NCBI GenBank assembly: GCA_036873755.1
Contig: JAVTVY010025371.1
Span: 47,019-111,018, forward strand
Reading direction: 5' to 3'
Length of the DNA: 64,000 nt
From: Hanleya hanleyi
Taxonomy: Eukaryota; Mollusca; Polyplacophora; Lepidopleurida; Hanleyidae
Part shown: positions 1 through 64,000 of the stretch, piece by piece
How the letters are laid out: each line of letters begins with the position of its first letter
Numbering within the stretch: position 1 is the first letter of the stretch
Translations under genes and position numbers: made by a program
Notes under the pieces: model-generated
Database searches by the model: none
The model's input: the letters and a program-made list of their open reading frames with translations, nothing else
Told to the model about the DNA's origin: nothing

Positions 1-1090
1 GACTCTCGATGACGATTTCAGCCTGACATCAAAGTTAGGTGGCCTTCCGCAGTTTCGTAGTAATGGCCCCTCTCTAATTTCATAATACGATAGACTGCCC
101 TTGTTCTGCTACATCATAATTCTTCTTGTCTTCTTAATAGCTTATATCTATAATGCCATCCTATTCAGCATTATCAACGCTGCAAACGAGTACGTACAAA
201 TCGAGTGCTGGCTTCGTCTACACGCTGATCGGGATCATGGAGTAAAGTTTGTCCTGCCTCAGTTATGCCCCTTGGGTGTGCCTAAAAATCGGGACTCATT
301 TACGGGAAGAAAATCTGACAAAAAACGGTTAGGTTAACACCCCCTTTTTTTTGCCTTTTTAAGTTGAGACCGGACCAGGGAACGTGAGTAAGAAGTTTAA
401 TTGAAATCGCTCTTACAGATTTTTCTGGAAATTGAGCCGAATTTGACCATTTTTCGACATTTTTAAGGGGTTTTCTAGGAAAAATGAAGCAAGCATGGAG
501 GAGAATGTTCGAGTTAAATTTTTCTATAACATAGCAGTGTTATATCTTAAAATAATAGTTTCGTCATGCTCTTTCAGAAAATATATACTTATAAGTGATT
601 TGGGTTGAAGGTTTTGCGACAACTGGTGGCCTAAAAACGGACCCATAGTCTATTCCATGCCGAATAAAAGAATCTCCGGAGTGCACCCTTATGCCAGCGA
701 TGTCACATCTCAAACATTGCAGATAGTGGTTTGGCGTAATGAGCTTGCTGAGCCTGTTCAATAATTGGTTTGATTTAGACGATACCCCTCGATCTTTGTT
801 TTATCCAGAACTACCGTGGGCGACTAACCAAGGTAATGCATAGATACCCTAACAAATCGATCAATACACTGGCTCCCGAGGATGGCCTGGTGGGCCACAT
901 GCCTCTCACGCTCCAGACCTCTTATACGACACGATTTGCGTTTTCTATTCTACTCGTCATATCGGAAGTGACATCATAACCCGCCCACGTGCGAACTTAA
1001 CATTGATACGTCAAAGTTAAAATCAAACAAAACGAAAAACGGACAAGTCCAGGCAATTTTCAATATTTGATTTTCATTTTTGCGTCAAGC
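1..1090. other. Spacer without recognisable gene
   Basis: No frame here has recognisable domains, splice-flanked exons or codon structure. Short frames (for example around 101-337) look random. The stretch is AT-rich with homopolymer runs. Confidence 0.6.
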
Positions 1091-1091
1091 A

Positions 1092-1360
1092 AAACGAAAA
1101 ACGAAAATTGAAAATTGACTGTAAAATATCAATTTTCGTTTTTTGTTTTTGTAATCCCAGAATCAAAAATTGAAAATTGACGGTCAAATTTCAATTTTTG
1201 ATTTAAAGATCACAAAAACAAAAAACGAAAATTGAAAATTGAAGGTCAAATTTCAATTTTTGATTTTGAGATTACAGAAACAAAAAACGAAAATTGAAAA
1301 TTGACGGTCAAATTTCAATTTTTTATTTTGAGAAACCAAAAACGAAAAACGAAAATTGAA
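1092..1360. repeat. 62-bp tandem repeat with internal foldback
   Basis: The word gaaaattga recurs at 1110, 1172, 1234 and 1296, an exact 62-bp period over about four units. Each unit pairs an A-rich half (aaaattgaaaattga) with a near-complementary half (tcaaatttcaattttt), so every monomer can fold into a hairpin. A reading frame on the minus strand at 1253-1438 is a by-product of the repeat. Confidence 0.85.
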
Positions 1361-2194
1361 CTGTGCAAGGTTACACGGACCCCAATGTTCCCGAGCGCAC
1401 GTGATCTTTTTCTTATCCATACATTTCACTCGAAGCACGATATGTTACGATTGTAGTATAGAAACACATTATTTGGGATATCTGCGGATCAATAATAATA
1501 ATAATAAATAAAAAATGCTGATTTACATAAACTCCGAGGGTTCAATATAGCACCCTATCTCCAATCGATGAACCCTAATACCAGTCACTGAACCTTTTTT
1601 TTAACGAAATGAAAGCTGGGGTTCAAAATAGAACCATAAGGTTCTTCATATCACCCTACCTGAACCCTATTTTCTAAGTGTGTACAAATGTTTGTTGTTA
1701 GCAAAAGCAGAACAGGCCTTTTGGTTTCGTAACTATTCATTCCTCTTTCTCTGGATTTGAGATAACTGACATACAGGTATAAAAACAGGTGTTTTGCTGA
1801 CTATCTCGAATTTTTAAGTACCGGTATAGCATTTTTGTACGCAAATTCTTTCAGCGTTTGCAGCAATCTTTGACTTGGACCAGTTTTAACGTTGGCGAAT
1901 AACAATAACCTAACGTCAAATCAATGAGCAAAATGATGTTGATATGGCTTCATTTTCTAACGTTGCTTCACTGGCAAAGAATACATTTAATCAACATTGT
2001 ATGAACGTTAGCGTGTTTTCGGGGTTAATTTTTTGTCTTTTCGAAATAAAGGTTGTAGCTCACAGATTTCTTCTACGTTAGTGATATGAAACGGTATGCG
2101 TGTGACCTTCGTGAAGTTGGTCGGCAATTAGCGGTTGACAGTTAGCTATTCGAAGGGGACCAGTCACCATTTTATCGATATAATTGTACCTCTA
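1361..2194. other. Spacer; possible short MITE-like segment near 1530-1690
   Basis: No gene seen. Around 1530-1690 the word ggttca/gaaccct recurs in both orientations (gaaccctaata, ggttcaaaatagaacc, gaaccctattttc), which suggests a small foldback element, but I cannot fix its ends. An AAT microsatellite lies near 1490-1508. Confidence 0.4.
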
Positions 2195-2502
2195 TTTTAA
2201 CCCCTCAATTTGGTACTTGGTACATCAACTATGTGGGACATGGTTTATCAGATGACATCATTAGTTCCTGATCCGGCGCGGTTCTGAATAGCTAACTGCA
2301 TAATTGATTATCTAACTGGCTATTTTAACCCCTTTCCCGACCGAATATCACCTTGATACACTATGTGAGACAAACTCTACCAGATGACATCATTAGTTTC
2401 CCGATCCGCCGCCGGGTGGGAGGGGGGCGGCTTTTCTGAATAGCTAACTGAATAACTAACTGGCAACCGAAATTCAACCTGATACTTGGTACATCAACTA
2501 TG
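2195..2502. repeat. ~135-bp satellite, left block
   Basis: Units share cagatgacatcattagttt, starting at 2249 and 2381, followed by gatccg, a GC-rich stretch, gctaactg repeats, ttttaacccc, and a cacttggtacatcaactatgtg-like part. The same unit recurs at 3439-3597 and 7880-8228 with spacing of about 132-137 bp, so all three blocks were once one array, later split by insertions. The unit at 2221-2238 preserves the uninterrupted junction that is broken at 2502. Confidence 0.8.
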
Positions 2503-3438
2503 CAGTGGCGTCGGAAGCGGGGCGGCCAGCCCCCCCCTTCGGCACTCCTTAAACTGACCATGTCCCCACATAAAAATTACAGATAGAATGTCAGCCTGCC
2601 AGGACGTGTAGTGGTGTGTTATAGGCCTGTTATATTTGTGTTAAACCAGGAAGTCAAATAGAGTCAGACATATTCTTCAATATCGATGCGTGTTTATGCG
2701 AAACAACTGTGAAAATAGAACCATAAATCTACATACAAAGCGTTCAGATTTATTTCCGGGAAAACGCGTAAAACGCATCTCCGGCAACCTGAGACTCGGA
2801 GCTTCCGGGGTCTAGGCGGCCCCTGGACCCTCGCCTGTCAGGCTGTGAGGATCGCTTATTTTGGCTTTGTGTAAATGAATCGGTATCACATTGATTCTAA
2901 TGTTCCATTATGTAAAGGTCATCGGGTTTTTCATGTGTGTTTTTTTATGTGCTAAATATAACTAGAAAGTCAAATGGATTCAGGCATAAAGTATGATTTT
3001 TTCAATATCGATGCGTGTTTAAAAATGCGAAACAAACATGAAAATAGAACCATAAATCTGCATACGAGTGTTTTTCTGGGAAAACGCATCTTGTGTTTTA
3101 TCTTTGTGTGAATGAATCGTATCGGTAGGCATATTGGTTTCCCTTCCAAGAACTAAAAGTCATCGTTTTGTATGTTTTAAATATAACTAGACAGTCATAT
3201 GGATGCAAGCATGAGGTGCGATGTTTTTAATATCGATACATGCTTATAATTGCGAGAAAATCGTGAAAATAGAACCATAAATCTGCATGCAATATGATCA
3301 ATTTTATTTCCGGGAAAACTCTCAGAACGGATCTCCGGCGATCTAGGACCCCGGAGCTTCCGGGACCTAGGCTGGACCCTCGCCTGTTGGGCTGTGATAG
3401 TGGGCCCCCCCACTTTCAATTACGTTCCGACGCCACTG
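2503..3438. mobile_element. Non-autonomous TIR transposon (936 bp) in the satellite
   Basis: The left end reads CAGTGGCGTCGGAA and the right end is its reverse complement (ttccgacgccactg). The 5-bp word ctatg flanks it on both sides (2498-2502 and 3439-3443), and an uninserted copy of the target (acatcaactatgtg) is seen at 2222-2235. There is no transposase frame. Inside are three diverged copies of a segment containing caatatcgatgcgtgtt and atagaaccataaatctgcata near 2680, 3000 and 3230. The TIR resembles hAT-type CAGTGGCG ends, but the apparent 5-bp duplication is shorter than the 8 bp of hAT, so I leave the superfamily open. Confidence 0.75.
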
Positions 3439-5176
3439 CTATGTGAGACAGGATTTACCAGATGACACCATTAGTTTCCCGATCCGCTAACTGGCTATTT
3501 TATCATTTTCCCCGATCGAAATTCAACTTGATACTTGGTACATCAACATGCTCTACCAGATGACTCCATTAGTTTCCTGATCCGACGCCAGGGGGCGAGT
3601 AGTATAGTCTACTGATATAGACTCATATTTTGCCGGGGGAGGTAACTCTTGGTGGCGACAGGTGGCGTTGTGGTTATGGATTGCATCAGCATTGGCTGTG
3701 TGCCAAGTTTTGACGACTATAGTTCGGTTAACCTTTGACCTTGTATTCCTCCGCGGTGATGCGGTCATGTCTGGCGGTGATGAAAAAGCTTCCGCGGAGA
3801 AAAAGTAGTCCCCAGACTTCAAATACGTTGCATGGTCCGATTGGGTCGAGTGAGGTATCAAAGTGAAGCATTCGTGAAGGGGCATCTGATGGGCTGGGTG
3901 CGGGGTTGAAATAGCGTCATTCTGCGCATGCGCGGTGGACAAAGGGTATGGAAATACACGTTTTGGGATCTAGGGGAGCCCCTAATGGGTCGATGGAGTT
4001 GTATGAGGTATCAATGTGAAGCCTATGTGAGGGGGAATCTGACTGGTCTAGTGTCCCGGGCGTTGTCAACATTCTGCACATGCGCAGACAGGGAATTGTG
4101 GGAAAAGGGTATGGAAATAGACGTTTTGCGGTCGAGGGGAGCCACTAGTTGTCCGATGGGGTCGAGAGAGGTATCAATGTGAAACATATGTGAGGGTGCA
4201 TCCGATGGGCTAGGTGTGGGGTTGAAATATCGGCATTCTGCGCATGCGCAGTAGACAAAGGGTATGGAAATACACGTGTTGGGATCTAGGGGAGCTTCTA
4301 ATGGGCCGATGGAGTCGAGTGAGGTATCAATGTGAAACATATGTGAGGGGGTTGCATCTGCCTGGACTAGTGTGTCGTCCGTGTTCAACATTCTGCGCAT
4401 GCGCAGACAGGGAATTGTGGGAAAAGTGAATTGGAATGAACGTTGTAGGATCTAGGGGAGCCCCTAATGGGCCGATGGAGTCGTAGGAGGTGTCAATGTG
4501 AAGCCTATGTGAGGGGCCATCCGTCAGGACTAGTGTATCGGCTGTTCTCAACATTCTGCACATGCGCAATCAGGGAATTGTGGGAAAAGGGCATTGGAAA
4601 GGACATTTTGGGTCTATTCGGGCCCCTAGTCGTCCGATGGAGTCGAGTGAGGTATCGTTGTGAAGGATACGTGAGGGGGCATCCACCTGGACTAGTGTGA
4701 CGTGGAACGGACGTCATTCTGCGCATGGGCAGTAGACAAACGGTATGGAAATAGACGTGTTGGGGTCTAGGTGGACCACTAATGGTTCAATGGAGTTGAG
4801 TGAGGTATCAATGTAAAGCAGTCATGAGGGAGCATCCGCCTGGACTAGTGTTTCGTCCGTGTTCGACATTCTGCGTATGCGCAAACAGGGAATTGTGGGA
4901 AACGGGTACGGAAATAGACGTTTTGGGATCTAGGTGAGCCACTAATGGGCCGATGGAGTCGAGTGAGGTAACGTTGTGAAGGATACGTGAGGGAGCATCT
5001 GCCTGGACTAGAGTTTCGTCCGTTTTCAACATTCTGCGCATGCGCAGACAGGGAATTGTGGGAAAAGGGTTAGAAATAGTCGTTTTGGGGTCTAGGTGGG
5101 CCACTAATGGTCTGATTGAGTCGAGTGAGGTATCAATGTGATGCATACGTGAGGGAGCATCCGCATGGGTGGATGG
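3391..5176. repeat. Left arm of large inverted repeat
   Basis: Reads in reverse at 6131-7746; outer coordinates sum to 11137 throughout (3391 with 7746, 3553 with 7584, 3942 with 7195), and the 129-codon frame at 3553-3942 (minus) is identical to that at 7195-7584 (plus). Inner coordinates sum to 11307, so the left arm holds about 170 bp extra. Most of the arm is a tandem repeat whose units carry GCGCATGCGC-type palindromes at about 3927, 4074, 4241, 4393, 4557, 4712, 4871, 5035 and 5199 (spacing 147-167). Reading frames on either strand here are translations of repeat DNA and not genes. Confidence 0.9.
3439..3597. repeat. ~135-bp satellite, middle block
   Basis: This continues the array interrupted at 2502: it starts with the duplicated ctatg, then gtgagacagg, the pyrimidine-flanked cagatgac word at about 3459 and again near 3558, and stops at the ggggcg that abuts the next element at 3598. 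It is copied in reverse at 7540-7698 as part of the inverted duplication. Confidence 0.75.
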
Positions 5177-6130
5177 GTGTTAGGAATATCGTATTTCCGC
5201 GCATGCTCAGACACACCGTATTATGGAAATAGACATTTTGAGGCCGATATGGGCCACTATGGGTCGTGGGAGGTGTCAAAGTGAGGCTTTTGTGGTATAG
5301 AGTCAGAATTGCAAGTCGAGTCATTCTGCGCATGGTTGTAGTAAGTAAAGTGGTCAATTTGGGTGTGCGTCCATGGGCGTGTGTTTTGGGTAGAGATGCA
5401 CCATCCTTGCTCCAAATGGGTCGTGGGCGGTTCAAAGTGAAGCTCTCGGGGTGTACACTCCGATTTGAGAGATGTTCACGTCATTTGTGACGTCATCGGT
5501 GACGTCATCAGTACGAGTAATAGCGAAAGTGGGCATTTTGGTATGCGCATGCGCAGTCTGGCCGTAGTATAGAAAGCAGGCATTTTGGGGATTCGTGGAG
5601 GTTTGTTGAGTGGTTGACCATCCCTGGTCAAATGGACCGTGTGGGGTATCAGTGTGAAGCTCTCGAATGGCTGTCACCCGTCAAGGCCTTATGCCTTAAC
5701 GCCTGTCTCAACGGCGTAAAGCCCTAGCATAACGCCTTGACACCATGATACAGACAGATGAGAGAACAACAACAACTACAACAAGGATGAGAGAACAACA
5801 GCAGGTTTTTTCATATCGTTTATTTTCCCCTCCATCATAACATACCCACGCTGGGGGATCCGCGTTGGGTAGGTTTACAATTCAAGAAGTCTCTTGTCCA
5901 ATCAGAGGCCGCCATTTGGCATTGCATCTGCCATAGTCGTTCTTGTCCGTTAGACGTATTCTCAGCTGCTCTTGTCCAATCAGAAGTCGCCGTTTCAGAA
6001 AGTTCCATCTTTGCTCGGTGTGACCTAATATGATTCTTACTCATTCATTCATCCGCCTCAGATAATTGTTTGCGCATTCTGAGTATCTATCAGTGCATGG
6101 GTGAATACATTCTGGGGGCTCCGGAGCTTC
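5177..6130. other. Spacer between the inverted arms
   Basis: Contains degenerate outlying units of the same tandem family (palindromic cores at about 5327 and 5545). A small foldback lies at 5691-5742, with gtcaaggc and gccttgac ends around the words ccttatgccttaacgcc and ggcgtaaagcc. Then follow an aacaac-rich stretch (5760-5800) and a non-repetitive segment (5810-6070) with two copies of tgtccaatcagag/agtcgcc. No gene is seen. Confidence 0.6.
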
Positions 6131-7746
6131 CATCCACCCATGCTGATGCTCTCTCACGTATGCATCACATTGATACCTCACTCGACTCAATCAGACCATT
6201 AGTGGCCCACCTAGACCCGAAAACGTCTATTTCTAACCCTTTTCCCACAATTCCCTGTCTGCGCATGCGCAGAATGTTGAAAACGGACGAAACTCTAGTT
6301 CAGGCAGATGCTCCCTCACGTATCCTTCACAGCGATACCTCACTCGACTCCATCGGCCCATTAGTGGCTCACCTAGATCCCAAAACGTCTATTTCCGTAC
6401 CCTTTCCCCACAATTCCCTGTTTGCGCATGCGCAGAATGTCGAACACGGACGAAACACTAGTCCAGGCGGATGCTCCCTCACGACTGCTTTACATTGATA
6501 CCTCACTCATCTCCATTGATCCATTAGTGGTCCACCTAGACCCCAAAAACGTCTATTTCCATACCCTTTGTCTACTGCGCATGCGCAGGATTACGTCAGT
6601 TCCACGTCTTGCTAGTCCAGGTGGATGCCCCATCACGTATCCTTCACAACGATACCTCACTCGACCCCATCGGACGACTAGGGGCCCGAATAGACCCCAA
6701 AATGTCCTTTCCAATGCCCTTTTCCCACAATTCCCTGTCTGCGCATGCGCAGAATGTTGACAACGGCCGAGACACTAGTCCAGATGGCCCTCACATAGGC
6801 TTCACAATGATACCTCATACGACTCCATCGGCCCATTAGAAGCTCCCCATGATCCCAAAACGTGTATTTCCATACCCTTTGTCCACTGCGCAAGCGCAGA
6901 ATGCCGATATTTCAACCCCACACCTAGCCCATCGGATGCCCCCTCACATATGTTTCACATTGATACCTCTCTCGACCCCATCGGACAACTAGTGGCTCCC
7001 CTCGACCGCAAAACGTCTATTTCCATACCCTTTTCCCACAATTCCCTGTCTGCGCATGTGCAGAATGTTGACAACGCCCGGGACACTAGACCAGTCAGAT
7101 TCCCCCTCACATAGGCTTCACATTGATACCTCATACAACTTCATCGGCCCATTAGGGGCTCCCATAGATCCCAAAACGTGTATTTCCATACCCTTTGTCC
7201 ACCGCGCATGCGCAGAATGACGCTATTTCAACCCCGCACCCAGCCCATCAGATGCCCCTTCACGAATGCTTCACTTTGATACCTCACTCGACCCAATCGG
7301 ACCATGCAACGTATTTGAAGTCTGGGGACTACTTTTTCTCCGCGGAAGCTTTTTCATCACCGCCAGACATGACCGCATCACCGCGGAGGAATACAAGGTC
7401 AAAGGTTAACCGAACTATAGTCGTCAAAACTTGGCACACAGCCAATGCTGATGCAATCCATAACCACAACGCCACCTGTCGCCACCAAGAGTTACCTCCC
7501 CCGGCAAAATATGAGTCTATATCAGTAGACTATACTACTCGCCCCCTGGCGTCGGATCAGGAAACTAATGGAGTCATCTGGTAGAGCATGTTGATGTACC
7601 AAGTATCAAGTTGAATTTCGATCGGGGAAAATGATAAAATAGCCAGTTAGCGGATCGGGAAACTAATGGTGTCATCTGGTAAATCCTGTCTCACATAGCA
7701 GTGGCGTCGGAACGTAATTGAAAGTGGGGGGGCCCACTATCACAGC
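6131..7746. repeat. Right arm of large inverted repeat
   Basis: This is the reverse complement of 3391-5176, shorter by about one repeat unit. Palindromic cores lie at about 6261, 6426, 6588, 6741, 6888, 7051 and 7205. The outer part runs beyond the element's own end: 7540-7698 is inverted satellite and 7699-7746 is 48 bp of the end of the 2503-3438 transposon, including its cagtggcgtcggaa terminus. The copy therefore included flanking DNA. Confidence 0.9.
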
Positions 7747-7879
7747 TTCACTTTTGATACCTCATACGACCCAATCGGACCATGCAACGTATTTGAAGCC
7801 TGGGGACTACTTTTTCCGCGGAGGAATACAAGGTCAAAGGTTAACCGAACTATAGTCAGTATCAGTAGACACCGCTACT
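7747..7879. repeat. Third, partial copy of the arm's outer segment
   Basis: ttcacttttgatacctc through ggttaaccgaactatagtc repeats 7268-7425 directly, but lacks about 40 bp around the ctccgcggaagcttttt stretch and the following gccagacatgacc stretch. It ends in the right TIR and then satellite, so it is probably the original right end of the element, before the inverted copy was placed inside it. Confidence 0.65.
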
Positions 7880-8228
7880 GGGGCGCTGTCCTGAATAGCT
7901 AACTGCATAATTGAATAGCTAACTGGCTATTTTAACCCCTTTCATGGCCGACTATCATCTTGATACTTTGTACATAACAAGCTCTACCAGATGACATCAT
8001 TAGTTTCCCGATCCCACGCCGGGGGAGGGCTGTTCTGAATAGCTAATTGGCTATTTTAATCCCTTTCCCGAACGAATATCACCTTGATACTTGGTACCTT
8101 AACTATGTGAGAGAAGCCCTACCAGACGACGTCATTAGTTTCCCGATCCGCCGAGAGGGGGCGCTGTTCTGTATAGCTAACTGAATAGCTAACTTGCTAG
8201 TTTAACCCCTTTCTCAAACGAACCAGAT
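7880..8228. repeat. ~135-bp satellite, right block
   Basis: Two to three units with cagatgac words at about 7988 and 8123, each followed by gatcc, a GC-rich part (gagggggcgctgttctg), gctaactgaatagctaact and ttaacccctttc. It resumes the array left of 3598. Confidence 0.75.
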
Positions 8229-8230
8229 CA

Positions 8231-8508
8231 TCACTTCCGGTAAGCGACGTCACTTCCGGTAAGCGACGTCACTTCCGGTGAGGACACTTCCGGTAAGCGA
8301 CGTCACTTCCGGTGAGGACACTTCCGGTAAGCGACGTCACTTCCGGTGAGGACACTTCCGGTAAGCGACGTCACTTCCGGTGAAGACACTTCCGGTAAGC
8401 GACGTCACTTCCGGTAAGCGACGTCACTTCCGGTAAGCGACGTCACTTCCGGTAAGCGACGTCACTTCCGGTAAGGTGAGGACACTTCCGGTGAGGACAC
8501 TTCCGGTG
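8231..8508. repeat. Short tandem repeat of CACTTCCGGT with GACGTCA
   Basis: Two word types alternate: cacttccggtaagcgacgt (19 bp) and cacttccggtgagga (15 bp), together about 15 copies. Each carries the ETS-like core CTTCCGG, and the long form creates GACGTCA at the junction, a CRE/ATF-like core. No gene follows, only the 48-bp minisatellite. Binding is an inference from motif resemblance. Confidence 0.85.
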
Positions 8509-8509
8509 A

Positions 8510-10965
8510 TGTTGGAAGCTATATGAGATGAAGGGGAACTTGTTGTAGACTTATGGAAGCAGAGATGAGAGAGAAAGAAATTATTATAGTCTATCAGAGT
8601 GGGAGATAAATTATTAGAGGGATGCTATCAGAGATGGGAGGTAAATTATTAGAGTATACGGAAGCAGGGATGCTATCAGAGATGGGAGATATATGGAAGC
8701 AGGGATGCTATCAGAGATGGGAGATAAATTAATAAAGTCTATGGAAGCAGGGATGCTATCAGAGATAGAAGATAAATTATTAGAGTATACGGAAGCAGGG
8801 ATGCTATCAGAGATGGGAGATATATGGAAGCAGGGATGCTATCAGAGATGGGAGATAAATTAATAAAGTCTATGGAAGCAGGGATGCTATCAGAGATGGG
8901 TGATAAATTATTAGAGTATACTGAAGCAGGGATGCTATCAGAGATAAGAGATGTATGGAAGCAGGGATGCTATCAGAGATGGGAGAAAAATTATTAGTCT
9001 ACGGAAACAGGGATGCTATCAGAGATGGAAGATAAATTATTAGAGTCTATGGCAGCAGGGATGCTATCAGAGATGGGAGATATATGGAAGCAGGGATGCT
9101 ATCAGATGGGAGATAAATTATTAGAGACTATGGAAACAGGGATGCTATCAGAGATGGGAGAAAAATTATTAGTCTGTGGAAACAGGGATGCTATCAGAGA
9201 TGGGAGATAAATTATTAGAGTATATGGGAGCAGTGATGCTATCAGAGTTGGGAGGTAAATTATTAGAGTATATGGGAGCAGTGATGCTATCAGAGTTGGG
9301 AGGTAAATTATTAGAGTCTATGGAAGCAGGGATGCTATCAGAGATGGGAGATAAGTTATTAGAGTAGATGGAAGCAGGGGTGCTGTCAGAGTTGAGAGGT
9401 AAATTATTAGAGTCTATGGAAGCAGGGATGCCATCAGAGTTGGGAGGTAAATTATTAGTCTTTGGAAGGAAGCAGGGATGCTATCAGAGTTGGGAGGTAA
9501 ATTATTAGAGTATACGGAAGCAGGGATGCTGTCAGAGATGGGAGATAAATTATTAGAATATATGGAAGCAGGGCTGCTATCAGAGATGGGAGACGAATTA
9601 TTATTAAAGTACATGGAAGCAGGGATACTATCAGAGATGAGGTAGATAAATTAGTGTAGCAGGGATCATCAGAGATGAGACAGAGAAATTATTAATCTAT
9701 GGCAGCAGGGATACTATCAGAGATGAGAGAGATAGAAATTATTATAGTCCATGGAAGCAGAGAGGCCATCAGAAATGGGAGATCAATTGAGTTTATGGAA
9801 ACAGGGATGCTATCAGAGATGGGAGATAAATTATTAGAGTATACGGAAGCAGGGATGCTATCAGAGATGACAGATAAATTATTGTAGTCTATGGCAGCAG
9901 GGATGCTATCAGAGATGACAGATAAATTATTGTAGTCTATGGAAGTAGGGATGCTATCAGAGATGGAGGATAAATTATTAGAGTCTATGGAAGAGGGATG
10001 CCATCAGAGATGATTGAGACATTATTGTAGTGTATGGAAACAGGGATGCTATCAGTGATTAAGGGAGAAATTATTGTAATCTTTGGAAGAAGGGATGCTA
10101 TCAGAGACGAGGGAAAAATTATTGTTGTCTATGGAAGCAAGGGCTATCAGTGTTGGGAGATAAATTATTAGGCAATATGGAAGCAAGGATGCTATCAGAG
10201 ATGAGGGAGAGCTTACTGTGGTCTATGGAAGCAACGGAGCTATCAGAGGAGCGGTAGAGGAATTATTATAGCAGGGATGCCATCAGAGATTATTGTAGTC
10301 TATGGCAACAGAGTTGGGAGGTAGATTATTAGAGCATACGGAAGCAGGGATGCTATCAGAGATGGGAGATAAATTATTAGAGTCTATGGAAGCAGGGATG
10401 CTATCAGAGATGAATGAGACATTATTTTAGTGTATGGGAACAGGGATGCTATCAGTGATTAAGGGAGAAATTATTGTAATCTTTGGAAGAAGGGATGCTA
10501 TCAGAGATGAAAAAGACATTAGTCTATGGAAGCAGGGATGCTATCAGAAATGAGAAATAATTATTGTTGTCTATGGAAACAGGGATGCTATCAGAAATGA
10601 GGAAGAAATTATTGTAATCTTTGGAAGCAGATATGCTATCAGAGATGGGGAGAAATTCTTGTGGTCTGTGGAGGCAGGGATGCCATCATAGATGAGGGAG
10701 ACATCATTGTAATCTATGGAAGCAAAGATGTTATCAGAGATGAGAGAGAAGAAATTAGTAGGGATTCTATCATTAGAGATGAAGGAGAAATTACTGTGGT
10801 CTACGGAAGATGAGATTATAGTAGTCTATGGAAGCGGGGATGCCATCAGAAATGAGAAAGAATTGTAGTCTATGGAAACGGGGATGTTATCAGAGATGAG
10901 AGAGAAGTTAGTGTCGTCTATGGAAGTAAAGATGCTAGCAGGGATGACGCAGACAAGATTGTATC
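8510..10965. repeat. 48-bp minisatellite, about 50 units
   Basis: The consensus includes ggaagcagggatgctatcag, agatgggagataaattatta and gagtctat. Phase checks at 9235, 9283 and 9331 give exactly 48 bp. Units drift and shorten towards both ends. Because 48 is a multiple of three, open frames arise on either strand (9013-9210, 9176-9367 and 9699-9887 plus; 9414-9614 minus) with the repeating peptide GMLSEMGDKLLE. Stops in many units and the lack of splice or start context argue against a protein. Confidence 0.9.
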
Positions 10966-12113
10966 CATGTATCTAAGTTATGGGAAACATTCTGTATCAA
11001 GGGATTTTAGGGATGATTTACCAGGGGTTACATCATTACATCAACGGAGAGGCCATCTTGGATTTTTTTCTTTCTGGAAGAATTTAACCCCAGTTTAGAA
11101 GTTTCAACCCCCTTGGATATGTATACTGGAAGAGGAGGGGGAGATTCACTCCAAATGGCCCATGCCAAACACGGTTGAAGTTCAAAGAGAATTCACCAGA
11201 GAAGAGAGAGAACATATAATGGGAGTTTAGGGAGAGACTATCACAGACGAGCTAGAGAAATATTAATATTATCTATTATTATTATTATTATTATCGGTTA
11301 TTGATTAGTATTGCAATATGTTCGTGTTTGCTCCAACAACAGACCTCACGCCAGTTAAGACCGAAGTCTAGCATAATGATCCAAGCGGTACCAGAGGTTC
11401 ACCATAGGGCTCAGCTTCTGTGAATCCAAGAGCACGTCAATGAATTGTTGGTCTGAGGTGGAGGGAATGCCACCCCCTTGCGTTGTCACCGTAAGGTATC
11501 CGGGGGAGTGTGGTTAGTAGGGGTTTAATCCACGTACCTGGGTCTGCTGCACGGCTGTGTGTAATTCCCGGCTGGATACATCTTAAATTTGTCAGGTATA
11601 ACTTTACCCGATCACACAAGCAGGGAAATCGTAACATCAGTTTCCAGACATTTCATAGACAAACATTTCCAGTTCTAATCAATATATTTGAATTGATTCG
11701 ATGCTCCAAATTCAGTCTTTTATCATAAGAAATAGATAATAGAAGATTAGCCCACATTTTATCAGTGATTTGTTATTGTTTCCATTCCAATTGATTGCAA
11801 ATATTTCCAATCGGTCCAAAAGAAATTTCAATCTTATGAATTATTAGAGATGACGATTATATTATATTGGATCTTTATATTTAAATATCTTAATCGTGAA
11901 TCTGTTTTTGACTATAAAGCTGAAGCATGAATTCGAGATAATAATTTACAATCAATCTTGATCAAATGGAAATGCTTTTGATGCCACTATATGATAATCT
12001 TCATGCGTCAAATTCCACCCATGTTCCCCGTGGAAAATGAGTGATAAGCTATACAAACGTCAATATTGTGGGTAACTGATGCTCGATTTCTATCTGCTTT
12101 CTAGTACAACATA
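10966..12113. other. Spacer without recognisable gene
   Basis: No domain or exon seen. An ATT microsatellite occupies about 11272-11294. Two overlapping short frames at 11437-11728 on opposite strands show nothing recognisable. Confidence 0.55.
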
Positions 12114-12304
12114 CACCGGAAAAAATTGTGTCAGTACAATTTTGTGATAAAATAGCTTCAACAATCAAAATGGTTTTGTATTGAACTTTGTATATCAGCA
12201 TAAAATCGAATTGAGTTCAACACGAATCAGTGCTGAATCTAACACAATATTTTCAACACAATTCATGGTGCTAAAATTGGGTTAACACAATTTTGTTCGC
12301 AGTG
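12114..12304. mobile_element. MITE, 191 bp
   Basis: The left end caccggaaaaaattgtgtca and the reverse complement of the right end, cactgcgaacaaaattgtgt, pair over about 30 bp. The interior repeats the words acacaatttt and cacaat in both orientations. There is no coding capacity and no clear target duplication. Confidence 0.5.
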
Positions 12305-12587
12305 CACGATGCCGCGATAATGTACATGACCCAGTCTCAAATAACCAATGTAGACCTGATGGTGAAAAGGGTTCAAATCAAGGTTAAATCGGATAATGGT
12401 TGTAGTCCATGTACGTGTCCTTTGCAAGTGTTACTTAAACAACGACATGCATGTGATGCATTCAAATATTGCATCCAGATTTCAGCATCGGACTCAACGT
12501 ATATTTTTTAACAGCGACAGACACACTTGCAATACATTCATCGATTCATTGTTATTATCTGACACTGGCACATGTATGTTCAACATT

Positions 12588-12957
12588 AATCCTACCCGGC
12601 CTGGGCGTTTGGGGGTCTGTCCCATCCGGAGGGGGTGAGGGGGGGGAGAGGGTAGAGAATTGAAACTTTCCATAATCTTTTCGGCAGCCATTTTTCGCCA
12701 TTTTTTTCTATTTTGCGATATTTTCTATCAAAAACATGGTAGAGAATAATTAGTTAAGCCATGTCAATGAAGTAAAATGCGAAGAAATTGTCAGAAAAAA
12801 ACGAAAACATGATTTTCTGAGGACAGAAACCTCGTAGCAGCCATCTTGATCCTTTGAACCTAGGAATATGCAAAATTGTCTCAAAATGACGTCACTAAGA
12901 TTCGCGGAAAAATCAGGAAGTTTCAGCTCTCCCCCCCCAGGCCAGATAGGGATAATA
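12588..12957. mobile_element. MITE-like repeat, copy 1
   Basis: Begins taatcctacccggcctgg and ends ccaggccagatagggataat, which are inverted versions of each other. Inside are a G-run, several aaaatggc-type words, a tgacgtca-like word near 12889 and ttcagctctc. A diverged copy is at 46085-46480. The 90-residue frame on the minus strand at 12750-13022 shows nothing recognisable. Confidence 0.55.
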
Positions 12958-13557
12958 CACATTGTAATTGTATGTATGTATCTGCACAGAACTAATTCAA
13001 CTCGCGAACATTTACAGAACACTCAACATAAAGTATAAAAGTTTTCCTTTAAATAGGGTCCCTCGGTTTCAAATGAACATAATTTTGTATTTGACAAGGA
13101 ACAAAACTTGTTCATATTTGATGGGAATCAAGATTTAACAATTTTGAAACTAGTTTCATGGTTGTACCACACAAACCAGAGAATTTTAAGCATGTTTTAG
13201 AGATGGATTCAAAACTGTGCAGATCATTCGATATCTGTATATAAATGATATTCTGAAAAGAAGAAAAAGAACAAGAAGACTTAATGAATATCGTTTGTGT
13301 AAGCGTGTTTGGGTGATGTAGTTGGGTGCAAACTTTATTTTCAAACTCTCTCCTGTAAATGAAAGATGGCATACAGTATTGTGCTAAGCAACGTCGCACA
13401 GTGTGGCACACATACACTGTGTACCATAAGTGTATGTATATTATTGTTGCCTTTTGTATACTGTTATGGTATTTTTCTCGGTCAACGAACATAACTGTAG
13501 AAACCACGCTTCAATACATTTCATTGATTTGACTTAGATTTTGTCTTAGAATAAATT
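12958..13557. other. Spacer; one unrecognised minus-strand frame
   Basis: A 131-codon frame (13112-13507, minus) has no motif I recognise, and its composition follows the local AT bias. I treat it as chance. Confidence 0.4.
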
Positions 13558-14290
13558 CAAAATGGCGACCATACTTGCCCCAATTTCACCGCCATTCACC
13601 GTCATGACTTGAATTAGACAAAACATGTGCAAAACGCAAGTTTTAGTTGACTCCGTATGGCCGCCATTTTGAATTTAATCATTATGCTCTGTGCTGAAAA
13701 TGCTGCGAATAGTTTTAAAATGAGCTATGGTAAAAAATAGCTCAATTTGACCAGTATGTTTTTTATACTTTTGAAATACATTGAGTTAGATAAAAGATGT
13801 AGAAAATAAGGTTTCAGATGACTCCGTATGACCGCTATTTTTAATTTGACCATAATGCTTTGGCTAAAGATTTGTGAATGGTCTGAAAAAATCCTAGAAC
13901 ATCAGCCAATAAGCTAAATTTGGACAAATATCTGATTTGAACTCTAAAAATGCATTGACTCAGACAAAATTATGGAAGAACGCATGTTCCAAATTTCACA
14001 ATATAGCCGCCATTTTTAATTCTACCAATGTCCTTTGCCCTGAGGTTTGTGACAATGAACCAAACATAATATGACATGAGATGAATTTCCTCAATTTCTA
14101 CAAATTTGTGCTTCTTGGTTCTCAAAATTGTGCCAAAATTCTGCACAGTCTCCGAATGGGCTTTGAACTATGATTATATAAAGTTCAATTTGACAAATAT
14201 GTCCTTCGGACATAATTATTATACTTTATATTAGACAAATGATTAATGGCAGCTATTTTGAATTATTTTGTACAATATGTGGCAAATATT
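13558..14290. repeat. Old ~170-bp tandem array with ATGGCGGCC core
   Basis: The words gtatggccgccattttgaattt (13659), gtatgaccgctatttttaattt (13839), atatagccgccatttttaatt (14003) and atggcagctattttgaatt (14247) recur about every 165-180 bp, each followed by a cataatgct-like word. The units are strongly diverged. A related array lies at 29755-30370, a single related unit at 36900-36950, and a solo word near 14968. Confidence 0.65.
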
Positions 14291-15457
14291 TTTCTTACAC
14301 TTTCCCCGTAGCGGGAGCTGAGCTCCAGGGAGCTGGACCTTCCTACAATATATCTTGGGATCAAACTCAACCAGAAAATACATGTCTGATGACGTCACGG
14401 TGACGTAAATTTTTTTTTTTTAAATCGGTGACATTTTTTTTCTCCTGAGCCCACATGTAGACACTTTTACACACCCTCTAGAAAATATCTCCATACAGCT
14501 AAAAGTATGCCTTTTAGCTATGGTAAAGTATATATTTGTTGAAAGCGCTTATGGATTTCAAATATATGTGTTCACTGTAAATCTGTGGGGTTTGGAATTA
14601 TTCGAATTTAAATAAATTATTTTAAAAAAATGAGCCTTCTTTTCCAGTTTGCTATTTTCAAAAAAGTGGTCAACTTACAGTAACTTACATCATTATTTCC
14701 TGTAGAAGACAACTGGAAATTTGTGTCTCGATTTTGTCAGTTTTGTTCCATTTCTTATTCCATTGACATTTAATTCAAGTTTAAAACTGTGACTTGCTCG
14801 ATTTTGTAAAGAAATATCGCATTAAATGCTAATAGGATGAGAACCAGGCCAAACTTGATAAAGCTGAGAACAGATTTAATGTTGTCTTCTATGGGAAATG
14901 GTGATGTATAAGTTATAGGGTAGAAAATTAGAAGTAAAATGACAAAAACTTGTTAGTCTGACCCATATGGTCGCCATATGAATGATCCTTGGTCCATAAG
15001 ATCTCACTATTCCCCTCAAAAATATCTCCAAATGTGTTTTACAAAAGATATTTGCTATAGTAATCATACGTTTGTAATATTGAGTTCAACAAAAGAAATA
15101 TTGACCGTGTGAATCAAAACTGGTTATTTTGCAAATAACAAAAAACTACTGCATTTGTGGTAGCTCGAAAATCCAAATTTAAAGGTTTAATCATCTTTTT
15201 AATTCAAATATTCAATAGTTCTGTATATTATGATTATCGCATCGGTGACTTGAAACATTTGAGCTTGCTATGCTTTGTTATCTGAAGTTAACTGAAATGT
15301 TCAAAAGTGTCACCAGTTTATTTACAACTACAATAATGTCACACCGTCGTCTCATAAAGCATTAACAAAATTGGCGGGGGTAAGGTATAATCACCGGGAA
15401 ACCAGTTGGAAGACCATCCTTCATAATGGAGATCAGTATACTCTCAAAATAGGCTCT
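14291..15457. other. Spacer without recognisable gene
   Basis: AT-rich, with a T-run at about 14409-14420. No exon or domain is visible. Confidence 0.5.
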
Positions 15458-15552
15458 CAAAATATGACAAAATTTAACAAAGATACAACAGGGAGCTCCA
15501 AATACTAAAGAAATATTAATATTAATATCAAAATTTAATGGATAATAGTTTG
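15458..15552. repeat. Dispersed ~95-bp repeat, copy 1
   Basis: From aaaatatgacaaaatttaac to aatttaatggataatagttt, this matches 18556-18655 almost base for base, with few substitutions. It includes the self-complementary aatattaatatt. Its class is unknown. Confidence 0.75.
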
Positions 15553-15673
15553 AGAATGAGAGGAATGCTCGGAAATCGTAAAACAGTGTTGGGTTATTTA
15601 TGGTATCTTGGTTATATTTTCCCGATTCTAATATAATTTATGTCAAAAGTGACGAAGATGATATACTTCATAC

Positions 15674-15960
15674 TTACGTCGCTTTATCCGAAGGCGCGGC
15701 TCTCATCTCCCTTTTAAAGCTCTGAAGGCTTGGGGATGGAACGTCCTCTTCAGATAGTGAGTTCCAGTCGTTTAGTATCCTGTGAGCAAAGAACTCCTGC
15801 CGGATCCGTGTTTTGGCAAACGGCTTGTATAAAGTCTCGGTATGGCCCCTTAGATTTCTGCCGTGTGTCCGATGATTGAATAAGTCTGTTGATGGGGTTT
15901 GTATTCACCGTTCAGGGCTTCCAGTGGTCTGTGAAACCGCGGAATAATCACAAGATTGAC
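15674..15960 (-). pseudogene. LINE ORF2 C-terminus remnant (CR1-group type)
   Basis: Reading leftward from about 15960, the minus strand encodes a short piece ending LEALNGEY and then, in a shifted frame, LFNHRTHGRN, RIRQEFFAHRILNDWNSLS and SFKREMRA, stopping with TAA at 15674-15676. The R-x-FF-x-R-x3-WN-S-L pattern followed by SFK is typical of the region after the reverse transcriptase in CR1/L2-like LINEs. The upstream endonuclease and polymerase are missing (5' truncation) and there is at least one frameshift near 15885, so it is dead. No tail repeat is visible downstream. Confidence 0.65.
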
Positions 15961-18555
15961 CTGAAATATATATTTACGATTGACTGAAACATCTCACTGC
16001 AGATTTGCCAATACGAAATAAACGTTTTGTACATGAAATATCTATGAGAGGTTAATTATTCACATGTTGTTTTTCAGTCTACTTTTTGATTATACGACTG
16101 ATGCACAGGTAGATAAATTTTATACCAATACAGAAAGCTAGTCATTTATTTAAAGTTGAAGAATATATACAAATGAAATAGATTTATTGAACTAAAACGC
16201 AGAAGATTTCAACAAGTTAATCGCCGAAAATACCCATTCAGTATGCACACATTTTTGCGGTCAACTTTTTGGCAAAACAATATTTATCTGACACCCTTGG
16301 GGTCTATATTATGTAATAGAGAAACATTACAGCTTCCCAGTGATATGAATATTAGAATCAAGTAACACATATATATACGATAAATTAACAGTGTTTGACA
16401 ATTTCCGTCATTCAAAATGGATTCCTGTTAGGTGGTATTCGAGGTTGTTGTTATTTAATTAAGAGACCATCTGATTAATTTGCAGTCTGAAAGTATTAAA
16501 GAATTTAGTACTCACATCTGGACTTTCGTTAACATCTTGACTTGCCTTTCAATCGACATTATGTCCCAGTAACACCGTGCAGTTTTCATTCTCCAATATA
16601 GTAGGAAATAACAGAATATACACTAAAGTCAATGCAAATGGCAAACGTTGTCAACTGCATTCGAGTTTCGTTCGAGTTTCTGATTAGAAACATTTCTCAT
16701 TGGTTAGATTTACAAATAGAGAATATCCGATTGGCTGTGAACAAGACGAGTACACATTGGTTGTTTCGAGACAAAACGATGGCTGTGTCAGAAAGATTTT
16801 CTTGGCCACCTCCTGTACATGCTGTTATAATTTTCGGCGGCAAATTTTGTGTAGACTTACTGTTCCGATGTGTGACTTTCTCTTTCATGCCTGCTTGTGA
16901 TCTATCGGATACACACAATGAAAGTTCAAATACATATTCACACTCCATATTGTGAATCGTGAAACCCCGTCATGTGGGAGACTTGCTGCCGGACTTCAAA
17001 TGGCACAAAATATAACAAAGATGCAAACTCGATCTTCCATGTGTACAGCAATATTGAAAAGTATTTCCAGGAAATGCTTGGCCTATGTCGAAGAGATCTA
17101 AAAATGCAACACATTTTATATATATATATATGATAGCTAATCAAATTACTTAATATTATTTAATCAAATTATTTTATATGAAAGAAAATATTTTGAAAAT
17201 GTGTTTCTGAATTCTCCAAAAGTATTTTGGGGTTGAATATTCATTAAACATCTCAGATATGCATTTAAATCAAAGTCATTGCATCAAGCCAGTGCCTGGA
17301 GTCTGGTGAGGAAACCTGTCTTTGAAATGTAAATGAGTGGCAGGTTGCCTCTGACTGTTTTGACTGGCAGGAACTTTTGTTTGTGGCTTTGAGTGTTTGC
17401 ATAACAATTGTGATCTGGATTCTACAGGTGACCTTCATTTACAAGCCCAGTGTATTGATTCCTGGAGTGTTTCCCAGTTTTCTTCAGCTTTGGAAGAACA
17501 TTTGCATATGAACTTGGGTGTATACTTTAGCCTGCAAGATGTTGCAATCCTGTCAGTTGTTGAACATTATATTTTTTTTCCACCACAAGCATCATGAGCA
17601 CAAAGACTGAGCAATTCTATTTGAACAGCTTATCTGTTTTTATTATCAAGAGTGCAAAATGCTGTTATATTTGTAACGCCTATGGAGAATTGAAGAAAAC
17701 AGATTTTCTGAATTTTGGGAATTATCCATCATATCTTTGATGCTTGCCCGGTTTGCAAGGTCTTAATTGTGCAAATATATTCTAGTATTACTGGTATAAA
17801 TGGAAGAAAATGCTTGTCAAGTCGAGGTGGCAAGGATGGATGCCAGAGCAAAGGCCGTATATCAGACATCAGCCCTTCATTCACACTGAAATAAGCATTA
17901 CATTTTTAACGAAATATTGACTAATGTAGTACATTCTTTACTAACGCAGACCGCAAAAATTGAAACATGAACCGAGTTCGTGGATCTATGTCCCAAAAGT
18001 TCCATTGGACAGACGTTAAATTTGTAATTAACCCATTATTACGGCGTAGCGAAGGGAAATATAGGCCATATGTGTCACACATTGTATGGCCATACAGCAT
18101 GTTTAGAACGATTGGATTTGACAGATGTGCTAAAACATTAATTGTCTCATTCGTACTGTCTTCATTCAATTAAGCCGAGAAAACTTCTGGTTTGGCTTCA
18201 TTGCCCCTTTTTCTTTTGGCCGGTTGCCTTTGTAGAGTTTTAAGTATTTGCCTAACAAAAGATTGTAAACTTGTGAGTGGACGCCCCGAAAACTGTACTG
18301 GTTGGCTGTAATCGCTTGGTATTTACTTTAGAATGTTGACTTTCTTGAACGCAGAGGAGAAGCTAGCCTCAAATTTAATTGTCAATCATTCTCAGTTGCA
18401 TTTACATTTTTCTCGCTGTCAAATTGAAAATCGAATAAATAAGTATTAGAGGAGCAATACCCAACAAAAAGTCTTTCTCAATTTTGCGCTGCTAATATTG
18501 ACTGCAACAGAAATTGTTCGGTTCCCTTGCCCCTTTGTGATGGCATTCACTTAGA
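15961..18555. other. Spacer; three inverted CCAAT boxes near 16700-16760
   Basis: No recognised gene. Overlapping frames on both strands at 16632-16955 share one sequence and show no domain. At 16697, 16728 and 16757 the words attggtta, gattggctgtg and cattggttg are inverted CCAAT boxes about 30 bp apart, an NF-Y-like arrangement, but I see no gene downstream. Another pair of overlapping frames at 17921-18173 is unremarkable. Between 17270 and 18840 short words (caggttg, gtttgcataacaa/tttgcctaacaa) recur weakly. Confidence 0.4.
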
Positions 18556-18655
18556 CTGTCAAAATATGACAAAATTTAACAAAGATACAACAGGGAGTTC
18601 CAAATACTAGAGAAATATTAATATTAATATCAAAATTTAATGAATAATAGTTCGA
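18556..18655. repeat. Dispersed ~95-bp repeat, copy 2
   Basis: Second copy of the sequence at 15458-15552, same orientation, running from gtcaaaatatgacaaaattt to aatgaataatagtt. Confidence 0.75.
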
Positions 18656-18826
18656 AAATATGTGGATTTGCATTCTCCAAAACACATTATTTAGTTAAAT
18701 GTGCATAGCACTGGGTGTATGAAAGTCCAGTAGACATGGTAAACCAGAGCAATGTACCCAAGTACTGTCTATTTAGCGGACATGGTCTTGAGATGTAAAT
18801 GTCTGTCAGGTTGTCATGGACAATAT

Positions 18827-19068
18827 ACATAGCCAAGAAAAGGTAATAACTATCACCTTGTTATGATTACCTTTAAAATTAATGGCCATCAACTCGGAAG
18901 AGCGATGAGCGATGATTGTAAATTTAGGTCATTGCCTTTTAATTGAGGCAAAGTCATCACCCTTAAAAGGTGATATCCACCATCATTAAAGGAGATGGGT
19001 TTAACTCGTCCCCTTTTTAAGGTTGTCACATTGAAGGGGGATGGGCCATCACTTTTTTTTTAGCTGTA
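18827..19068. mobile_element. MITE-like segment
   Basis: The left end agccaagaaaaggtaataac resembles the reverse complement of the right end, agctaaaaaaaaagtgatgg. Inside, the words aaaggtgat and atcacctt recur in both orientations (18852, 18969). About 240 bp, no coding capacity, no clear target duplication. Confidence 0.4.
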
Positions 19069-20608
19069 CTAAATAGGCAATACAGTTGGTGGCCAATATC
19101 ATATACTAAAATGTTCCCCAAACTTTGCTGAATGTGAATATGACACCTCTTTGGAACAAACAAAGTAAATTGGAGTATATAATTTGTCGACAGGGTTCTC
19201 AAGACTTTCTTACAAGGTTTTTTTTCTCCTCTTTCACCTTTTTTGTTACTATCCTTTCCTTTAATCGTAATATGGCAAAATGTAAATATTTAACGATACA
19301 AAAATGAGAAAATTATAATCTCCAAGATACGTATGTTATATACCTGCTTGTACATACTAATATACAAAATTCAATCCATATATATAGCAAAATTTCGCGA
19401 AACTATAATTGTAAATACAATTCTAATTTTAAATATGAAACTAATATAACAGTGTGAACGAGTATAATATGTATTGTTATTTGTTATTTTCATTGTAAAC
19501 GCTGTAACATTGTCATGTGTGAATCAATTCTACTACGATTAAAACAAAATAGATACGTACTTTAAGTCCATCTGTTGGCAAAGAAATCAAATTCAGCGCT
19601 TTGAAATCACACAGGTCGAACCGAGTGACAGCGTGCTTCTTTCCCAAACAAGGTGACCCATCACATGTTAATAATATTCATACGCTCAAATAAGCATGTC
19701 GAAGATATCGTCCATAACATGTATAAACATCAAAGAGGCATCATAATTCAGTAAAATATGGTGATATTCAGAATACAAAATATTTAATTCGGCAGGTTTA
19801 TTGCAGAAAATCATTATTGGAAACCTCCCTGGAGATGTACTTTTTCCAGCCGCCTTACTCTAATATCCTGTTCTCTTCTCGAGAGATCGCACGAGATTCG
19901 ATACTTTGGTCAAACTCAGGAAAAACAGATCATCCGTCTAATTACATCAAATTCAGACAACCAAGATGGTAGTATAGTGAATGTTGGTGAGAAGCCCTCG
20001 CACATGAGTAGCTGTGCATTCCGATCGCATGTTCTGCAAGCGTTTGTCGATGAGAATGGATGAACATAAACTTGCTTACCTCAATGTCATTAACGCTCCT
20101 GAACACGGGCCAACAACACACAACAACAGCATGTTGAATGACTGTCTCATTCAGATGGACTTTGATTGACAGGTGTTACGTTTTGTGTGAAGGGTTAATG
20201 CATCGAGGCCGGAAGAAGTCCACCTGAGCAGGAAGAATTGTGAATCGCCATTTTCCTGAACAATTCAGTTGGCTTGACCACGTGTAGCATTTTATTCCCA
20301 AAATTTGAAGTAGGTCATTCTTGTTTGACCTCAACGAAGAGATGATTCAACTTTATTCGTGAGTTAAACAGTCACTACATTTCTTCAATTTTCAAATTTT
20401 GCTTCAAGGAATCCATTGCATTTTTGATCAATTTTCCTCCACAGTCATTTTTTCGAGTTAGTTCAAAGAAATAATCCTGTTTTCTTGTGCTTAGTTGTGT
20501 TTTCTATCTTTCTGATATAAAATAATGAGCCCTTGATGATTTAGTGCCTTTTTTAAAATTTCAACCTGACCCAAAAATGTCAAAATATCTCATATCCGGA
20601 TTCCCCTT
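19069..20608. other. Spacer upstream of the LTR element
   Basis: AT-rich, no recognised gene. Most of the 5' LTR of the following element should lie at the right end of this stretch, but only its last 76 bp match the 3' copy. Confidence 0.5.
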
Positions 20609-20684
20609 AATGTTTGAATAATTAAATTATTTTCTTCAAATCCATTCTTATTCATTCATTACAAAGCAGGGTCCAGTCATAACA
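20609..20684 (+). repeat. 3' end of the 5' LTR
   Basis: 76 bp from aatgtttgaataattaaatt to gtccagtcataaca pair with 27740-27815, with a handful of differences (offset 7131). It ends in CA, five bases before the primer site. Upstream similarity to the 3' copy is lost abruptly, so one of the LTRs is truncated or replaced. Confidence 0.75.
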
Positions 20685-20689
20685 ATTTA

Positions 20690-20707
20690 TGGGGGCTCGT
20701 CCGGGAT
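20690..20707 (+). promoter_or_regulatory. Primer binding site for tRNA-Pro
   Basis: tgggggctcgtccgggat is the complement of the 3' end of tRNA-Pro including CCA, the same 18-base site used by murine gammaretroviruses. Its place just inside the 5' LTR defines the element's start and strand. Confidence 0.85.
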
Positions 20708-21163
20708 TTCAGAATAAATATTGATTGTTCCACTGTTTTTTCGGCAAGTATGTGAATAATGTTGCAAATTTTCTTTTACACGAGGCCAGTTGCTGTCGGT
20801 TCTGCAGTATCGAACGAGGTGGAGGATTGAGCATGTCTTGGAAGTGGGTGAGTTTGCTTCTACTCGTCCTTATTCCTTGTTGACTTCAGCTAAAATTGTC
20901 CACTATCCTAGGGTGTGTTTTGCCTGAAATAGTTACAAGGGTTATTAGGAACGGTTAGGGATATTTTTGTTAGTGCATATTGAGCACTCTAGAATTGGAC
21001 ACTAACACACGCACATTGCCATATGTAGACACACGCATGCACTGCAGACATTTGTTGTCGCAGATTTCGACGTGTAGGTTATGGTTTAGATTGTAAATAT
21101 TTTGAGAAAGACCATTGCCTAGGTATATTGAGAACGGTCTTTCGCTTACTTTTGTTCATAAAT

Positions 21164-21999
21164 ATGGAGCAGTGGGAGAAATATACCGAATTGGGTAAAG
21201 GATACGGTTTACAGGTTAGAGAGTTGCTACAATTTGTCGAGGATCGCGAAAAACAAGATGCTGATCGTAGTGAGCGACGTCATGAAAGGGAAATATCTCG
21301 ACAAAATCGAGAACTTCAGGCTTTGGAAAAACAAAAGCAACTAGATAGTTTTAGTCGATAAACAGTTAGAGTTGCAAGATAAACAGTTTGAATTGCAAAG
21401 ATTGAAAAATGCCGAAGGCTTGCATGAAAATATGCGAATCGATGCAGTTAGAACTGGCTATCCCAAGGCCCCAAAACTCCCTTATTTCGGCGAATCTCTC
21501 GATGATATGCATTCATATCTCCGTTTTGAACGATACGCTGCAGTCCATCAATGGCGATTAGGAGACAGGGCTACATACTTGACTGCGTTAATACGAGGCA
21601 AGGCATTAGAAGTGTATACGCGTATGCCCACTACTGATGCACAAGATTAAGGAAAGCTAAAACAACCATTACTTCGTTGTTTCCAACTCACCGAAGACGG
21701 CTTCATTCATTTCATTCGAAACGCATGATAAAAGGTGAATTACCGTCTCAATACATTGCACGGTTGAGCGATTACTTTGACAGGTGGACGTCTGCTGCCT
21801 CAGTCGGCCAAACGTAGGAGAAGTTAGGGGACTTTTTAGTACTTGGACAGTTTTTGTTTCAGGGCCCAAAGGAATTGTCAGCTAGTGTACTTAAGAGAAA
21901 AATCTGTACGAGCAATAGATCAGGCCATAAAAGAAGCAGACATTTTATATGGACGAACATCATTTGAACTTTGAGGCGAAAAAGGAACCAGCAGATTTA
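21164..21999 (+). pseudogene. Gag polyprotein, N-terminal part (broken)
   Basis: Starts at ATG 21164 with a charged, coiled-coil-like segment (WEKYTELGKGYG, then E/R/K-rich). A frameshift near 21345-21360 leads into LPYFGESLDDMHSYLRFERY and LTALIRGKALEVYTRMP, a capsid-like segment as in gypsy Gag. A TAA at 21648 interrupts the frame; the same frame then reads LLRCFQLTEDGF and, after another stop, SQYIARLSDYFDRW and LGDFLVLGQFL. This last part resembles the SCAN-like C-terminal capsid domain of Gmr1-type Gag. The Harbinger-like insertion at 22000 cuts the gene before the zinc knuckle. At least three disabling changes, so not expressed as a full protein. Confidence 0.7.
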
Positions 22000-23476
22000 G
22001 GGATCGTTCCCAATTAACGTTTTTGCTTCGTTCGTTTAAATCTCTGAAAAAGAACCATGTCGTTTTACACCCATCGTTTTGATTTTCGTGGAAAACCATT
22101 GAAAAAAACATTCAACGCATTGGTTCGTTCGCCAGTGAACGAAGTCGTTCGTTTTACAGAAAACCATTGCGTTTTCTCCCTTCTTTGTTTGCCATCGTTC
22201 GATCGTTCACTGGAAAACGATGGCGCAATAATACAATCAGGTGATGTTCGCATTATCCAACCTGATAACGCAATCTCCGTGGGCACTGAGAAAAGAATTC
22301 GTTAATTCAATGCCGAATTCTCTGACGTTTGGACAGGCAGTAAATTACTTTTACGTGTAACTAGATGTTGAAGTTCAGCTGCATAATTAGAAGACAAAGG
22401 AAAGTAATGCTCAGGTTTTTGTCCCGGTTTGAGCCGATACCATCGCGTCAGACACTAATTATTCGGTTCGTCCTAAATGGCTAAATGCTATCTCCTTGCC
22501 AATTCCCGATCGCATTATTTATTGTTATCTGAATTTGTATTATATAGAGAGTCTATTATATTGATAGCTATATTTACGTGTAGGAACAAACGATACACCA
22601 GCCCGTGGTGACGCCTCCCGATTTCCTCCCTGTTCTATTTCGATCAAAACGTCCCGGTTTTCAAAATGGACATAAAATTGACTGGTAATCTGCGGCCAGT
22701 AATCTGGAAGGGGGTCCCGGTTTCTATATGTCCGTATCTTTGGCCGTTTCGTAGCTTCTCAGATTATCGGAGTGTTGTGCGGGCACCAAATTTTGGGACC
22801 GCTCGTCGTATGCGCATATCGCGGCCCAAAATGGAATCCCGACAAAGATTTTTTTCCGAAACGTCTTTCTTCCATGCTATTGAACGCTTAATCGATATGT
22901 CCATGTCCTGAGGTTTTCCTAATCCAATTGAAATAAAACGTTTCGTTTATCTCTGATGAATATATATTTGAATTATATTCTCTTACCTGGATAATTGACT
23001 GTATATTCGACGCGGAATAAATGACATATTATGGGTATTCTTTGCCTCTTTTGCAGAATACATAGAACATAACCGACAACCATAGAGTGTTTAACGTCAT
23101 AACGCGAAAGAAGATATTAACTACGGTCGATTTTTGAAATGTCATTTGTGTTAGTGACACGGACAGGTGCACCTTCCTTCATACAGGACCTGTTGATACT
23201 GAATCGCAGAAAATAATATGAATTCTTTACCTTACGGTTAAAGAGTTGTTTGTATATGTCGGGCATAGGCGGAGTGCGTTGTTACTTTCACTGTGTGAAG
23301 CAATCAGTTTAGAGGCGTTGATTGCAAATTCAACTCAGTCTTAGTGATGTTTATTTCACGCGGCTATTGACCGCTAATAATTGTAAGCCGGATGCAAGGC
23401 TATTAACTGGGATTGCAGAGTTTTAACGTTTTTTTATTTCCATGAATCTATATTATTGTATTTATTTTCTTCTCAG

Positions 23477-23598
23477 TTAGGGCCGATTGTTCCCAAATTA
23501 ACTCGACATGAACTTCCCGTAGACGAATTCTCTGCCAAAGATATCAAAACAAGTTCAAAGAAAGAGATTATAAGACTACTTGACAATCGAAATTGGAG
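23477..23598 (+). other. Possible internal exon in the Harbinger-like element
   Basis: Preceded by a good acceptor (tttattttcttctcag) and followed by gtgttg. The open frame reads GPIVPKLTRHELPVDEFSA and later KKEIIRLLDNRNW, a basic and acidic mix that looks coding rather than random. I do not recognise the family; PIF/Harbinger elements often carry a second, Myb-like gene, but no Myb repeat is visible. The phase at its donor does not join openly to the next candidate exon, so a further exon or decay must be assumed. Confidence 0.3.
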
Positions 23599-23784
23599 GT
23601 GTTGATTATTCACATGTCACACCATAGTCGATCTGTGAAAAACCGTCGACTTAAGAAAACAGCGAAGTGGAGGGGTCGGAGGGGTTAATTTCTTTGAAAG
23701 GAAAAACTCAAACAACATTGTTAGCAGGCGTGCCTTAATAATATGCTGACCTTGTATTATTTGTTGCTGATTTCCTGTGTCCAG

Positions 23785-23955
23785 CAAATTAATCAAATAA
23801 TTAAAGTAATTCAGGGCGCAATGAAGTTTTGGACCTACGGTCACACACGTTTTACTATCAACGGTACTGCTTTTTCCATGAAGACGCTGACATGGAGTGC
23901 TCAAAAACTTAAATCGAGCGATCATTCTAAAATTCTGCGGTTTCGAGCGAATTAA
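23785..23955 (+). other. Possible terminal exon in the Harbinger-like element
   Basis: Begins after ctgatttcctgtgtccag and stays open in phase 0 for 56 residues (GAMKFWTYGHTRFTINGT, SMKTLTWSAQKLKSS), ending at a stop at 23953-23955. An AATAAA lies downstream at 24085-24090. No known domain is recognised. It could be the 3' exon of the accessory gene of this element, or chance. Confidence 0.3.
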
Positions 23956-25388
23956 GCGATGCTTCCTTACTTCTATTTATATCTCCCTCTGCTCTCTCGT
24001 TGTTATTTATTATTTAATTATTTATTTTAATATTTAGCGCTGCAAAAGATCTTAGATGAACTAAGAAATGTACCGTGAAATGTAAATAAATCATTGAGTT
24101 GATGGGCCGCGAAATCCGTGTCGGGAGCGGCCCTTAAACTACAATTTCAATCTAATTACCAGTCCATGCTGTGGTCTTCAATGTCATCATTTGTCTAAAT
24201 AACGGGGGAATCAAGTCAAGCTGCTGTCAAATAAATATTTATCAATAAAGATTTTCTCCCATTCCGATATACTTTCAGAACAACATATGTAATTATATTC
24301 TAGACTTGCAGAATCTCGTACATTTCATCACCTCCCATGTAGGGTCTTCTCTAGAGTGAGGGCATATGTTATATCTCAGTTTAACCAACCAGCGCCCGAG
24401 CTCGGCGATGTTTCGTTTCACTGAGCCATGTGAGCCGTTACATGCATAGGCCAGATAGAAAAATTTTGCTGTAAAAATCAAGCCACGCTTATTTAAATTT
24501 CAGTATGTATCGCAAAATACATGGCCTGATGGCATTTCTAATGATTAATAACTTTGAAATGAAAAGGTTTATTTTAAGAATAACACTAAATTGTGTTGAC
24601 ATCGAAAATAGGCATTCAATTCTTCACAAATCGCTGCAAGATAGGGTCAATCTATAATACTTGAACAAGCGTCTTTTTTTAAAATGAATTTAAATACAAA
24701 TGGCATCAATCATTCAACAATACAAGAAATAATATTAACATCATATATCTTGTTTGTTTGATGCCGACAGCATACATGTATTTAAGAAAATAAGACAAAT
24801 TATATAAACCAGTTATCGGAACAGACTGAAACTCTATATGGGTTCTCACTTGTGGTTATGTTGAAATATTTTGAACAGAATGACCATGTGTACGGCTTCT
24901 CGTCGTTAAATCCGCAGTCTCAGTGTTTGGATTACAACATTGAATAGTCCATGATAGATTAAATTTAGAAATCCTCATCGGAATGCACACACACACTCTG
25001 GTCAGTTTAATACGGCGCCGGGTATATACCGGTAGGCCTGTTATCGATGGTTTAACGGCCTACACGTATGAGCTACCATCATTCAAGCAATGTGTGGGCG
25101 TGTCTTAGTGTGACGTCACTCAGGCGGAACTACTTTCGATCGTTTTTACTCCAGAGAGTCACAGCCCTAGAAACTCTACAAAAACCATCGAACGAACGCT
25201 ATGGTTTTTTCGAACGAAAAAACGAACCAACGATACACCCATCGTTCGTGGCATGGTTTAAACGAAATGGTTTAAACCATGGAAACACGAACGTTAAATG
25301 GGAACGGCCCCTTAGTCAAATCGGAGGGTCAACAAAATGAAAAACACAAAGGTCAAACTAGTAATTTAGCTTCTGGTGTAAACACTAG

Positions 25389-26453
25389 CTAAGGAAAACC
25401 TCTATTTCATGCTACATTTGCGATGAGCCAGGTCACAACGCGGCTCAATGCAGGCTTAAATCGAAAGTTGCAACTTCTTTATCGTTTGCTACATGTTTTG
25501 TGTTAGACGATCAAAACACTTGTAGTAGGGCGGAAGCTACATGTCGTATTCCTGTAATTGGTAGTAGTTGTTTGCTGCCGGAGAACGCAGAGGTATTGAA
25601 AGGTTTATCTATCCAATCTGGTTTTGTTGGTAACCAATGTGTTACTGTATTGCTCGATAGTGGATACTCTGGAGTTACTGTTAAACGCAGTTTGGTTAAG
25701 GATAAACAATATACAGGTGAGACAAAGTATTACATTTCTGTTGATAAAACTGTAAGAGCAGCGCCTGTTGCAGAAATTCACGTAGACACGTTTCAGTATA
25801 TCGTAGTGGTCAAAGCTCTGTCTTTAGAAGATCCCATTTGTGAACTAATTCTTGGTAATATTCACTTTAACGGTAGTGTTAAACCACAAGAGCAGGTATT
25901 CACCACACCTAAAGCGGTAGTTGAGCAGGAACAAGTTGTAAGTTCTTCAGTTCAAACTAGAAGTCAGGCTCAAGCAAATAAGATAAAAGTTCGCCCTTTA
26001 AAGGTACCAAATTTATCAGAAATTGGTGACGCTGCAGAATTTGTGAACGAACAAATGTCACTATCTTTAGCGCGTGAGATGGCTGATAGTAAAAAGATAA
26101 CTCTTCGAGCCACGGCGAAAATTCAGTTTAGGGAAACGAACAATTTACTGTGTCCCAGAGTATCTTCAAGAACAGATGATAGTGTACATGACCCACAATT
26201 GGTCGTTCCGAAAAAATACCGTAAAATAGTAATGGAGATGGCGCATGACCCCATGCTAGCAGGTAATATGGGCATTACTAAAACGTTAGCGCGTATACTG
26301 GCACATTTCTATTGGACGGGAATGCATGCTGATATTCACCGATTTCGCCAATCGTGTGACGTTTGTCAGAGAACAATTCCGCGCGGAAAAATTCGAAAGG
26401 TACCGCTACAAAAACAATATTATCACGACGCCATTTTATCGTGTAGCTGTTGA
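25389..26453 (+). pseudogene. Gag zinc knuckle, protease and integrase zinc-binding part
   Basis: The frame is open from 25389, after a stop at 25386. It encodes a CX2CX4HX4C knuckle CYICDEPGHNAAQC at 25410-25451, then a retropepsin with the active-site motif LLDSGYSG (about 25650-25673) and the closing CELILGNI (25839-25862). A linker with SVQTRSQAQ leads into an integrase zinc-binding domain: KYRKIVMEMAHDPMLAGNMG, then HFYWTGMHADIHRF and CDVCQ. The second histidine expected in the HHCC finger is Asn (AGNMG). No reverse transcriptase lies between protease and integrase, matching Gmr1-like order. A frameshift near 26420-26450 ends this frame at SCSC. Confidence 0.8.
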
Positions 26454-26742
26454 TTTAGTAGGCCCACTTGTACCTAAAAGCTGAAGAGGAAGTAGATGCA
26501 TACTTATACTGGTAGACATGGCCACAAGATATCCAATGGGTGTGGCTTTGTCAAATATCGACACCATTACAGTAGCAGAAGCTCTTGTAGGCATGTTTAG
26601 TAACACAGGAGTACCAAGGGAGATAACTAGCGACAGAGGCACGCAGTTTACCTCTGATATGATGCAAGAGGTGCAAAGATTATTGTCAATTCGGCATATT
26701 TATACGTCCCCGTACCACGCCGGGATTCACTGTGTGGTATAA
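26454..26742 (+). pseudogene. Integrase catalytic core, truncated
   Basis: After the frameshift, the core continues as AVDLVGPLVP (first catalytic Asp), a TGA stop at about 26481, LVDMATRYPMGVALSNI, then REITSDRGTQFTSDMMQEV with the second Asp. The sequence breaks at SPYH: instead of the region with the catalytic Glu it runs into unrelated DNA (stop by 26742). The Glu, the C-terminal domain, and the RT and RNase H expected further on are missing, so the element cannot move on its own. Integrase would join the DNA copy to the host genome. Confidence 0.8.
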
Positions 26743-27739
26743 AATCACGGGAGTACATCTCCGATGTGTGGTTTTTATTTCGTCTGTGTGTTGTGTTAGA
26801 CGTGGAAGGACAGGTCCTACATTTATTTGACCATGCACGAGGTGCAGGTTTGTGGAAATTACTAGCACGAGTGTGCGATTGTAATTGAAACACAAAAGTG
26901 TATATTTTGTGTAGAATTATTGGCATGAGTGTACAATAATATTGAAGATATACCAGCCTCGAGAAAGTTGAGCGTATATTATTCCCCGTCCAGAGGTATG
27001 TGTTTCGTATGATATTTACACACGGTGATTTTGGAACAATTAGTGCACAATTGTATTTTATTTGAAATCAACTGTGTAATATTTGTAGAATGTAATTTAT
27101 TCAAAAATGCATTCCAGTGTGTGTATATAGTGTTATTATAGTTGGATAGGGCTATTTCATGTATTTAGATATACAGGATATGTAATGGAACATATTTATG
27201 CTATATCCGAAAATTCATAGACCATTTGCAGAATGGAACGCTAGGCTTAATGATATGTCACTATATGAATTTCAATGCTTGGTTGTCTTTCTGATGTCTC
27301 GACGGAGTGATGTCCCACGTGTGGAGCAAACCACATATCTTCACTAGCCATGGACTATGTAAACGGATAGCCAGCGTAGGAAAGGACTACGGCAATGTGC
27401 ATCGGTCTGCCATAAGGACGCCTTACATATCATGTACGCTCGAGTGCCCGACTATAGTTCGTGAAGAGTGCCACAACGCAGTTCCAGTTCATCAACTCGA
27501 TACCACAACAATATTGGAAACTTGGACTTGGTTTAATACTCTGCATTAACTGGGACAATTACCCTATTATCATTTATTGAACGATCAAATCCACTTGGCG
27601 ATAGATGAAGAAATTATTTCTTTAATTTGGATGAAATGAATGTTGCTAGAAAAGGGTTATTTAGTTGCAGTATGTGGCCACAGCTAGCAAATTACTTGTA
27701 TCGTGATTTCTGAAGTATTTTTGTATTCGTAAATTAATC
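26743..27739. other. Non-coding DNA between truncated integrase and LTR tail
   Basis: Starts tgtgtggtataaaatcacgg, which could be the TG start and TATA region of a ~1.1-kb 3' LTR, and continues without coding content to the matching LTR tail at 27740. The 5' copy lacks this sequence, so the LTR assignment is uncertain. Confidence 0.4.
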
Positions 27740-27815
27740 AATGTTAGAATAATTAAATTATTTTCTTCAAATCCGTTCTTATTCATTCATTACAAAGCAG
27801 GGTCCAGTCATGATA
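27740..27815 (+). repeat. 3' end of the 3' LTR
   Basis: Pairs with 20609-20684; the final bases (catgata against cataaca) differ by transitions, fitting an old insertion. Confidence 0.7.
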
Positions 27816-29464
27816 ATTAACGACAAGAGATCGCTATTTTCAACAGAATATCCTGTCATCGGGAGTCGAAATCCTATCGATGGGCTGTCGGCCTCGCCAT
27901 ATATATTATGTATTGCACGCCGAAATGATAATGACGTCACTGCGTGAAGTTTGAGTGACGTAACGACCGGCACGAATTCGGATACTGAACACCTGCTGCC
28001 CATTCGCGACTACTCAGCCTATTCCGTCGAAGTCCTAATACCTCGCGTGTTTATGGTGAAAGGATTTTACAGCTCTCAGCTGTAAACTCTGATCCGTCGC
28101 ACGTGAGGCACATCACATGCTATAGGATATGTTTCCGCTCACATAGTCCTCGTTGTATTCAGGAGATAAAATATATATCCAAATGAAATGGATATTCCCT
28201 TGATTCTACCCACGGAGGATATTTTCTAATCTGAGGTGTTTCTCTTGGTTTTTCTTCTCGAGCTGATCGCCATGGTAACGGAAGTCACACCGCTGACATG
28301 CGCTGTTTGAAGTTTCGGTGTGATACTGCGCTTTCAACATGGATGCCAATATGGATTCCTAGCGAGGCCGTGTCGAGTTACATGCAGCCATGGGATAACG
28401 CCTCTTGCCTTCGGTTCGAAGAACATACACGTGTTGAGACGGACGGCGAAAAATAAACGGCATACCATGCCATTTATTCTGAGCTTTCAATTTCTAGCGT
28501 TTTCTCTGAAATCGTTCTGTTTTATGTTGTGTTTCATTTTGCACCGGTCGTTCACATATGCCCTTTCGCGGAGTTCAAGAACGATGATTCCAGCCTAGAC
28601 TTTGAGGCTGAGTGTATCTTTAAGATATATACATATAAATAAAATCTGAAAGTAATACGTTTAAACATGCATATTGCATTGAGGTGTATCAATTGTATAA
28701 CGGTATCGATTAAGGGATATATTCCTATCGTTCTTAATCCTGTGGATGGGCTCGCATATTTGCGCAGAACTAGCAGACGTGCGTGACGAAAAGGATCGGT
28801 GATATCGGGTCTTCTGCGAGTTTATTTCATAAACCGCCGACGTTCAGTGAAACAGTCTAACTAATGCATACACAACGATTACATATTGACCGTTCCGCTC
28901 CACTTCACAAAAGAGTACGTATTCGTTTCATCCAGGTTCATATGAAATAATTGAAAAACTCCCAGGAAAAATCAGATTCTAGTAAGTGAGTTCCTTTCAG
29001 TTCCAGTCCATGACTGATGAATTCACTGCGCTAATAGCTGTTTAGTTGTATAAACGAACCTTTAATGCTTGGCAATTAATATACCCTCTACTAAATCTTG
29101 CGTCCTCATTAAGGTCCCAAGGTCCCTAGCGATAAAATGTCTATGATGGTAATAAAGCTTTTTTTTAATTCAAAGTCTACAAAATCATATTTTACTTGAA
29201 GAATATATACCGAAGTATCGGTCTGGAAAAAAAGTACGATGGTCAGCTGAATAAAAATGAATTCATGATTCATGAAAATGTTCTCCCTGACATTTTTCGC
29301 TATTTTTGAAGCGTTTATAGGGAAGATTTTCTCTTGTGGCAAAGATATGATCCGTCAAGCCAAAATCAAAAATTAAAATCAAACCTAATATCTTGTGCGA
29401 GAATATAATTTTGGTTTAAAGTGTCATATTTATGTTACAGGAGAAAATCATCCGTAGAAATGCC
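27816..29464. other. Spacer without recognisable gene
   Basis: Several short frames show nothing recognisable. Near 29283-29340 and 29435-29480 there is a diverged inverted pair (gagaaaatcttccctataaa against gagaaaatcatccgtagaaa) flanking the next feature. Confidence 0.45.
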
Positions 29465-29749
29465 TCAAAATATGCCACTTGCTATTTCGATGAACCCCCT
29501 GATGAGACGTGGTTTCTTCTCCCCGAGATTCGAGGCGCGGATCTTCGTTTGATCCCATGGGATGTTGTGGCCTGGGTTGTTCAAGATATGTTCGGCTATC
29601 GAAGATCTTTGTTCGTTGGCGTTTCTGACTGCAGATTCATGTTCTTTCATGCGGATAGACACTGGTCTAGACGTTTCACCGACGTAAGAATCGCAACAAT
29701 CACACTGTACTTTATAAATGACACCTTTAGGATCGGGTGTTCTGTCGCT
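29465..29749 (-). pseudogene. GIY-YIG nuclease domain of a Penelope-like retroelement
   Basis: On the minus strand, open from a stop at 29750-29752, the frame reads GVIYKVQCDCCDSYVGETSR, then RMKEHESAVRNANEQRSS, IAEHILNNPGH and IPWDQTKI, and stops just below 29465. The pattern (V/G)-I-Y ... Y-(V/I)-G-E-T ... R-x3-H ... AEH is the GIY-YIG endonuclease fold that Penelope-like elements carry at their C-terminus to nick the target. The two Cys after VIYKVQ (CDCC) are common in that group. No reverse transcriptase lies upstream, so this is a 5'-truncated fragment. Confidence 0.65.
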
Positions 29750-29754
29750 CTATT

Positions 29755-30370
29755 TAATTTTCAAGATCAAGATTTGATGGTTAAATTCAAGATTGCGGCT
29801 ATATTGGGTCATCTGAAAATAACACTTATTCATGTTGTTTGTAGTTTCGTACATTATCCTTAGCTCTTTGCGTAAATTTATCTTAACGAGAGATCTCTTT
29901 CCACAGTCTAACACCTTACGTCCATCTTAATCTATTTATATATGCCTAAGACCTTGATTTGATGGCCAAATAAAAAAAAATGGCGGCTATATGGTGTCCT
30001 CTTAAAATCGTACTTTATCATGTTGCTCTTGCAGTTCAGGGTATTATTTCTAGTCCATTGTTCTCTTACCATAGTCTAACATCCTATGCACATTTTGAAT
30101 CCAATTACATATCAATACAGTCAAGATTTGACGGTCAAATTCAAAATAGCGGCCATATGAGCTAATCTGAAAATCATACTACTTATGTTGCTCGTTTGGT
30201 TCAAGGCACTATTCTTAGTCAAATGTGCAAATTTATCAAAAATCGAAGACAAATACTTTGTGCCTATTTTGAATCTATTTGCTTGGTCTGCATATTAAAA
30301 CTGATGGTTAAATTCAAAATGACGACCATAAAGATTCATCCGGAAATTCGTGGCTATTTTTTTCATCCTG
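29755..30370. repeat. Old ~170-bp tandem array, second locus
   Basis: The words gatggttaaattcaagattgcggctata (29776), ttgatggccaaat...aatggcggctata (29958), gacggtcaaattcaaaatagcggccata (30130) and gatggttaaattcaaaatgacgacca (30302) recur at about 170-180 bp, in inverse orientation to 13558-14290. The frame 29432-29863 (plus) overlaps this array and the GIY-YIG fragment and is not a gene. Confidence 0.65.
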
Positions 30371-31741
30371 TCATCGTATAATTGAAGGTATTGTGTTTAC
30401 ATAGATCTGAAAGTAAAATTTCTCTAAGCCAAGCCAGCCTATTCATAAAATAGACCCACCTGTCCCTTACAAAAACAAGTGAGAAATGACTACATTGTAG
30501 TCAAAACCTGCGGCAGTGGCAATAATACAGTGAAAGGCATATCAACGGAGATAGTGGTAAATTGCCGAGCAAACTGGAAAATTTATATTTCCTTAAGTTA
30601 ATTTTCAATGAATTTAGTATCAGGTCCATCTCTTTGATCTGTGAAACTATGGAAGGGGGTTGAAGGCTTTATCCAACTGTCCAAGGGGCATAGTTACACT
30701 TTTCACTATTCAAATTGAGGCCTGTGACAGTATTGATATTTGATTACAATAATTAATTAAGTTTCTGCATTTACGTGTGTTATCATCTGCAAACTGAATA
30801 CCTTGACACTCTTTTCCATGCAGCAAGTCAATGGTTTGCTCCTTCTATATAAATGATTAACTATTTAATTCTTAGGAAATATCATCTCATGTTCGACCAA
30901 GCCTTTTCGAAGGTTGCTTATTTTATTAATTTCTTTTTTTAAAAATAAAATTCTGCAAATAAGATACATTTCTAGTCAGTATCTATGGATATCTCCCTAT
31001 ACTCAATTCGCGAATATGTTTGTCACTAAGTCATTCCGAAGGTGATTTATGTGCGAAATGTCAGGGCTAGTTCACTAAACAAGGTTTGTGTGCAAGAGAA
31101 TTATGTCGAATTCTCGTTATTATCTTTTGGTACATCAATTATTGCATTCACGAAAACGGCTGCCAAGTTAAAGTCAATATGAAAGGCATCTAAGTATCAA
31201 ACTCAAAAACTCCTCCGGAAAATAAGGCCCAAGCTTTTGACAACGAGGTCAAACAGATCGCTTTTATAGTCAGCATCTGCTAATACATGACGCAATTCCA
31301 TTCGTAAAACTGATTGACAAAGTAACGTAAATTGTGAAGTGTAGAACCAGTAAATTCTAGCGGAAATGGGCTCTGACTTGAGAGAATGATGTGAAATGCA
31401 ATATGTTTCTGCCCATTCTCTGCTGATACACATAAGTATTGAATCCACGGGAGTGAATCTAAAGGGATTCTGAGTGCCGAAGAGGACGAGAACATCAATA
31501 CCAGCGAAGCGAGTCCCTGGCTTGCGAGAATGAGGATAGAGAGGCTGTGTTCCGAAAGAGGACCATTCAAAATAGCCATGTGCCAAAGTTCATACATGTA
31601 ACCGAAAGTGCACAATAAAAACTCTACAACTATGATGTATTGTTCGCTCATAGGGTTGTCTAACTCATTAAATACAAAATAGTGATTTCTGTATAAAAAA
31701 CCAGTTGCGCATAAAGTCAGTTTTGAGTATTATCAATGAGT
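30371..31741. other. Spacer; overlapping minus-strand frames near 31203-31651
   Basis: Two minus-strand frames of 127 and 123 codons overlap almost fully in different phases. Neither shows a domain and both cannot be genes; I see no splice context and leave them uncalled. Confidence 0.4.
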
Positions 31742-31812
31742 CGGTTTCGCTAAGACAGTAAGTTCATCTCCAGTGATTGGAGGGTCATTGTTTCGATTCC
31801 CACAGAGGGTTA
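31742..31812 (+). other. tRNA-like head of a SINE, or tRNA pseudogene
   Basis: gtttcgctaagacagtaag resembles a box A region, followed by catctccagtgattggaggg and tgtttcgattcccacagagg, a good box B (gtttcgattcc) in the right spacing. There is no 3' CCA-side pairing good enough for a functional tRNA. Probably the pol III promoter of a tRNA-derived SINE. Confidence 0.35.
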
Positions 31813-32572
31813 ACTTATTCTTCCTTTCAAAACATATTTCCATATATGCGAATTGCTTGGGGGGGATAAAGTTAAACATGATACCAAATTGTCATTTCTA
31901 TAAGTTAAACATCTTTATTCGACGAAAGTTGGTGAGTTTGTCCCTAACTTCTGAAACGTAATTGTTGCGTTTGTTTTTATGATGCATGATCTATAATTTG
32001 ATACCAAGTATTATTCAATGTTAATCATAATGACAATGCGTTGCTTATCTACTTCTTCACCAATTTGTAAATTATCTAGATTGGGTAGATAAAATGAGTT
32101 ATAGATGTAGTTAACTTATTTTTCAACTTACTAAGGCAGTCGCCTATCAATGTATGCAAATTAGCCGAACCACTGACACGGTTGCGGCTCATCTTCCTTG
32201 GTATATAGGCAATTCAAGGATCTTAAAGATTATATACGTGTAATTACTGTTCAGTGAAAATGGTAATATCTGAAAACAATGACTGATGTGTCGATCGACA
32301 GCTTTTTTTTAGCGTGCTGACGTAAGAGAATTGATGTCTGAATGGAATTCAACGAAACAATAATTCATTCCACCAAATATAGTTGCAAATGAATTCAAAT
32401 GTGCCTGAAGACAGGGTTGTCATGTGAGATCGGAGGTTGAAAAGAAAAGTGTCGCAGAGATCACACTCTCTTAGCGCATGCGTATTTCAAAAAGTCACAA
32501 GAAGAACAACAAGAACAACAAGAACAACAACAACGCGAGCCTCTCGTAGACCTGCGTGCCGCAGGTAAAAAT
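31813..32572. other. Spacer with AAC-rich microsatellite
   Basis: No gene seen. An aagaacaac microsatellite occupies about 32500-32534, followed by the small palindrome cctgcgtgccgcagg just before the repeat-bounded block. Confidence 0.5.
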
Positions 32573-32682
32573 CTTATAGGATCCTATAAGATTCTGAAAA
32601 ATCCTATAAGATTATTCGAAATCTTATAAGATTCTAAAAAATCCTATAAGATTCTGAAAAATCCTATAAGATTCTGAGAAAA
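32573..32682. repeat. Left array of aatcctataagatt words
   Basis: About six copies of a ~20-bp unit aatcctataagattctgaaa, after one full palindrome aatcttataggatcctataagatt. Inverse orientation to 36565-36857. Confidence 0.8.
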
Positions 32683-35369
32683 TCAATTTCCACTCTTCTT
32701 GGGGAAAACTAATTTAACGTTTTCAGAGAGTGATGTTTATGCGGTCTTCAGTCAAGACAAATATATCTCAAATGCGTTTGTGCTTAATCAGGACAGATCT
32801 GTGAATAACCACAACACAAGTAGTATTTTGGACCCTATATGATCCAGATATTATAGGATTTGCAATTTTATATGATCATATATTATTCAATATCAGTTCA
32901 CATCACGCAAGTAATGTTCTCCATATTTGGCTGCTCGCAGTTGGAGAGAGAGATTTTGTACCACAAATTTCCAATCTGCTGCTCACGAAGCATCAAATAT
33001 CAATTTTGGTAGTTTCATATGAAATTCATCTTGAATTTAATAAAAACTCATGATTAATATTTTCAATAGCTATACTATATTACAATTGAATTGAAGGATT
33101 AATTTTATTTTCATATTGTGTGAATATTCTATCGTTTATGCTGATATTTGACTGAAGTATTTTGAAATGTCACTTAGGAAATGGTAATAAAAATTGACAA
33201 AAAACCTAATTGCCATCCATCATAGTTCGATATCCAAACAAATGCAAGGTCACTGAAAACTAAATTTAAATATTCTAACTGAAATCGAATTCACTAATAA
33301 TCTTCATCTGAAATTTATTTAAATTGGAATAAATGTATGAAGTTTTGAATATTTGATTGTTTTGAATTAAAGTTTTATTTAAAATTGAATTAAGGATGTC
33401 CATAATTAACTTTTCGAATAATGTGTGTTGCTGCATTCATAATTGTGTAATATGTGGAATATAGGTCGGTGTGCATTATTTAGCTGTTGACACTGTTAAA
33501 AAGACGGACCCATGCTCCATTTGATAACCTAGAAAACAAAGGGAATAGCCCAGGTTTTGAATCCTATTCACAAAAAAATTACATAAATTAATATTTAACT
33601 TTTTCCTATATTCTAACTGTTTGGAGACAATCACAATGTCTATCAAATTTATCAAATTGGATGAATGTTGCTGCACAAAATTCTCAGCTAGAAGACTTTT
33701 AAAGGAAATCCCTGTCGCTTAATTTAACTCAAACTGGCAAAAACTGCTGCCAAGAAAAAATCACCAGCAGACATCCCTTAAACCTTGATTGTCATCATTT
33801 CATTATGAAATATGTTATCATTCAACTACTTGAAGATTCTCATGAATGAATAAACTTCTGATCAGTTCAAATGGTTTCCCAATCTAAATGGTATTTACAA
33901 AATCTCTCTACTTCAAATGGAGGGGAGATAACTCTGCTTGTTCACACTTGGTGGCGCTGCACAGAGACAAGAAAGATTTTTTTGCAGTTATTTTATTAAT
34001 AGCTGACTGATTTGAGGACAGTAAAAGTTATATTTCCGAGTATATATGGCTGATGGAACGATCTCAGATTGATGGTAAGTACCTTTTGCAAATTGTAGGC
34101 TAAAATAGCATTCTAAAGTCTCCATTTGTTAAGTCTGGAATATTTTGGACTAGTTTAAAATATATTTTAGTTATATAAGTAACTTTGTCAGGTTTGTATA
34201 TTACACTGTAAATACAACAACCAAAACATTATACTGCCTTGGAAAGATTTATTTATCTCACCCGTTTATGAAAGAAAGGGCTTGTTGGTTGATTTTCTCG
34301 TTTTCTCTAATCTCATGGGTAGGATAGTTAGGCATGTACTTTTATTAAGCCCAGTGTAATTAACCTTAGATATAAAATGCTGTCTAACATATATTCCAAT
34401 AGCTGAACAGCCATGTATATTTTGTTAATTAAAATAACCAGTCAACCTCACAAGAATAGACCAGTTTGTCTTAGTGGTCCATTGTGTAAGGGATTAACCA
34501 TGCTGGGTGACTCTTTGCACAGTTCAATGTGAGAAACCCAGAAGGGGGTGTTTTTACAATCTCATTGTGTCATTTCCTGTACTGGTATACCTTCTATCTT
34601 CAATAGTCAAGCCATTTCAGATGTTTACATGAAAAAATTGACATGACATATGAATGAATTGATAACAGTTGATTTGTGATTCTTTCAAGTCCTGGCTTTT
34701 ATTTCCTACTGTCGGTTTCACAGTCTGAGCTTCCTGTCCCGTCAAATTGCATCTCTCCTCACCCCACCATAATGAACAGTTTATCAATGATGTTTTTATT
34801 ATGACGTTCACAGCTTCACTGTGGACTCTGGCGAAGGAATACAAGTACACTTACAACACAGCTTTGCCCAGTTCCGGGTAGGCCTAATGTACCAGTGGTG
34901 TGTATTATTCCTGACAACCCGAACTTGGGATGCTTTAATTTGTCGAGCTAAGGGCTGATCTATATGATGCTACAAAGTGGGGTTAGTATCGTCCATTGTT
35001 CACTCCATTCAACACTCCATCGTATTCCTCTTACATATCAATATAAACGTAAATTGGTATTGTTGCCTAAACTTTAATATGTGTTGTACCCCATTTATGT
35101 ATTTTTCAATTGTGATGGTTGGGGGGGGGGGGGGGTTATCGTGTACTGTACATTCTTTCATACACATTATCTGAACGAAGTTAAATGTCATTTATTAGAA
35201 TTTCCAGGTTGTTTGGTTACGCATTGCATTGCATTTTCACATTGCTTACATGTATTTCAATATTTAAAGTTAGTACACAATTGATTTGAAAATTGTTGAG
35301 TTTATTTTCGAAATAAATCGTGATATGATATGGTAATAATTGTTTTCCCCACAGGAGCCTACAAAGAAG

Positions 35370-36258
35370 ATGAGCAAGACAGTTTGTGATGCCCGGAAGA
35401 ATGAGCCAAACAACATCCTTGAGAAGTTAAAAAAGCAGCGACAAGGAAACCTTCTAGTGGCACCTGTTTATGACGAGTCAGATGATGTAAGTATAAATTC
35501 AACTATCATGACTATTCAGCTAAATCCCTAGGCTATTATCAAATAATTAATTATTTTGACCATTGAGAAGATTTCTCATTAATTGTCTCATCTATATTTA
35601 TTGGTAAGATTTTAAATTTGTTTTTTTTTGCAAGTTTGCTAACCATTAAAATGCATATTAAATGACACTGACTTTTAATAGTTAACAAGCGATCACTTGT
35701 AAATAATCATTTAATGTAATTAATCTTAGTAGATAATAATTCAATGAGATTTGATCCTTTGTCAACATGATTCTGCAGTTTATGACTATTAACATTCTGA
35801 CTGAATATTATCAATCCAATTGTCCGTACACATTTTGTATCTTTTATTTCATCCGAGATAGATGACCATGGACCTAATGAGTGCATTGTTCATGAGGAAT
35901 GAAATGGCCTCCCATACTTTGACAGGGATGAAACCCAATGTGACAAGAGAGGTAGAGGCTAAGCCTGCAATTGACCAAGAAAAGATCAAGCCATCCAAGG
36001 TAAAAACTTTTCTTCATAAATACTCCAAACATCTGATAATTAATCCCAAGTTCAATGACCATGTTTTTGATAGCTTATAGTTTGAAATGTTGTGATTGAA
36101 TATATTGATATTCAGTGGCTAACTGCAAATTATTTCATTCTCTTACAGACTTCTGCCTGAAGAAATTCCCAAGTTCCGTGAAAGTCATTCGGGAAGCAAT
36201 GAAGTCGAAACTTAATGGCGAGCAGAAATTGTACGGAAAACTGATGGAGAGATTATGA
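35370..36258 (+). CDS. Candidate spliced gene in the repeat-bounded block
   Basis: Exon A (35355-35486) lies between ttttccccacag and gtaagt and holds ATG 35370 in an aagATGA context (MSKTVCDARKNEPNN, ILEKLKKQRQGNLLV, DESDD). Exon B (35862-35999) lies between ccgagatag and gtaaaa (LMSALFMRNEMASHTL, EAKPAIDQEKIKPSK). Both are multiples of three, 132 and 138 bp, and join in phase 0. A third part follows tctcttacag at 36148: an acceptor there gives a stop after three codons, while an acceptor 14 bases on (ctgaag) opens KFPSSVKVIREAMKSKL and KLYGKLMERL to TGA 36256-36258. AATAAA follows at 36307. An upstream 5' exon may end at gatg/gtaagt, 34074. The product is a charged protein of about 116 residues with no recognised family. 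Confidence 0.45.
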
Positions 36259-36564
36259 TGCCCTCATATGTTCCTCCGTTTATATCTCAAAAGTGTACAT
36301 GTACATAATAAAGAAATATTTATTATATGTATTTGTTTGTTCTTTCTATGCGTTAGTTATTTACCAGATTATCTTTAACATAGCTGTGCTACATCCAAAA
36401 CAAGCAATGTTTATTCTAATACATTTTCTGATGTATTTACTATTTTACAGCGCAGGGTCATTTTGTATTTCATGAAGTTACTATAAAAGATGACCTATAT
36501 CACTCATCCAAATATTCCTATAGAAACTTTATATCCTGTAGATTTCTAAGAATCCATTCCATAA

Positions 36565-36857
36565 CTAAATTTTATAGGATCCTATTAAAAAATCCTACAA
36601 GATTTTTATCCTATTAAAAAATCCTATAGGATTTCAATCTTATAGGATTTTAATCTTATAGGATTTTAATCTTATAGGATCCTGATTTCTAGGATCCTAT
36701 TAAAAAATCCTATAGGATTTCAATCTTATAGGATTTCAATCTTATAGGATTTTAATCTTATAGGATCCTATTAAAAAATCTTATAGGATTTTGGGCCAAA
36801 ATCTTATAGGATCCTATACGATTTTATCTTATAGGATCCTATAAGATTTTTTTGTAA
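36565..36857. repeat. Right array of aatcttataggatt words
   Basis: About fifteen copies of aatcttataggatttt or aaaaaatcctataggattt, interspersed with ttataggatcctatt. Because each word is near-palindromic, the array could form cruciform-like hairpins. Confidence 0.8.
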
Positions 36858-36860
36858 GGG

Positions 36861-37940
36861 GTCTATTCGTATAATCATCAACTTGAAAAATAATTGGTGA
36901 ATTCAAGATGGCGGAGATATGGAGTCCTCCGAAACTCGTTCATCTTTGTAAATGTAATTCGCCAAATCCAAAGGGATTATTATAGCTGGAAGTAGACATT
37001 TCATAGAATTGATCTGTTTAACACTGTAGCTGGCGATATTAGGTCAGTTGTTAAGTCTGCATAATCCTCCTTAATCCTTAAGACAACATAATGGATGCTA
37101 TGCCTAACTTAAATTGCTAGATACTCATAAGTAGCAATTAGTACTATATTAATTTATAAACAATTTTCACCATTTTGGAACTCATTTGACCCCCAAAAAG
37201 ACCAAAATCAGGGTGGTATCCCGTCCTACCTTAATCCCTACCATACAAATTACAACACATATATTGAGGGATGTGGGAAGAGGTGCCGACATACTGACTG
37301 CGTCATATGACTTCACAGAATAGTCTTCTGGTAAACCTATTCTAAAGCACATACCAAGAATCTAACGATTCGTGATATGTGTTGTATCTCAGGTACGCTT
37401 TTATTGTATCTGTTCATGTAGCAACATGGATGATATGACCACACGGCCGCTAGCACCGGCATGCACCGGCAAGCACTAATTTAGCATGGGTCTCCATTTG
37501 TAACACAAAATGCCATCAAAACTTGTTTAAATAGCTTTTCATACCTTTGGCCGGCTGTGTACTATCTCTAGAACGATAAAAAACTGACATCTGAAACTTC
37601 TCGACTGCATAGCTCATCAAAGCTAATCCAAATAGGACTTAAAAGTCGGAAAGAAAGTGAATTTTTAGAATATGACGGCATTGAGACGTCATCAAGACGG
37701 ATATCTTGAATTGTTTTACACATTCCGTCGGGCCTGATCTCAACATGTATTGTGGAAAGTTTCAGCCCCCTAGCCCAAGCGGTTCTTTGGAAATTGATGT
37801 GCTAAACATGTTAAATTGTAGGTGCAGTCAGTTTATATAATTCAGTGACAAATGCATTTTTATTTCTGAAATCTATATGTATTTTCATATAATTTCGAAA
37901 ATATGTTTGACTATGGCGTATTTAAAATGATCGTAAACCC
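36861..37940. other. Spacer without recognisable gene
   Basis: Contains one unit of the ATGGCGG family (gaattcaagatggcggagat, about 36900) and otherwise AT-rich unique sequence. Near 37446-37475 gcaccggcatgcaccggcaagcac is a short direct repeat. Confidence 0.5.
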
Positions 37941-38301
37941 TTGTTTGTTTGTTTGTTTGTTTGTTCGTTTATTCAACAGATAAAACATATGTACAATAAA
38001 GTTAATATTTATACACGTACATCATGAAAACCTGGCGGGATGAAAACCCCAAAGGGCTTGTAATGTAAAACTAAATATTTAAAGACAGATTTATACAGGA
38101 TTTAGATAGACAAGACTGGGTGAAGATTAAGTATGAATTAGGTGAATAAACAGAGATCATAAATGAACAATAAACAGAGATTATAAATGAACAATGTGCA
38201 TTTGTTTGCCATATAACATTCGGAGTATGTAAAGAAAGATTTGTCCGATAGAAAGGTCGATATAAATTATACAAATGACCGCGCGTAGGGTAGGCCTGTA
38301 C
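37941..38301 (-). other. LINE ORF2 end, 3' UTR and tail
   Basis: Continues the LINE on the far side of the hAT-like insertion: about 340 bp with the end of ORF2 (frame damaged) and the 3' UTR, finishing in the tttg repeat at 37941-37978. Direct copies of ataaacagagatcataaatg near 38145-38185 sit in the UTR. Confidence 0.6.
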
Positions 38302-39603
38302 GGGATGTAGTCATTTCCTCCCCAAACCATTCCCCCCCCCCAGTCATCTTCCCCCCAAATTGGTCATCTCCCCCCAAAATTTTGGTCATCTCCCTCCCAG
38401 GTTTCCCATTCCCCCCCCCCCCCCAAAGATTTTCGGGGTAAATTACTTGAGTATGAGTATAACTGGTCATCATAAAATATTATATTATTACAAATTACAC
38501 GTATTTCTCATTTCTTTGATGTTCTAAAACGTTCTTTTTATGAATGCTATCATATCCCGGTGTGCTTTTGTGAGGCAATGCTTACTGTTTACTTTGAGGC
38601 TGGTTTCATTAACACCTGTGGAGTATAACAAATTATGATCATCTCACTTAGGAACTCTTACTCTAATCTCCTGTGGAGTACAACAGTAACATTGTCGCCT
38701 GTGGAGATTGGCCATGGACTTTTGAAGATCAAATATTTGAATAAACTATTAAACAGCATTGAAAGTAAAGTAACTTACATGATACCCACAAAATGTCCCA
38801 ATACAAACTGATTTAAATTCATTGGATAGCATGCAGAATGGCTGAATTTTAATAGGTTGATGCAGGACATTTCACCACAACTGGGCAATTTGACCTGAAT
38901 TTGGAGTCTGATGTGGTCTGTGATGAAATATTAAAATGTGAAATAGAATATGTGTTCAGGCTACAGTTTACATGTGTAGATAAACACACTACCAAATGAT
39001 TGAAAATTAGAATTTCCTATTCCATATAACCCAATTACTGTAAAGCACTTGTCGATCATAACTTGTACAATGTACATGGAGAGTTCTTTTAAACATGGTC
39101 AACTACCAGATACATGTACATCATTGAACTTAAGTTACAAGGGCTGGCTATAATACTGTATGAGATATGGAGTTAGCAGCATCAAATCTACATTCAAACT
39201 TCAATTTGACCTTGAAAAAAGAGGTCAAGGTCGGTCATTTTCAATAGGCTTCTGACCCTTCACCAGATGCATACATGGTATAAATTTATAATTACAAGCG
39301 TCTAGTCCGTCATTCATAATCCAGCCGTCGTCCATTAGAGAATATCCGCGTCCATAATCCAAAGACCTATTCCATATTCCATATAACAGTATTAGCACCA
39401 AATTCAAAAAGACAATCATTGTATACATAAACATAGGCTTGTTTCCTGCAAGAGAGAAGCGGTCAACAGTTGTCAATGATGCCGGCAAGACATCATGATG
39501 TTCCAAAAATATCAAATCCGTATCGCTGATCAGTATTCTTAATCCATAATATTCGTTGTAATGTCTGGCTGTAATTCTTCTTGAGATATCGTGTTCACAA
39601 GAA

Positions 39604-39643
<40 letters not shown>

Positions 39644-39903
39644 GGACGGACAGACGACGCTGACGACGACAATACCCTTCGGGCAAAATTTGCCCGAGGG
39701 GTAAATAATGTATTTATGTGCTCTACCATGTATTATAGTTGTTAATGTATAATATTAAATTTCGTCCTACAGTTAATTATTTTTTTAGGGCGGGAGATGG
39801 CAAAACTGGGGGGGAAGTGACCAAAAATCTTGAGTGGGAGATGACCAATTTGGGGGGGGGGGAAATGACCGGGGGGAGATGGTTTGGGAAGTGACCTACA
39901 TCC
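38302..39903. mobile_element. hAT-like non-autonomous element inside the LINE
   Basis: The 8-bp word gcctgtac flanks it on both sides (38294-38301 and 39904-39911), and the LINE reading continues across. The terminal regions are inverted over about 150 bp: gggatgtagtcatttcc on the left pairs with the reverse complement of the right, ggatgtaggtcacttcc, followed by repeated ggtcatctcccccc words. An 8-bp duplication is the hAT hallmark. The interior has no transposase; at 39600-39650 there is a (cagacagacaga) microsatellite followed by the foldback cccttcgggcaaaatttgcccgagggg. The 153-codon minus-strand frame at 39225-39686 reads through the microsatellite and is not a gene. Confidence 0.75.
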
Positions 39904-39911
39904 GCCTGTAC

Positions 39912-40520
39912 CTGGATCTGTCTCGTAAAATAATTTTGAAATCGAACTGGAACTAAATCGAATTTATGAAGAAACTTATGGGCAAACTGGAGAGTGAGGT
40001 AAAGGTTCAGTTCTGACAATCTCAGGATCTTGTAGGAGGCAAACAAAGGCGCAGTGTGCTCAAGTCTAGAGCTCAGTGAAATAATTCTAACGACTCTCTT
40101 CTGCAGTAAAACAAGTGTATGAAGATGACTCGGATAAGTATTAGACCATACCACATTGCAATAAGATATATATGGATAAATCAAAGAATAATAAATAATG
40201 TAAAGGGTTCTTTTAGTAAGGGCTCCTTTGATGCAGTTTAGGACACCTATGTTTCTAGAGATTATTTTACATATTTCATTTATATGGGTAGTCCATGTTA
40301 ACTTATCATTCACATAAACTCCAAGAAATTTGAATGACTTAACTTGTTCTATACTGAACCCTAAAACAGATAACGTTGGCGTAAAATCTAAACGTGCATG
40401 TGAATGTGGCTGAATAAGCATGAATTTTGTTTTCTCAAGGTTTAAGGATAACCTGTTGCTTGAAAACCATAAAATGAAGCTCAGCAGACATAGTTTGAAA
40501 AAGGGAAAGAGGATTTTCAT
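39912..40520 (-). pseudogene. LINE ORF2, post-RT region (shifted frame)
   Basis: Continues ORF2 after a frameshift near 40465-40500: WFSSNRLSLNLEKTKFML is the region following the FADD box, then KFLGVYVNDKLTWTTHI (the typical FLGV-x2-D segment), YIIYYSLIYPYISYCNVVW and LLQKRVVRII. The LINE reading stops at 39911, where the hAT-like element begins; residues beyond, rich in Pro, belong to that insertion. The region would support RT thumb and RNA binding. Confidence 0.8.
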
Positions 40521-42627
40521 CGGACAGTATTACACTTGTATCATCAGCAAACAGGATAATTTCTGAAGAGTGAATAGCCATATTTAAATCGTTAATGTAT
40601 ATGAGAAATAGTATAGGTCCTAGTATAGACCCTTGTGGAACACCACACGTAACAAGACCTGGTGACGAAATAGTATCGTTATATAATGTAGATTGATAAC
40701 GGTCTGTCAAGTAACTTTTAAACCAATGGTTACTGATACCCCGAAAGCCGTAGTAACTCATTTTTTCTACTAAAATAGTATGATTGACTGTGTCGAATGC
40801 CTTAGAAAGATCTAAAAATGTCACAATGCTGAATTGTTTAGATTCCTTAGCGGTGACCAGGGCTTCGTGCAATGAAAGGACAGCAAGGAAAGTAGAATGG
40901 TTTTTTCTGAAGCCAAATTGATTCGCGCAAAGAATGTTCATTTTTTCTAGGAAATCAGTTATTCGAGAGGCCGCGGCCTTTTCAAGAATTTTGCTATAGC
41001 ACGGTAAAACGGATATAGGCCGATAATTTTTCAATAAGTGGGTATCACCAGATTTGAATATTGGCGACAGTTTAGCGATTTTCATGGCAGACGGGAAAAC
41101 TCCTGTTTGGAAGGATAGATTTATAATACAAGATAAAGGTGACGCAATGTCACTGGCAACCAGTTTGACCATAGACATACATATTCCGTCAATACCAGGT
41201 GCGGCACATTTCGAATTTAGTATAAGCTCCGTTACTTCTGCTGCACTGGATGGAGTAAATTCAAAATCCTCATCTGTTGGGTTCTTCAAGAATTCGGAAT
41301 ACTCTACATTTACATTAGGTATTTTATCAGCAAGTTTGCTAGCTACGGTACAAAAATATTCGTTAAATTTATTCGCGACTTCAAGAGGATCTGTTATTTC
41401 TCGGTCACCAATTAGAAATGAACTGGAGGTACTGCTTTTGCTAGATCTATTAAGAAGTTGATTAATAATCTTCCATGTGCCTTTAATATCATTATTGTAT
41501 GTATTGAATCTATCATGAAAGAACTGTTTTTTAGCCGTTTTGAGAAGATGGTTCAATTTGTTTCTGTATTGGCGATATTGGCGTCGGATTCTTACATCAT
41601 TAAGACGAAGTTGTAGATTAAAGAGTCTGTTCTTCTCACGGATCGAATGAAGAAGAGCAGGCGTCACCCAAGGTTTAAGTATTTTATAACTAGATATGCG
41701 TGTCTCCTCAAGAGGAAAACAGTCATCGAAAATATTCATAAAATCATTTTGAAATGATTCATAAGCTTCGTTTACATCGCCGGTTTCACTGATCATAGGA
41801 TTCCAATCACATCGTTTTATTTTATCTACAAATATATCTTTGCTTTCGGGGGTAAATTTTCGCGATACTCTAGTGGTTGGCTGATTGACATAAGAGGAGA
41901 CGGTATCGTCAATGAGAAAAATGGGGAAGTGATCGGATATGTCGGTTAATAGGATACCAGATATAATAGGTGCATCATAGGAATTAGAAAATATGTTATC
42001 AATTAATGTCGCAGAATGGGAAGTAACTCTGGTAGGTTTCCTGATTGATGGAAAAAAGTGATAAGACATCATTGTTTCAAGAAAATGTTTTGAAGGTAAA
42101 TGGGTATCAACTTTAAACAAGTCAACGTTGAAGTCACCCATAAGAAAACATCGCTTTCTCTCAGATTTCATTCGCTTTAAGGTATCATTCAGGCTAACAT
42201 TGAATTGTTCGACACTTTTCCCCGGTGGGCGATAAAATAAACCGATAATGTACTTGCTAGGACTTTGACTTTTACCATTATTCTGGGTAGGGCTTTCAAT
42301 TTCTACAAAGAGAGATTCATACTGGTCGTCGTTATGAGCTGACAGGTCTTCTGTGACAATACACGATTTGACGTCGCTTCTAACGTACATGACAAGGCCT
42401 CCGCCTTTCTTGTTAGATCTAGATGAGGTAAAAGGAGTATAACCAGGGATGTCAAATAATTTCTCAATTTTTGGGTCCAGCCAACTTCCAGAATAGCCCA
42501 GGACAGAGAAATGTAGATTGAGATTAGAAATGGACCCCACTATTTCAGTATAATGTTTTCTTAAACTACGGGCATTGATGTGTAAAATAGATAAATTATC
42601 ACTCCGGAGCGATGGTAGGTCGTTCAA
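40435..42627 (-). CDS. LINE ORF2: AP endonuclease and reverse transcriptase
   Basis: 730 codons open. The N-terminal domain is an AP-like endonuclease: LSILHINARSLRKH (start fold, Asn), GGGLVMYVRSD, IIGLFYRPPG, CFLMGDFNVDL and a catalytic end DISDHFPIFL, within about residues 1-240. The reverse transcriptase occupies about residues 440-725: LSPIFKSGDTHLLKNYRPIS, GFRKNHST, FLDLSKAFDTVNH (motif A Asp), CGVPQGSILGPILFLIYIND (motif B) and ILFADDTSVI (motif C, catalytic DD). All key residues are present. The listed left end is where a frameshift ends the frame; homology continues in another frame. The start is arbitrary (TTG), because the true ORF begins at 42903 and is cut by an in-frame TAG at 42655-42657. 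The protein nicks target DNA and copies its RNA in place. Confidence 0.9.
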   Translation of the reverse strand: MNDLPSLRSDNLSILHINARSLRKHYTEIVGSISNLNLHFSVLGYSGSWLDPKIEKLFDIPGYTPFTSSRSNKKGGGLVMYVRSDVKSCIVTEDLSAHNDDQYESLFVEIESPTQNNGKSQSPSKYIIGLFYRPPGKSVEQFNVSLNDTLKRMKSERKRCFLMGDFNVDLFKVDTHLPSKHFLETMMSYHFFPSIRKPTRVTSHSATLIDNIFSNSYDAPIISGILLTDISDHFPIFLIDDTVSSYVNQPTTRVSRKFTPESKDIFVDKIKRCDWNPMISETGDVNEAYESFQNDFMNIFDDCFPLEETRISSYKILKPWVTPALLHSIREKNRLFNLQLRLNDVRIRRQYRQYRNKLNHLLKTAKKQFFHDRFNTYNNDIKGTWKIINQLLNRSSKSSTSSSFLIGDREITDPLEVANKFNEYFCTVASKLADKIPNVNVEYSEFLKNPTDEDFEFTPSSAAEVTELILNSKCAAPGIDGICMSMVKLVASDIASPLSCIINLSFQTGVFPSAMKIAKLSPIFKSGDTHLLKNYRPISVLPCYSKILEKAAASRITDFLEKMNILCANQFGFRKNHSTFLAVLSLHEALVTAKESKQFSIVTFLDLSKAFDTVNHTILVEKMSYYGFRGISNHWFKSYLTDRYQSTLYNDTISSPGLVTCGVPQGSILGPILFLIYINDLNMAIHSSEIILFADDTSVILSDENPLSLFQTMSAELHFMVFKQQVILKP

Positions 42628-42654
42628 TTTTTCATTAAAGGAATCTTCTTCAAA

Positions 42655-42903
42655 CTAATTAGATTGGTGTACTCTTAGTTTATCCCAGTGATCAGCTTCA
42701 TAAAAGTTATCATCAGTCAGGTAGCGCTCGGCTTCATCTATATTCAGTTTCAGTGGATTAAAACACATATTTTCATAATCGAAAGTATTGTTACAAGAGG
42801 TACTATTATCATAAGTGTTAGGAATTTCATCTATATTGCTGAAAGGTAACGAGTCCCTGTTATCATAAGGAATGCCGTCAATACCATCACTATTATCCAT
42901 CAT
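42655..42903 (-). CDS. LINE ORF2 N-terminal leader, ended by UAG
   Basis: 82 codons, ATG at 42901-42903 (MMDNSDGIDGIPYDNRDS, later FNPLKLNIDEAERYLTDD and FYEADHWDKL), acidic. It is in the same frame as the endonuclease: after TAG at 42655-42657 the frame continues nine codons (FEEDSFNEK) to 42627. Such acidic leaders before the endonuclease are usual in CR1/L2-type ORF2, so this is the true N-terminus with one nonsense change or, less likely, a read-through stop. Confidence 0.7.
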   Translation of the reverse strand: MMDNSDGIDGIPYDNRDSLPFSNIDEIPNTYDNSTSCNNTFDYENMCFNPLKLNIDEAERYLTDDNFYEADHWDKLRVHQSN

Positions 42904-43022
42904 AAATATATATTATATGTGGACACATCACCGTAATATTATAATGTATGCAAATGGCAAACACCAATACACACAAAGTTATTAAACTGAGTAAAGGGGA
43001 CTTCATTGAAACAAGTCTAGGA

Positions 43023-44440
43023 GAGCTATCCGTTGATAGCATACCACAAATGTCGGATTTACACCTCTGTGCAACCAATCGGCTATTACATGCAAGAACA
43101 CGGTACGAATAATCAAGTAATAACACATGCAGGAACTGCGTATATCTTAACAGGTAATGGCACAAGCCGGAACACGGTAAGTACCAAGTATTAAAGATAA
43201 CACATGCGGGAATTCTGTATATATCGACAGGTAATCCAACAAGCAGAAACACAAGAAGTATTTTCAAGTATATTCACCAGCAGGAAGTCGGTACCATCAA
43301 GTAATAACACATTCGGAAACTCCATATTTATCAACAGGTACTAACACAAGACGGAACACGGTAAGTACCAAGTATTAAAGATAACACATGCGGGAATTCT
43401 GTATATATCGACAGGTAATACCACAAGCAGAAACACAACAAGGATCTTCAAGTATATTCACCAGCAGGAAGTCGGTACCATCAAGTAATAACACATTCGG
43501 AAACTCCATATTTATCAACAGGTACTAACACAAGACGGAACACGGTAAGTACCAAGTATTAAAGATAACACATGCGGGAATTCTGTATATATCGACAGGT
43601 AATACCACAAGCAGAAACACAACAAGGATCTTCAAGTATATTTACCAGCAGGAAGTCGGTATCATCGAGTAATAACACATGCAGAAACTCCGTATTTATC
43701 AACAGGTAGTGACACAAGACGGAACACGGTAAGTACCAAGTATTAGAGATAACATATGCGGGAATTCTGTATATATCGACAAGTAATACCATAAGCAGAA
43801 ACACAATAAGGACCTTCAAGTATATTTACCAGCAGGAAGTCGGTATCATCGAGTAATAACACATGCAGAAACTCCGTATTTATCAACAGGTAATGACACA
43901 AGCCGGAACACGATGAGTATCAAGTATTAAAGATTACACATGCGGGAATTCTGTATATATCGACAGGTAATATTACAAGCAGAAACACAATAAATATCTT
44001 CAAATATATTCACAAGCAGGAAGTCGGTATCATCGAGGAATAAGACATGCAGGAACTCCGTATTTATCAACAGATAATGACGCAAGCCGGAACACGGTAA
44101 GTACCAAGTATTAAAGATAACACATGCGGGAATTCTGTATATATCGGCAGGTAAATACCACAAGCAGAAACACAATAACTATCTTCAAGTATATACAAGC
44201 AGGAAGTCGGCATCATCGAGTAAATAATAACACATGCAGGAACTCCGTATTTATCAACAGGTAAGAGATAGATACAAGCCGGAACACGGTGAGTATCAAT
44301 AACCAAGTATTAAGGATAACACATGCGGGAATACTACAAGTACTGCCACAAGCAGAAACACGATAAGTATCATCAAGTGTTAGCACAAGCAGGAACTCGG
44401 TAAACATCGAGTAATAACACACACAGGAAAAAGAAAAGAA
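43023..44440 (-). repeat. 184-bp monomer array between LINE ORF1 and ORF2
   Basis: The word cgggaattctgtatatatcg recurs at 43207, 43391, 43575, 43759, 43943 and 44127, exactly 184 bp apart, with a diverged copy 199 bp on at 44326. Each monomer is itself built of about four ~46-bp sub-units sharing an acaagcaggaa-c-cggta-like core (caagcagaaaca, cagcaggaagtcgg, gcaggaactccg, agccggaacacgg). Minus-strand frames here (for example 43559-43819 and 44067-44306) repeat peptides such as YRIPACVIFNTWYLP, but 184 is not a multiple of three and frames change every unit. Position is inside the LINE spacer, not its 5' end. Confidence 0.9.
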
Positions 44441-44504
44441 AAGAAAACCGAAAAACAAAACGACACACACAAACAAGCTGTCTTCTGACAGTCATAGTTA
44501 CAGC

Positions 44505-44714
44505 CTATTCAATGGGGACCTGCTTTTCTTCGATGTATAATTTCCCGGCCGAAAAGCGAACTTTGTTATTTTTCTTGAAAGCACGGGTCATTTGAGGAAT
44601 AGCCCTTCTTTTCATGTTGTAATCAATGGCCGTGAGGTCCTCCATTACGTTGAATGGCAACGTAAAGTTGTTTCCATCAAATGAAAGATCATTGCGAACA
44701 GTGTCAGAAAATAT
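44505..44714 (-). pseudogene. LINE ORF1 C-terminal remnant
   Basis: The minus strand is open for 69 codons from a stop at 44715: SDTVRNDLSFDGNNFTLPFN, AIDYNMKRRAIPQM, TRAFKKNNKVRFSAGKLYIE, ending PIE and TAG at 44505-44507. The combination of an RR-x-IPQM-x2-A segment and a final K-V-x-F-x2-GKLYI is characteristic of the end of esterase- or RRM-type ORF1 proteins of CR1/L2 LINEs, which bind the element RNA. Its position, just upstream of ORF2 on the same strand, supports this. Upstream of 44714 the sequence turns into an A/T run with no ORF1 similarity, so the element is 5'-truncated or interrupted there. Confidence 0.6.
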
Positions 44715-44892
44715 TTATTGTATTTTTTTTTTACGATTTTATTACACAGAGTGAACTGCAAATAAAGCATGGTATTCTCTGGCGGTCTGTTGCAATCGTA
44801 TTTAGGTTCAGTGACGTCACACTGCCTTTATACATATATCTCAAACTGTGTATGCACTTTCCAATGCTTGATTCAAGCTTAAGGTGTGTATA

Positions 44893-45055
44893 CTTTGAGT
44901 TTTGACACAGAATCACTGTTCCAATGTGCATGTTTCACCAAAATCTGGGAAATTAAATGCAAGATTCAAATCGACTTAACACTTATGAGTTAGCATCTCA
45001 CAGATTTTGGTGAAACCTGCACATTGGAACAGTGAGTCTGTGTCGAAACTCAAAG
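44893..45055. mobile_element. Foldback element, 163 bp
   Basis: ctttgagttttgacacagaa to ccaaaatctg (44893-44946) is repeated in reverse at 45001-45055 with few mismatches, around a loop of about 50 bp. No coding capacity. RNA from either strand would form a ~55-bp duplex. Confidence 0.8.
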
Positions 45056-46084
45056 ATTAGAACCTTGGATGAAAAATGACCAGTTTTGCAACCAGCGGAC
45101 TATTATTGAAATAATCCACCCCCGACAGAGGAAAAATCATCTTCAGTCTCGACGTCCTTACCGTCCTTGTTTCCCGGTGTTTTAGTCCGACAATTTCGCG
45201 CCTCTGGGAAGCTAGAGATGCCTTATACACGTTATCAAATTATTGAGCTATTATGCTCATTTGGTATTCAAACATAAGGCGATTTATTGTTAACTGAATA
45301 CGTCAGAAGAACTCGACTGCTATCAATATAACTGAACGTTTGTGGGAAGTCGAGAGAATATTCTTTGATCCTTTTGTAGTTCTGCCTGTTTGGAGCCACT
45401 GGGCTGAACGAGCTTTGGCTACAACGTCTGATCATCGCCACAAGTTGAATCAGATCACTCCACCCTGGGACAAAACACACCGCTGACGATAATGTGAAAT
45501 ACAGAAGAAAGGAGCTTAATTGATGTTCATTAATGCACACCATTGTAGATACAATTGTTCTGCATCGGGTTAGGATATTAAAGTTCGTCGTTTTCATGTT
45601 GGCTGTTGATCCAAATAATGTGACAGAAAAGCGATTCTTCAGATCCATGTTTATTGGCGCTGATTCGATTTACAAAGCGACCCTAGCGACCGCGAGGATT
45701 AGCAAGTAGGGAGTGTGGTATTATTCAGGAACAGACTATTGTCATGAGCGTGAAACTGGAGAGCAAGACCTGAATCTGGTCACACGGTGTAAGATACAGA
45801 CTCCAATATGCTGGAACATGATAATCTTTTCCACCTGTAGTATACTAATCTGAGTATCGACTGTAACCTCGAAGTCAAGTAGGGGTGATAATGAACCTCT
45901 ATAGAAACTATACCATTGACTGGGTTTCTGTGCCTAAAGTTCTTCAACCTTATAAGAGTGTTGGACTGAATAATACAGCAACAATCAGTTCAGATTGAAG
46001 ATTCGTGCGGAAACTCCTACCAAAATGAACGTTCATTTGAAAATATATATACAAGTAGGCTTGTTTTCATTATTGAGCCGCCAT
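45056..46084. other. Spacer; one unrecognised minus-strand frame
   Basis: A 126-codon frame (45268-45648, minus) has no recognisable domain and no splice or promoter context. I do not call it. Confidence 0.4.
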
Positions 46085-46480
46085 TAATCCTACCTGGCCT
46101 GGCCCAATATCAGAGCTTTTGGGGGGGGGGGGAGGAGTCTCTCCCTATAGTTTCCCCCGTCATTTTCAAAAAGAGTATTTTAGGATGATTTTTCGGTCAG
46201 AATTTTCGATTTTTTTTATATTTTTTTTTCTTCGCAAAATTTGCATGATAAAATAGTAAATAATATTCTGATATGAAATAAATTAGGTTTTACCCACTTT
46301 TCCATACAGAAACGCTAACATTTGAAGAAATATGACGGAAACATCACTTTTCTAATATCCTACATGGCCGCCATTTTGAATTTACCCATGATCCTCCGCT
46401 CCGGGGGTCATGCAAATAGGCTCAAAAATGACCCCACTATGATAATCTGAAAAGCCACGGAGATTCAGCTCTCAATTTTT
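46085..46480. mobile_element. MITE-like repeat, copy 2
   Basis: Starts taatcctacctggcctgg like 12588, with the same G-run, aaaatggc words, cacttt/gaaga segments and ttcagctctc near the end. The two copies are strongly diverged, so old. The closing inverted terminus is not clear here. Confidence 0.5.
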
Positions 46481-47373
46481 TGTCGTTCCGGAGTTACGAG
46501 CAAAAAACCAACAGGGGGTTAACAGCACATAATTACAATAAAAATATATCTGCAAATATTCATGTCACTGCGGTGTCTGTCAGGGGCTCCTTTTCTTGAC
46601 AAAATGTTCCATGATTTTGTTTTGTGTGGCGATAAGTTATAGTGCATCATGTCATACCCATAACACCCTATGGGGAATGCTCGAGTCCGGGAGCCATTCG
46701 GTCAAACCACGATGTCTCTGACCCCTGGCGGTTCTGCATGTACAGTCCATTCATCAGAACCCGACTGCAACAGTCCAAACCGGCTGGTTCTCGCATCCGA
46801 GTGCCTCTGCATCAAACAGCTCTAATAGATCCATGTCCACCTCTATGGATCAGTTTATAGAAGTGTAAGTAATTGAGGCCGCTTGCCGAAACAATTTGCA
46901 TGACCTCTGTGACGTCACTTCCGTTTCCGCTCACGTGACCGAATGTGACCATTGACCACTGCTATTTCCGGTCACGTGACCGGAACCAGAAGTGATGTCA
47001 CATAGGTCAAATGGAAATTTCTGAGGCCAAGATGCCTCAATTTTCGCTTTTTCCTCGAAATAGATCACGAAATCTGGCTTTTAATAAGAGGGTCAACGAG
47101 CGTGTGCGATAATTATCATACGTCATTCTCCGTGAATCGGTGTTGTCTACGTAATGTTTGTGCGACATCACAAAAGTCCTGCAAATTTACAAGGTCAATG
47201 TGACCGAATTAGGGTCCGGAGGGGTCTCTTGAAACATTTATGTGACGCCACAAAGGTCATATGCAAATTTGAAAAGGCCAAGATGCGTCAACGTGCCCTT
47301 TCGGAACTGTGGCATTTCCATAATCTGGTTAACTATGGTATACAAAAGAACCACATCACATCGTTGTGAAAAC
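46481..47373. other. Spacer with palindromic CACGTG segment
   Basis: No gene recognised; the 72-codon frame at 46642-46860 shows nothing. At 46880-47010 inverted words (cctctgtgacgtcacttcc and gtgatgtcacataggtc) surround a perfect 20-bp palindrome at 46966-46985. Near 47154-47290 cgacatcacaaaagtcctgcaaattt and acgccacaaaggtcatatgcaaattt are diverged copies of one another. Confidence 0.5.
46966..46985. promoter_or_regulatory. Perfect 20-bp palindrome with E-box
   Basis: ttccggtcacgtgaccggaa is its own reverse complement, with CACGTG at the centre and CCGGAA/TTCCGG ETS-like cores at both ends. It may be the tip of a foldback element or a binding site. Confidence 0.6.
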
Positions 47374-47613
47374 AGAGTTTTTTGTTTTTTTATTCGTTTA
47401 AATATGTACATGTAGCATACATGACATAACAGCAGTATGATGCAAATTATGAACAAATACGCACATCTAGACACATATAAATGATATACATAAAAACACC
47501 CAAAACATACGAAATACATACAACATATCTGTGCCATTATATATTAGCCTGATTTGGGATGGGTATGCGGTTGATGGTTCTATATGCATACAATTTATGG
47601 CAAGTACATATTG

Positions 47614-48752
47614 TTACGTTTCAAAATAGTGTTGAACCAAAATCCATTTTTCACGAAATTTATCGGCAGTATTGTATACGGAGGAAGTATACTTTTCAAT
47701 GTTATATTGGTTCTTAAATTTATTTACAAGAGCTTTAGTGCTCAAAGTTGAGCTCTTGAATTTATTGTTGTATATATATCGTTTAGTTATTATCATTAAT
47801 GTATTCAACAATTGCTGTTGCATACCCCATCCACATATTATCTTGTCACTTGTTATAGAACATTGTATATTTAAAGTCATTTTTCAATCTCTGTCCAAAG
47901 TTTTCGTACGTCGGGGCAGAATATAAATAAGTGTTCAGCTGATTCTTTTGCTGCATTGCAATAGGAACAAATATTATCATCCCTTTTCCCTATTACATGT
48001 AAAAATGCGTTTGTGCAAATTGTCCTTTGTAAAATTCTATACTGCATATCCCGAAGTTTCGTTTCCTTTGTACTATCAAACTTGCTCTTGTAAACTTCCG
48101 CCCACTTGATTTTTGATTCAAGATTTAAAATTGTTTCCCATTTCTCGCTAGCTTTAGTTGTATAAGGTTCATTTGGGGTATTCAAAAATCAAAGAAGTGC
48201 CTACATCCCCTTTCCTGCCTTATCAGAGTCCGTTTCTCAATTCCAAGAGTTGGAGACAGGTGTTCTGGCTCAATATATAGCGATGCTTTGGCTATTAGAT
48301 CTTTAACTTCTTTTGGAACGGATTTAAGTAGTCGCATATAATCTGAACAGGTTCCTTTTAGATCGTGTTTTTATTTCAGTTCGTCAAATTTGATAAATTC
48401 TCCCTTACGATCCAAAATATGCCTGACATTTATAATACCTTTTTTATACCAGTCTTTGATAAAAAGCGACTGCTTTAGATTTGAATTGTACCAAAGTGGT
48501 TCGTCCATAATGTCCTTGATAAAAGTAGGTCGAAGTTTTTCGTAATTCACCCCAAGCTTCAAACGCATGTTTCCAAAAGGGATTATCTATGGATGAGGTG
48601 ACTTCCGTAATATAATTGCTTCCGACGTCCCATACACATGGAGTTTCAGTCAGATTTTGTTTAATTATATCAGACCATTTTTTATTCCGTGTGAGTAGTC
48701 GGCGTATCCACGATATTTTAAGACTATGGATGAAGTTCTTTACATTTACCAT
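47614..48752 (-). pseudogene. LINE ORF2 C-terminal region with Cys/His cluster
   Basis: Three overlapping frames preserve pieces in order: FIHSLKISWIRRLL and YITEVTSSIDNPFWKHAFEA (48752-48444), YEKLRPTFIKDIMDEPLWYN (48568-48371), and RDMQYRILQRTICTNAFLH with CSYCNAAKESAEHLFIFCP (48185-47877), a C-x2-C-x8-H-x4-C cluster as at the end of L1-type ORF2. A last frame to 47614 is lysine- and asparagine-rich. The region is frame-broken near 48190-48370 and 48440-48560. Confidence 0.75.
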
Positions 48753-48826
48753 TCTAAGACCTCCGCTTTATAGCTTTGAGTTATTACACATCTTTTGATC
48801 CTATCATTTCCCCCGTTCCAAATAAA

Positions 48827-49613
48827 TTAAAATAGAAGAGAGTTTAGTTCTTGGATAAAGTGGCCAGGTGGGTCTGGCAAGGCAAGAAAGAGGTGAATAA
48901 GTTTAGATAGCGCTAAAGATTTTATAACGGTAATTTTTCCTAACATTGTTAAATTTCTAAGTTTCCATCTATTCAGTTCCGTTTTTAACTGTTCTAATTT
49001 TGCTAAATAGTTTATCTTCCATATTTCATTAAAATTAGTTGTCGAGAATTCTACCCCAAGCATACTGAAATTCGTTGCCCAGTCCAGTTTTACATCCTCG
49101 CATAGTTTGATATTTGATCCAGACAGTGAGCCAATCCATGCCGCCTTTGTTTTCTCAACATTGATTTTAAGCCCAGATATACTATAAAAGCGATCTAGGA
49201 TGTCTAATGACTTCCTGAGGGAGGTTTCTGAACCGTCAAGGGTTAGCTGAGTATCATCTGCGCATGGACTTATCTTAAACTCTGTGTTTCCAAGTTTGAT
49301 TCCTCTTATAGTTTTGTCTGAGCGTATCATTATTCCTAAGATTTCGGCGAAAAGTAAAAATGAGTACGGTGAGATTGGGTCACCCTGTCGGCATCCACGG
49401 GTGTTATAAAAAAAACGGAGACAGATGTTCATTTTGTCCGATACATGTTTGAATATCTTTATAGAAGGTACGAATCCATGGTCGAATAGACTCTCCGAAG
49501 TTATAATATTTGAGAACTTCGTCGAGAAAAGTCCAGGACACGGTGTCGAAGGCTTTCTCAAAATCCACAAGTAGTAATAGGCCTGGTATGTTTTTCAGTT
49601 TCGTCTCTAGCAT
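48827..49613 (-). pseudogene. LINE reverse transcriptase, palm region
   Basis: One frame (49613-49404) carries LLLVDFEKAFDTVSW with the motif A Asp. At an A8 run near 49408-49416 the reading shifts to a frame with TRGCRQGDPISPYSFLLFAE (motif B) and SPCADDTQLTLDGSETSL (motif C; both Asp kept but the usual aromatic before ADD is Cys), then GLKINVEKTKAAWIG and NFSMLGVEF. The homopolymer position suggests a slippage indel or a base-calling error. Together with the fingers region this was the enzyme copying the element RNA. Confidence 0.85.
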
Positions 49614-49692
49614 TAGGTCATAGACCAGTCTTATGTTTTCCCCAATGTATCTTCCTTGGATAAATCCCTTCTGGTCTTCGTGAATGAGCTTA

Positions 49693-50340
49693 TTAATAAT
49701 ATACTTTTAATCTATTTGCAATGCACGACGACGCAAGTTTGTATGTAACGTTTAAAAGAGTAATTGGTCTCCAATTCTTGAGAAAATTTTTTGGTTTTCC
49801 TGGTTTTGGCAGGCATGTAATCACTCTTTGATTTATTGAAATTTCACCTTTCTCGTACGCTGTGTTGATACAACGTAGTACGAACTTTCCAAGTGCCCGC
49901 CAGAACATTTTATAAAATTCAGCAGGAAAGCCGCTCAGCCCGGGACTTCTTTCATTTTTAGTGTTTTTTAAAGCTGTGTTCAAATCTTCATGTGTAATAA
50001 GACCCTCCAGTTTCATTGCTTCGTTGGTTTTCAGCGATGGTGTATCTAGAGAATCTAAAGTTGCTCTAATATTCACTAAGTCGGCTTGTTCCTTTCTGCT
50101 GTAGAAATTTCCATAGGAAAGCTTTTGTTCATTTCTAATCTTTTCACCATCAAAAATGTCATCTCCATTATCTAATTTCAAATTAGTTATTAGCTTATTT
50201 GTGTAATTTGTTTTTTCCAATCCGAGAAAATATTGTGTTGGTTTTCCCCCTAGATGTGCCCAATTTGCCTTCGCCCTAGCTATAATTCCCTTTACCTGCA
50301 GTTCTCTGATTTCTGCTAACTCTGCCTTTGTTTCACTCAA
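49693..50340 (-). pseudogene. LINE reverse transcriptase, fingers region
   Basis: Open for 215 codons: ARAKANWAHLGGKPTQYFLG (the conserved K-P-T-x-Y-F-x-x-L-E entry to the RT), ERSPGLSGFPAEFYKMFW, then CLPKPGKPKNFLKNWRPITL and YKLASSCIANRLK. These are RT motifs 0-2 of L1/Tx1 elements. The frame ends at 49693 and the next motif is found further left in another frame. Confidence 0.85.
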
Positions 50341-50731
50341 TGAGTTTAAAACGCTTATACTTACATTTGTAAAATCCTGATCGGTCTTTTTCTCTAATAT
50401 TTCTATTTCTTTTTCTAATCTTTCCTCTGTCTTCTCTCACTCTTTCTTTTTCCGTGAAGAATAGTACTTTATTGTTTCTCCCCTTATTTGCATTAAAACA
50501 GTTTCCAGGAATAGATCATCGTCGATACTGAATTGAACAGAACTACGGTCAATTTCCATCAATTTATCTCTGTCATAGACCGGCAACGCATATTGTTTTA
50601 TATTGTTATTTATTTCCTCCTTTACTATATGTAAATAATCTGGGTCCTTAAGCAGGGAAGTATTAAATTTCCAGTATGATTTACCTCTGTCCGTATTTGT
50701 GAATTTGCATTTAATAACGACTACAGAGTGA

Positions 50732-51398
50732 TCAGTTTTGTATCCAGGTTTTATCTGATTCGATAGTAATGTTGAAAATATCTCCTGATGTTATGAAAAA
50801 ATCCAGCCTGGCCTGAAGCCTGGGGTTTTTCCGTCTCCAAGTATAACGCCTGTCGTTTTCGTGCATTGTTCTCCAGATATCTACAAAGTTACAATCATTT
50901 ATTTGTTGTAGGACGACTTTCCGAGCTTGGGGCTTATTCACTCTTTTATAATTTTCCGTATCCATATCAGGATTCAAAACTAAATTCCAATCACCGCATA
51001 TAATTGTTGATGGATTACCGAGTTCTTTGATTATTTTTTATTATATTATTAAAGAAGCTGGGTTTGTCTTCGTTTGGTCCGTATATATTCACCAAAGTGA
51101 CTGGTGTTTCGTGTATACTTATGCTGAAGATGAGGTAGTTTCCTTGTTCAAAGTTCTTGTTGAATAAAATTATGACTCCTCATGCATTTGAACGGAAGGG
51201 ACTCATACAAGCATCATAACCCCATTCAGCACGGACTTTGTTTTCATGAATTTTGTCTGTGCGCGTATCTTGCATGCATATAATTGAAAATTGTGTTTTC
51301 TTAAAATATTGAAATACGTCTCTCCGCTTGATTTCATCAGCCAAACCTTGACAGTTCATACTTACAATACTCAGTTTCAACCATTCTGTAAATAGCAT
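50732..51398 (-). pseudogene. LINE AP endonuclease domain (L1/Tx1 type)
   Basis: The first frame (51398-51180) carries LSIVSMNCQGLADEIKRRD and EWGYDACMSPFRSNA; after a TGA at 51178-51180 it continues GVIILFNKNFEQGN, then VTLVNIYGPNEDKPSFF. A further shift near 51035 leads to IICGDWNLVLNPDMDTENY and NFVDIWRTMHENDRRYTW. These are the N-x-Q-G, Y-x-P-N and G-D-x-N signatures of APE-type LINE endonucleases that nick the target strand. The frames must be joined across one stop and one frameshift, so the domain is inactive as it stands. Confidence 0.8.
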
Positions 51399-52811
51399 AT
51401 AATATATATGCAGTGATTTATGCGAGGACGCGTATATAACTTACGTCTAAGATAGGAATGTAAATTCCTATTAACCATTGGCACTTTCCATTTCCGACGT
51501 GAGGGTAATTGATTACTCATATATAATATACAATCATTATACAATGCATCTGGGTGATGGTCACAAAACATGTATAGGTGGACATCATCCCTGAGACCGT
51601 TCAAACAACTAACAAAAGAAAAAAACACATTTAAAAAATACATACAAGATCAAATCACAGAGTGGTGGTTGTGCTGTTCTAGCTAATTTTTTCCTTCATT
51701 TGCCGTCTTTGTTCCATTCTCTGCTCATAACAGTATATGGAAAGCTGGCGGATTTGCGTGCGGCCACACTGGACACATGTACCACACCAGCACCCATGTG
51801 GGTTGATAATTGCATTATGGAACATTTTGAAGCGTGGTTCACGTACCCAATGCAGCCCGCGCCATCCGCACACAGCATGTAACATTGTAGAAAAAAGGCT
51901 CATCATATACTGCACCGGCAACAGACTCCTTAATTCTCTAATAGTAATTATACCAAAAGTATATTATGAAAGGAGATGGTATTGTTAAGCGGGTTTTTGC
52001 CCACAGCCAGCCGATTCATAGGACTGTCATTGGCGGCAACTTTCGGCCAACAGAGCGACTGATCGTTCGATTTCAACGCTTGATTCGCCCCTAATGTCCA
52101 AACGGAATCGAGTCATCCGTAGACAATATTTATTTTACTGTTGGTTGTTATTTTTAGGACATTTTATTTTTTTTTCATTTCAACCGCACCACGTATAGGC
52201 CAAAATGCCCCCCTACCGTACTATCACCTTTTTAAAACATCTTTAACAAGAAATAAGTATTTTGTAAATGAAAATATGTCAATAGTTAAAATGTAGTCAA
52301 TGATTCTACACAGCTGTATGGTGCACACAAATTCGAGCTATTATGTTAATTATTTTGTTTCTTGTGACTACATGCCTTTCAGTGAAACCAAACACAAAAT
52401 TTGTCAATCATACTTTATGCATTCAATTCGATAATAGGTTCCTTGTTGAAAATTAAATATTCACTGCTTCTATGTAGTAATTCAAATCATGAAACACCAA
52501 TTTATCGATATATTTCTTCTTGACACGCACAATAGGCGGTCAAGAAAACCTGTTAAATTGTAGCTGTATGCTTTTAGTACAATCATCCAGAAAACACTCA
52601 ATGGGCCCTAGATCAGAAATTTCTAGGGGCCAAATTATACTTCCAGGGGCCAATTATTTACGGTGTAAATCGGAGGAAATAAAGTCGACGAAAGACACTA
52701 AAAAACTAAAATGACCAACTGGTTTCAATGTTGTCTTTATTTTAAATTACCTGTAACTTAATAAAATTTAACAGGATTAAATTTAATCAGATTAACAGGA
52801 TCAATAAAAAA
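51399..52811. other. Spacer upstream of the L1/Tx1 element
   Basis: May include its 5' UTR. Overlapping frames at 51377-51643 and 51679-51988 (both strands) have no recognised domain. AT-rich and unique from about 52100. Confidence 0.4.
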
Positions 52812-53253
52812 AACGTCTACTCTCTGCCTCAGGTAATATATGCAAGACGTTCTCGACGATATTTCGGAGACAATTGATTGAAGGATATTGAAACTTCACA
52901 CAGCAGATAAACTAAAAAGTACCAATTTTATTCCAAAGACAAGAACATTCTTCCAGTAGTTCTCAACATATCGTGAAAACAAGAATTAGATGGAAGATTT
53001 GTAGGTTACTTTTTGACGTCAAGCCTGTATGTTATACCATTGGCAGATCAACGTCATCGTAGCCCCAAAATAACATGGTAGGTATTGGTGATTTTTGTCA
53101 ATTCCCAACAGATTTTAATGAAATATGGGGAAAACAATATTATTTTTTAGTTGACATACTGTGAGAAGTTTCAATGCTGTATGATAAATTGTCTCCGAAA
53201 TATCGCCGAAAACGTATCGGAATATATGATCTGCCTGGGAGTGGGACAGACAG
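52812..53253. mobile_element. Foldback element with ~90-bp arms
   Basis: 52815-52915 (including gcctcaggtaatatatgc, cgatatttcggagacaatt and gaaacttcacacagc) pairs with the reverse complement of 53150-53250 (gatcatatattccgatacg, cgatatttcggagacaatt, gaaacttctcacag). The interior of about 235 bp is non-coding. Target duplications are not obvious. Confidence 0.7.
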
Positions 53254-53254
53254 T

Positions 53255-53325
53255 AATTTCATAGATGTAACTTGACAACACTTACACTTACAGTGTAAGA
53301 TTTGTCAAGTGACAGCTACGAAATT
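53255..53325. other. 71-bp hairpin
   Basis: aatttcatagatgtaacttg continuing to ttacac on the left pairs with gtgtaagatttgtcaagtga continuing to gaaatt on the right: 33-bp arms with about five mismatches and a 5-base loop. The size and mismatch pattern resemble a microRNA precursor, but the neighbouring foldback element makes a MITE equally likely. Confidence 0.5.
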
Positions 53326-53447
53326 AAACATTTTTTTTGTACCGGCATGACATTTGCAAAGTTCACAAAACAGGAGTTGTTTTCCATCGTCGTACTTCAA
53401 CCACGGTCATTTTTCCGCCCGGCTTTGCTGAAAACTGCGACCAAACG

Positions 53448-53639
53448 TTATTTACTTGGTCGTTGTTGATCAGTTTCTTCCCGACTAACAGTCGAACTCC
53501 CTTTGCCACCAGACACTGAACCGTTGGATAGTTGTCGTTCGCTGGCCAAAAACTGCATAAGATTGGACTGCTTTGCCATGGTTATAGGAATCGCAAACGC
53601 GAGGATGAATAATGCTATTACAAACTTCGACCGTGCCAT
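53448..53639 (-). CDS. Candidate small signal-peptide or membrane protein
   Basis: 63 codons from ATG 53637-53639 to the stop at 53448. Residues 4-22 form an uninterrupted hydrophobic helix (KFVIALFILAFAIPITMA) after a short basic start, followed by a plausible cleavage site (TMA before KQ) and a polar Ser/Gly/Lys/Arg-rich tail (QLSNGSVSGGKGSSTVSREE). This is either a secreted peptide of about 41 residues or a single-pass micro-protein. Just upstream on the coding strand is CCGCCATTTTTAG (53660-53672), a YY1-like element often found near start sites of broadly expressed genes. The frame is open upstream to 53744, but the inner ATG gives the better N-terminus. I recognise no family, and no clear poly(A) signal follows. 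Confidence 0.4.
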   Translation of the reverse strand: MARSKFVIALFILAFAIPITMAKQSNLMQFLASERQLSNGSVSGGKGSSTVSREETDQQRPSK

Positions 53640-53759
53640 TATGTCGTCACCGAATGCAGCTAAAAATGGCGGAAATGTCCACTTCGATAGAATCAAAAAC
53701 GAGACTCGGTCACATGGCATTATCGGAAACCAGGCGAACAGCATACGGCTTGAATAGAA

Positions 53760-54655
53760 AACGCCGGTTTCCGAAGTTACCTGTGTGCACTGCGTATCGG
53801 CACATGACTACATACGGGAAAAGACAACTGCACGGAGATTGAGGGGACTTCCTTGAACGAAATCACCGGGCTGTAGAACAACCATCATCATGTTTTTTTG
53901 CTTGGCGCCAATGGCAACCTGTAACATTTTTTCTGGTCGCCAAAATACAAATCTACTCGCATTTGGCGAGTAAAACGGCTACTTTTCAATCCCTGAAGAT
54001 GATTGTTATTTGAAACTTTTTGTGTACAAATACTAGAAATCAGTCAAATTGATAAAGTTTGAGAATATTGACACAATATCACCAGAAATTGTCACCGCAA
54101 GAAAGGGTTGTGGCAATATTGTTGCAATATTGCCTCGATATAACTGCAATATTTTCATTTTTTGCAAGATTTTTTTAATATGTTTTGTTGTTAAATAGCA
54201 TTACCGTCAACTGGGGTGACTTTGGACAATTTCGAAGCATTTTCTTTCACTGTTTCCTTATTAAGCAGGATAGCAGTAATATTAGTGTGTTATATTGTGA
54301 GTCTGGATTAGGCCTTCATAAGTATATATTATTTCCTGTCTTTTTCTTTATTCATGGTTGATATTTTTTTATATACACATACACACATACACATATACAT
54401 ATATATACATACATATGGTGCATGCACTCACGTCCCAGTAGATTCTTGTGAACATGAAGGTATTCACTGTTCCGGTGTGCACATATAGTTGTCATAGACC
54501 CTTAAATGATTATTTTTATGAAAGTTTTATTTACATTACGTAGAACACAACCTATATACAACAGTTATTTCCTATTAATATAACATGAACGACAGATGTC
54601 CATGAATATCTGCGGTGTAAGTTCCCCTTTACTTTAGCATTTTTATGGTATCCCT
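53760..54655. other. Spacer with AC/AT microsatellite
   Basis: No gene seen. A cacatacacatatac-type microsatellite lies at about 54370-54416. Confidence 0.55.
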
Positions 54656-54659
54656 CAGT

Positions 54660-55592
54660 CTAAATATCCAGATACGCCGAGGTCACACCATCTGGGAGAG
54701 CTTTGTGCTTGGGGTAGAAGAATGTGATGGCATCGCGCTGCTGGGTGTAGGAGCGCATCTGGTTCTGGACGACACGAAAGCCCTTGTTGGTTCCACAGGC
54801 GCTGGTCTGGCTTTGTGGTACATCGAGGTACAGGGCTTTGGTAGTGTTATTATCCCGACGATTGAACCCGTTACAGCTGAACTTGTTTGTGTTGTCCCCG
54901 CCGTAACAATAGTATGTTTTTGAACAGAGGGCGATCATGGCCTCACCCGTCCATTCTAAATTTAAGAGGGCGGGGGTCCTTTTATCGTAGTCGTTGTGCT
55001 CTTTTCTCGGCAGCCATCCATCTTGTTCGCTTTCATAGCATTCTCGCTTTTCCGGTTTGACAAAGGATTCCCAGTTCGTGTTGAAGACGGCCATGTACGC
55101 GGAATCCGTATCCATCTCCATTAACTGCCAGTCTGACGGGTCAAAGAACACGCCAATAAATGTCAGCATCCGCAACTTAGCCATCTGGTACACCATGCAC
55201 CCGCATTTGCAGCGGTAGGTTGTACGTGATAGTCTATTTGGACGAGGTGACTTCATACCTGGTGTCGTTAATCATCTCCATGTGTCGGTACAGGGGTTAA
55301 TTCAGGCGTTTGCGGGCTTTTTTGGTGGGGCAAATCTTAATGTCGGCTTGGAGGTCCTGGTTGGTTACGGTTTTACCATAGCCACTCTTGTCAAGAAACT
55401 TCATCGTTTCTGCGATAATAGCTTCACTGGGTTTGGCATCCCCTTTGCGACGGGCAGTGGTCGCGGCTCCGCAAATTCATTGAAACAAGCCTCGTATGTA
55501 AACTCCATCATTTGATAGAATTTTGGGGACTTAGAGACCGTGATGCAGGTAATATCGCAGTAAGGGTGTGCCAAGCAGGATCTTCTCGCCAA
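54660..55592 (-). pseudogene. Polymerase palm, motifs B and C
   Basis: KFYQMMEFTYEACFNEFAE is followed, in another frame (about 55440-55285), by EAIIAETMKFLDKSGYGKTV. This is motif B (K-x3-N-S-x-Y-G) with Lys in place of the usual Asn. The last frame (55256-54660) carries QLMEMDTDSAYMAV, motif C with both catalytic Asp (D-T-D-S), then CSKTYYCYG, GTNKGFRVVQNQ, RSYTQQRDAITFFYPKHKAL and a final TSAYLDI. The C-terminus appears complete. Confidence 0.75.
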
Positions 55593-55778
55593 ACATTCTT
55601 CCGATTAACATACGCCGGGGTTGTGTGAGTATATTATGTTCCTCGGCATACGCCTACATGGTGGCCCAATGTCGTCTCATCCCACCTTGATGTTTTTGAA
55701 GATAGGTGGACATTCGGCGATCTTTGATTTCAGGTGGTCAGGGGCATGGATGTCACATTCGACGAACCCGTAGCGGTC

Positions 55779-56517
55779 TCACGTTTTAACAGTGCGTAGT
55801 ATGTCGGACATGGTGATGATGATCCGGTGATCCAGCAGCCGGTCATGCATCTGGTGGAACTCACATTCCCATAGTTGTACATAGGCGTAGCCCAACCCCT
55901 GGATATAGTCGCGGTTCGGGTCCTCTTCCTGGCGTAAGACGATCGGGGTCAGTCCACGGCGATCGTTATAGCGTCCTCCTGTGAACGAACACTCCTGACC
56001 GTGCCAGTAGCTGGAACTGGAACACGATCGGTATTTTATTGATGATGGCGAATCCGTATACGGGAAGGCGCCAATCTCCAATTCGTTTCTGTGTGGTTAA
56101 TTTGGTGGCGGATGGTGAGTCATTGTTCTGCTAGATGCTTTGTAGTACGTTGGGCTTTGAACGCCTGCCCATCAGGCATCCACCGTGTATAATGACCTGC
56201 CGGGATGGGTTGACTCAGCACGCAAGGTCAAATCGGTCAGCTCCCCCTTATGGTACCGATGGAATATAATACTGGGGCTGCCCACAATGTTTCCTTCGAA
56301 ACAGTGCAAGATGTCGATGTCATTCTGCTCGACGAGGGCGAAGAAGGTTGGGAAATCCTGGAACAGATCCTATGAGATCGTTCTAGAAGGCCTCATGTGG
56401 TGGCTCGTCCAGACGGTCCAGGTGGACAGCAGCCTTTGTTCTGAGCGCAGTCGTAGGTTTTCACCCACTTTTCATAGCTGTAATTCGGCGCAAGGTAATT
56501 CCGCACGTCGTGGATAG
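55779..56517 (-). pseudogene. Polymerase middle region, frame-broken
   Basis: Fragments in several frames: YLAPNYSYEKWVKTYDC (about 56450-56500), LDRLDEPPHEAF (about 56390-56420), GNIVGSPSIIFHRYHK (about 56255-56305), then, in the 56081-55779 frame, FTGGRYND and YIQGLGYAYVQLWECEF. These are sub-motifs between exonuclease and palm in this polymerase type. The catalytic motif A is not clearly preserved. Confidence 0.6.
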
Positions 56518-56530
56518 AGCGGTTGTTCCT

Positions 56531-57265
56531 TTACTTAATGGCATTTTTCATATTCCCGGCTTTGGGTAGAAAGGGATACAATAATTTTTTGATCAGGATC
56601 AGATCGTACCGCCTCGAATTGAACCCGAGGATGGGTAATTCGTTCAAATATTCCAACAAGCGTAGCTTCAGTTTCTGGGCATAGGGTTTCGGTAGTTTGT
56701 GTTCAGCGTCCCCGGTTTCGGTTTCATCCTCAGTTTCTCCTTCGGTGTCATCCTCTAGAGCCGACTTCGAAATACGGGCATCAGGTGCCGCTAAGACATC
56801 ATGGTAGATTATGGAGGCGATATGTGACGCACTGGCTTGGCTTTCCAGGTAGTTCATGATCTGGGTAAACAGTTCATGTGGGTCACCGGCAAAGACGAGA
56901 CAAACAGGGTCGGACTCCAGGGCACGTTGGTGTGGATACTCGCACTCGAGGGAATGTGGCGCTGAGTTCATGGGCTCTAGTAGGGCTTCAAAATCATAGC
57001 AACCTCGGAACGGAACATAGCGGTGGGCGATGGGAACGTCAATGCCTTCATCCACCAGCTCTTCAACTATGGTGGGTGTGTTGTGGAAGACGCCGCCATG
57101 GAACCTCCGTTTGACGGTATTGTCGCAGGTTTTCTCGTAACAGTGTAAAAACCAATACTGTTTGAACACGCGATGGCATTTGGTACAACTGTACGACTGG
57201 GCGTAGATGTTCATATACGCAATGTACCAGAAATGCCCGCCAGTGTCCGTCTGGTACAAATTCAA
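56531..57265 (-). pseudogene. Polymerase 3'-5' exonuclease domain
   Basis: 244 codons. A Cys/His cluster (SCTKCHRVFK, LHCYEKTC) precedes CYDFEALLEPM, the D-x-E exonuclease I motif at about residues 89-92. An acidic insert (EDDTEGETEDETETGDAE) follows, then LPILGFNSRRYDLILIKKLL, the exonuclease II motif with its FNS-x2-YD core near residue 215. Proofreading residues of both motifs are intact; exonuclease III would lie beyond the frame's end at 56531. Confidence 0.75.
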
Positions 57266-57434
57266 CTTCGTGGTTGTGTCGCACTTCTCCAGGGAACGAT
57301 GCGCGAGGTGGGATACGAGTTACGGATCATCGGTGTTGTTGTCATCCGCGTTTTGGGTCCGACTGTACACAACAATATAACCTGGAACAAGCTTTCCACC
57401 ACATCCAGTTGTGATAAACGGGACCTCACAAAAG

Positions 57435-57992
57435 TCATGTTCTCCATGTTCTGTTTACGTAAGTAGTCCTTTCAGTAGTGGTTGGTAATCCTCTCCCACC
57501 TATTATGTCGGGTCTGGCCCAGATGTACAGCCAAGCAGCGAAACAGGCATTTCCGATCGGTGTAAGGGCCATACGCTCCTCGCACTTAGCAGTGCATGCC
57601 TTCTCTGTGTTTGAGCGGTAAGTTGAAGGGGGGGTGGGGGTGCCAATGGAGTGGTCGATCATTTTAGTCACGTAAAACATAACCTTCGTCGTCATCTCCA
57701 CCTGCCATTTGGTGATGGGGCGTTGTTGTCGGGCCCATTCCAAGCTATCCAAGGTGTCTAGTTGGGCCAGTGCCGTGTCCAGGGACATACGATCCGTAAT
57801 GACGAAGGGCTGGTCGACCACGAGGGTATTGTGACTGGGATAAATGTACCGGAGTTGGTGCGTCTCCTTATGCCGTAGTAAATGACCAAAGGAGGGATTT
57901 AATTTGAAGGCTGTGGATTGGTCCTCAAAAATGGTATGGGCGTGGTGGGGTAGGCGGTTGTTATCATCTAAGCGGAAATTGTACAAGTCCAA
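57435..57992 (-). pseudogene. Polymerase N-terminal domain
   Basis: 185 codons with NNRLPHHAHTIFEDQSTAFK, NPSFGHLLRHKETHQLRYIY and LEWARQQRPITKWQVEMTT followed by VMFYVTKMIDHSIG. These words I associate with the N-terminal region of element-borne family B polymerases in invertebrates. After about residue 125 the frame diverges (STYRSNTEKAC onwards), suggesting an indel near 57620. Confidence 0.65.
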
Positions 57993-58184
57993 TATAGGGC
58001 GATGTGGGTGAAAACAGTGCCGGATGGCGGACCAATGGCGTTAATAGATCGTACTCACAGCGTCCGGTATCGGTGACCCCTGTGGGCGGTCAATCAGGAT
58101 CTGTGGTAAAGGTTACATCCTCAGTGGGGTCTGGATTCCGCGTCAGTGGTGATCGAGATCGTTTATCTTGCATTCTTGGAATTG

Positions 58185-58376
58185 TCAGTACTCCCCCGAC
58201 TCTAACTTTTGCACTAAGTCCAAGCGTTGAGCGCGTCGTAAAGCCTCTATCAGTTGATGTATAAAGGCACCGTCCTCTTCTATCCGACGCCAGATATCAA
58301 TACACTCGTGAATCTGTTTTCTTAGGTCGAACGGGTGAAATGTCCTGAAGTAATCGATGACCATGGTACCGCACAA
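58185..58376 (-). CDS. Small helical frame upstream of the polymerase remnant
   Basis: A 63-codon frame on the polymerase strand, between it and the CRE repeats: IHECIDIWRRIEEDGAFIHQ then LIEALRRAQRLDLVQKLES. The pattern of amphipathic helices with a closing L-x3-L-x3-R-x2-L-x3-L resembles the last helices of death-fold (DD/CARD) adaptors, but the frame is too short for a full six-helix fold. It could be the end of a larger spliced or decayed gene. Function unknown. Confidence 0.25.
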   Translation of the reverse strand: MCGTMVIDYFRTFHPFDLRKQIHECIDIWRRIEEDGAFIHQLIEALRRAQRLDLVQKLESGEY

Positions 58377-58559
58377 AACGGTCGCCAGGTTCGATCAATA
58401 TATTGTGCGATAAAGTCCGTTTCTCGGGCAAGTGTCAAAACGGACAATTGCATAGTTTGGATCTTCGTGGTGTATATGATTTTGAACTCGTAATTTTGTG
58501 CAACATGGCTTGGCCAGAACTTGGGAAATAGTGAATACGGATTTCGAACACCGTCTCTT

Positions 58560-58935
58560 TTTATAGAAAAATTCATGGCACTGTACCGGGTAAATTTCCA
58601 TGACGTCATCCGGGTATTTCTCAGAGTGTGGGCAGGTAATTTTTCAAGACGTCGCCGGGTCGGATAAATTTCCATGGCGTTATACGGGTATTTCTCAGAG
58701 CGTGGCACTGTACCGGGTAATTTTCCATGACGTCACCAGACCGGGTAAATTTCCAGGACGTCATCCCGGTATTTCCCAGCCGTGGCACTGGGGTGGTTAA
58801 TTGATCACCGAGTTGGGTAAATTTCCATGACGTCATTGGAGTATTTCCCAGTCGTGATACTGCACCGGGTAATTGGCCACTGTGCCTGGTAAATTTCCAT
58901 GACGTCATCCCGGTATTTCCCAGCCGTGGCACTGG
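58560..58935. repeat. ~75-bp tandem repeat with TGACGTCA
   Basis: atttccatgacgtcatccgg-like words begin at about 58594, 58668, 58749, 58821 and 58893 (spacing 72-81 bp), with a half-unit near 58720; each unit also has gtatttcccagccgtggcac and accgggtaatt. Most units keep the full CRE/ATF octamer TGACGTCA. The array lies upstream of the polymerase remnant on its strand. Minus-strand frames through it (58322-58708, 58621-58983) give repetitive peptides and are not genes. Confidence 0.8.
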
Positions 58936-58939
58936 GCCA

Positions 58940-60169
58940 GATAATTGACCACCGATCGTGAGTCGCGTAATTAAAACGGTCAAGTTTTTGTAACTCGTGA
59001 AGTATCATTAATTTTAGAAAGATAGGGAATTATTTTATACGCGGGGAAGTTTTTTTGTTTTATTTTTTATTTATTTTTTATTTGTTCATTATTCATTTTA
59101 TCGTCAAATGCAGATATTTGTGCAAATGATTTGACAAAATAGTAGTTTCAAAACGACCAAATTTCCTCTGTATTTTGTTAGCAACGTGAATGGTACAGTA
59201 CCGTGAATGGTACAGTATCTCAAAGACTGATGTTTACACGGGTCGATAGTTTTTCAATCCATAGGAAGTATACATATTTCTGGAGATCGCCTTCGAATAA
59301 TAAGCTCCGGTATTGTTGAGTTACGAATTGTTGCATGTGATCATGGGTTAATTTTCTCGGCCATGAAAATGGGCGTTTCTTTTGGTTTTGTTTGTGTATC
59401 TATATCTCCTCCCCCTCCTCCTTCGCCTCCTTGCGGGAGGGCTCTCGCCAGTTTCAAATCTTTTCGTTTTAGAATTATTTGGTCACGCTCGGCGTGTAGG
59501 AGCATTTATGTGCGTCCTCTGACAAATCGATCAGGTAAGGTTCGCTCGCGTGTTGCAGAGCCTTGAAAGCCGAGCTCTGGAATCGAAGATCAGTCTTGAA
59601 ATCTTAGGCGATTTCCAGCATCACACGCTGCAAGGGCTTCAGATGAGAAGTTTCGTGTTCTTCTGGTAACGTGGTATCTCACGTAGTATCAGCATGAGAC
59701 CTAATTTTGATAATGCAATGTTCTAAAGTATACAGGCTTGACTCGAACAAACCCGCGTCTGGATTTGTCACCCTCGTATATTTGAATATCGAAATCATCA
59801 TAGTGAAATTGGGTCATAGCGGAAAAAGTCGCCGAAATTATTGAAAAATAATAGTCAAAATTGTATTCGAAGACCATTTGAACATGTTTATGGTACTTCG
59901 TTCGTTTTTTTTATTTTTGGTCGCTATTTTTTAACGCTCTTGTCACAATAAAATGTCTTTTTTATGGTACGAAATAATACAAGCACCGTAACACACATAT
60001 GTCTATCGACTGGACACCCAGCCTAGCGTATGCTCTACGGCCAGCTTAATGGTAAGCGGTAAGCCCTCTTTTTCTGTTCATGTTTTGTGCTCCTTTTTTG
60101 TGAACTTTACCGATTTTTGACTTTCTTGCTCCGATTGGTCCACTACCGTACCGTACTAATGTAACATCG
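58940..60169. other. Spacer without recognisable gene
   Basis: AT-rich with T-runs; a C/T-rich patch at about 59405-59440. The 67-codon frame at 59363-59566 (plus) is unremarkable. Confidence 0.5.
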
Positions 60170-61692
60170 CCAGTAGTAGAAAAGGCGTATTTGAAGTCCA
60201 TTTGAGTAGTAGAAAAAGTGGAAAACTCACCTTTGACCTTTTTTGTCGCTTCTCGATGGAAATGCAGAATTAGTAGTAGAGAAAGTGGAAAATTTGTATA
60301 ATTGACCCTTGATCAATGACGTTGGATTTGGTTATTGTGATCAGTAAAATGGTGTGTGCATGTCAAGAGTAAGCTTTGAGCGCACACTCGCATGTGCAGC
60401 CTCGTATACCCATACACCGATGAAGGCAATTTCATCGATCTTGAGGTTATGCTGAAAAACACTAGCTTCGATGGTCATAATGCGTCATATATAGTGGTAC
60501 CCTATGTATGATGGATTTACAACATGGCGCAGTATAACAAAAACTGAAACCTCACACAGCCCATTGGGACCCATGAATGGCTCACCTAGACCCCAAAACA
60601 ACCATTTTCAATAATTTCCCATAATGGTCAATAAAGCATTATTTCACCGCAATGCGTTAATGCGTTAAGACAGGGAGTTAAGGCATTAAAATAGAGCCTT
60701 ATGTCATTGAGACAGAACGTTGAGATATAAGGGAAGGGTGGTTACAGACTGACTAATGGTTCACATACGACGTTATATGATCAATTCTTTTCACTCATTC
60801 ACGCAACCCCATGTGTCCTCCTGCTTCTCCGCCACTTACACACCTATGCTGAGGTAACGCTATCAGGTCGCTAAATCGAACATGGCCACCTCTCCTCAAA
60901 CACGAACCTCTGTGCTTCCGAATCTCCCCGAGTGCTCAGGCGCATATCACTCCCAGTCAGACTCTAGTCCACGAGTGCTTGAACAGTATACCTCCCACAA
61001 CCGATTCGGCCATATCGACCCCCAAAACGGCCATTCCAATGCCTTTTTCCTACAGCGCATGCGCGCACTAGCCCCTATTTCCAGGCCACCCTCATACAGT
61101 CGGAAACTCCTCTACGAGTGCTACAAACTGACATTTCCAACGGCCCATCTAGACCAATACTGGCCCATATCGACCCTGAAACGGCCATTCCCATGCCCCT
61201 TTTCTACTGTCCATGCGCGTAATGACTTCAGTTTCACGCCACACCCGCCCAGTCGGATGCTCCTCTACATGTTCTACATATTGACATTTCCAACGGCCCA
61301 TTTGGACCAATACTGGCCCATATCGACCCTAAAACGGCCATTCGCATACCCTTTTTTACTGCGCATGCGCGAATGACGTCCGTTTCACGCCACATCCGTT
61401 CAGTCGGATACTCCTCCACGAGTGCTACAATTTTTTGTCCGCGGAGGCTTCTCTCCGGAAAAGGAAGAGACCGCATCACAGGCGGGCATGACCGCATCAC
61501 CGTGGAGGAATACATCCCCGGGGTCATTTCCCTTCACGTGACTGGAAGTGACCTTTGCAGGAACTATAATGACCATGACCTTTCCTTTGCGGTAAACCAT
61601 TTTTGCATGACAACCTTGCACCCCTCCCGACTAAAAGTGGTTTGGCCCAGATGAGAGGTCAAGAGGCCACAATTTCCACTTTCTATACTACT
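60170..61692. mobile_element. Second member of the 3.6-7.9 kb repeat family
   Basis: The right end, read inward, begins AGTAGTATAGAAAGTGGAAA (from 61692), close to the 3598 terminus at its first nine bases; on the left, agtagtagaaaa words occur at 60171, 60212 and 60271. The interior repeats tggcccatatcgaccc and aaacggccattcc, and the core gcgcatgcgcg (61056, 61357), in 150-170-bp units. It ends with a segment near 61438-61520 (gtccgcggaggcttctctcc, catgaccgcatcaccgtggagg) that matches 7335-7395. A gcgttaagacagg segment near 60660 parallels 5695-5740. The 164-codon frame at 60882-61376 is repeat DNA. Confidence 0.6.
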
Positions 61693-62267
61693 AGTGTACG
61701 GTTTACCCTTTCGAGTTCACGCACAATACTCTGAGCTTTTACTACCGACGACGTAAAACATGTTGTCATTTCGTTCAGTACTCTTCCGTGGAGTCCTTTC
61801 AAGGTCCACCGCCTTCAAAGCCCACCCTAAGGACTAATGTTGAATGTGTCCCCAGTGCCCAACGGAAAATGCCATTTCTCTACTACTGGCTCCGGTCAAT
61901 CACCACGTCTTAGTCTACGCAGCGATGACTTCAAGTCGACAGCTTGCACGGCCCAGTTGGACCGAGAATACCATGTGATAGACTATAGGAGAACGAGTTC
62001 AACTCTAATATATTTTTTCATGACGGTCATTTTGATTAGCGCCCCCGCTGAGGCGTTTCCAGTATTGCTGAGTCAAAACGGTGATACAACAGTGGCAGAT
62101 CGATTCAGCATCCACCAAAACCACAAGAACGATATTTTGGAGGAGTTTGTTGGTGGAACAGGCCGAATTATCATATAAGCAATATTCTCATGGCGGTCAT
62201 TTTGAGAAAACGTCATCTAGCTGCCGTTCCCTATCATTTCTCGAGATACGCAAGAGCTTAATTTAAA
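61693..62267. other. Spacer; one unrecognised frame
   Basis: The plus frame at 61837-62178 (113 codons) shows nothing recognisable apart from a hydrophobic stretch near its middle. Not called. Confidence 0.4.
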
Positions 62268-63150
62268 AAGAATGAATGAATGAATGAAGCATTGAATATT
62301 TATTCGCCCTATAATTAAACATATACAGGGTATTAGAATTAACATAAAAATGAATGAATGAATGAATCTTTATTTAAACTCGAGAATTTCCTAAGCTATG
62401 GCTTTACAAGGAAGTCGAGTATTATAACAATAAACAAAGATAATTAAAACAACAATACATATTAAGAGAAGAATAACAATAGAGTTTAAACTAAGCGGAT
62501 GCCTGTACTAAAATAATTCAACAAAAGAACTGCTAAAAAGAAACTAAGATCGAACATAATAACATAAGTAGATTTGTTAAGAATTTTCAGTTTGAATTAA
62601 AATAATCCAGTATATTAATTACTAAACAAAATAATAATAATAATAATAATATTAATAATGCAAAGAGAGATCAGATCAAGTGGATACTAAAATAATTCGG
62701 TATAAGAATCACTAAAAACTGACAGGTCAAACTAAAAAATTAAGTAGATTTGTTAAACTTTTAAGATAGACTAAAATATTTCAGTATAACAATTGCCAAA
62801 CAAAATTTCGGGTTGAACATAAAAAAGTTAAGTAGATTTGTTAAAACTTTCAATGAAGAACTTAAAACAGACTTTCTTAAAACTACTGAGACTGGGTGAC
62901 TGTCTAATGGTGTCCGGAAGTGAGTTAAAAGTAGTGGCAAAATGAACGCTTGAAAAACTCTGTTCTTGCAAAGGGAACACGGAGTACACCGGACGAGCCT
63001 TCTGTAGTACGACTGGTGACAGGGGTAAAAATATTCTGGAGATATTCGGGACACAAGTTATTAAGACATTTGTACATTAAAATTGCAGTGTTATACTTGC
63101 ACCTAACATCAATAGAAAACCAAATGGCGGGAATAAACCCCAAACAGCTT
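62268..63150 (-). mobile_element. 5'-truncated CR1-group LINE with repeat-rich 3' UTR
   Basis: Minus strand. 63143-62925 encodes YNTAILMYKCLNNLCPEYLQ, NIFTPVTSRTTEGSSGVL and VPFARTEFFKRSF, then after a +1 shift near 62930 NSLPDTIRQSPSLSSFKKV and FKFFIESF: the post-RT C-terminus of a CR1/L2-type ORF2. The 3' UTR contains three diverged monomers (aagtagatttgttaa at 62571, 62746 and 62830). The tail is (ATTC)n on the element strand, seen as gaatgaatgaatgaat at about 62352-62370. A second tail of the same type at 62268-62286, with its own AATAAA-like word, shows another LINE 3' end into which this one inserted. Confidence 0.7.
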
Positions 63151-63719
63151 GTTGTATCCCAGAAGACAATACATATACAATAGTAATACCACTCATCATG
63201 AACCGAAAAATCATTTATGCTCGATAATTATAGATATACAAAAATATAAGAAATAAATCTACACAAAATGTAGAGTTAGAGCTAAACTAAATATTGCTCT
63301 GCTAAACCGGTTTCGTTGCATTTTATGGACTTTTCAATCACAATAATATATTTATTTATATGTAAGGCTATAGTTGCCTTGTAGTTGAACATGTTAAAAC
63401 GCATTTTTATATACTAATTGGACATTGGAGACATACATATTTACAATGTAATGCAGTAGACAAAAGGTAAAACAGTTTGATATAATCCGACAAGGTTATA
63501 TAGAACAAAACAGAACATTAGATGGCCTGTTCGTTGAGGCAGTATTGCCTGACAAGTCCAGACTTGATAAATACAACTTCTGCAGACTGTCTGACATCTC
63601 CTTTTTCAGTCGATGCATGCATAAAAGAAATAATTATTTTTTACAATTCTACAGTTCATATATCAAAGGTATTATTAGCAGTTAAATTCACATTTGAACT
63701 TCCGAATGAAGTACTGTTC
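63151..63719. other. Spacer without recognisable gene
   Basis: AT-rich, nothing recognised. Confidence 0.5.
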
Positions 63720-64000
63720 CTATGTCTGTCGCCTGACTGTATCATCGAATTTCATCTTATAAAACGAAAAAATACTAAATTTCGTTTCAAATTCACTAGC
63801 ACATTCTGCAACATGTTTGCTAACCTTAAGATGCCTTAATGAATGTGTGTTGATCTGTTGTCGATGGACTCTTACTCTATCTATTATTCTGAGCACATCC
63901 CCCGTTTCGCCAATGTATGTTTTGTCACATCCATTGCATGCAATATCATACAGTAAATTTTGTGAATTGCAGCTCATACTGCTATTAACCTTGAAATTTG
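63720..64000 (-). pseudogene. GIY-YIG nuclease fragment, runs off the window
   Basis: Minus strand, open to the window edge: NLLYDIACNGCDKTYIGETG, then RVRVHRQQINTHSLRHLKV and SKHVAECASEFETKFSIFSF, ending VRRQT. The LLY ... YIG-E-TG and R-x2-HRQQI pattern with the two Cys between GIY and YIG is a GIY-YIG endonuclease as found at the C-terminus of Penelope-like and some other retroelements. It is a different subfamily from the one at 29465. The upstream part lies beyond the window, so whether it is intact is unknown. Confidence 0.55.

What the first reader, a model, noticed from the sequence alone, without database searches (positions are those of the whole stretch)
32573..36860. Repeat-bounded block carrying a phase-consistent spliced gene
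Two arrays of a ~20-bp near-palindrome (aatcctataagatt) face each other 4.3 kb apart, like subterminal inverted repeats of a transposon. Between them a plus-strand gene has exons of 132 and 138 bp with good splice sites, both phase 0, a start in exon A and AATAAA at the end. I know no transposon class with such arrays as termini, and the ~116-residue product matches no family I know.
Basis: partly seen in the sequence, partly recalled or inferred. Interest (0 to 1): 0.75.

Follow-up and report, generated by a model that had tools for sequence, protein, structure and literature searches.

The report
Deleted CACTA-type transposon with BEN relic
The block is a shortened copy of a jumping gene of an abundant animal family whose long relatives carry two genes, a transposase and a BEN-type DNA-binding protein that probably grips the short mirror-image repeats at the element's ends.

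Summary
The block is a non-autonomous copy of a DNA transposon of the animal CACTA-related (TRC / CMC-EnSpm) kind. It spans 30464-36860, because about 2.1 kb of another element is nested in its left end. Termini are CCCTTAC...GTAAGGG with a 2-bp target duplication (GT/GT). The arrays are family-wide: both were read on 5 of 14 contigs fetched, and the array lies beside the gene relic in the 30 best-scoring loci.

The 'spliced gene' is a relic of a BEN-domain gene. Exon B begins at a deletion junction, and its frame is shifted in 34 of 36 aligned copies, this one included. Longer relatives carry a BEN gene read head-to-head with a Transposase_21 gene: 16 of 16 pairings of transposase with the gene's N-domain or BEN exon, on 15 of 54 transposase contigs, some at about 40% transposase identity. 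Array palindromes differ between families (AATCCTATARGATT; GTCCTATAGGAC; more weakly TACTATAGTA).

My best reading is that the BEN protein binds the element's ends, like plant TNPA. That is inferred, not shown. A published precedent is the BEN-like fold that reads the ends in Tn3 transposase. Seven literature searches listed no report of a BEN gene in CACTA elements.

The parts
30462..30463 (.). left copy of the 2-bp target duplication (gt)
   Evidence: matches gt at 36861-36862
30464..30474 (+). left terminus CCCTTAC plus part of its A-run
   Evidence: pattern; sequence; same terminus in other copies
30475..32565 (.). another mobile element nested in the left terminal A-run (edges to within a few bases); not part of the transposon
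   Evidence: three pieces 84%, 91% and 97% identical to the insertion inside copy L012 (edges)
32567..32684 (+). left terminal array of near-palindromes AATCCTATAAGATT, 20-bp spacing
   Evidence: 99% identical in L009, L010, L011
32685..36567 (.). interior of the short, non-autonomous subfamily; only the part next to the left array and the last ~1 kb align to the long C951 copy
   Evidence: 95% identical over 4.2 kb (right array included) to L010 and L011
   Evidence: BEN 18.9-21.3 bits, cut-off 23.2; relatives extend upstream in frame
36148..36258 (+). BEN exon C relic with stop codon; read in the BEN frame it is one nucleotide out of phase with exon B
36307..36312 (+). AATAAA, likely poly(A) signal of the ancestral BEN gene
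   Evidence: sequence
36568..36853 (-). right terminal array of near-palindromes, 16-bp and other spacings
36854..36860 (-). right terminus GTAAGGG
36861..36862 (.). right copy of the 2-bp target duplication (gt)

Best explanation
The block is an internally deleted, non-autonomous copy of an animal CACTA-related (TRC / CMC-EnSpm) cut-and-paste transposon. Shown by sequence: (1) shared CCCTTAC...GTAAGGG termini and 2-bp target duplications; (2) arrays of short near-palindromes at both ends; (3) long relatives with a Transposase_21 gene and a divergently transcribed gene whose product has an N-terminal domain and a C-terminal BEN domain (in C33138 also exons that look coiled-coil-like and Pro/Ser-rich by eye); (4) the same head-to-head layout in related families. 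Inferred: the BEN protein, as a dimer or multimer, binds the palindromes of the terminal arrays. It thereby brings the two ends together for the transposase and may also regulate the element, as TNPA does on the subterminal repeats of plant Spm/En. The window copy, like its short subfamily, keeps only the ends and a broken BEN relic and was mobilised in trans by long copies. My confidence in the identity is about 0.95 and in the role of the BEN protein about 0.6.
For: Identity: other copies with arrays at both ends, interior 95% identical over 4.2 kb; termini; 2-bp duplication in 7 of 8 short copies with both ends read; a 739-aa ORF in the C951 element matches Transposase_21 at E 6.3e-6; animal TRC elements have CCC termini, 2-bp duplications (7 of 14 copies in S. 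mansoni) and Transposase_21 (PMC1636069, abstract and passages).
BEN gene: BEN of C951 and C33138 scores 33.4 and 42.2 bits against a cut-off of 23.2; that of C33138 matches BEND6 (1.2e-11) and Drosophila Insensitive (1.8e-5) structures. The array lies beside the BEN relic in 30 of the 30 best-scoring loci, window included. Of 54 contigs with a transposase match, 15 also show the N-domain or a BEN-family exon (about 0.2 expected if contigs were drawn evenly), and 16 of 16 pairings are head-to-head. In 21 of 21 contigs with both, the BEN exon lies downstream of the N-domain on the same strand. BEN codons are constrained: dN/dS 0.09-0.13 between six short copies and C951.
Role: TNPA binds subterminal repeats, and unrelated binding proteins serve different CACTA families (PMC2613891, passages). 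BEN domains bind palindromes: Insv CCAATTGG as a dimer (PMC6317261, passages), BANP head-to-head (PMC11472053, passages). [quoted passage not shown] Array units differ between families while staying palindromic in two of them.
Against: No binding or transposition was tested. The C951 transposase hit (26.0 bits) is under Pfam's own cut-off (28.6). The window's own BEN relic is also under Pfam's cut-off. C951's BEN gene is not intact as it stands: the donor after exon B does not read GT. The two long copies read at both ends show no target duplication (0 of 2: C951, C33138). Thirty-nine of 54 transposase contigs showed no N-domain or BEN-family match; the BEN search scored only 150 of 771 candidates, the transposase search 61 of 508, and many copies are partial. 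The N-domain matches of the five ~40%-family contigs are weak (35% identity, E 4e-4 to 8e-4). The exon B+C list shares two contigs with the transposase list: C24084 is head-to-head, C14676 has a short-family relic that is not. In the ~40% family read, the palindromes of the array are not above shuffled sequence (3 against 1.8, reached by 140 of 500 shuffles). The TCC...GGA likeness to the Insv site could be chance. Five fetched contigs carry the array with no other part of the window element.
Confidence: 0.72

Rival explanations
1. The BEN gene is only a passenger: a host BEN gene was captured once by an ancestral element and is carried along without a role at the ends.
For: The abundant short subfamily amplified with a broken BEN relic (34 of 36 aligned copies shifted; median pairwise difference 1.7%), so a copy needs no BEN of its own to spread.
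Against: The gene sits in the same divergent layout in families whose transposases are only 38-41% identical and its codons are under constraint; a passenger would be lost or scrambled. Short copies would be served in trans in any case.
Confidence: 0.2
2. The BEN protein is the element's answer to host silencing or a regulator of its own promoters (arrays as operators or insulators), not an end-binding transposition factor.
For: BEN proteins such as Insv act as boundary factors (PMC6317261, passages); TNPA of Spm also regulates its own element (PMC2613891; PMC1636069).
Against: The arrays sit at both termini, directly against the CCC ends, and are kept in non-autonomous copies that have no intact gene to regulate.
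Confidence: 0.17
3. A host locus with two independent insertions of an array repeat.
For: Nine of the 14 contigs fetched showed one array only in the stretches read.
Against: The same interior, arrays and termini recur at different sites with 2-bp duplications; 30 of the 30 best-scoring gene copies have the array.
Confidence: 0.01
4. A foldback-type element (FB, TU or Galileo), in which long tandem-repeat termini are the hallmark.
For: Termini made of tandem short repeats.
Against: Target duplication of 2 bp, not the 7-9 bp of those elements (recalled); the transposase of the long relative is Transposase_21.
Confidence: 0.02

Closest known systems
SmTRC1 and other animal TRC elements (CACTA superfamily; PMC1636069, abstract and passages read)
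   Same: Termini begin with CCC; 2-bp target duplication; Transposase_21; deleted copies; a region of tandem repeats. The authors propose that its second product, SmTRC-PrA, is an analogue of TNPA.
   Different: 'BEN domain' does not occur in the paper. SmTRC-PrA comes from alternative splicing and had no similarity to other TRC elements by their account; here the candidate is a separate, divergent BEN gene. SmTRC1 has a single 54-bp terminal inverted repeat rather than arrays of palindromes.
Maize En/Spm and soybean Tgmt* (PMC2613891, passages read)
   Same: Transposase plus a second, DNA-binding product; repeated motifs next to the ends, some able to form palindromes; motifs and binding proteins diverge between families; deletion derivatives mobilised in trans.
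   Different: CACTA rather than CCC termini, 3-bp duplication in Tgmt*; the second product arises by alternative splicing of the same transcription unit and no BEN protein was named in the passages read; here it is a separate gene read in the opposite direction.
Tn3-family transposase TnpA, domain DBD1 (PMC9579193, one passage read)
   Same: A BEN-like fold recognises the terminal repeats of a transposon sequence-specifically.
   Different: Bacterial; the domain is part of the transposase itself, not a separate protein, and the likeness is of fold.
Insensitive (4ix7) and BEND6 (7yul, 7yun) BEN domains
   Same: Closest solved relatives of the element's BEN domain; Insv binds an 8-bp palindrome, CCAATTGG, as a dimer (PMC6317261 passages).
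   Different: Host chromatin factors, not carried by a transposon; site CCAATTGG rather than a CTATAG core.
Foldback elements (Drosophila FB and Galileo, sea urchin TU; recalled)
   Same: Termini built of short tandem repeats in inverted orientation.
   Different: Longer target duplications and, for Galileo, a P-type transposase (recalled); not met here.

Membership tests
Animal CACTA-related (TRC / CMC-EnSpm) transposons | Transposase_21 (tnp2) transposase | tested here: met
   In the long relative C951: PF02992 E 6.3e-6, 26.0 bits, below the curated cut-off of 28.6; 65 matches of that protein in the genome. The window copy has none: only BEN among the 41 block ORFs scanned.
Animal CACTA-related (TRC / CMC-EnSpm) transposons | Terminal inverted repeats beginning CCC | tested here: met
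   CCCTTAC at both ends of the window copy and of the nine other copies read at both ends (L009-L011, L031, L040, L047, L051, C951, C33138).
Animal CACTA-related (TRC / CMC-EnSpm) transposons | 2-bp target-site duplication | tested here: met
   7 of 8 short copies with both ends read; 0 of 2 long copies.
Plant CACTA (En/Spm proper) | CACTA core at the termini | tested here: not met
   Termini are CCCTTAC.
Elements with a TNPA-like end-binding protein | Second product that binds the repeated end motifs | not testable with these tools
   A candidate (BEN gene) exists next to the transposase; binding needs an experiment.
BEN-domain proteins (PF10523) | BEN domain over the curated cut-off | tested here: met
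   Relatives C951 and C33138: 33.4 and 42.2 bits, cut-off 23.2. The window's relic is below it: 19.5 and 21.3 bits.
Foldback elements (FB / TU / Galileo) | 7-9 bp target duplication (recalled) | tested here: not met
   Duplication is 2 bp.

The most novel reading that the evidence does not exclude
A lineage of animal CACTA elements uses a BEN-domain protein as its TNPA: a dedicated, divergently transcribed end-binding protein that recognises palindromes in the terminal arrays. Protein and array then change together from family to family around a CTATAG core. This would add a transposon-borne class to the BEN proteins and make elements of this kind a possible source, or recipient, of the BEN domains found in animal chromatin factors.
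Probability: 0.5. Interest if true: 0.75.

Novelty: new variant of a known kind. Interest (0 to 1): 0.6.

Why it matters
The end-binding protein of plant CACTA elements (TNPA) is well known and differs from family to family. For animal elements the SmTRC1 authors proposed an analogue and called for its test (PMC1636069). Here is a candidate with a structurally understood DNA-binding domain and its putative sites in tandem at the element's ends, with two clear variants of the site and one weaker one in the same genome. That makes two questions testable: how animal CACTA ends are recognised, and how a BEN domain changes its palindrome. With the BEN-like end-reading domain of Tn3 transposase, it also offers a concrete route by which BEN domains could move between transposons and host chromatin factors.

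Tried and rejected
The 22-bp palindrome was absent (exact match) from viral contigs. No tRNA (bacterial model) or Rfam family was found in the window. Pfam on 41 of the 50 block ORFs listed found BEN only, and on 44 of the 71 ORFs of 90 aa or more in the window no transposase of this kind. The upstream 'first exon' near 34050 and the ORF near 34800 were considered by eye and dropped. A host gene with two independent repeat insertions was rejected; a foldback element was rejected on the 2-bp duplication. Whole-genome counts of termini and of shifted and unshifted BEN frames were not obtained: the server did not answer.

Rows dropped and selection: the 14 contigs fetched are 14 of the 20 in the printed part's list, and five of them were taken because the list showed both arrays, so 5 of 14 is no estimate of a rate. 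L032 is the window itself and was left out of the alignment of 36. One of the 34 'shifted' copies, L011, also has a 4-nt insertion. The 30 loci are the best-scoring of 163 matches (1221 candidates, 150 scored), so they lean to the short subfamily. The 16 pairings use the lists; the two further shared contigs are told apart.

Full report
Check of the observation. The window holds two arrays of a 14-bp near-palindrome; the 18 matches of AATCYTATARGATT (up to 1 mismatch, 0.09 expected) lie in them. Their outermost 26 bp are perfectly inverted. The 10-bp palindrome count in the right array is above all 500 dinucleotide shuffles (7 against 1.5); in the short left array it is 2 against 0.3, reached by 18 of 500. 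Exons of 132 and 138 bp with AG/GT edges and one open frame are present.

Other copies. The genome G000 (2.48 Gb, 52,793 contigs) has 6375 + 6549 matches to the unit at up to one mismatch; the reversed control has 537 + 616. I fetched stretches of 14 of the 20 contigs in the printed part of the list, some because it showed two arrays. On five (C23, C61, C764, C950, C951) a mainly plus-oriented and a mainly minus-oriented array face each other about 4 to 12 kb apart. On nine only one array lay in the stretches read: C600, C631, C573, C383, C440, C481, C337, C657, C519. The last five match the array but no other part of the window element, so solo or very divergent ends exist. L010 and L011 align to the window over 32682-36860 at 95%.

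Ends and target duplication. The termini are CCCTTAC-A(n)-ATCTTATAGG at both ends. In the window the left CCCTTAC is at 30464, because a ~2.1-kb element related to the one nested in L012 interrupts the A-run. The flanks are gt and gt. Of eight short copies with both ends read, seven have a matching 2-bp duplication: window gt, L009 tc, L010 gt, L011 ca, L065/L040 ga, L066/L047 ta, L067/L051 ca; L064/L031 does not match. The long copies C951 and C33138 do not match.

The gene. The product matches BEN: Pfam PF10523 E 0.0012 for the in-phase reading and 3.1e-4 when exon C is read in the BEN frame, both below the curated cut-off, and human BEND6 at 3.3e-5. Searching the genome with exons B+C gave 163 matches (1221 candidates, 150 scored). 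In the 30 best loci (the window among them) the array lies roughly 0.7-0.9 kb downstream of exon B in 30 of 30, and 28 have the clean terminus. In an alignment of 36 copies, 34 (the window included) have one nucleotide fewer in exon B than C951 and C573, which puts exon B out of phase with exon C. In C951 and C33138 the frame of exon B continues upstream for 24 more codons to a splice acceptor, whereas similarity of the short copies stops just before 35862. The short copies differ pairwise by a median 1.7% (465 pairs of 34 copies): a recent burst, most simply from one broken master.

Long relatives. The C951 element (about C951:2767-14510, right end first) holds a 739-aa ORF matching Transposase_21 at E 6.3e-6 (26.0 bits, cut-off 28.6) and, on the other strand, BEN exons and an N-terminal exon; the donor after its exon B does not read GT, so this copy's BEN gene is damaged too. 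The C33138 element, 3793-16139, has a 747-aa transposase frame 67% identical to it. On the other strand lie, in order, an N-domain exon, a further exon, a coiled-coil-like exon, a Pro/Ser-rich exon (both judged by eye), BEN exon B and BEN exon C, with splice sites in phase at the BEN junction. The BEN domains of C951 and C33138 score 33.4 and 42.2 bits (cut-off 23.2); that of C33138 matches BEND6 (1.2e-11) and Insensitive (1.8e-5) structures. BEN codons: C951 against C33138 synonymous differences are saturated (pS 0.80) with pN 0.20; six short copies against C951 give dS 0.53-0.58 and dN 0.05-0.07. The N-domain matched no Pfam family.

How general the pairing is. Transposase matches (65; 61 scored of 508 candidates) lie on 54 contigs, N-domain matches (69) on 66, BEN-family matches (150 scored of 771 candidates, all over the cut-off; 0 of 14 control genomes rang) on 146. 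Nine contigs share transposase and N-domain, seven share transposase and BEN, C33138 both; 16 of 16 pairings are head-to-head. Fifteen of 54 transposase contigs carry one or the other; about 0.2 would be expected if contigs were drawn evenly (contig length is ignored). The pairings include families with transposases 38-41% identical to C951's: six with BEN exons over the Pfam cut-off, five with the N-domain at weak E-values (4e-4 to 8e-4). On 21 of 21 shared contigs BEN lies downstream of the N-domain on the same strand. The list adds two contigs: C24084, head-to-head, and C14676, where a short-family relic lies on the same strand as the transposase. Thirty-nine transposase contigs showed neither gene part; capped scoring, contig ends and partial copies may explain this, or a real absence.

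Arrays change between families. C33138: 11 (right) and 13 (left) 10-bp palindromes, mostly TCCTATAGGA, against 0.5-0.7 in shuffles. C32905 (~40% family): the end downstream of the transposase is CATAAGGG, preceded by about 300 bp with six CTATAG and three TACTATAGTA; the palindrome count there is not above shuffles (3 against 1.8). So variation of the unit is well shown for two families and only suggestive for the third.

Mechanism. Plant TNPA binds subterminal repeats and is required with the transposase; different CACTA families use unrelated binding proteins for different motifs (PMC2613891, passages). BEN domains bind palindromes: Insv binds CCAATTGG as a dimer (PMC6317261, passages), two BANP molecules bind head-to-head (PMC11472053, passages), NAC1 binds ACATGT (PMC7764960, listing and abstract start only). 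In Tn3 transposase a domain with BEN-like fold is a key determinant of end specificity (PMC9579193, one passage). The simplest reading is that the BEN protein is the element's end-binding factor. This step is inferred; nothing here shows binding.

Comparison and novelty. The element meets the marks of animal TRC/CACTA elements: CCC ends, 2-bp duplication, Transposase_21 (PMC1636069, abstract and passages). That paper proposes a TNPA analogue for SmTRC1 but never uses the words 'BEN domain'. A BEN gene as second gene is what appears new. Searches for BEN domain with transposon and terminal inverted repeat, with transposable element and transposase, with DNA transposon, with EnSpm, with CACTA and BEN domain-containing with transposon and mollus- returned 2, 4, 2, 0, 2 and 0 papers. 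One search (any two of BEN domain, CACTA, EnSpm, tnp2, Transposase_21) returned 112, of which 25 were listed, none with 'BEN domain'. I judged these by title and abstract start; opened for passages were PMC5704228 (BEN only in its reference list) and PMC9579193. The library lacks most subscription papers, and Repbase was not available.

Noticed in passing
30475-32565: A ~2.1-kb element nested in the left terminus of the transposon; a 2.5-kb relative is nested inside copy L012 (L012:2382-4878).
   Followed up: partly
3401-5006 and 6138-7736: A large inverted repeat (88.7% over 1620 bp) made of 163/478-bp tandem units, with an identical 129-aa ORF at each outer end (3553-3942 minus, 7195-7584 plus); similar-looking 153-bp units recur at 61010-61430.
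   Followed up: no
8231-10748: Long minisatellite stretch: 34-bp and 48-bp units, the latter about 27 copies with strong GC skew.
   Followed up: no
43112-44421: Satellite-like array of a 184-bp unit, 7 copies, 89% matches.
   Followed up: no
25389-26450: ORF with an integrase zinc-binding domain (E 2e-17), a retrotransposon remnant; three of the 44 window ORFs scanned match reverse transcriptase.
   Followed up: no
54663-58040 (minus): ORFs that look to me (from memory) like a Maverick/Polinton DNA polymerase; Pfam gave no polymerase match.
   Followed up: no
C440, C481, C337, C657, C519 (L019-L023): Arrays 83-90% like the window's left array but no similarity to the rest of the window's element at the threshold used: solo ends or a separate small family.
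   Followed up: no
C24084:4439-6369: Transposase fragment (95% to C951) lying only ~570 bp from a BEN exon in the same divergent layout, apparently a different internal deletion.
   Followed up: no
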